Shown piece by piece: positions 1 through 64,000 of a stretch of DNA of 64,000 bases. The position numbers were made by a program, and so were the translations under genes. Source of the DNA: Candidatus Atribacteria bacterium (GTDB lineage: Bacteria; Atribacterota; Phoenicimicrobiia; Phoenicimicrobiales; Phoenicimicrobiaceae); assembly GCA_003513845.1 (NCBI GenBank), contig DOTB01000050.1, positions 1-64,000 of the forward strand. The letters are read 5' to 3'. Within the stretch, counting starts at the first letter, position 1. Each line of letters opens with the position of its first letter. The notes below the pieces were generated by a model. That model was given only the letters and a program-made list of their open reading frames with translations. It was not told the origin of the DNA and did not search any database.

Positions 1-311
1 ATTACCGATTTGGAGAATTTCTCTCCTCCGTGGACTACTCTATGACCTACAGCCGAGATAGCGGATAGATTTTCTATAGCTCCATACTCAGGATGGACCA
101 GGGTATCTACGATTAATTTTATAGCCTCTTTATGAGTGGGGCAATCGTGTTTTAAGGTAATCTTCTCTTTATGATTAACCTCGTGGACACAGAAAGAATC
201 TCCTATGGTGACTCTTTCTACTATCCCTTTAGCAATTATCTCTTTTTTATCCCAGTTGTAAAGTTGGTATTTTGCTGAGGAGCTGCCACAGTTTAAAGAT
301 AAGATGATCAT
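1..311 (-). CDS. ackA: Acetate kinase, N-terminal part (runs off the window)
   Basis: Only the first ~103 residues are present; the gene continues beyond position 1. The translated start, MIILSLNCGSSSAKYQLYNW, is the acetate kinase phosphate-binding N-terminus, and HRVVHGGEKFS near residue 90 is the family's second signature. A Shine-Dalgarno AAAGGAGT lies just upstream of the ATG at 311. The enzyme interconverts acetyl phosphate and acetate, giving ATP in fermentation. It lies downstream of the malic enzyme and fumarase genes on the same strand, which suggests a fumarate-malate-pyruvate-acetate route. A long hairpin in between may separate the transcripts. Confidence 0.93.
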   Translation of the reverse strand, partial: MIILSLNCGSSSAKYQLYNWDKKEIIAKGIVERVTIGDSFCVHEVNHKEKITLKHDCPTHKEAIKLIVDTLVHPEYGAIENLSAISAVGHRVVHGGEKFSKSV

Positions 312-350
312 AATCACTTACTCCTTTTAGATTTTGTTATGCAATTTAAA

Positions 351-391
351 CTATAATGAACCCTTGTATTTTTTACAAGGGTTCATTATAG
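351..391 (-). terminator. 18-bp perfect hairpin between malic enzyme and ackA
   Basis: Positions 351-368 and 374-391 are exact reverse complements around a 5-base loop of T on the plus strand. On the minus transcript the stem is followed only by a short U stretch (TTTAAATT), so it may be a terminator or attenuator after the malic enzyme gene, or an mRNA-stabilising hairpin. The structure is directly visible; its role is inferred. Confidence 0.6.
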
Positions 392-425
392 TTAGTTAAT
401 ATATTTTCTCTTATAACTATATTAT

Positions 426-1601
426 TTAGATTCTGGCTACTCCACTTTTTATTGCCGCTTGAGCTACCGCCTCTGATTCTCTCTCTACTACCAGAGGGTT
501 AAAGACATTGGGGATGATATTATCTTCGGTTAGCTCATCATCAGGGATGATAGAGGCAATGGCCTGGGAGGCAGCTATCTTCATCTCTTCATTTATATCT
601 CGAGCTCTTACCTTCAGAGCTCCTTTGAAGATAGCTGGGAAACCGAGACAGTTGTTAACCTGGTTGGGGAAATCAGAACGACCAGTGGCTATGATACGGG
701 CACCGGCAGCCTTGGCTTCATCAGGCATAATCTCAGGGACAGGATTAGCCATAGCAAAGATGATGGGGTCAGAGGCCATTGATCTTACCATCTCTTGGGT
801 AAGAGCTCCCGCTACTGATAAGCCAATAAACACATCAGCTCCTACCAGGGCATCAGAAAGGGTACCTTTCAGGAGCTCTCTGTTGGTAACCTTAGCCATC
901 TCTTCTTTAGCCCAGTTCATATTCTCTTTTCTCCCTTGGTAGATGATCCCTTTGGAATCACAGAGGATGGCATTTTTTACCCCAGCAGAGATAAGGAATT
1001 TTAAGACAGCGATAGCTGCTGCTCCTGCCCCATTTACTACTATCTTGACCTGGTCTATCTTCTTTCCTACTATCTTTAGGGCATTGAGCAGGCCAGATAG
1101 GACTATTACCGCAGTACCATGTTGGTCATCATGGAATACGGGGATATCTAAGGTCTCTTTTAATTTTCTCTCGATCTCAAAACAGCGGGGGGCAGAGATA
1201 TCCTCCAAGTTGATACCGCCAAGGCTAGGGGCTATTAAAGTTACAGCTTCCACAATCTTATCGGGGTCTTTAGTGGCAAGACATATAGGGAAGGCATCTA
1301 CTCCGGCAAAGTATTTGAAGAGGACGGCTTTCCCTTCCATTACGGGAAGGGCGGCCTCTGGACCGATATCCCCCAGACCCAAGACAGCTGTTCCGTCAGT
1401 TACTACTGCTACCATATTCCCTTTGGTGGTATATTTATAGACATCAGCTATATTTTTATGGATCTTTCGGCAGGGTTCGGCTACCCCGGGGGTGTAGACT
1501 ACAGCTAAATCATGCATATCTTTTATCTTGGTCTTGCTTATTACTTCAATCTTTCCTTTGTTCTCTTCGTGTAGTTTTAAGGCTTCTTCATTTAGATTCA
1601 T
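426..1601 (-). CDS. NAD(P)-dependent malic enzyme (oxaloacetate-decarboxylating), short bacterial type
   Basis: The 391-residue length matches the short bacterial/archaeal malic enzymes. Family signatures are visible: VVYTPGVAEPCRKI near the N-terminus, TDGTAVLGLGDIG, the metal/substrate stretch FHDDQHGTAVIVLSGLLNA, and the nucleotide-binding VVNGAGAAAIAVLKFL. It decarboxylates malate to pyruvate and CO2, reducing NAD(P). A Shine-Dalgarno AAAGGAGAT precedes the ATG. It follows the two fumarase subunit genes (29-base gap), so the likely operon converts fumarate to malate to pyruvate. Cofactor preference is not clear from the sequence. Confidence 0.93.
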   Translation of the reverse strand: MNLNEEALKLHEENKGKIEVISKTKIKDMHDLAVVYTPGVAEPCRKIHKNIADVYKYTTKGNMVAVVTDGTAVLGLGDIGPEAALPVMEGKAVLFKYFAGVDAFPICLATKDPDKIVEAVTLIAPSLGGINLEDISAPRCFEIERKLKETLDIPVFHDDQHGTAVIVLSGLLNALKIVGKKIDQVKIVVNGAGAAAIAVLKFLISAGVKNAILCDSKGIIYQGRKENMNWAKEEMAKVTNRELLKGTLSDALVGADVFIGLSVAGALTQEMVRSMASDPIIFAMANPVPEIMPDEAKAAGARIIATGRSDFPNQVNNCLGFPAIFKGALKVRARDINEEMKIAASQAIASIIPDDELTEDNIIPNVFNPLVVERESEAVAQAAIKSGVARI

Positions 1602-1630
1602 TTTTATTTTTATCTCCTTTTCTTTTGTTA

Positions 1631-2185
1631 TTATTTTTTGTATTTTGGTGGTTCTGTTTCATAAAGGTTATTACCCTCACAATCGATTATCACAATAGCC
1701 GGAAAATCTTCTACATAGTAACGATGAATGGCCTCTGCTCCTAAGTCATCATAGGCTACCACTTCTGATTTTTTGATACTGCGGGCAATGAGGGCAGCTG
1801 CTCCTCCTACAGCGCCCAAATAGACGGCTTTGTTCTTCTTCATACTCTCGATTACCTCTTGAGAACGGGATCCTTTACCGATCATCCCCTTAAGACCTCT
1901 ATCTAAGAGGGAGGGGGCATAGGGATCCATGCGGTAGGAGGTGGTAGGACCGGCTGAACCACAGGGGTATCCTGGTTTGGCCGGGGCTGGACCTACATAG
2001 TAAATTACCTGACCTTGAATATCGATGGGTAGTTCTTTTCCTTGTTCGATCAGTTCGATCAATCTTTTATGGGCCGCATCTCTACCGGTATAGATATAGC
2101 CGGTTACCAGTACCGAATCTCCGGCTTTTAATTGTTTTACTTTATTATCATCTAAGGGGGTGGTTATCTTCTTTACTTGGGTCAT
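1631..2185 (-). CDS. Class I fumarate hydratase, beta (C-terminal) subunit
   Basis: About 184 residues starting MTQVKKITTPL; I chose the ATG at 2185 because GGAAGGAGT lies just upstream, although the frame stays open further 5'. The protein matches the beta half of iron-sulfur fumarases/tartrate dehydratases, with LKAGDSVLVTGYIYTGRDAA near the start and GPTTSYRMDPYAPSLLDRG in the middle. It pairs with the alpha subunit encoded immediately upstream (17-base gap). Class I fumarases carry an oxygen-sensitive [4Fe-4S] cluster, which fits an anaerobe. A tartrate dehydratase role cannot be excluded, but the neighbouring malic enzyme favours fumarase. Confidence 0.9.
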   Translation of the reverse strand: MTQVKKITTPLDDNKVKQLKAGDSVLVTGYIYTGRDAAHKRLIELIEQGKELPIDIQGQVIYYVGPAPAKPGYPCGSAGPTTSYRMDPYAPSLLDRGLKGMIGKGSRSQEVIESMKKNKAVYLGAVGGAAALIARSIKKSEVVAYDDLGAEAIHRYYVEDFPAIVIIDCEGNNLYETEPPKYKK

Positions 2186-2202
2186 CTTTTTTCTACTCCT
2201 TC

Positions 2203-3048
2203 CTATAATATTCCTTCGGCATGGCGGGCAGCATGACAACAGACATTTATAGCTACTGGCATACCAGCTATGTGGGTGGGAAGATAATCTATGTGGACTG
2301 CTAAGGAAGTGGTCCTACCTCCCAGGCCAGCTGGACCGATACCTAAGTTATTGATCTTCTCTAAGGCCTCTTTTTCCATAGAGGCATATCTTTCGTTCTG
2401 GTTGTGTTCACCCATCTTACGGGCAATGGCTTTTTTAGCTATGACCATAGCTTTATCGGCAGTCCCTCCGATACCTACTCCAATGATGGTAGGGGGACAG
2501 GGATTGGGACCGGCTTTTCTTACCGTCTCTACGATAAAGTTTACTATCCCTTCTGGACCATCGGCTGGTTTTAGCATCGCCAGGGCACTCATATTTTCAC
2601 TACCAAAGCCTTTGGGCAGTACGGTTAATTTGATTTTATCTCCGGGGACTATATCGGTATAGATTATTGCTGGAGTATTGGTCTTGGTGTTCTTTCTTTC
2701 AAAGACCGGGTCATCTACTACTGATTTTCTTAAGTATCCTTCCTGATAGGCCTCTTTGACTCCCTGGTTTATGACCTCAGCAAAGTCACCACCTACAATA
2801 CAGATCTGCTGTCCTAACTCCACAAATACTACTGCTAATCCGGTGTCCTGACAGATGGCAATCTCTTCAGAGGAGGCAATCTTATTATTTTCTATAATCA
2901 TCTGCAGGACAGATTTGCCTATAGAGGAAGTCTCTTCTTTCAGGGCCTCTTCTAAGCGCTGCATAAGATCCTGGTCGATATGATAGTTAGCTTTAAGAAA
3001 AAGTTCTTTTACTTTGGATTTGATCTGGGTCGTATTTATCTCTCGCAT
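2203..3048 (-). CDS. Class I fumarate hydratase, alpha (N-terminal) subunit
   Basis: 281 residues, the usual size of the alpha subunit. Three conserved cysteine regions that ligate the [4Fe-4S] cluster are present: ICQDTGLAVVFVE, AGPNPCPPTIIGVGIGG and INVCCHAARH. AAAGGAG lies upstream of the ATG at a rather long spacing. It hydrates fumarate to malate together with the beta subunit just downstream. It is the first gene of the fumarase-malic enzyme group. Fumarate made or used here is also the expected co-substrate of the glycyl-radical enzyme encoded near 13-15 kb; that link is an inference. Confidence 0.92.
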   Translation of the reverse strand: MREINTTQIKSKVKELFLKANYHIDQDLMQRLEEALKEETSSIGKSVLQMIIENNKIASSEEIAICQDTGLAVVFVELGQQICIVGGDFAEVINQGVKEAYQEGYLRKSVVDDPVFERKNTKTNTPAIIYTDIVPGDKIKLTVLPKGFGSENMSALAMLKPADGPEGIVNFIVETVRKAGPNPCPPTIIGVGIGGTADKAMVIAKKAIARKMGEHNQNERYASMEKEALEKINNLGIGPAGLGGRTTSLAVHIDYLPTHIAGMPVAINVCCHAARHAEGIL

Positions 3049-3098
3049 TGGATTTGTTTGTTTTCTCCTTTCTTAATTTCTTTCATTAACAATTATTT

Positions 3099-3206
3099 TT
3101 AAAGTAAATGCTTACAATTGGGACAAACTGGGGGATCTCCGATAAAACCATGGTAAGATTTTCCACAATAAGGTCAGGTATCATGCAATCCACAATTTGC
3201 TACCAT
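3099..3206 (-). pseudogene. Rubredoxin-like zinc-ribbon mini-gene interrupted by an in-frame UGA
   Basis: An ATG at 3206 with AAAGGAGT upstream opens a 35-codon frame that has a TGA at codon 11 (3174-3176) and ends with TAA at 3099. It reads MVANCGLHDT-(UGA)-PYCGKSYHGF, and the rest contains VCPNCKHLL. The pattern x-P-Y-C-G ... C-P-N-C is a rubredoxin/rubrerythrin-type knuckle in which the UGA sits exactly where the first cysteine is expected. It could be selenocysteine, a TGC/TGT-to-TGA null mutation, or a sequence error. I see no convincing SECIS hairpin after the codon. It lies 36 bases after the PPOX gene, apparently in the same transcript. Confidence 0.55.
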
Positions 3207-3242
3207 CTCTAACTTACTCCTTTGACTACCTTGTTAATTTTA

Positions 3243-3608
3243 TTAAGGTATTATCTCAGTAATTTTAATTTTTATAGCCGCTTTAGGTTTAGGGAAGCCT
3301 CTCTTCAATTCTTCTACTTGTTTTGTTATTTTTTTATAGAGTTCCCCTTCTTTTATTACTTCTGCTCTCCCGCGAAGGCGCACCAACTTTTTTGTCTCCC
3401 TATCCACAGCAACTACCATTATTGCTTCAGGATTATCTAAAATATTTTGTAAAGTGGTTTTACCAAATATCTCAGCATAGACTAACTCTTTGTCATTTAA
3501 AACTCTCATAGTCCCCTTGGGAGCAACATCAGGTTTTCCTTGTTGGTTAACTGTGACAATAAAGCAGAGTTGTTCATTAATCACTTTGGTCATTTCAGGG
3601 GTTAGCAT
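3243..3608 (-). CDS. Pyridoxamine 5'-phosphate oxidase-like (PPOX) flavin-binding protein
   Basis: A 121-residue single-domain protein. The N-terminal half (residues ~1-60) has the split-barrel flavin-binding pattern: CFIVTVNQQGKPDVAPKGTM, then KTTLQNILDNPEAIMVVAVD. GGGAG precedes the ATG at 3608. Such small proteins bind FMN or F420-like flavins and act as reductases or oxidases on unknown substrates; no exact reaction can be given. The rubredoxin-like mini-gene directly downstream is a plausible electron partner. Confidence 0.75.
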   Translation of the reverse strand: MLTPEMTKVINEQLCFIVTVNQQGKPDVAPKGTMRVLNDKELVYAEIFGKTTLQNILDNPEAIMVVAVDRETKKLVRLRGRAEVIKEGELYKKITKQVEELKRGFPKPKAAIKIKITEIIP

Positions 3609-3726
3609 TGTTATCTCCCTCTTTTTTTTAGATTTGCAATCTTTATTTTTACCAACTAATTATTCTCCTTATTTTGGTGGTTTACTTTGATATAATTTAT
3701 AGAGATGTAAAAAACTCTGTTTTTAT

Positions 3727-4404
3727 CTAATTTGTTTTCTTATCTGCATCTTTCTTATTTACTTCTTCGAGAGAAGAGTAGTTCAATTCTTTAAACATAT
3801 ATTCATATCCTTCTAGGGCCAGATTCCTTCCTTCTTTCTCAGCATTTAATACATCCTGGAAATAATATTCAATTGTTAAAGGCGGATAAGTTTCTAATTC
3901 ACTTTTTAAGTATTTTTCAAAGTTAAGACCTTTACTTCTATCAGCTTTAGTTTTAAATATGTTGGGATATTTCTCTTTTAATTCAATTTGCCATTTCGAT
4001 TCTATTTTAATAATTTTCTGAATAAGTATTTTATGTTCTTCATCCAAAGAATTCAAATTATCCGGAGGACCCTCTACATCACATTGAGTTTTACTTCTTT
4101 CGTATCCCATTTTTAAATTTGAATCTACTTGTTTCATATCTTTAATATTTGAACTTTCATCCATTCTTAAATATTTTTCTTTTAACAAATTTCTCCCTTC
4201 TACTATTGCGTCTTCTAATCCATTCAGGTACGACTTTAAAGTATTGTAAGACAAGGGTTTAAAAACACTTTTTCTTTCTAATATAAATAGTTTTTCACGT
4301 TCTTTGCATTTCTCTCCCTGTGTATTTGTGTGGATTTCCCGAAACATCTTATGTTCCAGTTTCACTATTCTTCTAATCACACTTTCTTTACTTTCCATAG
4401 TCAT
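3727..4404 (-). CDS. DUF4125 family protein
   Basis: 225 residues, hydrophilic, without a signal peptide or membrane segment. Two similar halves are visible, each with the pattern I/E-x-E-...-LE/N-A-x-x-E-GRNL: one near residues 10-85 (VKLEHKMF, then LEDAIVEGRNLLKEKYLRMD) and one near 125-205 (IKIESKWQIELKEKYPNIF, then LNAEKEGRNLALEGYEYM). This matches my recollection of the DUF4125 family. The function is unknown. It is the last gene of a MoxR-VWA operon, starting 79 bases after the VWA gene. AGGTGAT lies upstream of the ATG at 4404. Confidence 0.65.
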   Translation of the reverse strand: MTMESKESVIRRIVKLEHKMFREIHTNTQGEKCKEREKLFILERKSVFKPLSYNTLKSYLNGLEDAIVEGRNLLKEKYLRMDESSNIKDMKQVDSNLKMGYERSKTQCDVEGPPDNLNSLDEEHKILIQKIIKIESKWQIELKEKYPNIFKTKADRSKGLNFEKYLKSELETYPPLTIEYYFQDVLNAEKEGRNLALEGYEYMFKELNYSSLEEVNKKDADKKTN

Positions 4405-4482
4405 ATTACTATCACCTACCTTCTTCTTTAAAAAATAATTTTAAAATATTCATTAATATTATATTTTTCACTACATTTCATA

Positions 4483-6486
4483 TTATACCACTGACAACAT
4501 CTTCTTTTTAAGTAGTTTTCTCTTGAGTATTGCTTGAATAATTTGTGGTAATTTTTCATAATTCTCCATTATTATAACTCGACCTTCTCCATACTGTTCT
4601 TTTAACCTTCTTATTTTCTCCCCTTTTCCTATAACTACCAGATCTATATTTTTCTTCTCACAATAATTAATAGCATGATTGTAACCAACCCCTACATTAC
4701 ATAGACCATCACTTAAATGTAAGAGGAGATTTCTTTTACCTCCCCCTGTTAGTTTAGCGGCCCCAAGACAAGCTTCGCCGGAGGGAGTATTCCCCTGAGG
4801 AGAAATACTGAATATTTTATTATGGTGAAATAAACGGGTTAGAACACATATTTCGTTAATTTCGTTGTAGGCCAAAATCTCCAGCTTATGATTATATGGT
4901 ATTATAGCTTGAAAAATTGCTAAAAATGTTTTTTCTATCAAACTCCAATTAGTTATCATTGAACCGGAGGCATCAATCAACAAAGTCAATGACCATTTAT
5001 CATTTTTTATAGTATCCTTTTGCTTAAAAGAAAGTCCTGTTGTATAAGCTCTATATAATCTCGAAGTATCAAGCTTACCATAAGGTAAACCTCGTGATAT
5101 TCTTAGAGTATCCTCTCGGTGCATCCTAAATATTTCTTTTAATTCTCCAACTATTATCGGATCTGGATAATACTTTGGTAGAATATTTGACTCTTCAATA
5201 ACAGTTGAGTAAATTAATTTTTCGTTAATTCTTAATCCCATCAATTCTAAAGCATCTTTAATTTGTAAGGTCATTTCTTGGGAATTCTTTTCAATAGCAC
5301 TATTAACTGCCTTTAATAGTTGGGGGTCAAAGGGGGCAAAATGTTGAAGATCTATTTGATTTTCTTCTCTTTTTGCTCCTATTTTTTCTTTTGGACCAAA
5401 CTGTTCTTCCCATTCAAAAAGATATTTCTGTATTTTTGACCATAATTTATCATACAATTTAGCCCGAGAATCTTCTTTGGTAATTATAATCTCATAAATG
5501 TTTTCTAACAATATTTTTAAAGGTGCCCAGTAGAGTTTATTAACCTTTTTAAGCTTATTCTCTAAATTGTGTTTTATATTTATCGACTCAACTGGTAACA
5601 CATTTTCGAGACCATCTAAATTCAAGGTATCTCTTTTTTTAAAGTATTCCGAAATGGTTTTGGTAAGATCTAAATCCGCATTGGCTAATATAATATCCAA
5701 GGCAATATCTTCCCATAAGTAAATTAGTTTTTCCGCGGTAGGTATTTTAGTCTGGTAATCAGAAAGCGAAGGATTAAGGTTTTCTTTAAACCACTTCCGA
5801 TATAAACGCACATAATTCCCTAAAATACCCTGGGCAATGGCGACTCCGTCTACATGGATATCTTCCGCTACATCAAAGAACCTTCTTAGAAGCAACCTAT
5901 CTCTTATTCCGGTATTGAGCGAAATTAGGGAAAGAGCTACCTTTTCCTCTGTTTTTTCCTTAAAATGAAGTGCGTGGTGAATCACATAGCCAACCAAGAT
6001 ATCTACTTTGTAAAAAGGGACAGGATATTCTCCCATAGCCAACTGGATAGGAACTTCAATTTTACGCTCTTTAGTGGCAAGAGGCATTTGTCCTATCCAA
6101 TCCATCCTAATATCTAAACCCAAACAACCAACTACTTTTCTCAGAGCAACTAATACATTGGCTAATTCCACATATTCAATAGAAGATCTATTAACTCGCC
6201 AATAAAATGAGTAACATTTATATTTTATTATCTCTCTTTTTATGCTGTTTACTAAATTTTTTTGTTTTTCTAAAATGCCTATTCCACATTTCCAGCAATG
6301 GAATTGTCTTATATCGGTAAGTGCTTCTTTAATCCACTTCTCTTTATCTTCTGCTTTTATCGTTCTAAGCAGAGCAAACCAACGATCACAACCATAATTA
6401 GATTCTTCTTCATTTTTGAGCCAATAGTCAACAGCTTCATAAAATTTTTCAAAACTTTTATCTTCTACTCGGTATAATTCAATCAT
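4483..6486 (-). CDS. VWA domain protein paired with a MoxR ATPase
   Basis: 667 residues with a C-terminal von Willebrand A domain from about residue 500. The metal-ion-dependent adhesion site is complete: DASGSM at 505-510, the threonine in NTPSGEA near 567 and LSDG at 591-594. The N-terminal 490 residues are mostly helical; they contain CWKCGIGILEKQ near residue 70 and a long region resembling peptidase/cobaltochelatase-linked VWA proteins. No signal peptide, so it is cytoplasmic. It lies 17 bases after the MoxR gene. Such ATPase/VWA pairs act as chaperones that insert metals or remodel protein complexes; the client here is unknown. Confidence 0.8.
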   Translation of the reverse strand: MIELYRVEDKSFEKFYEAVDYWLKNEEESNYGCDRWFALLRTIKAEDKEKWIKEALTDIRQFHCWKCGIGILEKQKNLVNSIKREIIKYKCYSFYWRVNRSSIEYVELANVLVALRKVVGCLGLDIRMDWIGQMPLATKERKIEVPIQLAMGEYPVPFYKVDILVGYVIHHALHFKEKTEEKVALSLISLNTGIRDRLLLRRFFDVAEDIHVDGVAIAQGILGNYVRLYRKWFKENLNPSLSDYQTKIPTAEKLIYLWEDIALDIILANADLDLTKTISEYFKKRDTLNLDGLENVLPVESINIKHNLENKLKKVNKLYWAPLKILLENIYEIIITKEDSRAKLYDKLWSKIQKYLFEWEEQFGPKEKIGAKREENQIDLQHFAPFDPQLLKAVNSAIEKNSQEMTLQIKDALELMGLRINEKLIYSTVIEESNILPKYYPDPIIVGELKEIFRMHREDTLRISRGLPYGKLDTSRLYRAYTTGLSFKQKDTIKNDKWSLTLLIDASGSMITNWSLIEKTFLAIFQAIIPYNHKLEILAYNEINEICVLTRLFHHNKIFSISPQGNTPSGEACLGAAKLTGGGKRNLLLHLSDGLCNVGVGYNHAINYCEKKNIDLVVIGKGEKIRRLKEQYGEGRVIIMENYEKLPQIIQAILKRKLLKKKMLSVV

Positions 6487-6503
6487 TCATATTACCTCGT
6501 ATT

Positions 6504-7367
6504 TTAAACATATTTAACATAATGGTGATTGTCACTTATCTCCTCTTCACCTTCTGCCAAATGCAAGGAAATTAAAGCGCTTTCCAAAATACTTTTTTCT
6601 ATTTGGATACTATAAACCAAAGCATCTCTAATATCTGCTCCCTCAGAAGCAAGTTCTGCTATCATCAAACTGTGTCTAGTGGAAATAGACAAAGGCATCT
6701 GGGCATTATTTCTAAGAAGATTTACCACCTTTACAATTTTTTTGGCTATTTCCCTAGATACTCCTGTCTTTGAACATAGTATTTCTTCTTCAATATCAGC
6801 AGGAGGATAATCTACTTGAATGATATAAAATCTGTCTCTTAGGGCAGCATCCATCATATCGATACCCGTAAATTCAGCACCTTCGTTTAAAGTGGCAAAA
6901 AATATTACTTCCTCTGCTACCTTAACTAACCCTAATCCTTCTACCCATATAGATCTATCTTCTGATAATACTGAAAACAGATCATTTAATGCTTTCGGAT
7001 GTTCTGGCCGATTTATTTCTTCTAAGTGAATAACACTTCTTGGTGTGGATATTGCCTGGGGGAACAAATATTCTTCAAAAAATGTATTACCTTCTTTTAA
7101 CCCTTTTTCCCCAAAAAGTTGTCCTGGCTCAGACAATAATCCTATCTGAAAAGTCGATAAAGGTCTCTTATTATTAGCCGCAAACTGTCTTACTAAACTT
7201 GATTTACCACACCCTTGTTTCCCCACAACTAAGACATTAACTGGATGCCTTTTAGCCAATTTCTCAATGCGATTTAGATTTTTTATTATCCCCTGGGGTA
7301 AAAAATAATTAGGGTCTTTTTCCGGTATCATCAATTTTACATCTCTATCGTTTATCATGTTTATCAT
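6504..7367 (-). CDS. MoxR-family AAA+ ATPase
   Basis: 287 residues forming one AAA+ domain. Walker A GKQGCGKSS at residues 49-57 and Walker B VIHLEEINRP at about 112-121 are intact, followed by sensor-1 region FFATLNEGAEFTG and DAALRDRFYIIQVDYP. This is the CobS/MoxR/NorQ-like pattern. It is the promoter-proximal gene of a three-gene operon with a VWA protein and a DUF4125 protein. The family powers assembly or metal insertion of partner complexes. AGGAG lies 12 bases before the ATG; a second ATG three codons in is an alternative start. Confidence 0.85.
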   Translation of the reverse strand: MINMINDRDVKLMIPEKDPNYFLPQGIIKNLNRIEKLAKRHPVNVLVVGKQGCGKSSLVRQFAANNKRPLSTFQIGLLSEPGQLFGEKGLKEGNTFFEEYLFPQAISTPRSVIHLEEINRPEHPKALNDLFSVLSEDRSIWVEGLGLVKVAEEVIFFATLNEGAEFTGIDMMDAALRDRFYIIQVDYPPADIEEEILCSKTGVSREIAKKIVKVVNLLRNNAQMPLSISTRHSLMIAELASEGADIRDALVYSIQIEKSILESALISLHLAEGEEEISDNHHYVKYV

Positions 7368-7527
7368 TTTTAAAATTTTCTCCTATTCTAATCTTAGGTT
7401 ATATTCTATTTTTATTTACCTATATGCTATCTCTAATTTAGTTATTTTTATTTTCATCCTCTTAATTTCTTTGTAAATAATTATTTTTCGTAATTTATGA
7501 CTCTTTCTTTATATATTAGCTTAATTT

Positions 7528-8829
7528 TTATCTCATCATTGAAGGCAGCCACAGTGCTAATTTTGAGAAAAATAAAACTAAAATTTGGGTAAGTAAGTAC
7601 AATAACATAAAAGGCACTGTCCCTTTAATGGCAATCATCAAGTTTGAAGGAAAACCTAAAGATTTAGCAATCCCATCTACCGCATAAATATTAAGCCCTA
7701 CAGGTGGAGTGAGTAAACCAATTTCAATCCCAATTACTAATATTACCGCATACCAAATAAGATCAATTTGAAGTCCTATTAAAGCTGGCAAAAAAATTGG
7801 TAAAACAATAAGCATTATAGAGGCTCCTTCTAAAAACATACCCATAATAAATAAAATAATCATAGTAATTATAATGAAAATTATTGGTGTTAACGAAGAA
7901 ACTGCAAACGATGAAATTATTTCAGAAAGGCCTATTTGGGTGGCTGCATTGCCAAAAACCATTGCCCCACATATTATAAATAGTACCATTACCGAAGATA
8001 AAACACCCTCTTCTAAAATTGGTAATATATCTTTAAAGGTAATCTCTTTATAAATAAATAATCCTACAATAAGTGCAAATAATATACCTAAAGCTGCCGT
8101 TTCTGTAGGGGTAGCCCAACCAGCATATAGGGGTACAATTATCCCAAGGGGTACTAATAAACCCCAAATACCTTCTTTGGTTGCCTTTATTCTTTCCCTC
8201 CAGGTAGCCTTTTTAGATTTAATTCTCTTTTTGTCTCTTCTATAAGCAATTACTGTATATATACTGAATAAAGCTACTGCTATAAGTCCTGGAATGATTC
8301 CGGCAATAAATAATTTCCCGGTGGACTCTTCTGAAAAAGAACTATATATAATCATAGGAACACTTGGTGGAATAAGTATTCCCAATGCTCCTCCACCAGC
8401 GATAATTCCCATACTTAAAGGCAGACTATAACCAAATTTCTTTAAATTAGTAAATGCAAAGGCACCTACCATAGCAGCAATGGCTACACTTGTTCCACAC
8501 ATTGCTGCTAATACTGCACAAGTTAAGAGTGTAGCCACCCCTACGCCACCAGGAATGTGTCGCAAATAAGCATCAAATAAATTATATAATTTCTCACCAA
8601 CCTGACTTTTAGCAAGCACAACTCCCATGGTAATAAAAAGGGGAATGGCCAATAATATAAAACTTTCTAAGCTGGAACCCATTATCTGTGCCGCAATAGT
8701 TAAAGCAGAACTCCCAAAAAATAAATAACAACCAAGTATGCCACCCATACCGAGACTAACTGCCACTGGCACACCCATAAACAACATCACTACCATTAAA
8801 ATTGCAGATATAATTAAACTTCCAGACAT
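7528..8829 (-). CDS. dctM: TRAP transporter large permease (DctM)
   Basis: About 433 residues and strongly hydrophobic, with roughly a dozen membrane segments. The frame is open further upstream, but MSGSLIISAILMVVMLFMGVP is the normal DctM N-terminus and AAAGGAAA precedes its ATG at 8829. Family hallmarks include AIPLFITMGVVLAKS and the GIIAGGGALGILIPPSVPMIIY motif. It is the ion-coupled translocation subunit for uptake of organic acids delivered by DctP. Transcribed after dctP and dctQ, with an intercistronic hairpin before it. The substrate is unknown; the neighbouring cyclase and glycyl-radical genes suggest a compound entering that pathway. Confidence 0.93.
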   Translation of the reverse strand: MSGSLIISAILMVVMLFMGVPVAVSLGMGGILGCYLFFGSSALTIAAQIMGSSLESFILLAIPLFITMGVVLAKSQVGEKLYNLFDAYLRHIPGGVGVATLLTCAVLAAMCGTSVAIAAMVGAFAFTNLKKFGYSLPLSMGIIAGGGALGILIPPSVPMIIYSSFSEESTGKLFIAGIIPGLIAVALFSIYTVIAYRRDKKRIKSKKATWRERIKATKEGIWGLLVPLGIIVPLYAGWATPTETAALGILFALIVGLFIYKEITFKDILPILEEGVLSSVMVLFIICGAMVFGNAATQIGLSEIISSFAVSSLTPIIFIIITMIILFIMGMFLEGASIMLIVLPIFLPALIGLQIDLIWYAVILVIGIEIGLLTPPVGLNIYAVDGIAKSLGFPSNLMIAIKGTVPFMLLYLLTQILVLFFSKLALWLPSMMR

Positions 8830-8910
8830 AACCGATCTTTTTCCTTTCAATTTAATTTTTGAATGTTTTAGAAAATAAAAAATACATTTTTTCTCTTCAT
8901 AAATGTTATG

Positions 8911-8941
8911 GATGCCTCTATCTAAATAGGATAGAGGCATC
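8911..8941 (-). other. Intercistronic 12-bp hairpin between dctQ and dctM
   Basis: GATGCCTCTATC (8911-8922) and its exact reverse complement (8930-8941) flank a 7-base loop. No U-run follows on the minus transcript, so it is more likely an mRNA processing or stability element that sets subunit ratios than a terminator. Confidence 0.5.
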
Positions 8942-8967
8942 ATCCTTTTATAAATTAATTTACTTAA

Positions 8968-9570
8968 CTATTTATTAGGTTCATCTAAATTTTCAAGAGT
9001 TTCTACTTCTTGTTCAACTATTGCTTCAATACTTACAGGGGTTGCAACTTTTCTTTCGTTTATAGTTAAAACAACTTCTCTAATTGCCTCAATTGCAAAT
9101 AAAATCATCCCGACTGGCATACCTATATAGATTATATACAGAGGAATATGTAGAATTAATGAGACTTGTTCTATCTCATAGTACATTTTTATTAACTTTA
9201 TTCCTTCCCAAACAAGAATTAAGCTAAAGAATACACAAATTGTATTACCAATTATTAAAAATATAGTTCGTACCTTTTCTGACAAATGGCGATAAATAAT
9301 ATCAACCCTTATGTGTCTTCTTTTTTTTAATGCATAGGCTATACCGAAAAAACAAAGCCATATTATTATATAACCATCTAATTCTACTATTCCTTTAGTA
9401 CTAACACCCCCTAATCTTGCAAATACCTGATACCATATTGTTATGATAATCACCAGCATTAGCAAAGCACTAATTTTAAAAATAATTTCCGTAGCCTTAT
9501 CTAACACTTTCCATATTTTGCTATTTAACTGTCCAGCTTGGTTAATCTCTTCTGCCGGTTTATTACTCAT
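8968..9570 (-). CDS. dctQ: TRAP transporter small permease (DctQ)
   Basis: 200 residues with four predicted membrane segments between about residues 30 and 170, the DctQ layout. Typical features are WYQVFARLGG after the first segment, ELDGYIIIWLCFFGIAYALKKRRHIRVDI in the middle and a short charged tail. GGAGA precedes the ATG. It forms the membrane complex with DctM, encoded just downstream, and receives cargo from DctP, encoded 32 bases upstream. Confidence 0.9.
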   Translation of the reverse strand: MSNKPAEEINQAGQLNSKIWKVLDKATEIIFKISALLMLVIIITIWYQVFARLGGVSTKGIVELDGYIIIWLCFFGIAYALKKRRHIRVDIIYRHLSEKVRTIFLIIGNTICVFFSLILVWEGIKLIKMYYEIEQVSLILHIPLYIIYIGMPVGMILFAIEAIREVVLTINERKVATPVSIEAIVEQEVETLENLDEPNK

Positions 9571-9602
9571 AAATAATCTCCAATATTTTTATAGTCTATT
9601 TT

Positions 9603-10631
9603 TTATTTTAGGTTTTGTACTTCCATAATCAAGTCATATACTTCAGGGGTTTTAGCAGTCATTCTCTTCCAGAAGTCTTCTATATCCTTGGTCCACAGAG
9701 CATATTCCTCAAGAGTAGGTATGTATACTTCTCCACGTCCGGCGATGGCTTCTTTGGCTTTTAAGCTATATACTTGATAAACATAAGCCGATTCCTTATA
9801 GCTTTCCTGCTGTATCTTGGCAGTTACATCATCTATTACCTGCTGTAAATCCTCTGGTAATCTATCGTAAAAATCTTTGTTCATTATTAAGACATTCGGG
9901 TATGATGCTACGGGGAATAAACAGATATTAGGTGCAACTTCGTGTAATTTCCTATCAACAAGGTGGCTAAAGGTCGCTACACTGGCATTTAAAGTCCCTC
10001 TTTGCATAGCCATATAAAGTTCAGCGCCAGGAACCATAGCTGAACTTGCCCCGCAATATTCTTCAAAATACTGAGCCTGTTCTGGGCCCATTGATCTAAC
10101 TACCATCCCTTTCATATCAGAGGGCACATGTATGGGTTTCTTTGAAATAATTCCCATTTCTTCTCCACCAATAGACCATACCACCCAGCCTAATGGCTTA
10201 ATACCTTTTTCTTCTGTTTTTGCAAAGAGTTTTTCCCCTATATCTCCTTCTATTACTTTGAGTAATGTATCTCTACCAATAATTACTGCAGGAATTACAA
10301 AGATTTTATACTCGGGAACAATACTTGCCAGATTAAAGGTATAGACTGATCCCATTTCACAGGCGCCGGTTCTTACCGCTGAAATCAGGTTTGTATCAGT
10401 ATAAAGCTGTCCTCCTGGGTATATTTTCACATTTAATCGCCCGTTGGATTCTTCTTTTATCATCTTCGCCCAATTAGCATATTCTATAGCTACATGATGA
10501 GTACCAGGTAAACCATGAGCAAATCTTATGGTATATACCTTGTCAGCAGCAAAAGCAAAAGCCGATCCAACTAAAAGACAAATAGCTAATACTAAAACAG
10601 AAACAATACTAATTTTTTTTACTTTTATCAT
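9603..10631 (-). CDS. dctP: TRAP transporter solute-binding protein (DctP)
   Basis: 342 residues beginning with a signal peptide (MIKVKKISIVSVLVLAICLL, then AFAAD), so it is exported. The mature part has the DctP fold signatures YTIRFAHGLPGTHH, YPGGQLYTDTNLISAVRTGA and MKGMVVRSMGPEQAQYFEEY, in which the arginine is the usual carboxylate-binding residue. AAGGAGG lies before the ATG. It captures an organic acid outside the membrane for DctQM. Its upstream region carries one copy of a repeat shared with the region upstream of the cyclase gene. Confidence 0.93.
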   Translation of the reverse strand: MIKVKKISIVSVLVLAICLLVGSAFAFAADKVYTIRFAHGLPGTHHVAIEYANWAKMIKEESNGRLNVKIYPGGQLYTDTNLISAVRTGACEMGSVYTFNLASIVPEYKIFVIPAVIIGRDTLLKVIEGDIGEKLFAKTEEKGIKPLGWVVWSIGGEEMGIISKKPIHVPSDMKGMVVRSMGPEQAQYFEEYCGASSAMVPGAELYMAMQRGTLNASVATFSHLVDRKLHEVAPNICLFPVASYPNVLIMNKDFYDRLPEDLQQVIDDVTAKIQQESYKESAYVYQVYSLKAKEAIAGRGEVYIPTLEEYALWTKDIEDFWKRMTAKTPEVYDLIMEVQNLK

Positions 10632-10683
10632 TTTTTTTAAACCTCCTTAAACATTTTCTTCCATTTTACTATAAACTTGCAAT

Positions 10684-10945
10684 TAGTTAATCACTATGCT
10701 GTTTTACTTAACAAATTAACAATATTTGATAATTGACCAATTTACCAACCCCCTTTTTTTCTTTTATTTTTTTATACACCCACTATCAAGTAATTTATCA
10801 CCAAAATATCTAACAATTATGTAGGTATATAAATAAACTCCTAATTATATTAAATTATTATTTAGTGGTCTTGGCGGTTGTTAGGAAATTAAGGCAGCAC
10901 CGCTAGAATTCGAGCAGTCCCCTGAGCACCATCTACAAAATTAAT
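10684..10945. repeat. Duplicated segment, copy 1 (end of cyclase gene plus spacer before dctP)
   Basis: This segment matches 11992-12214 in the same orientation. The stretches 10684-10770 and 10890-10943 are the best conserved, with nearly every base identical over the ~50 bases at the cyclase 3' end; the part in between is diverged. It covers the cyclase gene end and the spacer leading into dctP, so the promoter region of dctP probably lies inside the duplicated unit. Confidence 0.8.
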
Positions 10946-11791
10946 TGGAGCGGCGATAATAAGTGCCCCGCTTTCAGGAAGCTTCTCAACATTAGCTAAA
11001 TACTCAATTATGATCACATCATTGGGGGGACACTGCACTATATCACGTACAGGAGCTGATCCAAACGCACGCTCTGTCTTGATAGTCCTCTTTTGAAGAG
11101 CGCTTTCAGCTGTCGGGCAATCTGTAGCCATCATACTAATGTGTCGATCCTTCACAAGAAATTTAGCCGCCTCTATTGAAAAACCAGGGTAATGGGCCTT
11201 CCCTTCTGCATCCATACCAAAATAAGTTTCTTTGTCTCCCCAATATTTACCCCTTCCAGAGAAAAGTATAACGCAAGCACCATCAGGTATCTTCCCATAT
11301 TTCTTCTCCCACACACGAAGATCTTCAACCGTTATCTCATAATCTGGGTTTTTTACTGCTTTAGCTTCAATATTTATAACCACGGCAGGACCGATAAAAC
11401 GTGATAAAGGATAGTCGTCAATATTACGACCAAGCTCTCCAAAACCATGAGAAGAAGCCTCAACATGCGTACCATGCCCTTCAAGCATTCCATATATCTC
11501 CCTAGCATAGAAACCATTTACTGGATAACCATTGTCATCTACAGTTGCGGGGAAAGGGATGGTCTTACTACCCAATGTAATCTCATCACGAATATCGAGA
11601 GGAATATAAACATCGGACATGCTCATACCTTCATTATTTTTGTAAAGTGGATAGCTCAAATCAATAACATTCGTAGCCCCTAACTTTATCGTCCAATTTG
11701 CTTCTGAAGAGGTACATAAAGCTACGCCTATTATAAGAAGGCATATTAGCATGCATATCAAACCGCTTGTTATTATCTTCCTCATTCTCAT
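10889..11791 (-). CDS. Secreted cyclase-family hydrolase (kynurenine formamidase-like, PF04199)
   Basis: 300 residues. An N-terminal hydrophobic stretch (IITSGLICMLICLLIIGVAL) followed by SSEANW looks like a type I signal peptide, so the enzyme should be periplasmic or external. The mature part has the cyclase pattern: VIDLSYPLYKNNEG, the metal-binding segment GHGTHVEASSHG and VILFSGRGKYWGD. Compared with the usual GTHxDxPxH, here D is E and P is S. AAGGAGG precedes the ATG. Family members hydrolyse formamide, cyclic amide or lactone bonds with a divalent metal; the substrate is unknown. The location beside dctP suggests that it processes a compound before uptake. Confidence 0.8.
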   Translation of the reverse strand: MRMRKIITSGLICMLICLLIIGVALCTSSEANWTIKLGATNVIDLSYPLYKNNEGMSMSDVYIPLDIRDEITLGSKTIPFPATVDDNGYPVNGFYAREIYGMLEGHGTHVEASSHGFGELGRNIDDYPLSRFIGPAVVINIEAKAVKNPDYEITVEDLRVWEKKYGKIPDGACVILFSGRGKYWGDKETYFGMDAEGKAHYPGFSIEAAKFLVKDRHISMMATDCPTAESALQKRTIKTERAFGSAPVRDIVQCPPNDVIIIEYLANVEKLPESGALIIAAPINFVDGAQGTARILAVLP

Positions 11792-11991
11792 TTTTTACCT
11801 CCTTCCCTATTAAAATACTTTGAGCTTTTTCAAACACTATATCATTCTTATTTCTTTTCTCGAATTAGCATTTAGTTTGATTTATTAGCTCATTTATAGA
11901 TATTATCTAAGCACCTGATCTTTTAATTATGTTTTGAGTATTTTCAATAATTTTGTATAGTTCCCTTAATATTTTTTTAAATCAATTAATC

Positions 11992-12214
11992 ACTATGTTG
12001 TTTTACTTAACAAATTAACAATATTTGATAATTAACTAATTTACCACCCCCTTTTTTTATTTTTTATATACCCATTTTCAAGTGATTTATTAGATAAGTA
12101 CCTAAAAACTATACAGATATATAAAGAACGTCTTAAGTATATTTGAGTATTCGGCTAATTACGGCAGCACCGCTAGAATTCGAGCAGTCCCCCTGAGCAC
12201 CATCTACAAAATTA
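11992..12214. repeat. Duplicated segment, copy 2 (upstream of the cyclase gene)
   Basis: Second copy of the 10684-10945 unit, in the same orientation. Words such as TTTTACTTAACAAATTAACA are shared exactly. The copy ends at 12214 in the remnant of a second cyclase gene. It fills most of the 427-base gap between the cyclase start and the small-subunit gene, and probably carries the promoter region of the cyclase gene, as copy 1 does for dctP. Confidence 0.8.
12162..12214 (-). pseudogene. 3'-end remnant of a second cyclase gene
   Basis: About 53 bases nearly identical to the last ~53 bases of the cyclase gene at 10890-10943. One extra C in a C-run breaks the reading frame and the rest of the gene is missing. 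It shows that a cyclase gene plus its downstream spacer was tandemly duplicated and that the upstream copy was then deleted almost completely. Confidence 0.75.
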
Positions 12215-12218
12215 TAGT

Positions 12219-12398
12219 TCATTTTTTAGCAAAAAAATCTATTTTGGGACGGAATGATGGGCATCCATCATTTGCAGAAACAACTTTCTTATCCTTCACA
12301 GACATTATTTTCCAACAATATCCCTTCTCCTTATCTTCAACGTCTGGTTGAAATAAATCACAATCTTTACAAACCATTTTATCAAATATATTTTCCAT
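12219..12398 (-). CDS. Small cysteine-rich protein, second beta-type subunit candidate of the glycyl-radical enzyme
   Basis: 59 residues, MENIFDKMVCKDCDLFQPD at the start and CPSFRPKIDFFAKK at the end; AAGGAAAGGGG lies before the ATG at 12398. Cysteines at 10, 13, 28 and 46 (C-x2-C-x14-C-x17-C) match the small iron-sulfur subunits of benzylsuccinate synthase and 4-hydroxyphenylacetate decarboxylase, which bind a HiPIP-like [4Fe-4S] cluster. The spacing C-x2-C-x14-C is identical to that of the gene just upstream (12439-12657), so the two look like paralogues. Benzylsuccinate synthase operons have a single gene at this place, so the extra one is unusual. Confidence 0.75.
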   Translation of the reverse strand: MENIFDKMVCKDCDLFQPDVEDKEKGYCWKIMSVKDKKVVSANDGCPSFRPKIDFFAKK

Positions 12399-12438
12399 TT
12401 TTTACCCCTTTCCTTATTTTTTAATTTAACCCATCAAA

Positions 12439-12657
12439 TTAAAGTGTCTGTGTAATATTATCTTCCCAGCCGCTAGATGGCTCAAACTTATCACATTTCG
12501 GATTATCTCCTTTGATTAACTTGCCAGGAATAAATGTTGAGGTAGCTTGGGTATCTGGTAATTTCTTTCTATTTACTGTGCAAGTTCCTTTAAAAGGATT
12601 CGTAGGTGCAACCATAAAATATTTACAATCTTTACAAGTTTTCTCTTTATTTTCCAT
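12439..12657 (-). CDS. Small cysteine-rich subunit (BssB-like position) of the glycyl-radical enzyme
   Basis: 72 residues with cysteines at 8, 11, 26 and 55 (MENKEKTCKDCKYFMV, then GTCTVNR and PKCDKFEP). This is the pattern of the small [4Fe-4S] subunits of fumarate-adding and hydroxyphenylacetate-type glycyl-radical enzymes. GGAGG precedes the ATG. It lies right after the large-subunit gene, the position of bssB in bssDCAB operons. Such subunits are thought to protect or gate the radical enzyme. The C-terminal tail SSGWEDNITQTL is longer than in the paralogue downstream. Confidence 0.8.
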   Translation of the reverse strand: MENKEKTCKDCKYFMVAPTNPFKGTCTVNRKKLPDTQATSTFIPGKLIKGDNPKCDKFEPSSGWEDNITQTL

Positions 12658-12713
12658 ATTTTCCTCCGTAAATAATTTTTTATAGTTTTACATATTTTAA
12701 TTGAATTCCACAT

Positions 12714-12758
12714 GTGAGATGATGGTTATTAATTTTTATAATAAAACCATCATCTCAC
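12714..12758 (-). other. Intercistronic 14-bp hairpin after the glycyl-radical enzyme gene
   Basis: GTGAGATGATGGTT (12714-12727) is the exact reverse complement of 12745-12758, with a 17-base AT-rich loop. There is no U-run after the stem on the minus transcript. It probably stabilises the large-subunit mRNA or reduces read-through into the small-subunit genes. Confidence 0.5.
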
Positions 12759-12774
12759 TATTTAACTTTTCTTG

Positions 12775-15246
12775 TTATCCGGCTAATTCTTGTTCTGTCC
12801 GAGCAATGATAGTATCTTGAGCATATACTGAAAGGTCTATAAATCTTGCACTATAACCGGCAACTCTAACAATCAAATCCGGATATTTCTCCGGATGCTT
12901 TTGAGCATCTCTCAATTGTTCATGGTCACATACGTTAAACTGTACATGATCTATACCCAGCTTGTGCCAGGTTTTCATATAGGCAAACCATAATGGAAAA
13001 CCTTTATCGCTGTTCATCACATTATGATCTAACTTTTGATTAAGTAGACAACCCTTTTGCAAGCTATAGTCGATCTTTGCGCAGGAATTTAAAACCGCGG
13101 TTGGTCCCTTTTTGTCACAACCAATATATGGTGAGCTTCCTCCATCATCTAATACCTCTCCATGTCTCCTTCCATTAGGAGTTGCTCCAATCCTTGGTCC
13201 TAAAGTCCAATATATTGCTACATGTTGGGGAAGTGGTTTGGGATGAGCTCCAAAAAGATTGGTATTCTGTTGAAGTTCAAGGGAATGATATCTAAATAAA
13301 TTTTTTGTTACATCGTCTACGTAATCATCATCATTCCCCCATTTTGGCGCATTCCAAAAGTCCAATCTCATCTCTTCATAACCTTCCCAATTTGCCCGAA
13401 GAGCCTTTACTAACTGTTCCATAGTATATTTCTTCTCTTCAAAGACCAATTTTTTTACCGCAGCTAAGGAGTCTGCTACTACCACATCATCCATTACGTT
13501 AAACCAAGGATTACAGAATTCGTCCCATTCAATACCATCGAGACCTCTCTCCACACACTCATCATCAAGACTGGATAAAAATGGAGATTGGTAGAACTTT
13601 GCTTCTAAATATCTGGTTAGATCTCTGGACCTGGTAATTGCCGAATGAACATGTTGGTATTGAATTTTGTAAGCCTGCAGTAAATCATCAAAGGTTTTAA
13701 ACTTAGTAGGATCTCCGGTCTTTGGTCCTATTTGCATATCGGTGTAAGAATAATCATAACCATCACTTAGAGCTAATTCTAGACACTTTCCAGTATAAGA
13801 GGAACAAGCCCACCTCGTTCTCAAACCACCATGTCTTCCTGTTGGTCCCGGAGACATACATAAACACAAAGCCCATCTCCTGGCATCTTGTATGGAAAGC
13901 GTGCCACTTCCAAAACCCTGTACTAGTGAATTGATTGCAACTTCATCATTTTTAATTGAGGGGAAACCCAGTCCTCTTTTTATACATTCATAGGCATAAC
14001 GAGCAGTTAGCTCAGGCATATTTTCGTGCCATCTAAGTCCTAATGATGGCTCAGTAGTCATCGCAGTTGCTGCTGCTTCTAATATAACATTAGTTAACTC
14101 GTTGCAACCATTACTGCCATCTGGTTCTACGCCTCCGATAGTAATAATAAAGAGGTCGTTTGCCCCAGCATGAATTTCCCTATACAATCTACTCTTTATA
14201 ACTCCATGTTCTGAAACTTTTAATCTATGCAAAACTACCAGCTCTACTGCTTCTTCTCTGGTCATAGGTTGTTCTGCCTTATCTATAACACTTCTCTTAT
14301 AATAGGGCCACCACATTGTATCCATCTTGCAGGACATCCCACTTCCATAACGCTCTAAAGATTGAACAATCAGATAGGTAAACCATTGGGCTTGCACTGC
14401 ATCTCTAAAACCCCGACAGGGTTTTGCCGGTACATGGTCACATATATCAGCAATCATCAAAAGTTCTTCTTTTCTTTTGGGATTTTTCTCTTCTTCAGCC
14501 ATATATCTTGCTAACCTGGCATACCTTTTTGCCCATCTTATTACGGCTTTATCGGCAATTAACATTGCCTTCCACTCATCCATCTTTTTGGGCAAAGTCA
14601 TAGCTTCCGGTCCATTCCAGGGATTTTGGTGTAGAAATTCATCTTGGGCTTCTTTTAGTTTTTTCTCTATACGCTCAATTCTACCTTCTAAACCATCTTC
14701 GAATACACTTTCGTAAGAAGGAGTAGGACTTGAATAACCAGTCAAATAGCCCGGGGATTCCATTGATGCATTAGCGCTCTGAAGTTCTTTTTCCTCTTCG
14801 TCGATATATTTTTCCGCTTTAGCTTGAAGAGTATGGGGCTTCCACCATTCTGCAATTTCTCTAAATTCTTCTTTTTCATCAGGACAATATGGACTATTCA
14901 ACAAATCAATATTTAAAAAATAGTTACTTTCCTGATAGATGGGCATAAGGTTGGGCTTCTCAGCATGATCACCCACTAACAGCTCGTGGTCCTTTATAAA
15001 GATAGTCATATTATCTAACACATTAGCCAGGGCTTTCGCTCTTCTTATTACCCACTCTTCACCATCGGTCTCTTTAAAAGATTGGGTCATATATCTGGCT
15101 CTTTCTATTCCTGCCTTAACTCCCTTTTCGACGTATTCTCCTCCTCTGGTATGCTTCCACCAGAGAGTATCTTTTAATTTTCTTGCTCGCTCAGTCATCG
15201 GTTTAATCAATTCATCTTGTTTATCTTTTTCTGTGATATTTTTCAT
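12775..15246 (-). CDS. Glycyl-radical enzyme, fumarate-adding (X-succinate synthase) type, catalytic subunit
   Basis: 823 residues. The radical-bearing motif RVAGYSARF has its glycine at 797; the candidate catalytic cysteine is C463 in CLCMSPGPTGRHGG. The 334-residue distance between them agrees with that of benzylsuccinate synthase. The G-C-x-E motif of pyruvate formate-lyase-like dehydratases and choline lyase is absent. N-terminal stretches IERARYMTQSFKETDGEEW and KDHELLVGDHAEKP also fit the BssA/AssA group. Such enzymes join a hydrocarbon or aromatic substrate radical to fumarate. Flanking small subunits and activase copy the bssDCAB order. The substrate is unknown; an arylacetate decarboxylase-like role is the main alternative. 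Confidence 0.82.
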   Translation of the reverse strand: MKNITEKDKQDELIKPMTERARKLKDTLWWKHTRGGEYVEKGVKAGIERARYMTQSFKETDGEEWVIRRAKALANVLDNMTIFIKDHELLVGDHAEKPNLMPIYQESNYFLNIDLLNSPYCPDEKEEFREIAEWWKPHTLQAKAEKYIDEEEKELQSANASMESPGYLTGYSSPTPSYESVFEDGLEGRIERIEKKLKEAQDEFLHQNPWNGPEAMTLPKKMDEWKAMLIADKAVIRWAKRYARLARYMAEEEKNPKRKEELLMIADICDHVPAKPCRGFRDAVQAQWFTYLIVQSLERYGSGMSCKMDTMWWPYYKRSVIDKAEQPMTREEAVELVVLHRLKVSEHGVIKSRLYREIHAGANDLFIITIGGVEPDGSNGCNELTNVILEAAATAMTTEPSLGLRWHENMPELTARYAYECIKRGLGFPSIKNDEVAINSLVQGFGSGTLSIQDARRWALCLCMSPGPTGRHGGLRTRWACSSYTGKCLELALSDGYDYSYTDMQIGPKTGDPTKFKTFDDLLQAYKIQYQHVHSAITRSRDLTRYLEAKFYQSPFLSSLDDECVERGLDGIEWDEFCNPWFNVMDDVVVADSLAAVKKLVFEEKKYTMEQLVKALRANWEGYEEMRLDFWNAPKWGNDDDYVDDVTKNLFRYHSLELQQNTNLFGAHPKPLPQHVAIYWTLGPRIGATPNGRRHGEVLDDGGSSPYIGCDKKGPTAVLNSCAKIDYSLQKGCLLNQKLDHNVMNSDKGFPLWFAYMKTWHKLGIDHVQFNVCDHEQLRDAQKHPEKYPDLIVRVAGYSARFIDLSVYAQDTIIARTEQELAG

Positions 15247-15298
15247 TTTAACCTCTTAACCTCCTATTTTTTGTTAATAAACATTTTATAGAACTAAA

Positions 15299-15472
15299 TC
15301 ACTTTTTCTCAAATCTATCACATGCTGTCATATCTTCCTTAACTGGTTTTGCTGTCCAATATTTGCATTTTTCATCCTGTTGAGGTAAAAAACAATCACC
15401 TTTACCTTTCGCATAATCCAAATCACTCTGTTTTAATGGTTTAAAATTTTTACATTCTTTGCAAACAGCCAT
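15299..15472 (-). CDS. Small cysteine-rich subunit (BssC-like position) of the glycyl-radical enzyme
   Basis: 57 residues, MAVCKECKNFKPLKQSD at the start, with cysteines at 4, 7, 27, 36 and 51 and a CDRFEKK end. AAGGAGGTGG precedes the ATG at 15472. It sits between the activase gene and the large-subunit gene, exactly where bssC (gamma subunit) stands in benzylsuccinate synthase operons. It probably binds an iron-sulfur cluster and stabilises or regulates the large subunit. The fifth cysteine sets it apart from the two small proteins downstream. Confidence 0.78.
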   Translation of the reverse strand: MAVCKECKNFKPLKQSDLDYAKGKGDCFLPQQDEKCKYWTAKPVKEDMTACDRFEKK

Positions 15473-15508
15473 CTCCCCACCTCCTTACTTTTTATTACTC
15501 TTTTTTCT

Positions 15509-16447
15509 TTACTTTTCGACGCCAATAAGCCCACCAATAGTAGTGGTAATATTATTCTTTTCCAAAAAATTCTCAATCCACTCTACCTGTTCCTTTTCCA
15601 TAAATGGTTCACCTCTATAGATATAATTTAAACCTAATTGGGTGTATTTCTTCTCTGCAGAATTGTGGAAAGGCAAAAGATCGACTGCTATTGTCGGATT
15701 TTGAAGGGCTTGAAGATAATCAACCATCAGACTAAAATTTTCTTTATTATCATTAAATCTGGGAATAACCGGGACTCTAATCCTGATATTTGCTTTTAGA
15801 GCGGACAATCTTTTTAGATTATCTAAAATCAGTCTGTTATCTACCCCGATAACATCTTTATGTTTAATTGAATCCATACACTTTAGGTCATACAAGAATA
15901 AATCTGTATATTTCGTTATTTCCTTTAAAATTTCCCATTTACTATACCCAGAAGTTTCTACTGCGGTATGGATCATTTCGGCTTTGAATTTCTTTAATAA
16001 TTTAAGGCTAAATTCCGGGAAGAATAAAGGATCGCCCCCGCTTAGGGTGACTCCGCCATTTGAGGTTTCATAAAAAGGTTTGTCTCTTAGTGCTTCATCA
16101 ACAATTTGCTCAAAAGCCAAAGCTTGTCCTACTTTTTCTAAGGCTTTAAACGGACAGCCTTCGACACACTTTAGACATTTATTACATTTTTCTTTATCTA
16201 TTAAAATAGCTTCTTTTTTGGGGGACCTCCAACTTATTGCTCCTTGAGGACAATTTTCAATACACCTTCCACAATGTTGGCACTTATCTTCATGGTAGTA
16301 AATATCTACTTTTGGGGATTTGCATTCAGGATTATGACACCAGGGGCAATTTAGACTACAACCTTTAAAAAATATTACGGTTCTTATTCCGGGACCATCA
16401 TTAGCACAGTACCTCTGTATTTCAGTAATTAAAGGAATTTTAAGCAT
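15509..16447 (-). CDS. Glycyl-radical enzyme activating enzyme (radical SAM)
   Basis: 312 residues. The radical-SAM cluster motif C-x3-C-x2-C is at C30, C34 and C37 (FFKGCSLNCPWCHNPE). A ferredoxin-like insert follows with two [4Fe-4S] motifs, C56-C59-C62-C66 and C88-C91-C94-C98, as in BssD and other activases of non-PFL glycyl-radical enzymes. TSNGGVTLSGGDPLFFPEF near residue 130 contains the SAM-binding GGDP-type motif. It abstracts hydrogen from glycine 797 of the partner enzyme. First gene of the catabolic operon; an IclR-type dyad lies 50 bases upstream. GAGGAGT precedes the ATG. Confidence 0.92.
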   Translation of the reverse strand: MLKIPLITEIQRYCANDGPGIRTVIFFKGCSLNCPWCHNPECKSPKVDIYYHEDKCQHCGRCIENCPQGAISWRSPKKEAILIDKEKCNKCLKCVEGCPFKALEKVGQALAFEQIVDEALRDKPFYETSNGGVTLSGGDPLFFPEFSLKLLKKFKAEMIHTAVETSGYSKWEILKEITKYTDLFLYDLKCMDSIKHKDVIGVDNRLILDNLKRLSALKANIRIRVPVIPRFNDNKENFSLMVDYLQALQNPTIAVDLLPFHNSAEKKYTQLGLNYIYRGEPFMEKEQVEWIENFLEKNNITTTIGGLIGVEK

Positions 16448-16496
16448 TTGTTACTCCTCATTACATTTATTTATCAAATATTGCAAATATCATTTT

Positions 16497-16513
16497 TGTA
16501 AACAACGTTCACA
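16497..16513. promoter_or_regulatory. Putative IclR operator upstream of the activase/GRE operon
   Basis: On the plus strand TGTAAA-CAACG-TTCACA, a 6-5-6 dyad with one mismatch to the perfect site in the iclR promoter. On the minus strand its TTTACA half can serve as a -35 element, followed after 16-17 bases by a TATTTGAT-like region, so a bound regulator would overlap RNA polymerase. Direct reading plus inference. Confidence 0.6.
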
Positions 16514-16612
16514 TCGTCATCTTAAAAAAAATAACAAACTTTTTAACTTTTTTATATTAATTTGTTGCACAATTAGTCATTTAGTCATTTATCTATTGAA
16601 TCTCTTAGGGTT

Positions 16613-16640
16613 CATTCCCCGCAGCTCTGCTGCGAGGAGT
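16613..16640. repeat. REP-like GC-rich hairpin
   Basis: CGCAGC (16620-16625) and GCTGCG (16629-16634) form a hairpin inside an otherwise AT-rich 218-base gap between iclR and the activase gene. No U-run follows, so I do not call it a terminator. The local GC content differs sharply from its surroundings, as in dispersed palindromic repeats. Confidence 0.4.
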
Positions 16641-16665
16641 TTCATTAATTTGGCATAATAATCCA

Positions 16666-17427
16666 TTACGACCATTCCCACTTTAAAAACCCTATTTGGG
16701 CAGAAATTTTTTCACCAGCAGCTAATATTTTTGATATTAATTTATATTTACCTTGTTCATTTTCTTTATTATAACGAATGTTCGGCCCACCTACACCCAG
16801 GACTGCTACTAATTCATTATAATTATTTAAGATTGGAACAGATATAGCATTTACCCCAGGATACACTTCTTCTTTGCTGATGGCAAATCCTCTCTTTCTT
16901 ACTATTTCCAACTCCTCTTTTAATTTGCTCATATCTATTTTATATTTATCTATTACCTCTTTTTTCTTCTCATCTGGTAAAAAAGCTAAAAATATCCTTG
17001 CTGAAGATCCTTTATCTAACGGCAATTCTGTCCCAATATCTAAGGTAAAACGGAGGGGTTGTGGTCCATCAACTTTTTCTATAATTATATTTCTATTATC
17101 AATTATTTGAGATAATATTACTGTTTCTCCTACTTCTTTAGCTAAGTTTTTTAATACTGGCCTACTAACTTTGACTAAATTTACATTACCATAATGGGCT
17201 AAGGCAAGTTTTAATAGTTCATCTCCACAAAGATATATTTTTTTATCTTTGTCTTTTTCTAGTAAACCTTCTTCACATAAGGTATTTAAAATTTCAAAAA
17301 TTACACTTTTTGCTAATCCTAAATGAGAGGCAAGTTCAGTTATCCCCCAGCCATTTGGTTTTTGAGTAAAACATTTTAATACTTGCGCTACTCGCCTTAT
17401 ATTAATATTTTTCCTTTTTTCAGTCAT
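16666..17427 (-). CDS. IclR-family transcriptional regulator
   Basis: 253 residues. The N-terminal winged helix-turn-helix (about residues 8-70) contains VLKCFTQKPNGWGITELASHLGLAKSVIF, followed by the IclR effector domain with GNVNLVKVSRPVLKNLAKEVGETVIL, DIGTELPLDKGSSARIFLAFL and VNAISVPILNNYNELVAVLGVGG. AAAGGA precedes the ATG. IclR proteins sense small acids and control catabolic operons. Its own promoter carries a perfect dyad at 17445-17461 and related dyads precede the activase operon and the OYE gene, so it is the likely regulator of the island. Confidence 0.92.
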   Translation of the reverse strand: MTEKRKNINIRRVAQVLKCFTQKPNGWGITELASHLGLAKSVIFEILNTLCEEGLLEKDKDKKIYLCGDELLKLALAHYGNVNLVKVSRPVLKNLAKEVGETVILSQIIDNRNIIIEKVDGPQPLRFTLDIGTELPLDKGSSARIFLAFLPDEKKKEVIDKYKIDMSKLKEELEIVRKRGFAISKEEVYPGVNAISVPILNNYNELVAVLGVGGPNIRYNKENEQGKYKLISKILAAGEKISAQIGFLKWEWS

Positions 17428-17444
17428 TTTTTAAATCCTTTATT

Positions 17445-17461
17445 TGTGAACACCTTTCACA
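17445..17461. promoter_or_regulatory. Perfect IclR-type operator dyad in the iclR promoter
   Basis: TGTGAA-CACCT-TTCACA on the plus strand: two exact 6-base half-sites with a 5-base spacer. It lies 4 bases downstream of the -10 box of the iclR promoter, over the expected transcription start, which suggests autorepression. Confidence 0.7.
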
Positions 17462-17465
17462 TTAT

Positions 17466-17494
17466 ATTTTAACAAAAACAATTTTATTTGTCAA
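17466..17494 (-). promoter_or_regulatory. Promoter of the iclR gene
   Basis: Minus-strand TTGACA (17489-17494), a 17-base spacer and TAAAAT (17466-17471). The -35 is consensus and the -10 matches five of six positions. The operator dyad follows immediately downstream. Confidence 0.7.
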
Positions 17495-17607
17495 ATAACA
17501 TTTTTATTTTTTTTACTTGGGTAAAATATTTTTTCACTGAACAAAAATAATTACATCCTAAATCCTTTCCATTTTAAAATTGTTATTATTCATTATTCAT
17601 GCAAATT

Positions 17608-18240
17608 TTAACTAAATAATCTTTTCAAAAGTATTCCAAAGTTATCAGTTAATCTATAAAGATTATTCATCCCCTCAATATCTTTTATTATTGCTCCTCT
17701 TTCGTTTCCAAAAATTGTATTCTCATAACAAGAGCCCACAACTTGCATCTCATTAACCAACATAAAATTATTCAAATTCCACAAAGCCATACCACCTCCT
17801 GCCCGACGTGCAACAGTTATGGCTGCTCCTACTTTACCTTTTAAAGCTGAATATGGGATATTTTTATAGGTAAAACCGGGATTATTAAAATCATCTTTAA
17901 TGACAGATTTAGCTAGGATATGAAAATATCGGTTACCCCGGGTTATTAAGTCTTGCATTAAGGGGGTGATATTAAAACTATATATGGGGCAGGCCAAGAT
18001 AATTCCCTGAGCAGTTATCATCTTCTCCATAATTTCCACAAGGTTATCATTAATAGGACATTTCCTTGTTCTTTTACAATTATCACAGGCCCGACAATGT
18101 TCAATCTTTTTGTTAGCCAGAGTTATTATTTCAGTCTCAATATCAATCTTGGATAATCTTTTAGACATAATCTGTAAAGCTAACTCTGTGTTACTATTCT
18201 TACGATGACTACCTGCAATAGCTATAACATTAATAGACAT
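17608..18240 (-). CDS. Iron-sulfur flavoprotein (NADPH-dependent FMN reductase-like), second of a pair
   Basis: 210 residues with a flavodoxin-like fold: N-terminal VIAIAGSHRKNSNTELAL binds the FMN phosphate. The compact cluster motif C49-x2-C52-x2-C55-x5-C61 (CRACDNCKRTRKC) is that of iron-sulfur flavoproteins, which hold one [4Fe-4S] cluster next to FMN. GGAGGGA precedes the ATG. It lies 35 bases after a paralogue and just before iclR. A redox role for the nearby pathway is likely; electron donor and acceptor are unknown. Confidence 0.82.
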   Translation of the reverse strand: MSINVIAIAGSHRKNSNTELALQIMSKRLSKIDIETEIITLANKKIEHCRACDNCKRTRKCPINDNLVEIMEKMITAQGIILACPIYSFNITPLMQDLITRGNRYFHILAKSVIKDDFNNPGFTYKNIPYSALKGKVGAAITVARRAGGGMALWNLNNFMLVNEMQVVGSCYENTIFGNERGAIIKDIEGMNNLYRLTDNFGILLKRLFS

Positions 18241-18275
18241 ATTCCCTCCTCTGTTTCTATAAAAAAGATAATAAT

Positions 18276-18905
18276 TTAGGAAGAATGATAAGGATAAATG
18301 TCATCACTGTATTTTTTCTTAACATAATTAGATAGAGGAATTGAATATTCTTCCGGATATCTGTTACCATTCTCCTTAAATAATACCATTAAACGACCTA
18401 TTTCCCATACAGATTTCATTGCATATTCATTTTTAATTACATCACCGGGTATAGTACCATAGTGAGCAACACATTCGACACATAACATATGAGAATATAT
18501 GAAAAAGCGCCGCAAAACCCCAACTGCTGTATCCACCGCCACTCTTGCACCTACTGCAATTCCTGCTCCTACCTTGTTAGATAGTATTCCAGAAGCAGTA
18601 TAAGGTAACAACCTATCCAAAAAAGCAACCCCCATACCACCAATGGTCCAATAAGTAGGAACTCCGATAACTATGCCATCAGAAGTTACCAATTTTTCGC
18701 CAATCTCTTCCATATCATCAGTTAAGTGACATTTTCCAGATTTTATACACTTCATGCACCCATCGCAAAGTTGTATTTTTTTATCTCTAACGAAGATAAC
18801 TTCGCTCTCTGCTCCGGCTTTTGTTGCCCCATCCAAAATTTGTTTTACTAAAACCTCTGAATTTCCACCGACTCTCGGTGTGCATACTATGCCTACAATT
18901 TTCAT
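18276..18905 (-). CDS. Iron-sulfur flavoprotein (NADPH-dependent FMN reductase-like), first of a pair
   Basis: 209 residues. VGIVCTPRVGGNSEVLVKQIL is the FMN phosphate loop and C47-x2-C50-x2-C53-x5-C59 (CDGCMKCIKSGKC) the [4Fe-4S] motif. VIGVPTYWTIGGMGVAFLDR is the flavodoxin-fold segment around the isoalloxazine ring. AAGGGGGT precedes the ATG at 18905. Paralogous to the next gene, but with low identity outside the motifs, so the pair is probably old. It belongs to the OYE-TAXI transporter group of the island by position and strand. Confidence 0.82.
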   Translation of the reverse strand: MKIVGIVCTPRVGGNSEVLVKQILDGATKAGAESEVIFVRDKKIQLCDGCMKCIKSGKCHLTDDMEEIGEKLVTSDGIVIGVPTYWTIGGMGVAFLDRLLPYTASGILSNKVGAGIAVGARVAVDTAVGVLRRFFIYSHMLCVECVAHYGTIPGDVIKNEYAMKSVWEIGRLMVLFKENGNRYPEEYSIPLSNYVKKKYSDDIYPYHSS

Positions 18906-18978
18906 TGTAATTACCCCCTTTTTTTCATTAAACCTTTTTATAATAAAAAAACATTTTTGCTAACAAATATGTATCTCT

Positions 18979-19030
18979 GGGAGAAAAGGGGATTATAGAT
19001 TAATACCTCATTAATACCCCTTTTTCTCCC
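18979..19030 (-). other. Large inverted repeat between the TAXI receptor and flavoprotein genes
   Basis: GGGAGAAAAGGGG (18979-18991) is complementary to 19017-19030 apart from one bulged base. On the minus transcript the T-run precedes the stem rather than following it, so it is not a standard terminator. It may uncouple expression of the transporter part from the flavoprotein part of the operon. Confidence 0.45.
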
Positions 19031-19079
19031 AAAAAAAAATCTTCCCTTTAATTAAATTTCAAACTATTAATTTTAATTT

Positions 19080-20042
19080 TTATTTTATTACTCCAACTTC
19101 TTTGAAATATTTCTCTGCGCCGGGATGTATAGGAACATTTCCCCATCCCGCAATAGCACTTCCGGCTAACTCTAATGAATTAAAACCATTGTGTGCCGCT
19201 TTTAGCTCATTTAAGTTATCCCAAACAGATTTAGTAAATTGGTAAACAAGTTCAACGTCTAAATCTTTATGGGCAATAATCATAATTGGGAAAGCTAATG
19301 TTTTTACAGTTTTATCTACACCTTTATAAGTGCCGGCAGGAATTGAGGTAGGCGCCATTATGAATCCCATAGCCTCATTAAACTTATCGGCATTTGGTCC
19401 ATCTAATGGCAATAAATCTATACTTTTAGTAACCGCAACCGAAGCAATGCTCGGCATTGGTGTATTGGCAATAATAACAGCTGCATCGATTTGCCCATCT
19501 TTTAAAGCATCAGCAGATTCTTTGGTACTCAAAGATGATATTTTATAGTCACCAGATTCTAACCCATAGGCTTCTAACATAGCTGTGGCAATCCCTCTGG
19601 TAGACTGGCCTGGAGCTCCTATATTTATTCTCTTTCCCCTTAAATCTTCAATGCTATTAAAATTATCTTTAGCATTTACTAAAATGTGTATGGGACACAT
19701 TAGAAAGTTGAATAAACCCCGAATATCAGGATATTTAGCATAACCTTTAATTACAACATTATTACTTGCTTCAGCAATAGGTATTGTTTGGTTAGCGATT
19801 AAACCTATATTCGCCTCAAAACCTTCTGTAACTTGAGGGAAAATTTTCAAGCCGTCTAAATGTTTATTTGCTACGTCAGAAAAAACCCCCCCCATAATAT
19901 AAGGAGAAGATCCGGAACCAGATGTACCTAACGTCCACATAATACCTTCAGCTTTTACCTGAATATTAAAACTACAAGCTACTATAGTAAAAAAAAGTAA
20001 GCCTATCAAAAACGGTTTTAAGATTTTTACTTTAATTTTCAT
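19080..20042 (-). CDS. TAXI-family TRAP transporter solute-binding protein
   Basis: 320 residues with a signal peptide (KILKPFLIGLLFFTIVACS, then VKAEG). A lipobox-like IVACS may make it a lipoprotein. The mature protein has the TAXI hallmarks WTLGTSGSGSSPYIMGG, LIANQTIPIAEASNNVVIKG and DLRGKRINIGAPGQSTRGIA. It binds a solute outside the membrane and hands it to the fused permease encoded 86 bases upstream. The substrate is not known; the permease and OYE genes in the same operon suggest an organic acid. Confidence 0.9.
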   Translation of the reverse strand: MKIKVKILKPFLIGLLFFTIVACSFNIQVKAEGIMWTLGTSGSGSSPYIMGGVFSDVANKHLDGLKIFPQVTEGFEANIGLIANQTIPIAEASNNVVIKGYAKYPDIRGLFNFLMCPIHILVNAKDNFNSIEDLRGKRINIGAPGQSTRGIATAMLEAYGLESGDYKISSLSTKESADALKDGQIDAAVIIANTPMPSIASVAVTKSIDLLPLDGPNADKFNEAMGFIMAPTSIPAGTYKGVDKTVKTLAFPIMIIAHKDLDVELVYQFTKSVWDNLNELKAAHNGFNSLELAGSAIAGWGNVPIHPGAEKYFKEVGVIK

Positions 20043-20128
20043 TTTTTATACCTCTTTTTTATTAATATTAATTGCTGTAGTTAAACTTAATAAATATTAT
20101 CAATTTAAACATTTTTTTATTTTAATAC

Positions 20129-22117
20129 TTAATTACAATCTTCTATATTTTGTGTACTATACTCCCTATTCTTATCCCCCCTAACATTCATTTTAAATTT
20201 AATATTCTTTAACTGGTAAATCACCACAATGAATACTAATAATAATCCGCTTATAACCATTAACCACCCCCCTTTTAGATTCATTACCAAAAGACCGGCT
20301 ATAAATAGAATTATTCTTTCTATCCAGCTTGTTTTGTTTATAAACCACCCTTGTAAGCTACTTGCAATTGCAATAACTCCCATTGTTGCAAGCATGAAAA
20401 CCAATAATATTTCATACCAACTGCCCACCATTAATAATTGAGGGTTAAAAATCCATATATACGGAGCAATAAAAACAGCCAAAGCAAAACGAGTTGCTGT
20501 TAAACCTGTCTTAAACCAATCTGCTTTTGCTATGGCAGCAGTTGTAATCGCAACCAAACAAACTGGTGGCGTTAACCCCGATAATATAGCGTAATAAAAG
20601 ACAAAAAAGTGTGCAGCAAATGCTGAAACGCCCAATTGCATCATTGAAGGAGCAATAAAAATAGCTGTTAATAAATACACAATAGGAGTAGGCATACCCA
20701 TACCTAAAATCAAACTCATAATCATCGTAATAAATAATAGTAAAAATAGATTCCCCCCAGCTAAGGCTATCGCAATACTTGAAAAACGCATACCTAATCC
20801 AGTTAAGGTAACCGAGCTAATAATTAAGCCAATCCCTGCACATAATATAGCAATTTTCAGAACAGAATAAGCGCCTTCTTCACAACTTTGCAAGAAATTT
20901 TTCCAGCCAAAGTGATTTTCCTTTCGAAAGTAAGTAACTATAATACAACAAATTATGGCTATAAAACCAGATTTTGTAGCACTATAACCTGCGATCATCA
21001 ATGTATAAATTAATACCAATAGAGGTAATAATAAATACCCTGAAGATAAAACTACATCTTTAAATTTTGGTAATTTATTCTTATTTAGACCTTTTATACC
21101 ACTACTAAGTGACTCAAAATGAATTATTGAAAAGACATTTATGTAATATATAACTGCCGGGATCAATCCAGCTAAAGCTATCTTCCCATATGGGACCCCA
21201 ATTATCTCAGCCATAATAAAAGCCGCTGCTCCCATAACTGGTGGCATTAATTGCCCCCCGCAGGCTGAAATTGCCTCTATTGCAGCAGCCACATGGCTTT
21301 TAAATCCTTCTTTTTTCATCATCGGAATTGTAAAGGAACCTACGGCTGCTGCGCTACCAAGAGAACTACCTGTTATAGTCCCCATCAAAGAACTACTAAT
21401 CACGCAAGACTTTGCCATCCCACCTGAGTACTTACCCACTAATGAAAGGGCTAAATCGATAAAGAAATCTATTACCCCAGTCTTTCCCAAAAATACGCCA
21501 AACAATATAAAAATATATAGGTAAGTTGAAGATACTGCTAAACCAATACCAAAAATTCCCTCTGAAGAATATGATATTAAATAGATTAATCGTTCCCAAG
21601 AAATCCCTGGATGGGCAAAAAGTCCTGGAAAATATGGACCAAACAACATATACGCTAAACCAAGGAGCATAAGAAAAAAGAAAGTACGATTTGAACGCCT
21701 GTTTGCCTCTAATACTAATAATATAACAATAATCCCCACAAAATTATCTAATTTTGTTAAATTTTCCAGGTTCATTACTCTATTAGCTACTGCTTCATAA
21801 AAAAATACTATATACCCAACAGAAAACAAGGAGATAAAGACAAGAAGATAGTCAATTATATCTCCTATTTTATTTTGATGATTTTTCTTGCTTATTGGAT
21901 AAATTATGAAGAACAAAACTAAAATAAAAATTAAATGTGCCGCCCGATGAATAATGGCAGTCTTATAAATACCAAAAGCAGCCGTATATAATTGAAATAA
22001 AGAAAGACTGATAGCCAAAACTGTTACTAATTTCTTAAGGTTGCCTGCAAGCGGCCTCTTGATTACCTCTTCACTTTGCAAATCAATATTTTTTTTCTTC
22101 TTTTTAAATATATTCAA
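20129..22117 (-). CDS. TRAP transporter fused permease (DctQM fusion)
   Basis: 662 residues starting at a TTG (22117) after GGCGGTGA. The N-terminal third (about residues 25-200) corresponds to the DctQ part, and the remainder to DctM with 12 or more helices; landmarks are GSFTIPMMKKEGFKSHVAAAIEAISACGGQLMPPVMGAAAFIMAE and LILGMGMPTPIVYLLTAIFIAP. Such fusions pair with TAXI receptors, as here. It starts 28 bases after the OYE stop codon, so the two are probably cotranscribed. The charged C-terminal tail of about 25 residues is cytoplasmic. Confidence 0.92.
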   Translation of the reverse strand: MNIFKKKKKNIDLQSEEVIKRPLAGNLKKLVTVLAISLSLFQLYTAAFGIYKTAIIHRAAHLIFILVLFFIIYPISKKNHQNKIGDIIDYLLVFISLFSVGYIVFFYEAVANRVMNLENLTKLDNFVGIIVILLVLEANRRSNRTFFFLMLLGLAYMLFGPYFPGLFAHPGISWERLIYLISYSSEGIFGIGLAVSSTYLYIFILFGVFLGKTGVIDFFIDLALSLVGKYSGGMAKSCVISSSLMGTITGSSLGSAAAVGSFTIPMMKKEGFKSHVAAAIEAISACGGQLMPPVMGAAAFIMAEIIGVPYGKIALAGLIPAVIYYINVFSIIHFESLSSGIKGLNKNKLPKFKDVVLSSGYLLLPLLVLIYTLMIAGYSATKSGFIAIICCIIVTYFRKENHFGWKNFLQSCEEGAYSVLKIAILCAGIGLIISSVTLTGLGMRFSSIAIALAGGNLFLLLFITMIMSLILGMGMPTPIVYLLTAIFIAPSMMQLGVSAFAAHFFVFYYAILSGLTPPVCLVAITTAAIAKADWFKTGLTATRFALAVFIAPYIWIFNPQLLMVGSWYEILLVFMLATMGVIAIASSLQGWFINKTSWIERIILFIAGLLVMNLKGGWLMVISGLLLVFIVVIYQLKNIKFKMNVRGDKNREYSTQNIEDCN

Positions 22118-22145
22118 ATTATTTTCACCGCCATCTTATTAAAAT

Positions 22146-24119
22146 TTAAACTTGTAATCCTATTTTAAATCCCTCATGTACCGCATCCATAATATTGCCA
22201 GGTTTTTGGCAATCCCCCACACAGAACAATTTTGATACAGCACCCCTTAATCTATTCTCCAATTTATCTTCAGCCTTCACTCCCACAGCAATAACAACTG
22301 CATCTGCCTTGATCGTTTCTTCTATCCCATTTCTTTCCATTATCACACCATCGGACTTTATTTGCTTTACACGAGTATTGGTATATATCTTTACCCCATA
22401 ATCTTTTAAACTTATCATTAGCGGAACTTTAACAGCGTGTACCATATCTCTTGCCACTTCAGGAAGTATTTCAATAACAGTCACCGTTTTCCCTTTTTCC
22501 GCCAACCATTCAGCAGTTTCTAATCCTACTTCTCCTCCCCCAACAATAACTATTTCTTGCCCAATATCTGTATAATCATTTTTGAGTAAATCAAGTGCCC
22601 AATAAACATTCTTATTTCCCTTAATTCCTTTAATATCTGGTATAATCCTATTGCCACCCGAGGCTAAAATAATCACATCTGCTTTAAATTCTTTAATCAT
22701 TTTTTCGTTTACTTCTTTTCCTAATTCTACCTGTATATTTAATTGATTAATCCTATTTTTAAAATAATCAACAATTTCATTTAACTCTTGTTTGCGGGGA
22801 GGCTTAGCAGCTAATACAATTGTTCCACCTAATTTTCTTTCCTTTTCCCATAGAGTAACTTTATGTCCTCTAGTCGCCGCGGTAATAGCTGCTTGTAGCC
22901 CTGCAGGACCACCACCAATTACTAAAACTTTCTTTCCATCCCTCTTATTTACGGGTACATACCTAAATTCTTTTTTACCTTCCTTTCCTGCTAACGGGTT
23001 TAAAATACAGGTAATTGGTGTACCTTTAAGCACATTTCCTACACAACCATAACAACAGGAAACACAAGGTCGAATATCCTGATATCTACCTTCGGCAACT
23101 TTTTGAACCCAATAAGGGTCAGTAATTAAAGGCCTACCCAAAGTAATCATATCTGCTTGATTTTTTTGCAAGACATTTTCTGCAAACTCTGGATGGCGAA
23201 TTTTATTTCCTACTGCTACTGGTATTGTTACTCCTATTTTAATATTTTCTGCTAAATTAACAATGCATCCCTCGGGAGTACCTATCGGTGCTTCTGCTGA
23301 AATAAAATTTTTTTCGTGGAGAACAGCCCCAAACCCAGTAGAAACACTAATAGCTTTAATTCCTGCTAATTGCAGTCTTCTTGCAATTTCCCGAATCTCT
23401 AAAGGTGAATTTCCACCCTCAGGTTCCTGGCCATTCATACGAGCAACTAAAGGAAAGTCTGAACCTACTAAACTTTTTACTTTTCTAATAATTTCTAAAA
23501 CAAACCGCATACGATTTTCTAAACTCCCCCCATACTTATCCTTTCGTTTATTAGCCCAAGGGGATAAAAATTCACCACATAAATACATATGGGCACAATG
23601 TATACTTATAATATCAAATCCAGCCTCAACTGCCCTCCTCGCCGCCTGGCCAAATTTTTCTATAATCTCTTCAATCTCTTCTTCGCTTAGCTCTCTGGGG
23701 GTAACTTGTCCGGGGAAGGGATGGGCGATCATTGAAGGTGCAACTGGTATTTGACCACGAGTTACTTCTAAATAGCCATTTTCTAAAGTTACACGACCTG
23801 CTCTTCTCCCCGCATGAGACAGTTGAATCGCTGCTTTAGCACCATGTTTTTTTATAGCTGAACTAAGTTTTTTAAGCATAGGTATATATTTATCATCATC
23901 AATGGCTACAGGGTTTTTGGCATTATTTCCTAAGGGAAAATCAATTATACCATCTTCGACTGTAATTACACCTACTCCTCCTCTTGCTCGCTCTGCATAA
24001 AAATCAATCATCTGCTCAGTAATAAACCCATCTTTAGCAAAATTGCAAGTCATTGGTGCCATAACTACTCTATTTTTAATTTCTAAATTACCAATTTTAA
24101 TTGGTGAAAGTAACTTCAT
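22146..24119 (-). CDS. Old Yellow Enzyme-type NADH:flavin oxidoreductase (2-enoate / 2,4-dienoyl-CoA reductase-like)
   Basis: 657 residues in three parts: an FMN-binding TIM barrel (1-~350, VVMAPMTCNFAKDGFITEQM, HAGRRAG), a [4Fe-4S] cluster stretch (RPCVSCCYGCVGNVLKGTPI, then TCILNP) and FAD/NADH-binding domains (VLVIGGGPAGLQAA; IVIVGGGEVGLETAEWL). This is the domain order of 2,4-dienoyl-CoA reductase, 2-enoate reductase and trimethylamine dehydrogenase. It likely reduces an activated C=C bond. GGGAGGA precedes the ATG. It is the first gene of the TAXI transporter operon and has an IclR-type half-conserved dyad at its promoter. The substrate is unknown. Confidence 0.9.
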   Translation of the reverse strand: MKLLSPIKIGNLEIKNRVVMAPMTCNFAKDGFITEQMIDFYAERARGGVGVITVEDGIIDFPLGNNAKNPVAIDDDKYIPMLKKLSSAIKKHGAKAAIQLSHAGRRAGRVTLENGYLEVTRGQIPVAPSMIAHPFPGQVTPRELSEEEIEEIIEKFGQAARRAVEAGFDIISIHCAHMYLCGEFLSPWANKRKDKYGGSLENRMRFVLEIIRKVKSLVGSDFPLVARMNGQEPEGGNSPLEIREIARRLQLAGIKAISVSTGFGAVLHEKNFISAEAPIGTPEGCIVNLAENIKIGVTIPVAVGNKIRHPEFAENVLQKNQADMITLGRPLITDPYWVQKVAEGRYQDIRPCVSCCYGCVGNVLKGTPITCILNPLAGKEGKKEFRYVPVNKRDGKKVLVIGGGPAGLQAAITAATRGHKVTLWEKERKLGGTIVLAAKPPRKQELNEIVDYFKNRINQLNIQVELGKEVNEKMIKEFKADVIILASGGNRIIPDIKGIKGNKNVYWALDLLKNDYTDIGQEIVIVGGGEVGLETAEWLAEKGKTVTVIEILPEVARDMVHAVKVPLMISLKDYGVKIYTNTRVKQIKSDGVIMERNGIEETIKADAVVIAVGVKAEDKLENRLRGAVSKLFCVGDCQKPGNIMDAVHEGFKIGLQV

Positions 24120-24176
24120 TTCTTATCCTCCCTGTTATTACTTATTTCTTGCGATTTTCAAATTTTGAAACTTTAA

Positions 24177-24193
24177 TAAGAACGCTGTTCACA
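24177..24193. promoter_or_regulatory. Degenerate IclR-type operator upstream of the OYE gene
   Basis: TAAGAA-CGCTG-TTCACA on the plus strand: one exact half-site and one with two mismatches to TGTGAA, with the same 5-base spacer. It lies 9 bases downstream of the -10 box, the same placement as in the iclR promoter. Confidence 0.5.
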
Positions 24194-24202
24194 TTTTTAT
24201 AT

Positions 24203-24232
24203 ATTATATACTACATTTATTTAAAAAATCAA
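24203..24232 (-). promoter_or_regulatory. Promoter of the OYE-TAXI operon
   Basis: Minus-strand TTGATT (24227-24232), an 18-base spacer and a consensus TATAAT (24203-24208), about 85 bases before the OYE start codon. The IclR-type dyad covers the expected start point. Confidence 0.6.
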
Positions 24233-24594
24233 TCTTTTTTTGAAAAATTTTTAATTTTTTCTTATTTTTTGATAAAACCCTGTAAAACCTTATTTTAATC
24301 GCCTTTCGTAATTTTGTAGTAGAGTATGCTATTATAAAAATAAATGATATAACTTTACGGGAATGGTTGAACTTATCTTACTTTTTTTTAAACCATTGTT
24401 ATAGTGTTTGCTTTTTTTATCTATATAATAAAAATAAAGAAATGTTTTTTGGGGAAATAAAGAATGTAAAACACAGAAGAACATAGAATGGTTTTTGAAG
24501 GTTTTATGGCAGTCAAGGATATTCTTTTTATTCCTATCCTGCATAAGATTCTTAGTTGTAAATTGTTTTCTTTTTATAGGATTTGTTGTTTATT
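24233..24594. other. AT-rich gap between the catabolic island and the serine genes
   Basis: No convincing gene. A 70-codon minus frame at 24332-24544 has no recognisable domain, low-complexity residues and no clear ribosome-binding site. The gap marks the boundary between the OYE operon and the end of the DUF1015 gene. No clear terminator hairpin is visible for the latter. Confidence 0.5.
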
Positions 24595-25845
24595 CTATTC
24601 AGATAGTTTATGAACAAAGATACCACTGCGTAATTTCGGTTCAAACCAGGTCGACTTGGGAGGCATTAATCTTCCTGCATCGGCAACTGCCATTAATTCT
24701 TTTATGGAAGTAGGGTAGAGTGAAAAGGCTACTTTCATCCCTGCCTTCACTTTTTTCTCTAATTCCTCCAGACCTCTGATTCCTCCTACAAATTCTATTC
24801 TCTGGTCTGTCCGAGGATCTTTAATTCCTAAAATAGGGTCAAGCAGATTATTTTGTAATATCGATACATCGAGGCTTTCTACTACATCATCTTCGTCAAA
24901 AGACCCCAGTTTTGCAGTCAGTTTAAACCAGCAGTTATTTAAGTACATACCAAAGGTATGGCTTGCTAATGGTCGGTAAGGGTCTCCTCCGCTATACTTT
25001 TCTACTATAAATTTTTCAGATATTTTCTGGATAAATTCTTCTTCAGAATTTCCTGCTAAATCAGCTACTACCCGATTATAGTCCATAATATATAGCTCAT
25101 CATTAGGAAATATAACTGATAGAAAATAATTAAACTCTTCTTTTCCGGTATAATTTTTCAGTTGTTCTCTTCTTTTTAATCCTACCTTAGCAGCTGCCGC
25201 TGCTCGATGATGACCATCAGCGATATAAAGATAATCAATTTCAGTAAAGGCTTCTATCAAGCTTTTAATTACTTGTTGGTCATCGATTACCCAGCAAGTG
25301 TGAGTAATTCTATCATCTGAGGTAAAGTCATATACTGAATCTTTTTCTTTAGCCCAACTTCTTATAATCTGCTTTATTTTATCTTTTGCTTTATAAGTAA
25401 GGAAGACAGGGCCAGTATTAGCATCAGTAAAATCAATATGATTTACTCGGTCCTCTTCTTTGTCTGCCCGAGTGTCCTCATGTTTTTTAATTCTACCTTT
25501 AAGATAATCATCTATAGAAGTACAAACAACTAACCCAGTCTGTGCTCTTCCTTTCATTACTTGTCGGTAGATATAAATACTCTCCTGTTTATCTTGCAGA
25601 AAAATCTTTTCCTTTATCATTCTATTAAGATTCTCTCTGGCTTTTTCGTAGACCCTCCGATCATAATGGTCTAAAGAGGGTTCTAAATCTATCTCAGCTT
25701 TATTAATATGTAAAAAAGAAACAGGATTATCTTTTGCTAATTTTCGTGCTCCTTCTGTACTTATAACATCATAGGGAGGTGATGCTACTTTAGCTATTAA
25801 ATTTGGTTGTGGTCTTAAAGCTTTGAATGGTTTAATTACTGGCAT
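24595..25845 (-). CDS. DUF1015 family protein linked to serine biosynthesis
   Basis: 416 residues with DUF1015 features: PFKALRPQPNLIAKVASPPYDVIS at the N-terminus, the YDRRVYEKARENLNRMI stretch, IKKHEDTRADKEEDRVNH near residue 125 and YIADGHHRAAAAAKVG near 210. No signal peptide. The biochemical role is not established to my knowledge. It follows serC and serA on the same strand after a 229-base gap, an arrangement I recall from other anaerobes. No serB is seen in the window, so a role in the last step of serine synthesis or its control is conceivable but unproven. The ribosome-binding site is weak. Confidence 0.75.
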   Translation of the reverse strand: MPVIKPFKALRPQPNLIAKVASPPYDVISTEGARKLAKDNPVSFLHINKAEIDLEPSLDHYDRRVYEKARENLNRMIKEKIFLQDKQESIYIYRQVMKGRAQTGLVVCTSIDDYLKGRIKKHEDTRADKEEDRVNHIDFTDANTGPVFLTYKAKDKIKQIIRSWAKEKDSVYDFTSDDRITHTCWVIDDQQVIKSLIEAFTEIDYLYIADGHHRAAAAAKVGLKRREQLKNYTGKEEFNYFLSVIFPNDELYIMDYNRVVADLAGNSEEEFIQKISEKFIVEKYSGGDPYRPLASHTFGMYLNNCWFKLTAKLGSFDEDDVVESLDVSILQNNLLDPILGIKDPRTDQRIEFVGGIRGLEELEKKVKAGMKVAFSLYPTSIKELMAVADAGRLMPPKSTWFEPKLRSGIFVHKLSE

Positions 25846-25904
25846 TTTTTTCTCTTTTCATTTATTTTAAATATATAGAAATTTCCTTTCCTGTAAACTA
25901 TGAT

Positions 25905-26070
25905 TCGTATCTCTTTAAGGTAGTTAGCCAGTTAACTGGTTTACCGGTTTTAAGAATTAAAATTAACTGTTTAACTGGCAAACGGGATAACTGGGTAACT
26001 ATATACGCGATACTTGATAGGCAATGCGCTATACCATATACTAACGACTATTCACTATTCACTAACGACT
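25905..26070. repeat. Intergenic word-repeat region (GTTAACTGG / CTAACGACTATTC type)
   Basis: The gap between the DUF1015 and serA genes is built of short recurring words: TTAACTGGTTTACCGG, GGATAACTGGGTAACTA, CGCGATACTTGATAG, ACGACTATTCACTATTCACT. Similar words fill the gaps at 30420-30625, 52160-52250 and 56935-57262. No gene is visible here. Confidence 0.5.
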
Positions 26071-26073
26071 AAT

Positions 26074-26982
26074 TCAAATATTTTCTTTGATAATAGAAAC
26101 AATCTCAGTCCCGATTCTTTTTTGTGCTTCCTTGGTAGAAGCCCCTAAATGGGGAGTTACTGATACTCTTTCATGTTTTATTAAATCGAAATTGCTAGTT
26201 GGCTCCTCAATAAAAACATCTAACCCCGCCCCGGCAAGTTTTCCGGAATTTAGCGCCTCTAATAGAGCTTTCTCATCTAATACACTACCTCGGGCACAAT
26301 TGATGAGATATGCACCCTCTTTCATTTTAGAAAATTCTGTCCTACCAATCAAAGGAGATTGTTCTTTGTGCCCAGGCACGTGCAAGGAAATAAAATCAGA
26401 TTTAGCTAAGAGTTCATCAAAAGGAACAAAAATATATTCAGGGAATTCTCTATTCGGACCTAACACATCATTATAGAGAATTCTCATTCCCAAGACATAA
26501 GCTTTTTTAGCTAATTCCTGACCAATTCTACCAAAACCAACAATCCCTAAGGTCTTGCCATAAAGTTCGATTCCTTCATATTTCTTTTTATTCCACTTTC
26601 CTTCTCTCATAGTAACATTGGATAGTCCAATGAATCTAGCCAGAGAGAACATATGCCCCAAGGCCAATTCTGCTACCGCTAGGCTGCTGGCCTTAGGTGT
26701 ATTTCTAACCTTTATCCCTTTTGATTCGGCATAAGAGACATCTATATTGTCTAGCCCTACTCCACCCCGAATAATTAATTTCAAATTTCCAGTCTCAACT
26801 GCAGAATCTATTATCTCTTTCCTTACTTTAGTAGCCGAACGTACCACCATTACATTAAAATTCTTAACTTGTTCTTTCAATTCTTCAGGTTCGAAAAATT
26901 GCTCTACTACTTCATACCCCATATTCTTTAAGGTCTGAATAGCTTTTTTATCCATTCCATCAGTTACTAATATCTTTACCAT
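26074..26982 (-). CDS. serA: D-3-phosphoglycerate dehydrogenase, short form
   Basis: About 302 residues from MVKILVTDGMDKKAI; the ATG at 26982 is preceded by GAGGTGAT, and a GTG nine bases upstream overlaps that site and is less likely. The D-isomer-specific 2-hydroxyacid dehydrogenase signatures are present: NAD-binding TLGIVGFGRIGQELAKKA near residue 145, LINCARGSVLDEKALLEAL and the catalytic His in VTPHLGASTKEAQ. The regulatory ACT domain of long SerA proteins is absent. It oxidises 3-phosphoglycerate in serine synthesis. It begins 17 bases after serC, behind a T-box leader. Confidence 0.9.
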   Translation of the reverse strand: MVKILVTDGMDKKAIQTLKNMGYEVVEQFFEPEELKEQVKNFNVMVVRSATKVRKEIIDSAVETGNLKLIIRGGVGLDNIDVSYAESKGIKVRNTPKASSLAVAELALGHMFSLARFIGLSNVTMREGKWNKKKYEGIELYGKTLGIVGFGRIGQELAKKAYVLGMRILYNDVLGPNREFPEYIFVPFDELLAKSDFISLHVPGHKEQSPLIGRTEFSKMKEGAYLINCARGSVLDEKALLEALNSGKLAGAGLDVFIEEPTSNFDLIKHERVSVTPHLGASTKEAQKRIGTEIVSIIKENI

Positions 26983-26999
26983 ATTTATCACCTCTTATA

Positions 27000-28070
27000 T
27001 TATAATTCTAAAATCTCATCAATATTGGCAAGAAGTTCTTTAATATCGTTAAGGGTAAGTTCTGCCATATGGGCTATTCTAAAAGTCTTTTCTTTTAGCT
27101 TGCCATAACCATTAGAAATCATATACCCTCTTTTACCTAAGGCCTTGTTTAAATCACTCACCTTGATCTCTCTGGTATTTTTTACACAAGTTACTGTATT
27201 GGAAGCAAAATCTTCTTGAGCAAAGAGGGCAAATCTATCTTTAGCCCAATTTCTTACATACTCTGCCATCTCTAAATGACGGGCAAAACGATTATCTAAT
27301 CCTTCTTTTAATATTTTATCTAATTGATAATCTAAGGCAAACATATGAGAAAGCGAGGGAGTAGAAGGGTATTGATAATCTTTCTTTTGGATATACTCAT
27401 AAATTTGTAAAAGATCAAAGTAAGTTCCTCTAAATTTAACTTTCCTGGCTGCCTCTAAGGCCTTTTCCGAAATAGAGCAAAGAGAAAGACCAGGAGGTAA
27501 CCCCAAACACTTCTGACTGGAAGTTATACAAATATCAATACCTAATTTATCCACTTCTATCTTAGTTCCACCCAAAGAACTTACTGCATCAACACAAAAT
27601 ATTACTTCTGGATATTTCTTCATCACCTGGGCTATCTCTTCAATTGGATTCATTACTCCTGTTGAAGTTTCATTGTGAGTTACAGTGATAAGGTCATATT
27701 TGCCAGTAGCTAAAACCTCTTCTACTTGCTCAGGAAGATTAGGGGTACCCCATTCTACTTCGAATTTATCAGCAGGAACATTATTCTCTTCTGCCATTTT
27801 AAACCAGCGATTACCAAAATTACCACAGGAGAAGACAGCTGCCCTCTTTTGGGTGCAAGAACGGATAGCTCCTTCCATCAGACCACTACCTGAAGAAGTA
27901 GATAATAAAATCTCCTTTTGAGTATACATCAGTTTTCTTAATTTATCACTGATATTCCGCTGTAGAGTTGAAGCTTCCTCAGTTCGATGACCAATCATTG
28001 GAGTAGCCATTTTTTGTAGAACATCATCAGTAACGTGAGTAGGCCCGGGGATAAATAATTTTTTATACAT
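27000..28070 (-). CDS. serC: Class V aminotransferase (phosphoserine / serine-pyruvate aminotransferase type)
   Basis: About 356 residues from MYKKLFIPGPTHVTDDVLQK; AAAGGAGAG lies 6 bases before the ATG at 28070. It resembles the alanine-glyoxylate/serine-pyruvate aminotransferase branch: GPTHV, MIGHRTEE, TGVMNPIEEIA, VDAVSSLGG and the PLP-lysine segment ITSSQKCLGLPPG. With serA directly downstream and a T-box carrying a probable serine codon upstream, it most likely acts as phosphoserine transaminase, although the sequence branch is not that of E. coli SerC. Confidence 0.82.
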   Translation of the reverse strand: MYKKLFIPGPTHVTDDVLQKMATPMIGHRTEEASTLQRNISDKLRKLMYTQKEILLSTSSGSGLMEGAIRSCTQKRAAVFSCGNFGNRWFKMAEENNVPADKFEVEWGTPNLPEQVEEVLATGKYDLITVTHNETSTGVMNPIEEIAQVMKKYPEVIFCVDAVSSLGGTKIEVDKLGIDICITSSQKCLGLPPGLSLCSISEKALEAARKVKFRGTYFDLLQIYEYIQKKDYQYPSTPSLSHMFALDYQLDKILKEGLDNRFARHLEMAEYVRNWAKDRFALFAQEDFASNTVTCVKNTREIKVSDLNKALGKRGYMISNGYGKLKEKTFRIAHMAELTLNDIKELLANIDEILEL

Positions 28071-28130
28071 TTTCTTCTCTCCTTTCAATTTTAGATCTAT
28101 TTGTTCGTCTATTTTAATTATCTTAAATAC

Positions 28131-28370
28131 AAAAAATCCCCATTAACCATCAAAAGTTATTTTACCGATGGTTAATGGGGACGAATACAAATTCCGTGGT
28201 GCCACCCCAATTCAGTGAGAATTTTTCTCACTCTTACTTCTAGATAAGATGTTAACGCCATCCTTTATACGTCTTAAGTTACTTGAACAGTTCTTTCGCT
28301 TAAGCTAATACTGGAAGGATTTCAGTGAATTTGCCTTACAATAAATAAATCACTTACTATTCCAGTAAAC
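28131..28370 (-). promoter_or_regulatory. T-box riboswitch, probably serine-specific, before serC-serA
   Basis: The minus strand carries the T-box bulge GGGGTGGCACCACGG (28194-28208) followed by a terminator: a 14-bp stem of 28138-28151 with 28167-28180 and a T-run at 28131-28137. Stem I is closed by TACTGGAA (28360-28367) with TTCCAGTA (28309-28316). Its specifier loop reads GAAA-UCC (28317-28323), UCC being a serine codon. Uncharged tRNA-Ser would favour antitermination and expression of serCA. The T-box is clear; the amino acid rests on the loop reading and gene context. Confidence 0.85.
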
Positions 28371-28408
28371 AATTTTTATTATTTCTGTAATTTTAATCGT
28401 GTGTACAT

Positions 28409-28437
28409 AATTTAGCACAAACAATTTTTTTTGTCAA
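28409..28437 (-). promoter_or_regulatory. Promoter of the serC-serA T-box transcript
   Basis: Minus-strand TTGACA (28432-28437), 17-base spacer, TAAATT (28409-28414). It is placed about 40 bases before stem I of the T-box. Confidence 0.6.
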
Positions 28438-28453
28438 TAGATGGGGGAAAAAA

Positions 28454-28756
28454 TTATTTCTTTTTTTTCGATAATCTTCCCAGAATTAGTTTATAACCAT
28501 CAGCTCCATAATTTAAATATTTCTTTACCCTGCTAATAGTTGCGGAACTTGCCCCTGTTTTATGGGCAATCTCTTCATAGGTAGAGCCTTTACTTAACAT
28601 TCTGGCCACTTCCAGCCTCTGACTAAATTCTTTAATTTCATTAATAGTAGCTAAATCTTCAAAAAAACTATAACATTCCTTTTCGCTTTTAAGGAGTAAT
28701 ATTGCCTTAAATAATTGATCAGTTAGCTCATCTCTCCAACGAGGATAATCTTTCAT
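28454..28756 (-). CDS. hisR: YerC/YecD-type TrpR-like repressor, candidate histidine regulator HisR
   Basis: 100 residues of the TrpR-related YerC/YecD family: LTDQLFKAILLLKSEKECYSFFEDLATINEIKEFSQRLEVARML, then helix-turn-helix GSTYEEIAHKTGASSATISRVKKYL at about 57-81. GAGGTGATAAA precedes the ATG. It is the last gene after hisIE, 134 bases apart. In Firmicutes this family was assigned to control of histidine genes, and this location supports the same role. A 20-base palindrome near the start of the operon (37197-37216) is a candidate binding site. Confidence 0.8.
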   Translation of the reverse strand: MKDYPRWRDELTDQLFKAILLLKSEKECYSFFEDLATINEIKEFSQRLEVARMLSKGSTYEEIAHKTGASSATISRVKKYLNYGADGYKLILGRLSKKKK

Positions 28757-28856
28757 TTTATCACCTCATTTTTTTAATTAGTCATTAGTTGATAGTGAAT
28801 AGTATTTAGTAAAGATAAAATATTAATTTTATACATACACTGTCTTTTTTCGCTTA

Positions 28857-28882
28857 TAGAGGCACAATAAATTGTGCCCTTT
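28857..28882. repeat. Short palindromic repeat, TAGAGGCACRAT family
   Basis: GGCACAAT (28861-28868) and ATTGTGCC (28871-28878) form an 8-bp perfect hairpin with a 2-base loop, preceded by TAGA. The same TAGAGGCAC-x-AT head occurs on the minus strand at 43858-43876. It belongs to a set of intergenic palindromes in this window. Confidence 0.55.
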
Positions 28883-28890
28883 ATTGCAAT

Positions 28891-29625
28891 TCATTTTCTT
28901 CTTCTTTTTAATTCTTTAAATATCTCCTGAGGAGCAATATTATAATTGCCCAAAGCTACTAAAGTATGAAACCATAGATCAGCCACTTCGTATATTATTG
29001 CTCCCTTATCTTTGTCTTTAAAGGCAATAATGACTTCTGCTGCCTCTTCACCTATCTTTTTAGGTAATAAATCCTTAGAATTAGCTAACAATTTACAAAC
29101 ATAGGAACCGTCTTTATAACTTAATTTTCTATCTTGAATTACTTGATATAATTCATTAATAATTTCACCATCATCTTTTTCTGATTTCTCACTCTTACTC
29201 TCCTCCTGGAGGGATTTTGCTTCACCTGCTTTTTCTTTTCGTAAAAGACGAGAAGATTCGATACTAATTTTTTCTATTTTGTCACCTTTAATCTCTTTAA
29301 AAAAGCAGGAATAATTTCCAGTATGACAGGCAACTCCTTTTTGCTTTACTAAAATTAACAGGGCATCATTGTCGCAATCTAAAACGATTTTTTTTACCAA
29401 CTGAGTATTTCCGGAAGTATTCCCTTTAAACCATAACTCTCTTCTGCTCCTGCTGTAAAAACAGGTTCTCCCTTCTTCTAAAGTCTTTTCCAAAGATTCC
29501 GTATTCATATAAGCCAACATTAGTACTTGTTTGCTTTCTTCGTCCTGAACTATAACAGGTATCAAACCTTCTTGATTAAATTTTATTTGATTTAAAATTT
29601 CGTTTTTATCCTCTATTTTTCTCAC
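28891..29625 (-). CDS. hisI: Bifunctional phosphoribosyl-AMP cyclohydrolase / phosphoribosyl-ATP pyrophosphatase
   Basis: 244 residues, HisIE fusion. The HisI part (1-~115) has [49 protein letters not shown] with the zinc-binding cysteines. A charged linker of about 35 residues follows, then HisE with [20 protein letters not shown] and [13 protein letters not shown]. It catalyses the second and third steps of histidine synthesis. The GTG start at 29625 overlaps the end of hisF by 20 bases, so translation is probably coupled. Confidence 0.93.
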
Positions 29626-30397
29626 CCTTCGCTTTCTCCTTCGCTAATCTTACTTCTACTCCTCTTTGCCTTAAAAATTCTTTTACTCTTGGTATAGAAT
29701 ATTCTCTTCTATGAAATATAGAAGCAGCTAAAGCGGCATCAGCCTTCCCATTCACCAACACCTCATATAAGTGTTCTGGCTCACCAGCGCCACCAGAAGC
29801 AATAACCGGAATATTCACCTTTTCAGAAACTGTTTTAGTTAACTCAATATCATAACCATCTTTAGTTCCATCTTTATCCATACTAGTAAGTAGTATTTCC
29901 CCCGCTCCTAACCTTTCCACTTCTTTAGCCCAGTCTACTACTTGCAATTTAGTCCCGGTCCTTCCTCCATTAATCACTACTTCCCAATCAGAATCTACCT
30001 TCACGGCATCAATAGCCACCACAATAGTGGAACTACCAAATTTCAAAGAAGCCTCTCGAATTAAGAAGGGATTTAAAACAGCTGCTGTATTAATAGAAAC
30101 TTTATCGGCACCCGCCCTTAACAAATAATATATATCTTCCAAATTCTTAACCCCTCCACCTACTGTAAAGGGGATGAAAACCTTTTCAGCAGTCTTTTCC
30201 ACTAAATCAATTATGATATTCCTTTTTTCCCAGGAAGCAGTGATGTCAAGAAAAACCAACTCATCTGCCTCTTCTTTCTCATAAAAAGAGGCCATTTCAA
30301 TGGGGTCTCCTTCATCTACTAAATTAATAAACTTAATCCCTTTTACCACCCGACCTCTATTTACATCCAAACAGGGTATAATTCTCTTGGTAAGCAT
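29606..30397 (-). CDS. hisF: Imidazole glycerol phosphate synthase, cyclase subunit
   Basis: About 263 residues from [26 protein letters not shown] precedes the ATG at 30397, six codons inside the longer open frame. TIM-barrel signatures: [47 protein letters not shown] and [16 protein letters not shown]. It forms the synthase with HisH and makes ImGP and AICAR. A 231-base gap with repeats separates it from hisA. Confidence 0.95.
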
Positions 30398-30419
30398 TAT
30401 CAATTCCTTTCTCATTTTT

Positions 30420-30625
30420 AGTTAGTTGGTTACCTGGTTAGTTAGTTATTTAGTTAAAATACGGTAACAAGTAATATGTAAATAAGTAATAAGAGTAAAC
30501 TTCTAAAATTATAAGAACCGATACTTATTACAGATTACACATTACAATACTTGCTGGTAAACCGGTTAACTGGGCAACTAAATCATATTACAACTGTAAA
30601 CTGATTTTTCTTATCTAAAAACTAT
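30420..30625. repeat. Intergenic word-repeat region inside the his operon
   Basis: The gap between hisA and hisF holds words such as GTTAGTTGGTTACCTGG, GTAATAAGTAAT-like runs and CTGGTAAACCGGTTAACTGG. The same vocabulary is seen in three other gaps of the window. No gene or terminator is visible, so the his operon probably reads through. Confidence 0.45.
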
Positions 30626-30628
30626 AAA

Positions 30629-31369
30629 CTAATAACTTATATTAATGTTATCGACTAATTTGAGTGCCTCTTCCAATAAAATCCTCCCTTTGTAAAGGGC
30701 CTTGCCAACAATAACCCCTTCCAAACCTAAGGCCTTAAGTCTCATTAACTTTTTGATATCATCCAGGGAAGTAATTCCTCCAGAGCAAATAAGGGGGATA
30801 TTAATATTTTTTAACATTTTTTCTATATTGCTTACATTGGGGCCTATAAGGGTCCCATCTCTTTTAATATCAGTATAAATTATTCGCCTGGCACCCAATC
30901 TCTCCATCTCATCTGCAAAATTCAGGGCATCAATAGAAAGGACATTCTGCCACCCCTCTATAGCTACCTTCCCATCTCGGGCATCAATACCCGCTATTAT
31001 CTTTTCTGAAAAATCCTCAAATAATTTCTTAGCCAAAATTTTATTTTTCCAGAGAATTGTACCTAAGATTACCCGGCTAACTCCCAAGCAGATTAATCTT
31101 TCTGCTTCTTCGTAACTCCTGATTCCTCCTCCAACCTGCACAGGAACATTAACCTTTTTTACAATCTGCTCCACCAGAGAAATATTAATTAATTCTCCAT
31201 ATTTGGCTCCATCTAAATCTACTATATGAAGCATCATCGCCCCTTTATTAACCCACTTCACTGCCACCGCTACTGGGTCATCAGAAAATATCTCCACATT
31301 CTCAAATTTACCCTCAGTAAGGCGAACACATCTACCTTCTCTAATATCTATAGCAGGGATAATTAACAT
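30629..31369 (-). CDS. hisA: Phosphoribosylformimino-5-aminoimidazole carboxamide ribotide isomerase
   Basis: 246 residues, TIM barrel. LIIPAIDIREGRCVRLTEG at the N-terminus, HIVDLDGAKYGE, VPVQVGGGIRSYEEAERLI and IPLICSGGITSLDDIKKLM are HisA signatures. It isomerises ProFAR to PRFAR. Its start overlaps the end of hisH by 7 bases. Confidence 0.95.
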   Translation of the reverse strand: MLIIPAIDIREGRCVRLTEGKFENVEIFSDDPVAVAVKWVNKGAMMLHIVDLDGAKYGELINISLVEQIVKKVNVPVQVGGGIRSYEEAERLICLGVSRVILGTILWKNKILAKKLFEDFSEKIIAGIDARDGKVAIEGWQNVLSIDALNFADEMERLGARRIIYTDIKRDGTLIGPNVSNIEKMLKNINIPLICSGGITSLDDIKKLMRLKALGLEGVIVGKALYKGRILLEEALKLVDNINISY

Positions 31370-31986
31370 TTGCTCAAATCTCCAAAATTCTTTAATATTT
31401 TTAACCCTAAAGTACTGCTCTTTTCAGGATGAAATTGTACTCCAAACAAATTCTCTTTCCAGATAGAAGAGGGGAAGGTCAGATCATAATCAGTTGTTGA
31501 ACATATTACCTCCCGATTATTTGGTTCACAATAATAAGAATGAACAAAATAAAAATAAGATTCATCTGGAATATCCTGAAAGAAGGGGTTCGTATTACTA
31601 TTAAAATTATAAGTAAATTTTATTTTATTCCACCCCAAATGAGGACATTTCACCAAAGAGGGAAATCTCCTCACTCTACCCGGTATAATGTCCAACCCCT
31701 TAAAAAGACCACCTTCTTCGCTAAAAGAAAACAATAACTGCATCCCCAAACAAATCCCCAAAAAAGGTTTACCCTTTTCTATAGCTGCAATTAATTCTTC
31801 ATCTATTTTCTTAACTCTTAAGGATTTTATAGCATCCCTAAAAGCCCCTACTCCAGGAAGCACTAAGGCACTGGCTTTTTTAATCTGGTTTGGGTCATCA
31901 GTTATCATTGTTTTATATCCAACTTTAGTAAAGGCATTTTCTACACTCTTCAAATTCCCCATCCCATAATCTATTATCACAATCAT
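31363..31986 (-). CDS. hisH: Imidazole glycerol phosphate synthase, glutaminase subunit
   Basis: About 207 residues from MIVIIDYGMGNLKSVENAF; I prefer the ATG at 31986, ten codons inside the open frame, because this is where the family begins and GAGG lies upstream. Class I glutamine amidotransferase: ASALVLPGVGAFRD, nucleophile Cys in FLGICLGMQLLF, and the His/Glu of FGVQFHPEKSS. It feeds ammonia to HisF. Confidence 0.94.
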   Translation of the reverse strand: MIVIIDYGMGNLKSVENAFTKVGYKTMITDDPNQIKKASALVLPGVGAFRDAIKSLRVKKIDEELIAAIEKGKPFLGICLGMQLLFSFSEEGGLFKGLDIIPGRVRRFPSLVKCPHLGWNKIKFTYNFNSNTNPFFQDIPDESYFYFVHSYYCEPNNREVICSTTDYDLTFPSSIWKENLFGVQFHPEKSSTLGLKILKNFGDLSKC

Positions 31987-32008
31987 CTTCTCTACTTCCT
32001 CAAACTTA

Positions 32009-32617
32009 TTAATCAATAACCCCTTTGGTGGAAGGAATATTATCTAACCGATTATCTTCCCTGGTTGCCTCATCTAAAGAGCGACCGAAGGCTTTAAATA
32101 TTGCCTCAATAATGTGATGGGAATTTTTCCCGTAAAGCAGATTTATATGTAGAGTCATTCCGGAATGATAAGATAATGCCTTAAAAAAATCCTCTACCAA
32201 ACTAACTTCAAAAGTACCCACCCTTTCCTGTTCAAATTGAACTTTATAGATTAATTGTCCTCTCCCACTTAAATCTATGGCTACCTGTACCAAGGATTCA
32301 TCCATTGGTAAGATAGTAAACCCATATCTTCTTATTCCTTTCTTATCTTGCAAGGCATCCTTAATAGCCTCCCCCAAACATATTCCTATATCTTCTACCG
32401 TATGATGGTAATCTACTTCAAGATCTCCCTGGGCCTTTACTTCTAGATCAAAAAAACCGTATCGGGTAAATAAGGTAAGCATATGATTTAAGAAATATAC
32501 TTCTGTCTGTAAATTACTCATCCCTTTACCATCTAAATTTATCTTCACTTCTATTTCAGTTTCTAAAGTTTTTCGTCTATATTCACCCTTTCTCTCTTTC
32601 AAAATTATCAACACCAC
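32009..32617 (-). CDS. hisB: Imidazoleglycerol-phosphate dehydratase
   Basis: 202 residues with monofunctional dehydratase features: TLETEIEVKINLDGKG, LNHMLTLFTRYGFFDL, the metal motifs DYHHTVEDIGICLG and GKNSHHIIEAIFKAFGR. There is no histidinol-phosphatase domain, so that step must be done elsewhere; the HAD gene just upstream is a candidate. The frame opens with GTG at 32617; the precise start is uncertain. Confidence 0.93.
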   Translation of the reverse strand: MVLIILKERKGEYRRKTLETEIEVKINLDGKGMSNLQTEVYFLNHMLTLFTRYGFFDLEVKAQGDLEVDYHHTVEDIGICLGEAIKDALQDKKGIRRYGFTILPMDESLVQVAIDLSGRGQLIYKVQFEQERVGTFEVSLVEDFFKALSYHSGMTLHINLLYGKNSHHIIEAIFKAFGRSLDEATREDNRLDNIPSTKGVID

Positions 32618-32627
32618 CTTTTTTTCT

Positions 32628-33659
32628 TTATGATTTTCTATTTTTCACTCTTTCTAACCATTCCAAAACATGATTAACATCTTGTGCTAATAAATCCACA
32701 CCTTCATTCAGGTAATACTTTACCATATTGTTTTGCAAATTTATTCCTTCCGCCAAAACTATTGCTGATAAAAACTTTGTTTTCTTTACTTCCTTGTTAA
32801 AATTCTTCACAGTAATCATATCATCCCAAATATCCCCCACATAGATACCCAATTTAGTTTTCAAACTGTTAGCTATTTTTTTTAATCCTTGAGGATGAGG
32901 CTTTTCTACCCCATCATCAGCAGTGAATATCTTTTCTTTAGAAATAAGATCACTCCATTCCAATCTTTCTAAGGCTATCTTGGCTTCTTTTTCGGTTCTG
33001 CCCGTTATGATACCGAGAAAAAAATTTTGCAAGAAATCTTTTTTATTTTTATCTATAATGATTCTTTCCTGTTTTATTAAACCTTCTACTTTAGTCATGG
33101 AGGGATAAAACCCATAAAGATCATAACAGTATTCTTCCCCCGCATAAATCTCCTGAAATATTTTAGTTATTAAACTCCTATCCCACAAAACTAATACCTC
33201 TTCTTTGATATCTCCATCTCTCTCGATCAGATCTATTACTTTAGCCAAACCTCCTCCTAAAGGAAGCATTTCAGTAGTAAATTTTCTTATATCTGGCTCC
33301 ATAGATCTAAGCACATCTATGTCCCTTAAATTATTTTTTCTGGCCTTCATCAAATAAAATAAAACTACAGCAGAAGTTAAATCCCAATCATTATTAAATC
33401 CACCAGCCATTTTAAAATATTCAACCTCTTCCGCGTTGATCAAATTCCGAGAACCTTGGAAATGCAGTATTTCTTTAAAATAAAATTGAGCTGTCTGGCA
33501 TATGGCTTCTCTATAAGAATTACGCACATCAATCAAGACACCATCGATATCAAAGACCAATGTATCTACTTGAGAAATTCTCTCTAAAATCTTTTTGTTC
33601 AAAATAATATTTTTTTGAAATAAATAATCTGAATTTAATTTTCCCGAAATTTGTAACAA
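32628..33659 (-). CDS. HAD-superfamily hydrolase in the his operon, candidate histidinol-phosphatase
   Basis: 343 residues starting at TTG (33659) after AGAGGGG. HAD motifs: D37 and D39 in LVFDIDGVLIDV, IITGRTEKEA for motif II, KPHPQG (Lys) for motif III and GDIWDDMITV for motif IV. A large insert of about 140 residues between motifs I and II forms the cap. It resembles a HAD subfamily IA group of unassigned phosphatases that I recall near histidine genes in other prokaryotes. It sits between hisD and hisB with an 11-base gap, where a phosphatase is otherwise missing. The substrate is inferred only. Confidence 0.7.
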   Translation of the reverse strand: MLQISGKLNSDYLFQKNIILNKKILERISQVDTLVFDIDGVLIDVRNSYREAICQTAQFYFKEILHFQGSRNLINAEEVEYFKMAGGFNNDWDLTSAVVLFYLMKARKNNLRDIDVLRSMEPDIRKFTTEMLPLGGGLAKVIDLIERDGDIKEEVLVLWDRSLITKIFQEIYAGEEYCYDLYGFYPSMTKVEGLIKQERIIIDKNKKDFLQNFFLGIITGRTEKEAKIALERLEWSDLISKEKIFTADDGVEKPHPQGLKKIANSLKTKLGIYVGDIWDDMITVKNFNKEVKKTKFLSAIVLAEGINLQNNMVKYYLNEGVDLLAQDVNHVLEWLERVKNRKS

Positions 33660-33810
33660 TTCAACCCCTCTTTCTTAATTTATTCGAACCGCCTTTATTA
33701 CCCCCTCTGTCATTCCCGTGGGAACAGAGATCTATCTTTCTTTATTACCTGCAGTCTATGAGCACGATGTCTTGTACCCCTAACCACTCACGAGACAACA
33801 TTTAATTTAA

Positions 33811-35115
33811 TTATTCGTTTGAATATCTTATCTCTATAGAACGGGCATGAGCCTCCAGCCCTTCCAACCTTGCTAAGTTTGCTATCTTATACTCGTCTTT
33901 TCTTAAGTTCTCTTGGTCATAAAAAATTAAGCTACTCTTTTTAGTAAAGTCGCTTACTGACAAAGGCGAAAAACATCTTGCTCCCCCAGAAGTTGGAAGG
34001 ATATGGTTGGGTCCTGCCCAGTAATCCCCTAAAGGTTCCGGGGCATAAGATCCTATAAATATTGCTCCCGCATTTCTTATCGCTCCTAACATCTGCCACG
34101 GTTCTTCCACCTGCAATTCTAAGTGCTCAGGGGCAAAACAATTTATAAAGTCTAAAATTAGTTCTCGATCTTCGGCAATAATTAACTTACCCTTCTTTTC
34201 TAAAGCCTCTTGGATAATTTCTTTTCTGTTTAAACTCTTCAATTCGTTCTCAATTTCCTTCCTCACTTTATCAACTAAAGAGGAAGAAGTAGTTATTAAG
34301 ATTGCTGAAGCTTCTACATCATGTTCAGCTTGAGATAGTAAATCGCAGGCCAAATATTGAGGGTTAGCTTTTTCATCAGCCCAAATAAGAATTTCACTTG
34401 GCCCAGCAAGCATATCTATATCCACTTCTCCAAAGACGTTCTTTTTAGCCAAAGTTACAAAGATATTTCCTGGACCTACAATTTTATCTACTTTTTTCAC
34501 TGTTTCTGTTCCATAAGCTAGAGCAGCTATGGCCTGAGCACCTCCCACCTTATAAATCACTGATATACCTAATTCTTTAGCAGTAGATAATAAATAAGGA
34601 TTTACTTTACCATTAAAAGAAGGCGGAGTTACCACAACAATATCTTTAACTCCTGCAATAATTGCCGGTACTGTTGCCATAATAAGAGAAGAGGGATAAA
34701 CAGCCTTCCCTCCTGGGACGTACAGACCTACTCTCTCTATCGGATTTACTATCTGCCCTAAAATAATACCCCTCTCTTTAGTGGTAAACCAGGAATTTTC
34801 TTTCTGATTTAAATGATATTTTTTAATTCTCTCTATCGCCTCTTTTATTACTTCTAATAAATCTTCACTCACTTCCTGATTAGCTCTATCCCATTCTTCT
34901 GGATCGACCAATATTCCCGAGGGGCTTAATTTTACCCCATCAAACTTTTCAGTAAACTTAAGGAGAGCTTTATCTCCTTCCTTTCTCACCCTTAATATAA
35001 TTTCTCTAACCTTCTCTTCAATATCACTAATTAAGTTATCTTCAGAATACCTCTGCCTGCAGATCTCTTCTATCTTTTTCTTATTTTTTTTATTTAAAAA
35101 AATGGTCTTTATCAA
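33811..35115 (-). CDS. hisD: Histidinol dehydrogenase
   Basis: 434 residues from a TTG start (35115). Signatures: [38 protein letters not shown] stretch, [16 protein letters not shown], the catalytic FAPEHLELQ and [20 protein letters not shown]. It performs the last two oxidations to histidine using NAD and zinc. The gap of 150 bases to the HAD gene contains a degenerate palindrome but no terminator. Confidence 0.95.
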
Positions 35116-35210
35116 CTTTAAAGCAATCCCTTCTTTTACAATATTTCAAATGTTTTAAAAAATTTTATTTTTAACTAAGATCTTTTCGGTATTTTTCAGC
35201 TTAAGATTTT

Positions 35211-35897
35211 CTACCATTCTGCAATTTTATCTGATTCTAAGGATAATAATTTTTTAATTTCCTGTAAAAGTCTGGTAATTCTTTTATGTTTAGTCTTATA
35301 ACTAATTCGATTAACAATGAGTTGGGCGCTAAGAGGAATTATTTCATCAATTATTTTCAGCTTATTTTCATTTAAGGTACGTCCGGTAGAAACTATATCA
35401 ACAATCATATCAGCTAAACCTACTTGAGGAGCTAATTCTACTGACCCATAGAGTTTGATTAATTCTACATATATCCCCTTTTCTTTAAAATAGCCTCCAG
35501 CAATACGGGGATATTTAGTAGCTATTCTCAAACGATGTCCGTTATTTTTGTAATATTTTTCTCGTCCCTCTCCTTCTAAAGCAGCTACTACTAGCTTACA
35601 CCTTCCGAACTTTAAGTCTAATAGTCTATAGACATCCTTTTTTTCTTCTAATAATATATCTTCCCCCACTATTCCGATGTCTGCTGCTCCGCATTCCACA
35701 TAAGTGGGATTATCTTTCGGTCTGGTAATAATAAATTTGATTTCTTCTTTCTGGTCAAAAAAAGTTAGTTTTCTGTTTATCTCCCTACCCCCTCTCAAAT
35801 TTATTCCTATCCTCTCAAATAATTGTATAGAAGGTTTGAATAATTTCCCACTGGATAAAGCAATAACTAAATAATTACTATTATTTTCTCTATTCAT
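35211..35897 (-). CDS. hisG: ATP phosphoribosyltransferase catalytic subunit, short form
   Basis: 228 residues: ALSSGKLFKPSIQLFERIG, YVECGAADIGIVGEDILLEE and the phosphate-binding GLADMIVDIVSTGRTLNENKL. The C-terminal regulatory domain of long HisG is absent, so it needs HisZ, whose gene overlaps it by 8 bases upstream. It catalyses the first committed step of histidine synthesis and is the normal point of feedback control. Confidence 0.95.
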   Translation of the reverse strand: MNRENNSNYLVIALSSGKLFKPSIQLFERIGINLRGGREINRKLTFFDQKEEIKFIITRPKDNPTYVECGAADIGIVGEDILLEEKKDVYRLLDLKFGRCKLVVAALEGEGREKYYKNNGHRLRIATKYPRIAGGYFKEKGIYVELIKLYGSVELAPQVGLADMIVDIVSTGRTLNENKLKIIDEIIPLSAQLIVNRISYKTKHKRITRLLQEIKKLLSLESDKIAEW

Positions 35898-37134
35898 AAT
35901 TTATGATTTCCTCTTTTCCTGATACTACTCCAACTTTTTTGATTTTATTTGACTGATTATCATCTAATATCAATATAAATTTTATTCCTTTAGAGCGAGC
36001 ATATTTTAACACCTCGGCAAACTCTCTCTTCCCTACCTCGAGCTCAACAATCAGCCCCTTTTTTCTCAAATCTTTAGCTACCGCCAGGGCTTTTCTAAAA
36101 TTGTCTTCATTATTTTGGTAATACAATACATACTGTTCAGGTCTTTCTAAATTTAGTGAATTTATATCCTCTCTCTCTAAGGACATTATTAATCTTTCTA
36201 ATCCGATGGCAAAACCAGTAGAAGGTAGATTCTCTCCGAATTTTGAACACAGGTTATCATATCTCCCCCCGCCACAAATCGGAAATCCCAGATAGTCAGT
36301 ATAGCCCTCGAATATAATACCGGTATAATAATCAAAATCACGTACAATCCCTAAATCTATCAAAATATGTTCTTCTAATCCGTAATTTCTCAAAAGAGTA
36401 TAAACTTTTTTTATTTCTTTCAAAGCAGATAGCGATAATTTATTGCTTATCATCTTTTCTGCTTCTTCTAATACTTCCTCTCTCCCTCTTAAAGTAGGCA
36501 TCTTTAAAATAAATTCTTTTTCCTTATCTTCTATGTCTTCAGAAGATAATATCTTTTCCAATAATACAAAATCTTTATTTAAAATTGCTTCTTTTGTCTG
36601 TAGTTTCCTTTTCTCTTCAATTTTTATTGATTGCATAATCCCATTAAAAAAATTGATGTGTCCTATATCTATAAAAAATTTCTTAAGCCCGCAATTTTTC
36701 AAACACTCTACCGCTAAAGCAATAACTTCTGCATCTGCCACTTCGCTATTTAGTCCTATTAATTCTATTCCTGCCTGGCAAAACTCCCTTTGACTCCCCA
36801 TTTTAAAATCATTATATCTAAATACATTCCCTATATAATAAAATCTTAAAGGTTTAGGCTCCTGTTGCATTTTAGTAGAAGCCACTCTGGCAATAGGAGT
36901 GGTCATCTCGGGTCTAAGGGCAATAATATTTCCTTCGCGATCTAAAAACTTAATCATCTCCTTTTTCATGGTTGTTCCTGCGCCTTTGGCTAATGTTTCG
37001 TAAAATTCAAAAGTGGGAGTAACTATCTCTTGATAGCCCCATTGGGTAAATAATTTGCTTATTTTATTTTCTAAAAATCTTCTCTTTAAAACTTCTCCTG
37101 GCAATAAATCATTTAAGCCTTTAGGAATATTCAT
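35890..37134 (-). CDS. hisZ: ATP phosphoribosyltransferase regulatory subunit
   Basis: 414 residues resembling histidyl-tRNA synthetase: PKGLNDLLPGEVLKRR, IALRPEMTTPIARVAST, FRYNDFKMGSQREFCQAGIELIG and the C-terminal anticodon-domain-like stretch RPEQYVLYYQNNEDNFRKAL. It overlaps hisG, which is the short form, so HisZ rather than HisS is the natural reading. First gene of the operon. GAGAGGT precedes the ATG. Confidence 0.9.
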   Translation of the reverse strand: MNIPKGLNDLLPGEVLKRRFLENKISKLFTQWGYQEIVTPTFEFYETLAKGAGTTMKKEMIKFLDREGNIIALRPEMTTPIARVASTKMQQEPKPLRFYYIGNVFRYNDFKMGSQREFCQAGIELIGLNSEVADAEVIALAVECLKNCGLKKFFIDIGHINFFNGIMQSIKIEEKRKLQTKEAILNKDFVLLEKILSSEDIEDKEKEFILKMPTLRGREEVLEEAEKMISNKLSLSALKEIKKVYTLLRNYGLEEHILIDLGIVRDFDYYTGIIFEGYTDYLGFPICGGGRYDNLCSKFGENLPSTGFAIGLERLIMSLEREDINSLNLERPEQYVLYYQNNEDNFRKALAVAKDLRKKGLIVELEVGKREFAEVLKYARSKGIKFILILDDNQSNKIKKVGVVSGKEEIINYE

Positions 37135-37196
37135 CGACTATAACCTCTCTGTTAACTCTCGTCTTTACTTAATACAAAGGGTAAATTTAACTTTCG

Positions 37197-37216
37197 TTCT
37201 TTAATAGATTAAAGAA
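37197..37216. promoter_or_regulatory. 20-bp palindrome in the his leader, candidate HisR operator
   Basis: TTCTTTAAT (37197-37205) and ATTAAAGAA (37208-37216) are exact reverse complements around two bases. The site lies about 20 bases downstream of the -10 box of the promoter before hisZ, a typical repressor position. Confidence 0.55.
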
Positions 37217-37238
37217 TTAAATAATGAAACTTGGAAAA

Positions 37239-37267
37239 AGTTTAACATTGTTTTTAGGTTCTGTCAA
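37239..37267 (-). promoter_or_regulatory. Promoter of the his operon
   Basis: Minus-strand consensus TTGACA (37262-37267), 17-base spacer and TAAACT (37239-37244). It lies about 105 bases before the hisZ start codon. Confidence 0.6.
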
Positions 37268-37351
37268 GGGATTTTTGTAGATTGAATGCATATATATGTG
37301 GCTTTAGAAGAAATCTTTAAAGAAGAATGTCTATTTTGGTAAAATAAAATT

Positions 37352-38866
37352 TTAACGGTTATATTTTTCTACAAAAGTAGCTAACTTTTCTTCCATTTCT
37401 TGGGTAATGTCCCCCTTTTTGTATCGCCATAACCAATTATTGCCTCCTACAGTTCCCGGGTAATTCATCCTTGCTTCATTACCAAGACCTAAAATATCCT
37501 GAAGGGGGGTTATTACAAAATTTGCCTTTGACCTGTAAACAGCTTCAATCAGGGTCCAACAAACCTGTTTTTCACTCATCCCACTGTTTATACCATAGTA
37601 TTTCTCTAATATTTTTAATACCCTCATATTTTTTGATTGTCTTAATCCCCTGTACCAGGCCAGCAAGGTGTCATTATCATGTGTTCCGGTGTATACCACG
37701 CAATGTTTTTCATAATCGTCCAATCCTAATTTTATAGGAGTTTTTTCGTCAAAGGAAAATTGTAAAATCTTCATTCCGGGAAATCCAAAGTTTACCTTCA
37801 GCTTATTGACTTCGGAAGTTATAAATCCTAAGTCTTCAACTATAATGGGCAGTTCCCCCAAGTACTGTTTTATCGAGGAAAACAGTTGGTATCCAGGTGC
37901 TTTCACCCACTTGCCTCTCTCTGCTGTCTTTTCTGAGGCATCGACCTCCCAGTAGGCTTCAAATCCCCTGAAGTGGTCTATTCTAGCAATATCTACCTGT
38001 TTAAATATTTTTTCAAAACGTTTTCTCCACCACAAGAAATTATCTTCCTGCATACATTTCCAATTGTAGTGAGGATTCCCCCAAAGTTGCCCTGTTTTGC
38101 TAAAATAATCTGGTGGCACTCCTGCCACTTTTCGAGGATTGCCTTTATCATCTAAATCGAATAATTCAGGATGAACCCATACATCACTACTATCATGTGC
38201 TACAAAAATAGGCAAATCCCCTATAATTTTTATACCATTATGATTCGCATAATTTTTTAATTCGCTCCACTGCTTGGAAAAAATATATTGCAGGAACTCC
38301 TGGTAGTGTATCTTATCTGCTAACTCGCTTTGATATTTTTCTATAGCCTGTTTTTCTCTGAAGGCAATATCTAAATGCCATTGATTCCACACTCTATTGT
38401 CGAAGTATTCTTTGAGAGCCATATAAAGACAAAAATCTAGAAGCCAATATTCATTATCTTCTTTAAACTTTGCATGCTCATCACTTTCTGCTAATAAATT
38501 AAATCGATTAAATGCTTTTAGAAACAGCTCGTTTTTAAATTTGATTACCCGGGGAAACTCAACTTTAGTTTCTGAAAATTTGGGAACATTAGTTACTTCT
38601 TCTGCTCTTAATAAACCATCTTCAATTAACTTGTCTATACTAATTAGTAAAGTGTTCCCCGCAAAAGCAGAAAGACATTTATAGGGTGAACCTCCCTGAT
38701 CTGGCGGATTAAGTGGCAGTATTTGCCACAATTTTTGATTCGATCTTTTTAAAAAATCTACAAAATTATATGCTTCTTTGCCGAAGTCGCCGATTCCATA
38801 CAGGGAAGGTAATGAGGTAAGGTGTAAAAGTACGCCACTTGCTCTATCAAATTGCATCCTGTTCAC
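37352..38866 (-). CDS. malQ: 4-alpha-glucanotransferase (amylomaltase)
   Basis: 504 residues, GH77. RASGVLLHLTSLPSLYGIGDFG at the N-terminus; catalytic nucleophile in ARIDHFRGFEAYW, acid/base Glu in PIIVEDLGFIT and the third carboxylate in VYTGTHDNDTLLAWY. It disproportionates maltodextrins in the cytoplasm. The start is GTG at 38866 or the ATG three codons later. It follows the phosphorylase gene (28 bases) and is the last gene of the maltodextrin group. Confidence 0.95.
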   Translation of the reverse strand: MNRMQFDRASGVLLHLTSLPSLYGIGDFGKEAYNFVDFLKRSNQKLWQILPLNPPDQGGSPYKCLSAFAGNTLLISIDKLIEDGLLRAEEVTNVPKFSETKVEFPRVIKFKNELFLKAFNRFNLLAESDEHAKFKEDNEYWLLDFCLYMALKEYFDNRVWNQWHLDIAFREKQAIEKYQSELADKIHYQEFLQYIFSKQWSELKNYANHNGIKIIGDLPIFVAHDSSDVWVHPELFDLDDKGNPRKVAGVPPDYFSKTGQLWGNPHYNWKCMQEDNFLWWRKRFEKIFKQVDIARIDHFRGFEAYWEVDASEKTAERGKWVKAPGYQLFSSIKQYLGELPIIVEDLGFITSEVNKLKVNFGFPGMKILQFSFDEKTPIKLGLDDYEKHCVVYTGTHDNDTLLAWYRGLRQSKNMRVLKILEKYYGINSGMSEKQVCWTLIEAVYRSKANFVITPLQDILGLGNEARMNYPGTVGGNNWLWRYKKGDITQEMEEKLATFVEKYNR

Positions 38867-38894
38867 CGTCTTTTTCTAATCACTAGGAAATTTC

Positions 38895-40505
38895 TTATTT
38901 TTTATACAATAACTCATAATAATCGTTTATCATTCTGTCTATGGAAAAAAATCTTTCAGTCGATTTTATACTTTCTTTCATCATTTCCAGCCATTTTCGA
39001 TGATGGTCATAATAGGTAGGGATAACCTTTTTTAGTAAGGTATCATAAAGAGCCTTTGCATCTCTTTCATCTTGTTCTTCAACTGTTTGGGGTACATTTT
39101 CATCCCCAATCGCCCAACCATTAATACCATCTTTACAGGCTTCTGCCCACCATCCGTCTAAAATCGAACAATTTAGCACGCCATTCATCGCTGCTTTCAT
39201 GCCAGAGGTCCCACTTGCCTCATTCGGCCTTCTAGGGTTATTCAGCCAAACATCACAGCCCCTGGTAAGCATTCGTCCAATCTCCATATCATAATTTTCA
39301 ATAAAAACTACGCTATTAGAATATTTCCTGGACATTTCAACCAAGTTTAACACGATTTCTTTGCCCATTGTGTCTAATGGGTGGGCCTTACCCGAAAAAA
39401 TAATTTGGATTTTCCTTTCTCTTAAATATTTTTCTATTCGCTTTTCGTCTTTAAATATCAAATCACTTCTTTTGTAAGAAGCAGCCCTTCTGGAAAATCC
39501 AATTAATAATGCATTAAGGTTCAATCTAACTCCACATCTTTTCTCCACAAAATCGATTAATTCTTTTTTTAGTGCCTGATGATTATTCCACATTTCCCCT
39601 AAATTTAAAAACTTCTTTCTCATTCTCTCATCAACCCATGTTCCTTTATGAATAGCATTGGTTATCCCAATTATCTCAGCTCTATTTTCTATTTCTGCCC
39701 ACATTTTGTTTGCTGTCTCCATATGTAATTTAGATACCGCATTTGATATTTTAGATAATCTTAGTGCTGCTACAGTCATATTAAAGGGAACCTCACCAAT
39801 ACGACTCATCTGTTCTATTGAAAAACCTAAATTTGCTCCCATATAGATAAGCGACTCTATACTATAACTTTCATTTCCTGCCTTAATAGGAGTATGGGTA
39901 GTAAAAACTACTTCTTTACGGGTTGATTCCCAGGCTTTTTCAAATGACTTACCTGCTTTCATCTTTTCATTTATCAGTTCTAATCCTGCCAAAACTGCAT
40001 GCCCTTCATTAAAATGATAGATGTCTGCTGGAATATTAAGAGCTCTTAAAGCTCTAACGCCACCTATACCCAATACCATTTCCTGGGCTATTCTCTCTTC
40101 TGGACCGCCACCATATAATCTTCCAGTAATCCAGCGATCACTATTTTCTTCTATATCAGTATCTAATAGATATAAATCCGCATTTCCGAAACAGTCAACT
40201 TTCCAGACCTTGCAATAGATATCATTTTGTCTAATTTTTACTTTTACTTTTATTCCTGTATCCTTTAAAAAATTATAATTATAATCCCGGAAACAGTCGT
40301 ATATATTTCCTTCTTCATCTATTCGCTGTTCAACATATCCCTGTTTCCACTTTATTCCTATCCCCACTACCGGTAAATTATTATCTTTTGCCCCTTTTAA
40401 ATAATCTCCTGCTAAAATCCCTAACCCTCCTGAATATATCTTAAAGCTGTTATCTAATCCGTACTCCATGCAAAAATAGGCAACTTTGGGTAACTGGTCT
40501 TTCAT
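38895..40505 (-). CDS. glgP: Alpha-glucan (maltodextrin) phosphorylase, short form
   Basis: 536 residues, the short type of GT35. VAYFCMEYGLDNSFKIYSGGLGILAGDYLKGA and the PLP-lysine segment NEASGTSGMKAAMNG are intact, as is FSGKAHPLDTMGKEIV. It releases glucose 1-phosphate from dextrins using phosphate. AGGAG precedes the ATG. It starts 31 bases after the transporter gene malG and works with MalQ downstream. Confidence 0.93.
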   Translation of the reverse strand: MKDQLPKVAYFCMEYGLDNSFKIYSGGLGILAGDYLKGAKDNNLPVVGIGIKWKQGYVEQRIDEEGNIYDCFRDYNYNFLKDTGIKVKVKIRQNDIYCKVWKVDCFGNADLYLLDTDIEENSDRWITGRLYGGGPEERIAQEMVLGIGGVRALRALNIPADIYHFNEGHAVLAGLELINEKMKAGKSFEKAWESTRKEVVFTTHTPIKAGNESYSIESLIYMGANLGFSIEQMSRIGEVPFNMTVAALRLSKISNAVSKLHMETANKMWAEIENRAEIIGITNAIHKGTWVDERMRKKFLNLGEMWNNHQALKKELIDFVEKRCGVRLNLNALLIGFSRRAASYKRSDLIFKDEKRIEKYLRERKIQIIFSGKAHPLDTMGKEIVLNLVEMSRKYSNSVVFIENYDMEIGRMLTRGCDVWLNNPRRPNEASGTSGMKAAMNGVLNCSILDGWWAEACKDGINGWAIGDENVPQTVEEQDERDAKALYDTLLKKVIPTYYDHHRKWLEMMKESIKSTERFFSIDRMINDYYELLYKK

Positions 40506-40536
40506 TTATTTTTTTCTCCTTATATAAATAAAAATA

Positions 40537-41427
40537 TTATCCCTTCACTGAACCCAGAGTCAAACCAGAAATAAGCCATTTAGATGAATAAAGAAAGAGG
40601 ACCATAACCGGAACTGCCACTAAAATAGAGGCAGCAGCAAAGGAGCCCCATTCTACTCTAAACTGACCGGAAAAGGTCCATATTCCTAAGGGCCAGGTAA
40701 ACATATTCTCTCTTTGCAACATAATGCGTGCCATTAACCAATCATTCCAGGCCATCATAAAATTAAATAAAAAAACAATAGCTAAAGCTGGAGTAGAGAG
40801 GGGTAAGATGATACGAAAAAATGCCGCCATCTCAGAGGCACCATCTATCTTGGCTGCCTCCTCTAACTCTCGGGGGATAGTGTCATAATACCCTTTTAAT
40901 ATCCAGATACTAAAAGGGACTGAACTAACCGAATAAGCAAGGGCCAAACCTCTATAGGAATTAATAAGTTGAAATTTCACTGCCAGAATATAGATGGGTA
41001 CAACTAACATAGCAGCTGGAATCATTTGCGTAGTAAGTAAGAAAAATAAACCAGGTTTCCGACCAGGAAAATTCCAGCGGGAAAAGGCATAAGCTGAGGT
41101 AGAAGCTAAAATAAGGCCAATAAAAGCTGTAGTTATAGTAATGGCTAAGCTATTCCAAAGCCATAACAAAAAAGGTTTTTCAAAAATAATTCTGTAATAA
41201 CTATAAAGTGAAGCATCTTTCGGGATAATAGCTAAAGATGTAGAAAGCAAACGGTCACCAGGACGAAGAGATACACTAATAATACGCAATACAGGATAGA
41301 TTGCAATAACACATGCAACTATCAAAATTAAGTGAATGATTAACCTCTTAAAAGGACTATCTCCACGGCTGGGTGATTTAAAAAACTGGGAAATATTGGT
41401 TTGCTTAGTTTTATTTTTTGTATTCAT
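40537..41427 (-). CDS. malG: Carbohydrate ABC transporter permease (MalG-like)
   Basis: 296 residues with six membrane segments; the EAA loop EEAAKIDGASEMAAFFRIILPLS contacts the ATPase. It starts inside the end of malF (4-base overlap). The C-terminal SGLTLGSVKG is typical of MalG/GanQ-type permeases. It imports maltodextrins with MalF and MalE. No ATPase gene is found in the window, so a shared MsmX-like ATPase is likely. Confidence 0.92.
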   Translation of the reverse strand: MNTKNKTKQTNISQFFKSPSRGDSPFKRLIIHLILIVACVIAIYPVLRIISVSLRPGDRLLSTSLAIIPKDASLYSYYRIIFEKPFLLWLWNSLAITITTAFIGLILASTSAYAFSRWNFPGRKPGLFFLLTTQMIPAAMLVVPIYILAVKFQLINSYRGLALAYSVSSVPFSIWILKGYYDTIPRELEEAAKIDGASEMAAFFRIILPLSTPALAIVFLFNFMMAWNDWLMARIMLQRENMFTWPLGIWTFSGQFRVEWGSFAAASILVAVPVMVLFLYSSKWLISGLTLGSVKG

Positions 41428-42443
41428 TCATATACCCCCTTTAATCCCTGGGTTATTCGGATATAAATCGAAGCTATGACAAAAAGGATGATAAAGATTA
41501 CCATAGCAAAAGCTGCAGAAAAACCGTAACGATGATATTCAAAAGCTGCTCTAAATAAAGCAGTGACCAAAATATCGGTAGTTTCCAGTTCATTAGCATT
41601 AATCATATAAGGAACATTAAAATTATTAAAAGTCCAGATAATACCCAAAACAACTGCTGGAGTAAGTACAGGTTTTAGCAAGGGTAGAGTAATATTCCGA
41701 AACTGTTGCCATCGGGAAGCACCGTCAATCTCGGCAGCATCATAGAACTCTAAAGGGATACTCTGTAATCCTCCCAGAATAATAATCATCATAAAAGGTA
41801 TACCCAACCAAATATTGGTAATGCAGGCTGCCACAAAATTCCAGAAGGGACTGGCCATCCACTGAATGGGCTGCATTCCCACATTAGTTAATATTACATT
41901 GATAAAACCATATTCATAATGAAATTCACCTTTCCAGGCTAACACAGCAATAATCTGAGGGATTGCCCAGGGGAAGACCAATAAGGTACGGTAAAGCCCT
42001 CGTCCCCGCATTTGGCGATTGAGAAGTATAGCTAATCCAAATCCTCCACTTACATGAAAAACTACATTGATAGCTGTCCATAAGAGGGTACGAAAAAGCA
42101 AAGGGAAGAACTTAACCTGTTTTAATACTGGTTCGGAAAAAACTAATCCAAAATTTTTTAGTCCCTGAGTCCAGCTTAAAGTATAACTTCGAAAATGTCG
42201 CAAACTCATATTGGTGAAAGCTAATCTCACTTCATAGCTAATGGGATAAATAATTAATATAGTTATACCAAAAATTGCTGCTATCATTAACATATAAGGT
42301 AAAGTATATTTGCTCTTAAAAATTTTACCTAATACCACATAAACTAAAATCTCAAGAATTATAGTGCCTAAAATTATATAAAGCACCATACTCCCTAACT
42401 CTCTTAAGGTATTAATAACAACTTCAGCAGTTAAAAATCCCAT
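41424..42443 (-). CDS. malF: Carbohydrate ABC transporter permease (MalF-like)
   Basis: 339 residues and about eight membrane segments. The EAA loop is EFYDAAEIDGASRWQQFRNITLPLLKP. AGGAGAGG precedes the ATG. Partner of MalG; transcribed after malE, from which it is separated by a hairpin. Confidence 0.92.
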   Translation of the reverse strand: MGFLTAEVVINTLRELGSMVLYIILGTIILEILVYVVLGKIFKSKYTLPYMLMIAAIFGITILIIYPISYEVRLAFTNMSLRHFRSYTLSWTQGLKNFGLVFSEPVLKQVKFFPLLFRTLLWTAINVVFHVSGGFGLAILLNRQMRGRGLYRTLLVFPWAIPQIIAVLAWKGEFHYEYGFINVILTNVGMQPIQWMASPFWNFVAACITNIWLGIPFMMIIILGGLQSIPLEFYDAAEIDGASRWQQFRNITLPLLKPVLTPAVVLGIIWTFNNFNVPYMINANELETTDILVTALFRAAFEYHRYGFSAAFAMVIFIILFVIASIYIRITQGLKGVYE

Positions 42444-42479
42444 TTTTCCTCTCCTGCTCTATTCTAATTACTTTACTTG

Positions 42480-42519
42480 AAAAAATAGACGAAGGGAAAA
42501 TACCCCTCGTCTATTTTTT
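42480..42519 (-). terminator. Hairpin with U-run between malE and malF (partial terminator)
   Basis: AAAAAATAGACGA (42480-42492) pairs with 42507-42519, extended by GGG/CCC inside; on the minus transcript the 3' arm runs into a six-U tract. Such weak terminators after solute-binding-protein genes raise the dose of the binding protein over the permeases. Confidence 0.65.
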
Positions 42520-42529
42520 ACACTTGAAT

Positions 42530-43738
42530 TTATTCTAAACTTTTAATGCAGGATTCTGCGCTAGTTTGCATATCTTTGGCTGCATCTTCGGGAGATTTGG
42601 TGTCAGCTAATACTGCCAACATTTCTGGTTTCATAGAGTCCCAATTACAGCGCATCTCTAACACTGTAGGCATCGGAGTACCAACTACCATCTGATCAGA
42701 AGAACCCTTAAGGATAGGATCCTCAGCAATCAATGGATCTTCTAAAGCTGCTTTTACAGCAGGTAAACGATTCAATAATTTGACCATCTCTAACTGTTTT
42801 TCTTTAGAGGATACAAAGGCGATAAAATCTTGGGCGGCTTTCAGTTTGTCTCCGGAAATACCCTTGGTTAACATAAAGTATACTCCGCTGGTATAAGGTT
42901 TAGGCCACTCACCGGTAGCAGAAACTTTAGGAATGCGAGCTACTCCTAAATCATTACCTAAGGCAGCAATATAACCACTTAATGACCAGTCACCATTAAT
43001 AATCATAGCCGCCTTCCCTTCCTTGAAAAGGGTATCAGCAGCATCATAATCACATTCTGGAGGTATAATCTTGGCATCAAACTTCATCTCATGTAAGAAT
43101 TTTAAGGTAGCAACCATCTCTGGAGTATTGAGAGTAGGGGTAACTCCATCTTCTGCAAAAACCTTACCTTTAAAGCCACCCAACCAGGGTACTAACCAGA
43201 ATGGTTCTGTCTGGTTCCATACTAATGCGTATTTTCCTTCTTTAGTTAATTCTTTGCCCTTGACAAATAACTCATCAGTATCCTTGGGCGCTTCAGCGAT
43301 TAGTTTTTTATTAAACAGAAGCATTAAGTGGTTGCCATTAGAAATAGGCACACCCCAGTACTTGCCTTCCAGCTCTACAGCAGCCAGGGCTGATTCTACA
43401 AATATGCCCAGATCAAAGAGATTGTCAACTGGCTCGATAACATCAGCGGCGACAAAGGGTCCGGCGTGGTCGTTGACTGTCCATAGTAAATCTGGCGGGG
43501 CACCAGCTAAGCTGGCAGTTAAGAAATCTTCACGTAGAACCTCTACATTGATTTTGTGAACTAGTTCGATATTAACTTCTGGATTGGCTTTCATAAATTC
43601 TTCCACCAAAGACTTATTCCAATCTAAGGCATCTTCTCCTTCTTTAGTCCACATAATTAGATTTACTTTAGCACTTGCCATATTAACTAAGCCCATCAAC
43701 ATTACTAACACTAATAAAACAGTTAAAAATTTTTTCAT
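42530..43738 (-). CDS. malE: Carbohydrate ABC transporter solute-binding protein (MalE-like)
   Basis: 402 residues with a signal peptide (MKKFLTVLLVLVMLMGLVNMASA, then K). The mature protein has the type I sugar-binding pattern: LIMWTKEGEDALDWNKSLVEEFMKANPEVNIEL, ASLAGAPPDLLWTVNDHAGPF and FKEGKAAMIINGDWSLSGY. AAGGAGG precedes the ATG. With an extracellular amylase upstream and a phosphorylase/MalQ downstream, maltodextrin is the likely ligand. Confidence 0.9.
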   Translation of the reverse strand: MKKFLTVLLVLVMLMGLVNMASAKVNLIMWTKEGEDALDWNKSLVEEFMKANPEVNIELVHKINVEVLREDFLTASLAGAPPDLLWTVNDHAGPFVAADVIEPVDNLFDLGIFVESALAAVELEGKYWGVPISNGNHLMLLFNKKLIAEAPKDTDELFVKGKELTKEGKYALVWNQTEPFWLVPWLGGFKGKVFAEDGVTPTLNTPEMVATLKFLHEMKFDAKIIPPECDYDAADTLFKEGKAAMIINGDWSLSGYIAALGNDLGVARIPKVSATGEWPKPYTSGVYFMLTKGISGDKLKAAQDFIAFVSSKEKQLEMVKLLNRLPAVKAALEDPLIAEDPILKGSSDQMVVGTPMPTVLEMRCNWDSMKPEMLAVLADTKSPEDAAKDMQTSAESCIKSLE

Positions 43739-43857
43739 TTTATTTTCCTCCTTAAAATATAAAATTAATTTTAGTGAAACACCCGATTGAATTACTCTCT
43801 AAATTCTCTTTTTACCACCCCCTTTATTCTTTTTTTAAAGTCTCCACTTTTCTTGGT

Positions 43858-43876
43858 GCACGACGCATCGTGCCTC
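43858..43876. repeat. Short palindromic repeat upstream of malE
   Basis: GCACGA (43858-43863) and TCGTGC (43868-43873) form a hairpin; on the minus strand the head reads TAGAGGCACGAT, like the element at 28857. It lies in the 196-base gap between the amylase and malE genes, which otherwise shows no gene. Confidence 0.5.
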
Positions 43877-43934
43877 TACCTTACCATTTTGTTTGCTTTT
43901 TGAGTTATAATCATTTTATTTAAATATAAATTAG

Positions 43935-46076
43935 CTATAAACGTTCGAAAATTTTAATCTGAAGCGAAGGTATGTCTATGGTGCCCTGGAATATTTCTCT
44001 CTCCGTCAATGACCGCCAATTTCCCAAAGGTAATTTAAACTTTTCTGTTTCGGTACCATTATTGGCCACAATCAATGCTTCACCCTTGCCTTGCTCTCCC
44101 CTAAAGAAGGAAAGTAAATGACCCGTCCCATAATAAACGCGAATTACACTACTGGTAAGCGCGGGTATTTCGTAGCGTAGTTGAGCCAGTTTTTTATAAT
44201 GAGATATAAGATCTTCATCTGCAACATCCCATTGAATAGGATAACGATGGGCATCATAGAATTCTTTTTCTCCTAATATACCCCGCTCATCACCTTGAAA
44301 GATCACCGGTGCTCCCGGTAGAGTGTAAAGTAAAGTAGAAAGCAGTTTTAATCTCTCTACTGCCTTAGGATCAGGTGAGTCTCCAAAATTTCCTCCTCCT
44401 AAGTCAGTCAGGATACGTCCTGTATCATGAGAACTCACTAAGTTAAAGCCCATAGCAGTAACATTTTCTCCGTAAGTGGCATAATAACGACTTAAATTGG
44501 CCAGAGTACTCTCTCCATTAATGCTCCCTTTGGCAAAATTAAGTAAAATATCTCGACCCAAGGCATAGTTCATCAAAGAATCAAATTGATCACCTTTCAC
44601 CCAGGATGAATCAAGTTGCCAAATCTCCGCAATCAGATAAGCATCTGGTTTCTCCATTTTGACAATCTGTCGCATCTCCTTAAAGAAGGCCTGTGCCTCG
44701 ACTAATTCATTGGGTACATCTACTCGCCAGCCATCTGCACCAAAGTTTAACCAATGGCGCACTACTTTAAAGAGATATTCTTTTACTTGGGAGTTACCAG
44801 TATTTAATTTGGGCAAACTCCCTACCCCCCACCAAGCATCATAGGCAGTGGAGTCGCCTGGAGTAAAGGGCCATTGATGAATAAAATACCAATCCCAATA
44901 GGGGCTGTCCTTTCCTTTTTTTACCACATCCTGAAAGGCCCAAAAACCTAAGCCAGTATGATTAGGAACAAAATCCAGAATTATTCGCATACCTCTCTTG
45001 TGAACTTCATCTAAAAGTTGTTGCAAATCTTCCTCAGTGCCGAATTTGGGACTCACTTTCAGATAGTCATGGGTATCATATCCATGGGAACTTCCTGAAT
45101 CAAAGATAGGATTGAGATATAAAGCAGTTACTCCCAACTCTTTTAAATAATCGAGTTTCTCTATAATACCAGCCAGGTCCCCACCAAAATATTGATGACA
45201 ACAATGTTGAGTAGAAATGGGGTCATTCCAATTGGCCAAGGAAGGACCTTCTTTGGCCCATAGCTTGTTCTGACTCCACTGCTGGTTAAAATGGAATTCA
45301 TCATTTTCAAGAGCGAGTGAGTCATTTGCAGGATTGCCATTATAAAAACGGTCGGGGAAAATTTGGTAGATTATGCCCTGGCTTACCCATTTAAGTTGAG
45401 AAAAATGGTCAATACCATCAAAGAAGAAAGACTGGTAAGGGTCTTCCGGAAGAGAAAACTCGGTGCCTTCAATAGTATATCCTACAAAACGGTATTTCAG
45501 GGAATCTGGAAATTCCAGTGAAAGGCGAAAGACTTCTCCGTATTCCCATTGTAATTGTCTTTCCATAGGCATTTTGCCTTCATCGGTAACCAAAAATACT
45601 TTTGCAACCTTATGGGGTGAGGTTTTTAACCTTATTACTAAAAGTTCATCAGCAATGCATAAGTAAGCCGGGTCATCAGGATTATGCACGAGAACTACTC
45701 CTTCTGTGACCTCTTCTTTAATTCTACATATTGCATTCTGACCACCAAAGCCATCATTAATATATCCCACAGCATTTGGGTCTACCGGCCCTCCCTCACG
45801 GGCAGTCGACATATCTTGAGGCCATTTTCCATTAATATAAAATTTATACTGATACTCTCCTGGTTCTAAATCCACAGTGATACTCCAGGTGCCATCTGAC
45901 TGTTTTTCCATAGGCCACTCTCCCCAACTATTAAAAGAACCGCGTAAACTTACTGAGACTACTTCCTCATCTTCAAGAGGAATATAAGTAAAAGTAAACT
46001 CTGCGGCAATACTAACTATTCCTACCATAAGTATAATCATCCCACACAATACAAATTTAAGAATAGAACTTAACAT
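43935..46076 (-). CDS. Secreted alpha-amylase / neopullulanase-type GH13 enzyme with N-terminal starch-binding domain
   Basis: 713 residues. A signal peptide (MLSSILKFVLCGMIILMVGI) is followed by a CBM48/AMPK-like domain at about 25-100 (VSVSLRGSFNSWGEWPMEK, EYQYKFYINGKWPQD), a spacer domain, then the GH13 barrel from about 235: DFVPNHTGLGFW, nucleophile in DGWRVDVPNE, acid in LIAEIWQLD and SSHDTGRI. It should cut starch or pullulan outside the cell to dextrins taken up by MalEFG. AGAGGAGG precedes the ATG. It follows lacI by 28 bases. Confidence 0.92.
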   Translation of the reverse strand: MLSSILKFVLCGMIILMVGIVSIAAEFTFTYIPLEDEEVVSVSLRGSFNSWGEWPMEKQSDGTWSITVDLEPGEYQYKFYINGKWPQDMSTAREGGPVDPNAVGYINDGFGGQNAICRIKEEVTEGVVLVHNPDDPAYLCIADELLVIRLKTSPHKVAKVFLVTDEGKMPMERQLQWEYGEVFRLSLEFPDSLKYRFVGYTIEGTEFSLPEDPYQSFFFDGIDHFSQLKWVSQGIIYQIFPDRFYNGNPANDSLALENDEFHFNQQWSQNKLWAKEGPSLANWNDPISTQHCCHQYFGGDLAGIIEKLDYLKELGVTALYLNPIFDSGSSHGYDTHDYLKVSPKFGTEEDLQQLLDEVHKRGMRIILDFVPNHTGLGFWAFQDVVKKGKDSPYWDWYFIHQWPFTPGDSTAYDAWWGVGSLPKLNTGNSQVKEYLFKVVRHWLNFGADGWRVDVPNELVEAQAFFKEMRQIVKMEKPDAYLIAEIWQLDSSWVKGDQFDSLMNYALGRDILLNFAKGSINGESTLANLSRYYATYGENVTAMGFNLVSSHDTGRILTDLGGGNFGDSPDPKAVERLKLLSTLLYTLPGAPVIFQGDERGILGEKEFYDAHRYPIQWDVADEDLISHYKKLAQLRYEIPALTSSVIRVYYGTGHLLSFFRGEQGKGEALIVANNGTETEKFKLPLGNWRSLTEREIFQGTIDIPSLQIKIFERL

Positions 46077-46104
46077 TTTTTGCCTCCTCTGTATTTGATT
46101 TTTT

Positions 46105-47127
46105 TCAAATATTTTTCTTTTTTGTCTTCACTTTCCCTGAGGATTCTCTTATTATCAACTGAGTAGGTAACTCTATCTTTAGTGGCCCTTCCTTCTTCCC
46201 CTTTATTAATTGAACTAATAGACTTATAGCGGTAGTTCCCATTTCATAGATAGGTTGTCGAACTGTAGTTAAAGTTGGTTCTGTATAGGAAGCTAACTGA
46301 ATATCATCAAAACCAATAACGGCGATATCTTCCGGAATTTTTAAACCCTTTTCCTTTATCGCCTTCATCGCCCCAATCGCATCTAAATCATTAGCCACAA
46401 AGACTGCGGTGGGGATAGATGAGGCTTCTAAAAGTTTACGCATTGCTTCATAACCACTTTCCTCAGTATTAATACTTTCCATAGTTAATTCTTTGCCATA
46501 CTCAAGATTATGTTCTTTTAATGCCTGAAGGTAACCTTCGAATCTTTCTTGATTAAAAACAAAATCAAATGAACCACCGAGATAGCCAATTCTTTTATGC
46601 CCCGAATTTACCAAATAAGTTACTGCCTGGTAAGCTCCCTTCCTGTTTTCAGCATCGACATAATTTGCTTTTTCATAATCTATTTTCCCTGTAAGTATAT
46701 AAGGAAATTTGTTCTCACTTAATTGAATTATTCCCTTATCACCCCTGTTTACTCCTACCAACAAGAGGCCATCTACACGTCGGTCGTGGAATAGCTGAGA
46801 GTAGTTGAATTGATGTTCGTTTATGAATAATAAAAGATCGTACCCTTCGATTTTAGCTTGATGAGTAAACCCACGGAGAATCTCAGTGTAAAAAGGATTG
46901 CCAAAGGTTTTATCTTGAGGAGAAGGGATAATTAGACCGATTGTTTCGGCTTTATTGGTAGTAAGCCTTCTGGCTGTTACATTAGGATAATAACCAGTTT
47001 CTTTAATGGCTTTTATTACTCTTTCTCGAGTTTTCGAGGTAACTTTGGGGCTATTATTTATAACTCTTGATACAGTAGCTTTAGACACATTAGCTAATTG
47101 AGCTATATGTTCAATAGTCTTTTTCAT
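46105..47127 (-). CDS. LacI-family regulator of the maltodextrin genes
   Basis: 340 residues. N-terminal helix-turn-helix TIEHIAQLANVSKATVSRVIN at about 4-24, hinge LTTNKAETIGLIIP and a periplasmic-binding-like effector domain ending TTVRQPIYEMGTTAISLLVQLIKG. It heads the gene group for amylase, transporter, phosphorylase and MalQ on the same strand. An operator-like dyad lies 37-54 bases upstream of its start codon, so it likely represses itself and the operon until maltodextrin is present. Confidence 0.93.
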   Translation of the reverse strand: MKKTIEHIAQLANVSKATVSRVINNSPKVTSKTRERVIKAIKETGYYPNVTARRLTTNKAETIGLIIPSPQDKTFGNPFYTEILRGFTHQAKIEGYDLLLFINEHQFNYSQLFHDRRVDGLLLVGVNRGDKGIIQLSENKFPYILTGKIDYEKANYVDAENRKGAYQAVTYLVNSGHKRIGYLGGSFDFVFNQERFEGYLQALKEHNLEYGKELTMESINTEESGYEAMRKLLEASSIPTAVFVANDLDAIGAMKAIKEKGLKIPEDIAVIGFDDIQLASYTEPTLTTVRQPIYEMGTTAISLLVQLIKGKKEGPLKIELPTQLIIRESSGKVKTKKKNI

Positions 47128-47163
47128 TTTTTGCCTCGATAAGACAATGTAGAAAATTTGGAT

Positions 47164-47181
47164 AATGTAAGCGGTTACATT
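47164..47181. promoter_or_regulatory. LacI-family operator upstream of lacI
   Basis: AATGTAA-GCGG-TTACATT: 7-base arms are exact reverse complements around a GCGG centre, matching the LacI/CcpA-like operator form. It lies just downstream of the -10 region, where binding blocks transcription. Confidence 0.75.
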
Positions 47182-47196
47182 TATTACTATAAAAAT

Positions 47197-47223
47197 AGTA
47201 TACTATTTTATAAAAGATGTCAA
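47197..47223 (-). promoter_or_regulatory. Promoter of the lacI-amylase-mal group
   Basis: Minus-strand TTGACA (47218-47223) with TATACT (47197-47202) at 15 bases, or TACTAT at the standard 17 bases. Confidence 0.6.
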
Positions 47224-47340
47224 GGGCAAGTTAGTATTGTGTATTGCGCAAAGAAAAAAGAATTCAGGAATCATAGGAGATTGTGGCGTATGACTATACT
47301 TCTGAAAAACCATTTTTCCCAAAAAATTCATAAATACGAT

Positions 47341-47364
47341 AAAAAGGCAGACGCTGTGTCTGCC
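47341..47364 (-). terminator. Terminator of the purine operon
   Basis: GGCAGAC (47346-47352) and GTCTGCC (47358-47364) form a 7-bp stem with a 5-base loop. On the minus transcript five U follow (47341-47345). It lies about 40 bases after the purH stop codon. Confidence 0.85.
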
Positions 47365-47404
47365 CTTACCAATGAATTCAATTGATCAATTAATTAGCTA
47401 CAAA

Positions 47405-48964
47405 TCAATGTTTAAAACATCTTACTCCAGTAAAGACCATTGCCAGATTATGTTCATTGGCGGCTTCTATAACTTCTTTATCCCGCTTGGAACCTCCGGG
47501 TTGAATAATAGCAGTTATCCCTGCTTTAGCTGCTTCATCTACACCATCTCTAAAAGGGAAGAAGGCATCAGAAGCAAGATATGAACCCTTAGAACGACCT
47601 TCTGATTTTATAACAGCAATTTTTACTGCATCTACTCGACTCATCTGCCCAGCACCAATTCCTACCGTCTGCTTATTTTTGGTCAAAACAATAGCATTAG
47701 ATTTTACTTGTTTGACCACTTTCCAGGCAAACAAGAGCTCTTCTAATTCATCTTTATTTGGCTTTCTTTTAGTCATTACCTTTAAATCTTCTACTGAGAT
47801 TTTCTTTATATCCTTATCTTGAACCAGAAATCCACCTGGTATTTTTTTAATATCTTTTATCTGAGCATCTCTATTTTCTAAATCTCCCACTTTTATTAAT
47901 CGGCGATTCTTTTTCAGCCTTAAGATATTTAGAGCCTCATCTTCAAAATCAGGAGCCAGAACTGCCTCCACAAAAGGTGTTTCATTAATTAAATCAGCCA
48001 ATTTTGTCCCCACCCTCCTATTTAAACCAATAATACTCCCATAGGAAGAAAGAGGGTCACCCTGGTAAGCTTTTTGATAGGCCTCCTCTATGGTCGATGC
48101 ACTGGCTAAACCGCAAGGATTAGTGTGTTTTACAAAAACTACTGTAGGTTCTTGAAAATCTTTTACTATCTCCAGAACTGCTCCTAAATCTACTAAATTA
48201 TTAAAAGATAATTCTTTGCCACTTAATTGTATTGCATCTCCCAAATTTGCCTCTTCTACAAATATTTCTTTGTAGAAAGAAGCAGATTGATGGGGGTTTT
48301 CTCCATAGCGCAGGTCTAAAACTTTTTCGCCCAATAAATTTAAAGTTCGGGGGGAAGAGATTAAGTCTCTGGTCAAATTTTTTCTTAGATATTGAGCAAT
48401 TATTCCATCATAAAAGGAGGTGTGTTCAAATACTTTGACTGCTAATTTCTTTTTGGTATCCAAGGATATTTCCCTATTATTTTTCTTTAATTCTTCTAAA
48501 ATTACTGAATAATCTTGGGGATTTATTACCACAGCTACATCTTGATAGTTCTTGGCTGCAGCCCTCAAAAGAGAAGGTCCGCCAATATCTATATTCTCGA
48601 TAGCTTCTTCTAATTTTACCCCTTCTTTAGAAACTGTTTTTTGAAAAGGATATAAATTTACCACTACCAGACTAATTGGTTCTATCTGTTGGGTGGCTAA
48701 TTGCTCTTGATGAAGAGGGTTATCGCTCCTGGCTAATATTCCTCCAAAAATCAAAGGATGGAGAGTCTTTACTCTTCCATCCAATATCTCCGGAAAATTG
48801 GTTACTTCAGAAATTAATTTTACCTTAACCTTTGCTTCCTGGAGTAATCGAGCAGTCCCACCGGTAGATATTATTTCAATACCTAACTCTTCCAATCCTT
48901 TGGCAAAATCAACAATGCCTTCTTTATCAGAAACGCTTATTAAAGCACGTTTTATTTTAGTCAT
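47405..48964 (-). CDS. purH: Bifunctional AICAR transformylase / IMP cyclohydrolase
   Basis: 519 residues. IMP cyclohydrolase part: ALISVSDKEGIVDFAKGLEELGIEIISTGGTARLL and FPEILDGRVKTLHPLIFGGIL. Transformylase part: LRYGENPHQSASFY, FVKHTNPCGLA and the C-terminal AITAIIQPGGSKRDKEVIEAA-type stretch. It makes IMP from AICAR, which is also a by-product of HisF/HisH. AAAGGAG precedes the ATG. Last gene of the operon. Confidence 0.96.
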   Translation of the reverse strand: MTKIKRALISVSDKEGIVDFAKGLEELGIEIISTGGTARLLQEAKVKVKLISEVTNFPEILDGRVKTLHPLIFGGILARSDNPLHQEQLATQQIEPISLVVVNLYPFQKTVSKEGVKLEEAIENIDIGGPSLLRAAAKNYQDVAVVINPQDYSVILEELKKNNREISLDTKKKLAVKVFEHTSFYDGIIAQYLRKNLTRDLISSPRTLNLLGEKVLDLRYGENPHQSASFYKEIFVEEANLGDAIQLSGKELSFNNLVDLGAVLEIVKDFQEPTVVFVKHTNPCGLASASTIEEAYQKAYQGDPLSSYGSIIGLNRRVGTKLADLINETPFVEAVLAPDFEDEALNILRLKKNRRLIKVGDLENRDAQIKDIKKIPGGFLVQDKDIKKISVEDLKVMTKRKPNKDELEELLFAWKVVKQVKSNAIVLTKNKQTVGIGAGQMSRVDAVKIAVIKSEGRSKGSYLASDAFFPFRDGVDEAAKAGITAIIQPGGSKRDKEVIEAANEHNLAMVFTGVRCFKH

Positions 48965-48993
48965 TTTTTCTTCTCCTTTATCTATCTTTAAAA

Positions 48994-49012
48994 GACAGGC
49001 GAGATGCCTGTC
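48994..49012. repeat. Short palindromic repeat between purD and purH
   Basis: GACAGGC (48994-49000) and GCCTGTC (49006-49012) form a hairpin with a 5-base loop. On the minus strand it reads TAGGACAGGCAT-CTC-GCCTGTC, a variant of the TAGGGGC-type palindromes in this window. No U-run, so not a terminator. Confidence 0.5.
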
Positions 49013-49026
49013 CTATGGGAATATTT

Positions 49027-50295
49027 TTATTTTAGGGCTTTTGAAGCAATATCTTTTCGATAATACATTTCCTCAAAATAAATTTCTTTTACTTCCTTAT
49101 ATGCCTTCTCTCTTGCTTTAGATATAGTCTCATCCCAGGCAGTTATTCCTAGAACTCTTCCTCCTGATGTAATAATCTTATTATCTTCGAGTTTGGTACC
49201 AGCATGAAAGACCATTATATTTCTCATTTTTTCTAATCTTTCTAAACCACTAATAACCTTTCCTTTCTGATATTTATCTGGATATCCCCCTGACGCCACT
49301 ACTACACATACTGTGGCATTATCTTCCCATTCGATGTTGATTTTATCCAGATTCTTCTCAATTACTGCAATTAATATATCTACTAAATCTGTTTTTAATC
49401 TTGGTAATATTACTTGAGTTTCCGGGTCACCAAAGCGAGCATTAAATTCTAAAACTTTAGGGCCTTCTTTAGTTAATATCAACCCAGCATAAAGTACTCC
49501 TTTATACTCTCTTCCTTCACTCCGTAATCCCTTTATAGTAGGTTTTAAAATCTCTTCTAAAACTCTCCTTTCAAACTCATCAGGATAAAAGGGGACTGGA
49601 GAATAAGCTCCCATTCCACCAGTATTAGGTCCCTGGTCATCGTCAAATATCTTTTTGTGGTCCTGAGAGGAAACCATAGGCACAACAGTTCTCCCATCAC
49701 AAAATGCTAAAATGGATACCTCTTCCCCTTCTAAAAATTCCTCTATTACTACCTGCTTACCTGCTTCTCCAAATTTTTTTTCCTCCATTAAGGCATCTAA
49801 AGCATCTCTAGCTTGAACCAGATCTTTTACAATAAATACTCCTTTACCAGCTGCCAATCCATCTGCTTTTATTGCTAAAGGGAAAGTCTGTTGTTTTATA
49901 TAATCGAACGCCTTTTCACTATCCTGAAAGACCTGATAATTAGCGGTAGGTATATTATACTTTTTCATTAAGTGCTTGGAGAAAACCTTGCTTGACTCGA
50001 TCTCTGTGGCCTCTTTGCTTGGACCAAATATCCGCAAACCCTTCCTGTTAAACTCATTTACTATTCCTTTGGATAAAGGCAATTCTGGTCCCACTACAGT
50101 CAAATCAATCTCTTCTTTTTGGACAAAATTAGCTAACTTATCTATGTTTTCTGCATCAATATCTATACACCGGGCTAATTGAGAAATTCCTGCATTACCC
50201 GGGGCACAATAAATTTTAGAAACTTTCGGACTTTGAGCAATTTTCCACACCAGGGTATGTTCTCTTCCTCCACTGCCTATTACCAGTACTTTCAT
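49027..50295 (-). CDS. purD: Phosphoribosylamine-glycine ligase
   Basis: 422 residues, ATP-grasp. MKVLVIGSGGREHTLVWKIAQS at the N-terminus, LAIKADGLAAGKGVFIVKD, DHKKIFDDDQGPNTGGMGAYSP and LEFNARFGDPETQVILPRL are PurD signatures. It makes GAR. Start supported by GAGAGGT upstream of the ATG. Confidence 0.96.
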   Translation of the reverse strand: MKVLVIGSGGREHTLVWKIAQSPKVSKIYCAPGNAGISQLARCIDIDAENIDKLANFVQKEEIDLTVVGPELPLSKGIVNEFNRKGLRIFGPSKEATEIESSKVFSKHLMKKYNIPTANYQVFQDSEKAFDYIKQQTFPLAIKADGLAAGKGVFIVKDLVQARDALDALMEEKKFGEAGKQVVIEEFLEGEEVSILAFCDGRTVVPMVSSQDHKKIFDDDQGPNTGGMGAYSPVPFYPDEFERRVLEEILKPTIKGLRSEGREYKGVLYAGLILTKEGPKVLEFNARFGDPETQVILPRLKTDLVDILIAVIEKNLDKINIEWEDNATVCVVVASGGYPDKYQKGKVISGLERLEKMRNIMVFHAGTKLEDNKIITSGGRVLGITAWDETISKAREKAYKEVKEIYFEEMYYRKDIASKALK

Positions 50296-50340
50296 CTCAA
50301 GTTTACCTCTCTTCTAAAAATCCTAATCAGTCCTTATTGC

Positions 50341-50360
50341 GGGCTCAATAAATCGAGCTC
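50341..50360. repeat. Short palindromic repeat between purN and purD
   Basis: GCTCAAT (50343-50349) and ATCGAGC (50352-50358) form a hairpin with one G:U-type mismatch. Its sequence is close to the perfect copy at 52080-52099 (GGGCTCGAT / ATCGAGCCC). Confidence 0.5.
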
Positions 50361-50384
50361 CAACTTAATTTTTTTTATAAATGA

Positions 50385-50987
50385 TTATTTAATAAAAACT
50401 TTTCTCCCTTTGACAATTAATCTACCCTGACAAAATAATTGTATTGCCTGAGGATAGATTTGGTGTTCTTCTTTTAAAATTTTTTCCGCTAATGATTCCT
50501 CGGTATCATCATCCTTTACCTCTACCTCCTTCTGTAAAATGATAGGGCCAGAATCTACTCCTTCATCAACGAAATGAACTGTACAGCCAGAAATCTTCAC
50601 TCCATATTCTATAGCTTGTCTCTGGGCATGTAAACCTGGAAAAGAAGGAAGTAATGCAGGATGAATATTCATTATCTTATTTTTATACATTTTAATAAAA
50701 TAGGGACTCAAAATTCTCATATAACCAGCCAAAACTACCAGATCAACATCCTTCTCCTTCAAATATTCCACAATTTTTTTATCATAATCTTCCCTATTTT
50801 CAAAACTTTTAAAATTAATATATCGAGTTTCGATATTGTTTTGCTCAGCTCTCTTTAGAGCAAAGGCATCGCGATTATCACTAATAACAATACTAATCTT
50901 TCCCTCAATTTTACCTTCTTTGATAGCCTCAATTATAGCCTGCAAATTAGTTCCTCTGCCTGAAACCAACACTCCAATATTAATCAT
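50385..50987 (-). CDS. purN: Phosphoribosylglycinamide formyltransferase
   Basis: About 200 residues from MINIGVLVSGRGTNLQAIIE; the ATG at 50987 has GAAGGAG upstream, while the longer open frame would read through a palindrome. NIHPALLPSFPGLHAQRQAIEYGVKISGCTVHFVDEG carries the catalytic His and the substrate loop. It transfers a formyl group from 10-formyl-THF to GAR. Confidence 0.95.
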   Translation of the reverse strand: MINIGVLVSGRGTNLQAIIEAIKEGKIEGKISIVISDNRDAFALKRAEQNNIETRYINFKSFENREDYDKKIVEYLKEKDVDLVVLAGYMRILSPYFIKMYKNKIMNIHPALLPSFPGLHAQRQAIEYGVKISGCTVHFVDEGVDSGPIILQKEVEVKDDDTEESLAEKILKEEHQIYPQAIQLFCQGRLIVKGRKVFIK

Positions 50988-51003
50988 TAGCTCTTTCTCC
51001 TTC

Positions 51004-51044
51004 AAAATGTAAACAAAAGTGCCAGGCACTTTTGTTTACATTTT
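51004..51044. repeat. 41-bp perfect palindrome overlapping the purM stop codon
   Basis: Arms 51004-51023 and 51025-51044 are exact 20-base reverse complements around one base, with AAAGTGCC/GGCACTTT at the centre and TGTAAACA outside. The purM TAA (51036-51038) lies inside it and purN follows. As RNA it forms a very stable hairpin. It could act in processing, in translational separation of the two genes, or be a mobile repeat. Confidence 0.75.
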
Positions 51045-52043
51045 TACTACTTGGCCAATAAGATAAGAAAGAAAATTCATCTCATTGAGTTCTTTAATTA
51101 TTTCTTCAGCATCATTTGACCTTACAATTAGTGCCATCCCAATTCCCACATTAAAGGTACGATACATTTCTTCATCAGAAATTCTTCCTTCTTTTTGAAT
51201 TAAAGAAAAGATAGGGGGTTTAGGCCAGCTTTCTCTATTAATCCGAATTGAAACTCCCTCAGGCAAAACCCTGTAAATGTTTTCCACCATCCCCCCACCA
51301 GTAATGTGAGCTATTCCTAAGAGTTTATACTTTTCCAATAAATGTAAAATTGGTTTTACATAGATTCGGGTGGGAGTAAGTAACTCCTCCCCTAAAGTTT
51401 TCCCTAAAGAAGGTATAAATTCTTCTAAAGTATATCTCTTCTCTTCCAATAAAACTTTCCTAACCAAAGAAAAGCCATTACTGTGCAACCCACAAGAAGT
51501 AACGCCTATAATTGAATCTCCTTCTCTAATCTCTCGGCCATCAATTATTTTACTCTTTTCTACAATACCTACTGCAAATCCAGCTAAATCATATTCTCCT
51601 TCAGCATAGAAATCAGGCATTTCAGCAGTCTCTCCACCTAACAAAGCACAATTCGCCATTTTACACCCTTCGGTAATTCCTCTTATAAGCTCAACAACTA
51701 CTTTTTTTGACAGTTTACCAATAGAAATATAATCCAGAAAAAATAAAGGCTTCGCTCCACAAGTAATGATATCATTAACCGACATTGCCACTAAATCTAT
51801 CCCTACAGTGTTATGTTTATTTAAGGCAAAAGCAATTTTTAATTTAGTCCCCACTCCGTCAGTACCAGAAACTAATACCGGCTCCTTATAATTTTGGCCA
51901 GTTAATGAAAATAATCCGCCAAATCCTCCTATATCACCCAATACTCCCGAGATAAATGTTTTTCTAATTAATGGCTTTACTCCTTTTACTACCTGGTTAG
52001 CCAGATCGATATCCACCCCAGCTTCTTTATAAGATCTTGTCAT
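51036..52043 (-). CDS. purM: Phosphoribosylformylglycinamidine cyclo-ligase
   Basis: About 335 residues from MTRSYKEAGVDIDLANQVVKG (ATG at 52043), the family's normal N-terminus; the frame is open 23 codons upstream but a purine-rich AAAGGAAGG lies inside that stretch. GTDGVGTKLKIAFALNKHNTVGIDLVAMSVNDI, LGGETAEMPDFY and AHITGGGMVENIYRVLPEG are PurM signatures. It makes AIR. Confidence 0.94.
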   Translation of the reverse strand: MTRSYKEAGVDIDLANQVVKGVKPLIRKTFISGVLGDIGGFGGLFSLTGQNYKEPVLVSGTDGVGTKLKIAFALNKHNTVGIDLVAMSVNDIITCGAKPLFFLDYISIGKLSKKVVVELIRGITEGCKMANCALLGGETAEMPDFYAEGEYDLAGFAVGIVEKSKIIDGREIREGDSIIGVTSCGLHSNGFSLVRKVLLEEKRYTLEEFIPSLGKTLGEELLTPTRIYVKPILHLLEKYKLLGIAHITGGGMVENIYRVLPEGVSIRINRESWPKPPIFSLIQKEGRISDEEMYRTFNVGIGMALIVRSNDAEEIIKELNEMNFLSYLIGQVVKM

Positions 52044-52079
52044 CAGTTTAATTTTCCTTCCTTTAATTAGCATACTCTC

Positions 52080-52099
52080 GGGCTCGATGAATCGAGCCC
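52080..52099. repeat. Short palindromic repeat upstream of purM
   Basis: GGGCTCGAT (52080-52088) and ATCGAGCCC (52091-52099) are exact 9-base arms with a 2-base loop. On the minus strand it reads TAGGGGCTCGAT-TC-ATCGAGCCC; the best-preserved member of the family. Confidence 0.65.
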
Positions 52100-52129
52100 C
52101 TACATTTAACACATTAATTATTCCTGTGC

Positions 52130-52248
52130 GAGATACAAATTTAATTTTGTGCTTTATACTTTTCGTTTTTTACTACCTTAACTAGCTAACAACCAGATAA
52201 CCAATTAACTATATACGAGATACGATTCACGAGATAGAGATACGAAAT
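52130..52248. repeat. Intergenic word-repeat region between purF and purM
   Basis: Contains CTAGCTAACAACCAGATAAC, CAATTAACTATATACGAGA and GATACGATTCACGAGATAGA, words of the same kind as in the gaps at 25905-26070 and 56935-57262. No gene is visible. Confidence 0.4.
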
Positions 52249-53619
52249 CTATATTGGATACTTCCCATCGAAACAGGCTAAACAAAAATTATCAGCAGGA
52301 ATTTTATCAAAAATACTGCATAGCCCTTTTATGCTTACATGACCTAAACTATCAGCTCCCAACCACTTTCTGGTTTCTTCTAAACTGTGATTAGCAGCCC
52401 ATAAATCTTTCTTGTTGGGAGTATCTATTCCATAAAAACAGGGCCACATAACTGGTGGTGAGCTTATTCGTAAATGAACTTCTCTCGCTCCCGCCTCTTT
52501 TAGAAGTTTAATAAGTTTTTTACTGGTAGTTCCACGGACAATCGAATCATCGACTAATATCACTCTTTTCCCCTCTAAAATCTTTTTAATGGGAGAAAGT
52601 TTTATTTTTACTGAGCCTTCTCTTATTGATTGTACCGGTTGAATAAAAGTTCTCCCGATATAATGATTTCTTAATAATCCTTCTCCATAAGGAATTCCAG
52701 ATTGGTAAGCATAGCCTATAGCAGTATATCTTCCCGAATCAGGGACTGGCATTACCAAATCCGCTTCAACGGGATGTTCTTGAGCCAATCTTTGACCCAT
52801 TTTTTGTCTGCTGAAAGCAACATTTTCTCCATAAATATCACTATCTGGACGAGCAAGATACACAAATTCAAAAACACAAAAAGCCCCTTTTCTAGAAGGT
52901 AATATTCGAAAAGATTTTAAACCATTTCTGTCAATTACAATCATCTCACCCGGTTCTACTTCTCTTATAAATTCTGCGCCAATAAGGTTAAAAGCAGAGG
53001 TTTCAGAAGCAAAAAGATAAGAATCTTTTAATTTTCCTAACGAAAGAGGCCGAAATCCACAACGATCACGAAGACCAATTAATTTCTTATTGGTCATAAT
53101 AATTAGGGAAAAAGCTCCTTTTAGCTGGGCTGCAACTGACTTAATTGCATCTTCAATATCCTCTTCAGCTCTTTCAGCAATTAAACTGCCCATTATCTCA
53201 GTGTTGGTAGTAGAGCGAGATAAATTTGTTTCCTGGGTTATTTTTGCTTTCAGTTCATCAGAATTCATTAAACTACCATTGTGAGCTAAAACAAAAGTCT
53301 TCCCCTTGTGTTCATTTATTAAAGGCTGGCTACTTTTCCAAAGGTCTTTACCTTTAGCTGAATAACGAACATGGCCTACAGCACAATTACCTTGCAAGAT
53401 ACTCAATTTTTCTTCATTAAACACCTCGGAAACCAGTCCCAAATCCTTATAGACTAAAATATTTTCTCCGTCAGATACAGCAATCCCTGCGCTCTCCTGC
53501 CCCCGATGCTGAAGGGCATAAAGACCAAAATAAGTCAATTTAGCCACATCTATAGATGTATCCTTTTTACTTCCATTACCGTTATTAAAGATTCCAAAAA
53601 TTCCACACTCTTCACGCAT
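52249..53619 (-). CDS. purF: Amidophosphoribosyltransferase
   Basis: 456 residues. After processing, the nucleophile would be Cys4 of MREECGIFGIF; glutaminase signatures YALQHRGQESAGIAVSD and VGHVRYSAKG follow. The PRPP-binding motif is VILVDDSIVRGTTSKKL. Cysteines near the C-terminus (KGLCSIFDKIPADNFCLACF) fit the [4Fe-4S] type of PurF. First committed step of purine synthesis. AGAGGT precedes the ATG; 7 bases separate it from purL. Confidence 0.96.
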   Translation of the reverse strand: MREECGIFGIFNNGNGSKKDTSIDVAKLTYFGLYALQHRGQESAGIAVSDGENILVYKDLGLVSEVFNEEKLSILQGNCAVGHVRYSAKGKDLWKSSQPLINEHKGKTFVLAHNGSLMNSDELKAKITQETNLSRSTTNTEIMGSLIAERAEEDIEDAIKSVAAQLKGAFSLIIMTNKKLIGLRDRCGFRPLSLGKLKDSYLFASETSAFNLIGAEFIREVEPGEMIVIDRNGLKSFRILPSRKGAFCVFEFVYLARPDSDIYGENVAFSRQKMGQRLAQEHPVEADLVMPVPDSGRYTAIGYAYQSGIPYGEGLLRNHYIGRTFIQPVQSIREGSVKIKLSPIKKILEGKRVILVDDSIVRGTTSKKLIKLLKEAGAREVHLRISSPPVMWPCFYGIDTPNKKDLWAANHSLEETRKWLGADSLGHVSIKGLCSIFDKIPADNFCLACFDGKYPI

Positions 53620-53626
53620 TAATCTA

Positions 53627-55831
53627 TTACCTCTTCCAAGCTTTTTTAAGTTGCACCACTTCTATATCAATCAGATTATTAATCTTTAAACTATTTCCTT
53701 CAACTTTCCCCAATATCTGAATTGGAGCTTCAAATTTATTTGCAATCTCTTTTAAGGAATCCAAATTCCTTTCAGGAAGGGAAACTACAATTCGAGATTG
53801 GGTCTCGCCAAAAAGTAGAGCATCATTTCTAATATTGGTATTATTGATTTCAACTTTTGCCCCCTTTTCCCCTGTTATACAACACTCAGCTAAGGCAATA
53901 GCTAACCCGCCATCAGAACAATCATGGGCTGAAGATATTATCCCAGCTTGAATACTCTCTCTGCAGGCATCCTGTACTGATTTCTCTAAATTCAAATCAA
54001 TTTGAGGAGGTAAACCCTTTTCCATATTATGAAAAACCTTTAAATACTCACTTCCGCCTATTTCTTCTTTGTTTTCTCCTATTAGAACAATTAAGTCACT
54101 ATCATTCTTAAATGACATAGGGCAAAGCTGATTACAATCTTCAATTATTCCAGCCATACCAATTATAGGGGTGGGATAAATGGCTTCTCCGTTGCTTTCA
54201 TTATTCAAGCTAACATTACCGCTAATAACCGGAACCCCTAATGCCTCACAAGCTTCGCTAATTCCTTTGACCGATTCTTCCAGCTGCCAGAATACCTCTT
54301 CTTTTTCGGGATTTCCAAAATTGAGATTATCGGTAACCGCCATTGGTAAAGCTCCTTTACAGGAAAGATTACGTGCTGCTTCAGCAACCGCAATCTCCCC
54401 TCCCACAAAAGGATCAAGATAACAGTATCTTCCGTTTCCATCAGTAGTAAAAGCAATCCCTCTTTTGCTCCCATTAATTTTTAATACACCTGCATCATCC
54501 CCCGGAAATAATATAGCCTCAGTACCTTCGGCACTTATCTTTTTATGGTCTTTAAAAACCCATTCCTTACTACAAATATTTGGAGATGCTAATATCTTTA
54601 ACAATACCTGATTATAATCTTCTGGTTGGGAAATATTTTCTAAGTTTAATTCTTGTATTTCTTTTAGTTTAGCCGGAATTCTACTTTGATAGTAACGGAT
54701 AGGAACACCTTCGGCCAAGGATTTTGCTGGTACTTCCCCTACAATTCTTTCTCCTTCTTTTAGACGCAAAAGACCATCGGAAGTCACCTTGCCTATTACT
54801 GTATACTCTATCCCCCATTTATTAAATATTTTTCCTATCTCATCTTCCTTATCTTTTTTAGCAATCAACAACATCCTTTCCTGAGTTTCCGAAAGCATAA
54901 TTTCTCGAGGAGTCATATTTTTTTCTTTTTGAGGTACTAAGGATAGATCTAATTCTATTCCACAATTTCCTTTACTGGCCATTTCACAGGTAGAACTTAC
55001 CAATCCAGCTGCCCCTAAATCCTGCATTCCCAAAATAAGTCCTCTTTTTACTATTTCTAAACAGGCCTCTATTAATTTTTTTTCTAAAAAGGGATTACCC
55101 TGAGGGATAGAAGGATGTTCAATCTCCTTTTCTTCCCCCTCTAACTCACGCGAAGCAAAACTTGCACTTCCCACTCCATCTCTACCAGTTTTCTCTCCTG
55201 CTAAAATCACTATGCTATCTGCCCCTTTGGCTACAGCAACTACAATCTCTTTCTTCTTTGCCAAACCAACGCACATAGCGTTTACTAAAGGATTACCCTG
55301 ATAGCTATCTAAAAAGTAAGTTTCTCCACCAATAGTTGGAACTTCAATGCCATTTCCGTAAAAAGCTAAACCCTTCGCTGCTTCCTTAACCAAATATTTT
55401 ACATGAGAATCCTCTAAACTCCCAAAACGCATAGAACCTAATAGTGCAACAGGACGGGCGCCCATTGCCAGAATATCTCTTACCACCCCCCCTAAACCAG
55501 TGGCAGCTCCATGAAAAGGTTCAACTGCTGAAGGATGATTATGACTTTCAATTTTCATCATCATAGCCAGACCTTCTCCAATATTGATAGCTCCAGCATT
55601 CTCTCCCGGACCAAAAAGAACCCATTCTGCTTGAGTAGGAAATATATTCAATAGCGGTTTTGAACTTTTATAACTACAGTGTTCTGACCACATTGCCGAA
55701 TAGAGCCCTAACTCCACATCGTTTGGCTCTCTTTTCAAAGTTTCTACAATTTTTTTATATTCGCTTTCGGTAAGATCATTTTCTTCTAATATTTTTTTTA
55801 AATCTCTTTCTTCTTGGTTATTATTATTCAT
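53627..55831 (-). CDS. purL: Phosphoribosylformylglycinamidine synthase subunit PurL (small type)
   Basis: About 734 residues, the Bacillus-type length. NDVELGLYSAMWSEHCSYKSSKPLL, IKIESHNHPSAVEPFHGAATGLGGVVRDILAMG and FSVEP-like ISSAHDCSDGGLAIALAECC are PurL signatures. This type needs separate PurS and PurQ proteins, whose genes are not in this operon or elsewhere in the window. I chose the ATG at 55831, one codon after a TTG, with AAAGGAG upstream. Confidence 0.94.
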   Translation of the reverse strand: MNNNNQEERDLKKILEENDLTESEYKKIVETLKREPNDVELGLYSAMWSEHCSYKSSKPLLNIFPTQAEWVLFGPGENAGAINIGEGLAMMMKIESHNHPSAVEPFHGAATGLGGVVRDILAMGARPVALLGSMRFGSLEDSHVKYLVKEAAKGLAFYGNGIEVPTIGGETYFLDSYQGNPLVNAMCVGLAKKKEIVVAVAKGADSIVILAGEKTGRDGVGSASFASRELEGEEKEIEHPSIPQGNPFLEKKLIEACLEIVKRGLILGMQDLGAAGLVSSTCEMASKGNCGIELDLSLVPQKEKNMTPREIMLSETQERMLLIAKKDKEDEIGKIFNKWGIEYTVIGKVTSDGLLRLKEGERIVGEVPAKSLAEGVPIRYYQSRIPAKLKEIQELNLENISQPEDYNQVLLKILASPNICSKEWVFKDHKKISAEGTEAILFPGDDAGVLKINGSKRGIAFTTDGNGRYCYLDPFVGGEIAVAEAARNLSCKGALPMAVTDNLNFGNPEKEEVFWQLEESVKGISEACEALGVPVISGNVSLNNESNGEAIYPTPIIGMAGIIEDCNQLCPMSFKNDSDLIVLIGENKEEIGGSEYLKVFHNMEKGLPPQIDLNLEKSVQDACRESIQAGIISSAHDCSDGGLAIALAECCITGEKGAKVEINNTNIRNDALLFGETQSRIVVSLPERNLDSLKEIANKFEAPIQILGKVEGNSLKINNLIDIEVVQLKKAWKR

Positions 55832-55887
55832 CAATAACTCCTTTCAAAATTAAAATCACCCTAATTTTTAATTTTTGTTTTATATAT

Positions 55888-56916
55888 CTATATAATATAT
55901 GAAATAATTTCTTCTAATATCGCTTTCATTGCTGGAACTTTAGGGAACCATATTCTCCCGGTAATTTCGTTGGCAAAGGCACAATAAGCCATTGAAATAA
56001 GTTCTTTTAATCTTGGCGGTAAGGATGGTGGAGAGAGGTTCACTTTTTCTTTCCAGTTTATACTATCTCTTTTTTTGGCTTCAACCAATTCTTTAAACCA
56101 ATCAGTTTTTCGATAATATAATCTAGCAATCTCTTTACTTACTGGCATTCCCTTAAAGGTAAAACGACATTCATCTAAAGTCCCTAACACATCTATAACT
56201 ATCAGGTTCCTTTCTTCATCAAATCCAATCTCTATTTTCCCATCTTCGTACTTTAAGCCCACCTTTTCTGCTTCCTTGTCTATCAATTCGTTAATCATTA
56301 AAGTTATCTTTTTTATATCTTCAATCTCACTATCGTCAAGATGAGCTATATCTTTTGCTTCCGGCCAGTTTAGATATCGGTCAGTCTCTTCAAGTTTAGT
56401 AGAAACATCTAAAAATGGTTTGCGTAAAGTTTGGCCAGGAAGAGGCATTTCTTTCAAGCCCAAATCTTCCAGTTTCAAGCTTCCTTCTTCCAATCTTTTA
56501 AATACACTGGAACCCTTGGGAAGAGATTTTCGATAAATAATCTCCAAGGGGATTAAAAAATTATTTTTTTCAGTTTGATAGATAGAATAATCATAACGAC
56601 CACTCTTGTGTAGGGGAGTCAATACTCTGAGTAATTTTACTTCCATAATATTAACTGGAATTTCAATATCTGATAATCTTCCCAATTTATTACCATCCTC
56701 GACTAATCCTAAATAATGGCTTTTTAACCCCAAAGATTTAAGTTTTTCAAAGAAATAAGCAGCTGAAATACATAAAGATTTCCCTTTATTAGGAATATGG
56801 TCTGGCATCTCCCCCCAATCAAATACTGAATAACGGTCTGAAAAGATGAATCTTCCTCTGCCAGTTTTGTTCGAACTCGGGTGTTCTAACACTTCCAAAT
56901 CTTTTACGCTCCCCAT
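55888..56916 (-). CDS. purC: SAICAR synthase
   Basis: 342 residues, longer than the ~240 of the common bacterial form and like the archaeal-type proteins. GRGRFIFSDRYSVFDWGEMPDHIPNKGKSLC and SHYLGLVEDG near the N-terminus and ELIDKEAEKVGLKYEDGKIEIGFDEE in the middle support the family. It ligates aspartate to CAIR. AAAGGAG precedes the ATG. Confidence 0.88.
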   Translation of the reverse strand: MGSVKDLEVLEHPSSNKTGRGRFIFSDRYSVFDWGEMPDHIPNKGKSLCISAAYFFEKLKSLGLKSHYLGLVEDGNKLGRLSDIEIPVNIMEVKLLRVLTPLHKSGRYDYSIYQTEKNNFLIPLEIIYRKSLPKGSSVFKRLEEGSLKLEDLGLKEMPLPGQTLRKPFLDVSTKLEETDRYLNWPEAKDIAHLDDSEIEDIKKITLMINELIDKEAEKVGLKYEDGKIEIGFDEERNLIVIDVLGTLDECRFTFKGMPVSKEIARLYYRKTDWFKELVEAKKRDSINWKEKVNLSPPSLPPRLKELISMAYCAFANEITGRIWFPKVPAMKAILEEIISYII

Positions 56917-56934
56917 CTATTTGCTCCTTTCTAT

Positions 56935-57262
56935 CAATTCACCAATTATTCAATTGGCCGATTATCCTATTAAGATTAAAGATTAATTAACTAATTTACC
57001 GATTGGCTGATTAAAATAGTCGTTAGTTTTGAATAAAGGTTTTTACTGCCAATCCCTAATCATCACTTTATTATGCTCTCTATCATTGTTTAGATTATCG
57101 GAGCGCGGCAATTTCGTACTTCTTGGGATTGCTTCGTCGCTTCGTTTCGCAATGACAAAATGGAGAAATTTTATAACTTGTAACTTGCAACTCGTAACCT
57201 GTATTTTAACTGGTAAACTGGATAACAGGGTAACTGGATAACTAATATCCTATCCGCTATAC
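56935..57262. repeat. Gap between purE and purC with repeat elements
   Basis: A 347-base gap without a gene; I looked for purS here and found none. It holds words such as GTAACTTGCAACTCGTAACC and GTAAACTGGATAACAGGGT, and at 57125-57155 the element GGGATTGCTTCGTCGCTTCG followed by CGCAATGAC. The latter resembles a dispersed repeat type I know from many bacterial genomes. Confidence 0.5.
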
Positions 57263-57263
57263 G

Positions 57264-57737
57264 CTATATCTTAATATCCTTTATCTTCTGAGCCATAGCT
57301 TCTCTATAATCTTTAAGTCTTTCTCTAATTTTAGAATTTTCAATAGCCAATATATGCGCTGCCAGTAGCCCAGCATTTTTGGCATTTCCTATTCCTACTG
57401 TAGCAACTGGAATACCGCCAGGCATTTGAACTATAGATAATAAAGAATCAAGACCTCCTAAAGCTTTTGTCTCTATAGGTACTCCAATTACTGGCAACAA
57501 TGTCTTAGAGGCTACCACTCCCGGTAGATGAGCTGCCCCGCCAGCCCCAGCAATTATTACTCTAAATCCTTTCTCTTCTATTTGGGCAACATATTCAAAT
57601 AACAAATCGGGAGTACGATGAGCCGAGAGCACCCTTACCTCATAAGAAATACCTAATTCATCTAATACTTCAGCTGCTTTTTTCATATCTTCATTATCTG
57701 ATATGCTTCCCATTATTATCGCTACCTTATCATTCAC
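57264..57737 (-). CDS. purE: N5-carboxyaminoimidazole ribonucleotide mutase
   Basis: About 157 residues. I prefer the GTG at 57737 with GGGGGAGAA upstream; a TTG at 57752 has no properly spaced site. [40 protein letters not shown] and [17 protein letters not shown] are PurE signatures. No purK is seen, so it could be the class II (direct AIR carboxylase) type, but the motif details do not decide. First gene of the operon, behind a riboswitch-like leader. Confidence 0.93.
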
Positions 57738-57801
57738 ATTCTTCTCCCCCAATCTCCTTAAATTTTTATCTATTTAACCAATAACTTATTTCATAAAAAA
57801 T

Positions 57802-57862
57802 AAAAAAGCCTAGACAGCAGAAATTCCATCCATCAGAGTGGAACCTCTCCGCCTGGGCTTTT
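57802..57862 (-). terminator. Leader terminator before purE
   Basis: AAAAGCCYAG-type arms (57804-57813 and 57853-57862) pair with a U-run at 57802-57807 on the minus transcript; the upper stem contains further partial pairing. It is placed between the purine aptamer and purE, as expected for a transcription-attenuation switch. Confidence 0.7.
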
Positions 57863-57988
57863 AACCCTCCGGTGTAGTATAAAATAAATATACTTTGCAC
57901 CACTTGGTTCTAATCTTATCTAAGCACAATATAATTATTTACAAATATAAATCAGCTTAAATAAGCGATTCCCTAAGGTGCACTTCCA

Positions 57989-58057
57989 CTCGTAGCCTGT
58001 CGTGATTTACGGTCACCTGGTAGAAACACCCTTGCCATATCCAAGAGTTTATACGAG
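57989..58057 (-). promoter_or_regulatory. Purine riboswitch aptamer (guanine-type, with altered J3/1)
   Basis: Minus strand: P1 CTCGTA (58052-58057) pairs with TACGAG (57989-57994); P2 CUCUUG/CAAGGG with loop GAUAUGG; the core UGUUUCUACC; P3 around loop CCGUAAA. These are diagnostic purine aptamer sequences. The usual G-A-C-U-A before the 3' P1 strand is replaced by GACAGGC-UACGAG, so four extra bases lie in J3/1 or at the foot of P3. A cytosine adjacent to P1 would fit guanine. It likely lowers purE operon expression when purines are abundant. Confidence 0.88.
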
Positions 58058-58093
58058 CATCTAATATTTAATTTTAATATTTTTTCTGACTAA

Positions 58094-58122
58094 AATATAA
58101 CATTAATATGATATAATGTCAA
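58094..58122 (-). promoter_or_regulatory. Promoter of the purine operon
   Basis: Minus-strand consensus TTGACA (58117-58122), 17-base spacer, TATATT (58094-58099). About 37 bases before the aptamer. Confidence 0.75.
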
Positions 58123-58181
58123 ACTTTCTTTGGGCGTTGTTCAGGACATACTATACAATTTTTAAAAATAAATGCCTTTTC

Positions 58182-59426
58182 TTAACGAATTTGTCCATTC
58201 CCATATATTATATATTTGTAAGTAGTAAGTTCCTTTAAACCCATTGGTCCTCGCGCATGCAGCTTTTGGGTACTTATACCAATCTCTGCCCCCAACCCAA
58301 ATTCAAATCCATCAGTAAAACGAGTTGAAGCATTTACATAAACTGCTGCAGCATCAACTTCCTCTAAAAATTTTTGAGCTTTCTGATAACTACTAGTAAC
58401 TATTGTTTCTGAATGCTTGGTCCCATATTTATTTATATGTTCAATGGCCATATCTATATCTTTCACTACTTTTACAGAAATTATGTAATCGAGATACTCT
58501 GTATACCAGTCTTCTTCTATCGCGTCTTTGCATACAGGAAATATTTTCTTAACTTTGCTACACCCTCTTATTTCGACCCCCATTTTTTCAAATTCCGACA
58601 ACAATTTAGGAAGAAACAAGGAAGCAACTTTCTCCGCAACTAAAAGAGTTTCGGCAGCATTACAGACAGCAGGCCTACTAGTCTTAGCATTAATTACTAT
58701 TTTTTCCGCCATTTCCAAATCAACTTCATCATCTACATAAATATGACAATTACCTACCCCAGTCTCAATAACCGGAACTAAAGAATTTTCTGCTACCATT
58801 TTAATAAGTGATGCACCACCTCGAGGGATCAACACATCAATATACTCTCTCATTTTAATCATTTCTTTAACTTTTTCTCTTTTGGTATCAGTAATAAGTT
58901 GAATGACCTCAGAAGGAATATCGCTCTCTTTTAATCCCTCCTTTAAGATCTTTACTAGCGCCCTATTTGAATTTATCGCTTCAGAACCACCTCGTAATAT
59001 AACTGCGTTTCCTGATTTAAGACATAAAGCTGAAGCATCGACAGTAACATTAGGTCTGGCTTCATAAATTATACCAATCACTCCCAACGGCACTCTTTTT
59101 TTGCCTATATAAAGCCCATTTGGTCTCTTTATCATTGTTTCTATTTCCCCTACAGGGTCTGGCAATGCAGCAATGGACAACAACCCGTCAGACATTGCCT
59201 TAATCCTTTTTTTATCTAATTTCAATCTATCTAAAATAGCTCCTGACATTCCTTTCCGTCGTGCCATTTCAATATCTTTATTATTATTTTCCAAAATAAA
59301 TCTTTCTGCTTTTTTCAAGTTCTCAGCCATAAACTTCAATGCAGAATTCTTCTTGTTAGTAAAACAACGAGCCATTTCATAAGAGGCTAATCTTGACTTT
59401 TGACCAATCGTTTTTAGATTACTCAT
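58182..59426 (-). CDS. proA: Gamma-glutamyl phosphate reductase
   Basis: 414 residues. PLGVIGIIYEARPNVTVDASALCLKSGNAVILRGGSEA and the active-site Cys in TSRPAVCNAAETLLV are ProA signatures; FGLGAEIGISTQKLHARGPMGLKELTTYKYI ends the protein as usual. It reduces gamma-glutamyl phosphate in proline synthesis. Its start overlaps the proB stop by 8 bases. Confidence 0.96.
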   Translation of the reverse strand: MSNLKTIGQKSRLASYEMARCFTNKKNSALKFMAENLKKAERFILENNNKDIEMARRKGMSGAILDRLKLDKKRIKAMSDGLLSIAALPDPVGEIETMIKRPNGLYIGKKRVPLGVIGIIYEARPNVTVDASALCLKSGNAVILRGGSEAINSNRALVKILKEGLKESDIPSEVIQLITDTKREKVKEMIKMREYIDVLIPRGGASLIKMVAENSLVPVIETGVGNCHIYVDDEVDLEMAEKIVINAKTSRPAVCNAAETLLVAEKVASLFLPKLLSEFEKMGVEIRGCSKVKKIFPVCKDAIEEDWYTEYLDYIISVKVVKDIDMAIEHINKYGTKHSETIVTSSYQKAQKFLEEVDAAAVYVNASTRFTDGFEFGLGAEIGISTQKLHARGPMGLKELTTYKYIIYGNGQIR

Positions 59427-60240
59427 TTAATACTGCCCCCTTCTCAATCTTTGGCAAAAAGACTGTCCCTTTAATTTCCCCAAAAACGAGATTTATAATC
59501 TGTTCAGGCTCATCTCCTTTTATAATTGCCACACATATCCCTTGAGATGTAGCTATTTTAGCTGCAAATATCTTTGTCTTCATTCCACCCGTTCCAAAAG
59601 CACTGCCAGCACCCCAACAAAAATTTTCTATATCTCTATCTATATTTTCAACTAAAGACAATTTTTTCACTTTTTTATTTGTCCGAGGATCCCCAGTATA
59701 AAGACCGTCGGTATCAGAAAGCATTACTAATAGTTCTGACTTAATTAATGTTGATACTACAGCAGAAAGAGTATCATTATCTCCATAAACTATCTCTTCT
59801 ACTGCAACTGTATCATTCTCATTCACGATAGGTATTACTTTATATTTGAAAAGGGCACTAAAAGTATTGTCGGTATTATGCTTACGATTGTTATCCTCAA
59901 AATCACTACGAGTTAACAACATCTGGGCAACAGTTATTCCATATTTTGCAAAAATATCTTCATATATATGCATTAAAAGTCCTTGACCAATTGCTGCCAT
60001 AGCTTGTTTATCTTCCAATTTCTTGGGCTTCCGTTTTAGTCCAATTTTACTTACTCCCATACCAATTGCTCCTGAAGAAACAACCACAACTTCTCTCCCC
60101 TGATTATGTAAATATGAAATAACCCTAACAATTCTTTCTAAATTAGAAATATTCACTTCATTAATGTTTTTCATTATAGTAGAAGTTCCTATTTTGATTA
60201 CAATTCGATTAATTTTCTTAAATGTAATAAATTTTTCCAA
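59419..60240 (-). CDS. proB: Glutamate 5-kinase without PUA domain
   Basis: About 273 residues from a TTG at 60240 with AAGGGGGT upstream; the open frame further 5' runs into the T-box terminator and is not coding. KINRIVIKIGTSTIM, VVVSSGAIGMGVSKIG, PIVNENDTVAVEEIVYGDND and FGTGGMKTKIFAAKIATSQG are kinase signatures. The C-terminal PUA domain of longer ProB proteins is absent. First gene of a proBA operon. Confidence 0.94.
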   Translation of the reverse strand: MEKFITFKKINRIVIKIGTSTIMKNINEVNISNLERIVRVISYLHNQGREVVVVSSGAIGMGVSKIGLKRKPKKLEDKQAMAAIGQGLLMHIYEDIFAKYGITVAQMLLTRSDFEDNNRKHNTDNTFSALFKYKVIPIVNENDTVAVEEIVYGDNDTLSAVVSTLIKSELLVMLSDTDGLYTGDPRTNKKVKKLSLVENIDRDIENFCWGAGSAFGTGGMKTKIFAAKIATSQGICVAIIKGDEPEQIINLVFGEIKGTVFLPKIEKGAVLNE

Positions 60241-60283
60241 TAGTACTACCCCCTTTAAAATAAAGAATATATATAAACAAAAA

Positions 60284-60535
60284 GCTCTTTCATCCACATA
60301 TATGGACGAAAGAGCATATCTATCTTCCGCGGTACCACCCTATTTAACCCAAATAATAATACGGATCCACTCAAAAAGGTACATCTCAAAAAACTTTCTG
60401 AGTTTATACCTTCCCTTAGGTAACGGCTGGGAAAACCGGCTAAAACTTATCGTTTTCAGTTTTTTAGGGTGGGTTCAAAATATATTTCTTTGGTAGAACT
60501 TTCCAGCTTTTAAGTTCTACTCTCTGGGCACAATA
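60284..60535 (-). promoter_or_regulatory. T-box riboswitch, probably proline-specific, before proBA
   Basis: The minus strand carries AGGGTGGTACCGCGG (60327-60341), the T-box core, followed by a terminator (stem 60284-60296 with 60303-60315, then U-run). Upstream, the AGTAGA motif near 60515-60525 and GAAC-CCA (60470-60476) match the specifier-loop sides, CCA being a proline codon. Uncharged tRNA-Pro would induce proBA. The core is certain; the codon reading is tentative. Confidence 0.85.
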
Positions 60536-60587
60536 TTATATTTTTACTAGTCCCTTTCAAAACTTTTTACTATTTAAATTTTCTAAA

Positions 60588-60616
60588 AGTCTACACAATA
60601 AAAAACATTTTGTCAA
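60588..60616 (-). promoter_or_regulatory. Promoter of the proBA T-box transcript
   Basis: Minus-strand consensus TTGACA (60611-60616), 17-base spacer, TAGACT (60588-60593). Confidence 0.65.
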
Positions 60617-60665
60617 CAGTCCGGTGAATCTTTTTATTTAAAAAATAACCTACCAATAAAAGAAT

Positions 60666-62396
60666 TTACAATTTTCTTTTCAATCTTTTCACTAACTTAT
60701 CCAAAGAGAGGGTATTTATGATATCTTTTTCTTCTAACCAACCTCGGCGGGCAACGGCTATTCCAAAATCCATGGTGGCTAATCCTTCAGCACTATGGGC
60801 ATCGGTCTCGATAGCCAGCTGAACCCCCCTTTCTTTAGCCATCCGACAATAGACATCATTTAGGTCAAGCCTTTCTGGATGAGCATTTATTTCTAAAATA
60901 GTCCCAGTATCTGCAGCAACTTGAATTATCTTGTCCATATCCATCTGGTATGCTTCACGATAGCCAATTAAACGTCCAGTAGGATGAGCAATAATATGTA
61001 CAAATTTATTTTGCATAGCTTTAATAATTCTTTCGGTAATAATTTTACTTTCTTGTTTAAAACCAGAATGAATTGCTGCCACTACCACATCTAATTTACT
61101 TAATATTTCATCAGAGAAATCTAAACTACCATCTGATTTTATATCTACCTCAATCCCGGTCAAAACTGTAAAATCGTCCAATTCCAGGTTTAATTTTTGA
61201 ATTTCTTCTATTTGTTCTACAAGTCTCTCTTCGGTTAACCCCCCAGCAAATTTAAGTGATTGTGAATGGTCAGTAATAGCTATATAATTATAACCCCTTT
61301 TCTTGGCTTCTTCTGCCATCTGTCTAATGGTATGAGCCCCATCGCTCCATTTAGTATGAAGATGCAAATCACCTTTAATTTGGGGATATTCTATTAGTTG
61401 AGGCAATTCATTCTCTTGGGCTGCTTCAATTTCTCCTCTATCTTCTCTTAATTCTGGGGGAATAAAAGGTAATTCTAAAATTCGATAGACTTCCTCTTCT
61501 TCTTCCCCGGTTATCCTCTTACCAGTTTTAGAATCAAATACTCCATATTCATTTATCTTTAAACCTCTCTTTACTGCTAATTCTCTTAGTTTAATATTGT
61601 GGGCTTTGGAGCCGGTAAAATATTGTAGAGCTGCCCCAAAACTTATTGGCTCTACCACTCGCACATCTACATGAATATCATCTCTGGTAATAACACTCGA
61701 TTTGGTCGGTCCTTCTGCTAAAATTTCTCTAACCTGAGGCAGAGAAACGAAAGTCTTCATTATCTTCTCAGGCTTCTGGGAAGTCACCAAAATATCAATA
61801 TCCCCGATAGTCTCTTTTTTTCGTCTTAAGCTCCCGGCAAAGTTTATTTTATTGGTCTCTTCTAATTTGCTTAATCTCTCTACAATCTCTTCTGCTAAAG
61901 GGAGAGCCAGGCCTAAAAGAAATCTCTCTTTTCGCCTTTTATATAATTCTATTCCTCTCAAGATATTTGTTTCTGATTTCTCCCCCATTCCAGGTAAATC
62001 TTTAATCAGGTGCTCTTTAACTGCTTTTTCTAATTTCTCTATGTTATCTACATTTAATTGTTCATATAGAAGCTTAGCTGTCTTGGGTCCGACTTCAGGA
62101 ATATCCAAAAGCTCTATCACTCCAGCAGGCACACTCTCTTTTAATGTTTCATAATACTCCAGCTTACCAGTAGTTAAAAATTCTTCAATCTTTTTGGCAA
62201 TACCTTCACCAACTCCCGGAATATTATTTAATCCTCCCTGTCGGTAAATTGTCTCTACATCAATAGGTAAATTTTCCAAAACCAAAGCAACCTTTTCATA
62301 AGCTCTAATCTTAAAAGGGTTTTCATCTTTAATTTTTAATATTTTGGCAATCTGCTCAAATATACGGGATAATTCTAAATTTTTCAATTTTCTCAC
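60666..62396 (-). CDS. polX: Family X DNA polymerase with PHP domain (PolX)
   Basis: 576 residues. N-terminal polymerase X part with helix-hairpin-helix motifs (NIPGVGEGIAKKIEEFL, DIPEVGPKTAKLLYEQL) and catalytic acids in IGDIDILVTS and IHVDVRVVEP. From about residue 335 a PHP domain follows with metal motifs KGDLHLHTKWSDGAHTIRQM, ITDHSQS and DAHSAEG, giving 3'-5' exonuclease activity. It serves in base excision repair. Start is GTG 62396 or the TTG three codons on, which has the better-placed GGGGTGAG. Confidence 0.94.
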   Translation of the reverse strand: MRKLKNLELSRIFEQIAKILKIKDENPFKIRAYEKVALVLENLPIDVETIYRQGGLNNIPGVGEGIAKKIEEFLTTGKLEYYETLKESVPAGVIELLDIPEVGPKTAKLLYEQLNVDNIEKLEKAVKEHLIKDLPGMGEKSETNILRGIELYKRRKERFLLGLALPLAEEIVERLSKLEETNKINFAGSLRRKKETIGDIDILVTSQKPEKIMKTFVSLPQVREILAEGPTKSSVITRDDIHVDVRVVEPISFGAALQYFTGSKAHNIKLRELAVKRGLKINEYGVFDSKTGKRITGEEEEEVYRILELPFIPPELREDRGEIEAAQENELPQLIEYPQIKGDLHLHTKWSDGAHTIRQMAEEAKKRGYNYIAITDHSQSLKFAGGLTEERLVEQIEEIQKLNLELDDFTVLTGIEVDIKSDGSLDFSDEILSKLDVVVAAIHSGFKQESKIITERIIKAMQNKFVHIIAHPTGRLIGYREAYQMDMDKIIQVAADTGTILEINAHPERLDLNDVYCRMAKERGVQLAIETDAHSAEGLATMDFGIAVARRGWLEEKDIINTLSLDKLVKRLKRKL

Positions 62397-62916
62397 CCCA
62401 CTTACTACTAATAAAAGATCCGATTATTTTTTTTCTGCTATATATAGCATCTACAATCGTAAACACTTTTTCTAATTATAATACTGTTTGCTATATATAT
62501 TCTATAAAACTTTTAAAATTCCTCTTTTTTTTATAATAGTCTCAATTTTCTTCTTTAGTCAAAACTCACTAAATCCCTTACAAAATAAGGATTTTCACCT
62601 ATATCTAAAATAAGCCATTTTAAGCGTCTATTTTAAAAATCATAGACAATCACCTTACCCACTTGAAAAAAACGTCTCTATTGCAATATTTGTCTAAAAC
62701 CCTTATTTTGCAACGGTTTCAGCCTCTCCAAAATACAATTTTTTGCGCATTTTTACCTTATTTTCTCCCTATTTTAGAAGCACTACCACCATCCCATATA
62801 ACAAAAAAACGCAGAAACCCTTATATTTTCTACGTTTTAAAGCCTTACTATTTTTTCTTATAAAAACTGGGAATTATCAAATTTTACATATAATTATCTC
62901 TTTTTCCTTAATTTGC
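62397..62916. other. AT-rich gap before polX
   Basis: 520 bases with no gene I can support. It contains a 14-bp perfect palindrome TGCTATATATAGCA at 62436-62449, an inverted pair CAAAATAAGG (about 62580) / CCTTATTTTG (about 62703), and a hairpin near 62805-62836 (ACG-AGAAA / TTTCT-CGT). These may be regulatory or the scar of an insertion next to the restriction-modification remnants. Confidence 0.4.
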
Positions 62917-63165
62917 TTACGGTGATTCTTCTTGAACCTCAAAAACTTCATTTATCTTGCAAACAATATCTTCTATTTCAAGGTTAAATTTTCTTCTATA
63001 ATCAATTGATGAAATATCCTGTATATCGCCTGGAAATAACTCTGAATATATTTTTGCTTTATCTTTATCTTCTGCTTTTATTCTCATAATATATGATTTG
63101 GTTAAAATAACCTCAAATGTTTTTATAACATACTCCCATCTAAAATTCATTAGTATGAGAATCAA
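62917..63165 (-). CDS. Hypothetical protein, 82 residues
   Basis: A short frame, FEVILTKSYIMRIKAEDKD in the first half and KFNLEIEDIVCKINEVFEV near the end. No recognised domain. It overlaps the end of the methyltransferase fragment by 26 bases in another frame and has no clear ribosome-binding site, so it may be the tail of a deleted restriction-modification gene rather than a functional gene. Confidence 0.35.
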   Translation of the reverse strand: MILILMNFRWEYVIKTFEVILTKSYIMRIKAEDKDKAKIYSELFPGDIQDISSIDYRRKFNLEIEDIVCKINEVFEVQEESP

Positions 63166-63295
63166 GAAAATATTCTACTAACTGAGAGATAAATTTACCT
63201 TTGTATGGATGCAATCTATGAATATGTTTTGTTCTCTCCATTTCTTGAAAATAGGTACCTGTCAGTATTTTTATATTTTTTATTAAGAAATCCAA
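63140..63295 (-). pseudogene. N-terminal fragment of a DNA methyltransferase
   Basis: A 51-residue frame (TTG at 63295, TAG at 63140) contains RTKHIHRLHPYKGKFISQLV and EYFLDSHTNEF. The stretch HxLHPYxGKFIPQLVEYFL precedes the SAM-binding motif in a group of DNA methyltransferases. Here the frame stops before any D-P-F-x-G-S/T or D/N-P-P-Y motif, so catalytic parts are missing. It follows an endonuclease-like gene, which supports a decayed restriction-modification system. Confidence 0.6.
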
Positions 63296-63309
63296 TTAAT
63301 TATAATTTC

Positions 63310-64000
63310 CTATTTCGTAATAATTAATACTTTTGTAATTGCCGTAAATGTTTTTCTACCAAAACTAAAAACAATTTCGTCTTTCTTAGAAACTGTTTCT
63401 GCTGAAAAAAAATCATCAATATTCCGGAAGACAAGGTCAAAGTCTCTTTTTAGTTCCCAACTTCTTTCCGGTTTATCTCTATCTAATAATATAACGAATA
63501 ATCTATTATCTGCCCCAAATCTCTGAGCCCCTTGATTTTCATACAACCAGATTGCTAAGTCGGAAGGATTTTCTATAGCCCTTACTGGATTATATCTATT
63601 TGGTAAATAAGTTACCTTTAAGTCAAATGGTTGACCATCAAAGAAAATATCAATACCCTTTATGTTCTTAATAGTTGGAATTACCTTTTTATGAGTACTT
63701 ATGTGTTCTTCAATTAATACAGTTGTCCAATGGTTAAACCAAGTACAAATTACATAATTTGTCACATCATTATGAAGTTTTATTTTAACACTATCTAATA
63801 AATCTTTATATCTAACAATTTTTCTTACATACTCAGTCTGTATCTTTTGATCTAGTTGACCTTGAACTACACCCCAAGAAAAATCCTTTACATTAGTTAA
63901 CTCTTTTTTAAATCTTCATCAGAAATATTTTCCCTTCGTTCTTGAATTTTTTCAGCATATCTTTTTTTAATAAATTCATTAATTATTTGCTCATCTGGTT
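63310..64000 (-). pseudogene. Restriction endonuclease-like gene, frameshifted and cut by the window edge
   Basis: The main frame covers 63310 to 63903 and includes SWGVVQGQLDQKIQTEYVRK and NYVICTWFNHWTTVLIEEH; IKGIDIFFDGQPFDLKVTYL carries a D-x(n)-D-x-K pattern typical of PD-(D/E)xK nucleases. Upstream, a second frame (63897-64000) reads QIINEFIKKRYAEKIQERRE and ends ISDEDLKKS-stop. The two join by a -1 shift at A_AAA_AAG (63903-63909), giving DLKKELTNV. This is either one lost A in a homopolymer, an assembly error, or programmed frameshifting. The gene's start lies outside the window. Confidence 0.6.

Follow-up and report, generated by a model that had tools for sequence, protein, structure and literature searches.

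JS1 Atribacteria occur in anoxic settings such as oil reservoirs. The part proposed for them in oil degradation rests on the fumarate-adding enzyme (FAE), which is encoded by the fae operon and would activate an unreactive compound, without oxygen, by linking it to fumarate. This operon is already known, since JS1 Atribacteria faeDCAB was published in 2019 and again in 2024. Liu et al. (2019; PMC6776118) described faeDCAB together with DctPQM in JS1 MAGs and proposed short-chain n-alkanes as substrates, and a study in Microbiome (2024; PMC11227167) proposed hexadecane, eicosane and triacontane on the basis of enrichment transcripts. The JS1 FAE clade was called deep-branching in both papers. 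Benzylsuccinate synthase (BSS), encoded as BssDCAB(EF), has the operon order, three subunit families and the fumarate-binding side chains in common with the fae system. The bssE and bssF genes follow bssDCAB in bss operons; BssE is essential, and disruption of bssF stops growth on toluene, an effect to which downstream genes may contribute (PMC5874301). MASS, the n-alkane enzyme that contains MasD, has a rubredoxin-like delta subunit (PMC12358834). In limonene degradation, BssE, PNPOx and DUF4125 proteins are found in the two pathway operons, the DUF4125 protein LrcL in the BssE-bearing lrc operon and the PNPOx-type protein LssP in the limonenylsuccinate synthase operon (PMC12583861).

The window, i.e., the whole stretch of DNA that was analyzed, comprised 64,000 nucleotides of contig DOTB01000050.1 from a Candidatus Atribacteria bacterium, and it carried the same genes as JS1 faeDCAB, in the same order and with the TRAP genes (PMC6776118, PMC11227167). 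The MAGs with FaeA homologues in the present comparison, UBA6794, UBA4082 and UBA6251, are MAGs of PMC6776118. The sequence-only reading of this DNA had noted that fumarate-adding enzymes were proposed for JS1 Atribacteria, and the description of the fae operon in these two papers agrees with this. It had further suggested that the substrate and pathway may be new. The operon itself was not new; treating the substrate and pathway as open was fair, with an active site that fits the proposed n-alkanes poorly.

The faeDCAB genes occupied positions 12439-16447, all on the minus strand and in the order activase, small, large and small subunit, so the bssDCAB-like arrangement in the sequence-only reading held, with Pfam scores above the cut-offs. 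FaeD (15509-16447, minus strand) was a radical-SAM activase of 312 aa with ferredoxin-type 4Fe-4S motifs and the Pfam domains Radical_SAM and Fer4. Its score for TIGR02494 was 356 bits and exceeded the cut-off of 174, whereas that for the BssD model TIGR04003 was 319.5 bits, below the cut-off of 496. FaeC (15299-15472, minus strand; 57 aa) was a gamma-type small subunit that matched PF08201 (BssC_TutF) with 62.5 bits (cut-off 25). The catalytic glycyl-radical subunit FaeA (12775-15246, minus strand; 823 aa) contained Cys463 and Gly797. FaeB (12439-12657, minus strand; 72 aa) was a beta-type small subunit with four Cys, and PF18512 (BssB_TutG) matched only its residues 3-33, with 31.6 bits (cut-off 25.6). 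Both small-subunit families were thus above the Pfam cut-offs, and Fe-S binding is predicted for them. The MASS beta subunit (PMC12358834) differs from FaeB, which belongs to the BssB family.

A third small Cys protein of 59 aa (12219-12398, minus strand) is a further small-subunit candidate. According to the ORF coordinates, the gaps in the five-ORF run from 12219 to 16447 were 36, 52, 117 and 40 bases. The protein had the same C-x2-C-xn-C-xn-C-x2-F pattern as FaeB and FaeC, and it was HiPIP-like by weak matches (E 0.002 and 0.004) below the Pfam cut-off; its predicted model had a pLDDT of 54.8. It was present at all four fae loci examined, with 76-89% identity to the window copy. More than two small subunits are also a feature of MASS, whose delta subunit is rubredoxin-like rather than weakly HiPIP-like. 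No description of this protein or of the His pocket presented below was found in the consulted parts of the JS1 fae papers. Moreover, the protein lay within the range that the sequence-only reading had given for the operon but was not named there.

Sequence, fold and residues all identify FaeA as an X-succinate synthase, for which fumarate-adding activity is predicted. The Pfam scores were 520 bits for PFL-like and 108 bits for Gly_radical, both over their own cut-offs. Gly797 aligned with BssA Gly829 and Cys463 with BssA Cys493, and the Cys-to-Gly spacing was 334 residues in FaeA and 336 in BssA. The loop around Cys463 read L-C-M-S-P-G (LCMS at 462-465), with no GCxE, which is the motif of glycyl-radical dehydratases and lyases. 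The radical glycine, the CMSPG cysteine, the BssA-like spacing and the missing GCxE motif had all been recorded in the sequence-only reading, and the alignment supports each of them. The best PDB match of FaeA was TutD, the benzylsuccinate synthase for toluene, with 896 bits; MasD of MASS scored 571 bits. The predicted model had a pLDDT of 91.4, and its nearest structure was BSS (4pkf_A, TM 0.96). Structure alignments gave 49-50% identity to BSS and 37% to MASS, with which FaeA shares the fold and the Cys, Gly and Arg residues. In the database search with FaeA, 3604 of the 7992 scored candidates matched at E <= 0.001, and among the best 120 matches nine clusters (P0001-P0009) were 81-92% identical to FaeA, the next one being 56% identical. 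A chance match is excluded because so many candidates matched and full-length copies with 89-92% identity were present in three other genomes, namely the Candidatus Atribacteria bacterium MAGs UBA6251, UBA6794 and UBA4082. Glycyl-radical enzymes other than X-succinate synthases, such as decarboxylases, dehydratases or PFL-like enzymes, have the fold and Pfam domains in common with FaeA. Membership of FaeA in one of these groups is highly improbable, as the curated decarboxylase, dehydratase, lyase and PFL models that were tried all remained under their cut-offs, the other glycyl-radical enzymes in the PDB scored 373 bits or less compared with 896 bits for TutD, both small-subunit families were present and the fumarate Arg was retained.

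In a tree of 79 rows, the FAE clade (8 rows) was supported at 100 and was sister to 49 rows of the benzylsuccinate side with an SH-aLRT of 99; the alkane type (17 rows) and the outgroup (5 rows) stood apart from this pair. The 74 X-succinate rows were split from the 5 outgroup glycyl-radical enzymes with an SH-aLRT of 99, the outgroup branches being long. FaeA was thus placed with the X-succinate synthases and not with decarboxylases or dehydratases, which was the placement that the sequence-only reading had predicted for this fumarate-adding enzyme class. The same topology was obtained with 39 rows. However, the AU test on the 39 rows rejected neither FAE with the alkane type (p 0.23) nor the aryl side with the alkane type (p 0.26), and therefore the deep branching order is unsure. 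Long branches in the trees were those of the alkane-type and outgroup rows.

The BssA residues named in PMC4848970, PMC12358834 and PMC12583861 were mapped onto 10 FAE, 112 aryl-side and 120 alkane-side rows. One toluene contact is printed as Tyr179 in PMC12358834 and was read here as Tyr197, position 179 being Leu in the numbering used. The putative fumarate-binding side chains of FaeA were Tyr171, Ser173, Arg478, Trp581, Asn583 and Gln674; none of these types had been lost, and the BssA-type set of Tyr197, Ser199, Trp613, Asn615 and Gln707 was complete. The fumarate Arg (BssA 508, FaeA Arg478) was Arg in every row (10/10 FAE, 112/112 aryl-side and 120/120 alkane-side). In total, the window FaeA retained the BssA letters Glu189, Tyr197, Ser199, Ile384, Leu391, Leu492, Arg508, Trp613, Asn615, Gln707 and Val709, and Leu711 was changed to Ile. 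The alkane rows (n = 120) mostly had other letters, which were Gly189 in 117, Gly384 in 110, Thr391 in 115, Ala492 in 111, Thr615 in 119, Phe617 in 117 and Glu707 in 116. The AssA/MasD pocket letters Glu707, Thr615 and Phe617 were missing in FaeA, which had Gln, Asn and Met there. At the columns that separated aryl and alkane rows at 90% (n = 52), FaeA had the aryl letter in 37, the alkane letter in 1 and neither in 14, and the numbers at 80% (n = 83) were 52, 2 and 29; the aryl-side rows were picked by a search with FaeA itself, which biases these counts in favor of aryl likeness.

The toluene contacts differed from those of BSS. Phe385 and Ile617 of BssA corresponded to His359 and Met585 of FaeA. 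Position 385 was His in 10/10 FAE rows and in none of the 112 aryl-side or 120 alkane-side rows, and position 617 was Met in 9/10 FAE, 12/112 aryl-side and 0/120 alkane-side rows. Furthermore, position 708 was His in all nine FAE rows with a letter there (0/112 aryl-side, 0/120 alkane-side), and position 619 was Asp or Glu in 9/10 FAE, 1/112 aryl-side and 0/120 alkane-side rows; these two positions may point into the pocket or away from it. Position 197, which was Tyr in the window FaeA, was His in three of nine rows of the FAE clade. The loop after Arg508 was two residues shorter than in BSS, where the backbone of Gly512/513 binds fumarate, and Ala and Cys replaced these two Gly. This loop was one residue shorter in the alkane rows, 119/120 of which were without Gly512. 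In limonenylsuccinate synthase, Thr384 and His617 are found instead (PMC12583861). As judged from these alignments, FaeA follows the benzylsuccinate type in its fumarate side chains and in most of its pocket residues, and the change of Phe385 to His is specific to its clade. Such a predicted pocket speaks against the published n-alkane assignment and proves no substrate.

At E <= 1e-150, FaeA occurred in 4 of the 50 phylum genomes, namely G000 (the genome of the window), G027, G039 and G043. A conserved gene set was found in all four, consisting of an IclR-type regulator, faeD-C-A-B, the third small protein, dctP-Q-M, an AAA+ ATPase, a VWA-like protein, a DUF4125 protein, a PNPOx-like protein and fumarase alpha and beta; in G039 the set was split over two contigs. 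In the window, the conserved run extended to about position 1631, and all of its genes were on the minus strand. The IclR-type protein (16666-17427; PF01614, PF09339) had the same place in the four loci, with pairwise identities of 58-76% and 98% between G027 and G043, and it is probably the regulator of the operon. The TRAP genes, present in all four fae genomes, were dctP for the solute-binding protein (9603-10631; PF03480, 177.7 bits), dctQ for the small membrane subunit (8968-9570) and dctM for the large membrane subunit (7528-8943), the last two named by position. DctP scored 140.7 bits for TIGR00787, below the cut-off of 175. After the TRAP genes, much as bssE comes after bssDCAB in bss operons, came a MoxR/NorQ-type AAA+ ATPase (6504-7367; AAA_5, CbbQ_C). 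At E <= 1e-40 it was detected in the four genomes with faeA and in no other of the 50 from the phylum. According to its family and position, this ATPase is probably the counterpart of BssE. The adjoining VWA-like protein of 667 aa (4483-6486) stood next to the ATPase in 4/4 fae genomes with 80-83% identity to the window copy. Its C-terminal VWA match was weak (E 0.011, below cut-off), and it had no match in the plasmids searched and none in the PDB at E <= 1. By its position, it may be the counterpart of BssF. The DUF4125 protein (3727-4404; PF13526, 146.9 bits) and the PNPOx-like flavin protein (3243-3608; PF01243, 56.9 bits) followed.

The run ended with class I fumarase alpha (2203-3048, minus strand; PF05681, 387 bits; NF004885, 407.6 bits, cut-off 276), the sole match at E <= 1e-40 in its genome, and class I fumarase beta (1631-2239, minus strand; PF05683, 216.7 bits; NF005310, 312.3 bits, cut-off 238). 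In G039, fumarase lay within the fae run on one strand, between the PNPOx and ATPase genes, and in G027 a fumarase-beta-like fragment lay between dctM and the ATPase gene, with an intact copy further down. Fumarase was rejected as a fae-specific gene, with matches at E <= 1e-40 in 40/50 genomes of the phylum and 16/24 of the order. It is common in the order and also stands before malic enzyme in fae-negative genomes, and therefore its placement, not its presence, ties it to fae. The malic enzyme (426-1601, minus strand; PF00390, PF03949) followed fumarase in several fae-negative genomes as well and is probably no more than a neighbor of the fae system proper. Fumarase could be a source of fumarate for FAE, for which outside sources were proposed by Liu et al. 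(2019). Neither fumarase nor fumarate hydratase nor malic occurred as a word in the main text of PMC6776118 or PMC11227167.

No bbs genes were found in the window, in a scan that excluded dctQ, dctM, the TRAP gene at 20129-22117 and the ORF at 28454-28756, and none were reported for JS1 by Liu et al. (2019). The limonenylsuccinate synthase operon, unlike the fae run, includes CoA-transferase and beta-oxidation genes (PMC12583861). The sequence-only reading had noted that the usual downstream genes were missing, which was correct for the window, but a CoA ligase, a type III CoA-transferase and a mutase were encoded elsewhere in the same genome. An AMP-forming CoA ligase adjoined the fae island in G027 and was matched at 66% identity by a homologue in the genome of the window (C48) and at 100% in G043. 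At E <= 1e-30 it was present, among the 24 genomes of the order, in G000, G027 and G043 only, i.e., in three of the four fae genomes, with no match in G039, which is 78% complete. This ligase is the best candidate for activation of the product. The type III CoA-transferase, found in 8/50 genomes, had one match in G000 and was also present in G043, with no matches in G027 (98% complete) and G039; it was not accepted as fae-linked. Likewise, an acyl-CoA dehydrogenase was rejected, being present in G000, G027 and the fae-negative G028 of 13 genomes tested. The BcrA-D-like proteins near it were under the benzoyl-CoA reductase cut-offs, with the Pfam domains HGD-D and BcrAD_BadFG. Methylmalonyl-CoA mutase was found in 23/24 genomes of the order, with or without fae and in some as fragments. 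It was cited as evidence of alkane use in PMC6776118 and PMC11227167; being near-universal in the order, it carries no information on the substrate.

We consider FaeA to be a fumarate-adding X-succinate synthase closest to the benzylsuccinate branch and a member of the published JS1 fae clade, with a probability of about 0.65. The alignments make a ring compound a more likely substrate than an n-alkane. In the published alternative, an n-alkane would be added to fumarate, and the alkylsuccinate would undergo CoA ligation, mutase rearrangement and fermentation. JS1 enrichments on hexadecane, eicosane and triacontane were reported with fae transcripts (PMC11227167), but these derive from mixed cultures. 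Every fae MAG of Liu et al. (PMC6776118) was reported to hold assK, mutase and pccA, whereas a single-cell study of 2024 (PMC10826368) stated that assK is absent from JS1. The mutase, which occurs whatever the fae status, offers no support. The CoA ligase that tracks fae and the short loop after Arg508 are consistent with an alkane enzyme, and the pocket letters, mostly of the benzylsuccinate kind, and the family of FaeB argue against it. The assK reported in the fae MAGs of Liu et al. and the variability of position 197 in the clade slightly weaken the benzylsuccinate-type reading and strengthen the alkane reading. Even so, activation of n-alkanes appears rather unlikely. Should the pocket comparison hold, it would cast doubt on the accepted n-alkane role; part of the support for that role, the mutase, belongs to the core genes of the order.

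Another alternative is a polar or ionizable co-substrate, such as a methyl-bearing phenol or carboxylate, which would be imported by the TRAP system and held at its polar group by His359. The clade-specific His385, His708 and Asp/Glu619 would suit such a compound, as would the presence of TRAP genes in all four fae genomes with a DctP under the TIGR00787 dctP cut-off. However, the orientation of 708 and 619 may be away from the pocket, and rows with Gln189, taken for p-cresol enzymes after a statement in PMC12583861, mostly carried Phe385 despite their polar substrate. The TRAP system could also be a simple importer of fumarate or succinate, which is the role proposed by Liu et al. (PMC6776118). 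A polar co-substrate is thus regarded as improbable. A similarly small chance is given to a separate functional type, in which alpha, beta and gamma subunits and a second HiPIP-like subunit, with a polar His pocket, would add fumarate to an imported, ionizable non-hydrocarbon substrate, the fumarate coming from the fumarase of the same gene run. With a short set of residues, namely His359, Met585 and the short loop after Arg478, the substrate question can be tested directly.

Under the preferred benzylsuccinate-type reading, and by analogy with the chemistry of the family, FaeD would install the radical on Gly797, which would move to Cys463. An activated (benzylic or allylic) methyl group would lose a hydrogen atom to the Cys463 thiyl, and addition of the resulting carbon radical to fumarate would yield a substituted succinate. 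More tentatively, FaeB, FaeC and the third HiPIP-like protein may stabilize and gate the catalytic subunit, and the AAA+ ATPase and the VWA-like protein may help in the maturation of FaeA. Fumarase and the TRAP importer might maintain the fumarate supply, and the fae-linked CoA ligase, encoded elsewhere in the genome, might activate the product.

G043 (UBA6794) belongs to another family, and its rpoB protein was 72% identical to that of the genome of the window and 71% to that of G027. In contrast, the fae islands of G027 and G043 had 93.5-95.5% DNA identity over about 17 kb. An NfnB-like flank protein (named by eye) on the fae contig of G043 was 86% identical to that of G027 and 75-79% to those of the other tested f2 genomes, and a second copy on another G043 contig was 76% identical to the fae-contig copy. 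Fumarase and malic enzyme were also doubled in G043. On its contig C68, an aconitase-like protein (named by eye) was 95% identical to that of G027, and the six other f2 genomes tested gave no match at E <= 1e-100. The fae contig and the ligase contig both resembled DNA of the first family, and they look mis-binned. The high DNA identity suggested that the fae island had passed horizontally from one JS1 family to another, but this was not taken as shown because the fae contig of G043 looks like DNA of the other family throughout; mis-binning is the simpler reading. As the fae contigs of G027 and G043 are homologous, tetranucleotide distances gave no independent help. The published claim of vertical fae descent in the class should be checked with this probable mis-binning in mind. 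When G043 was left out, faeA and the ATPase were each present in 3/49 genomes, all of one family, and the CoA ligase was present in two of these three.

Within the fae run of the window, dctP was separated from the gene of the third small protein by that of a putative cyclase (PF04199; 10889–11791, minus strand), and this cyclase had no counterpart in the three other fae loci compared. A fumarase beta-like fragment was located between dctM and the MoxR/NorQ-type ATPase gene of a second fae genome (G027:C3 10627–10809, locus L092), where it is perhaps the remnant of an older gene order.

Two contigs of the MAG UBA6794 (G043), C74 and C68 (loci L094 and L108), look like DNA of another family. 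C68 carried a pair of 700-bp copies that were 96% alike, one of which was assigned to an rve-type transposase by the family scan. The copies bordered a fragment that was judged by eye to be acetate-kinase-like, together with the CoA ligase.

The minus strand of the window between 17608 and 24119 encoded a pair of FMN-reductase-like proteins together with a TAXI-type TRAP system and a BaiCD/OYE-like flavoenzyme. The DNA identity to UBA6251 (L004) was 90% over 19047–24143, whereas that of the fae genes was lower (84–85%). Only the two FMN-reductase-like proteins were present at the matching place in UBA4082.

A purine riboswitch (RF00167, 72.7 bits; 57973–58076, minus strand) preceded a purine biosynthesis run in the window. 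In G027, a PurL-like gene was broken by stop codons (C13, approximately 19168–21361), and a second PurL-like gene was carried at another site in the genome.

Furthermore, two more glycyl-radical enzymes with activase-like neighbours were encoded in the window's own genome (G000:C9 35012–37306 and G000:C60 30412–32706). Their identity to FaeA, the catalytic subunit, was 34–36%, and both clustered with HypD in the tree.
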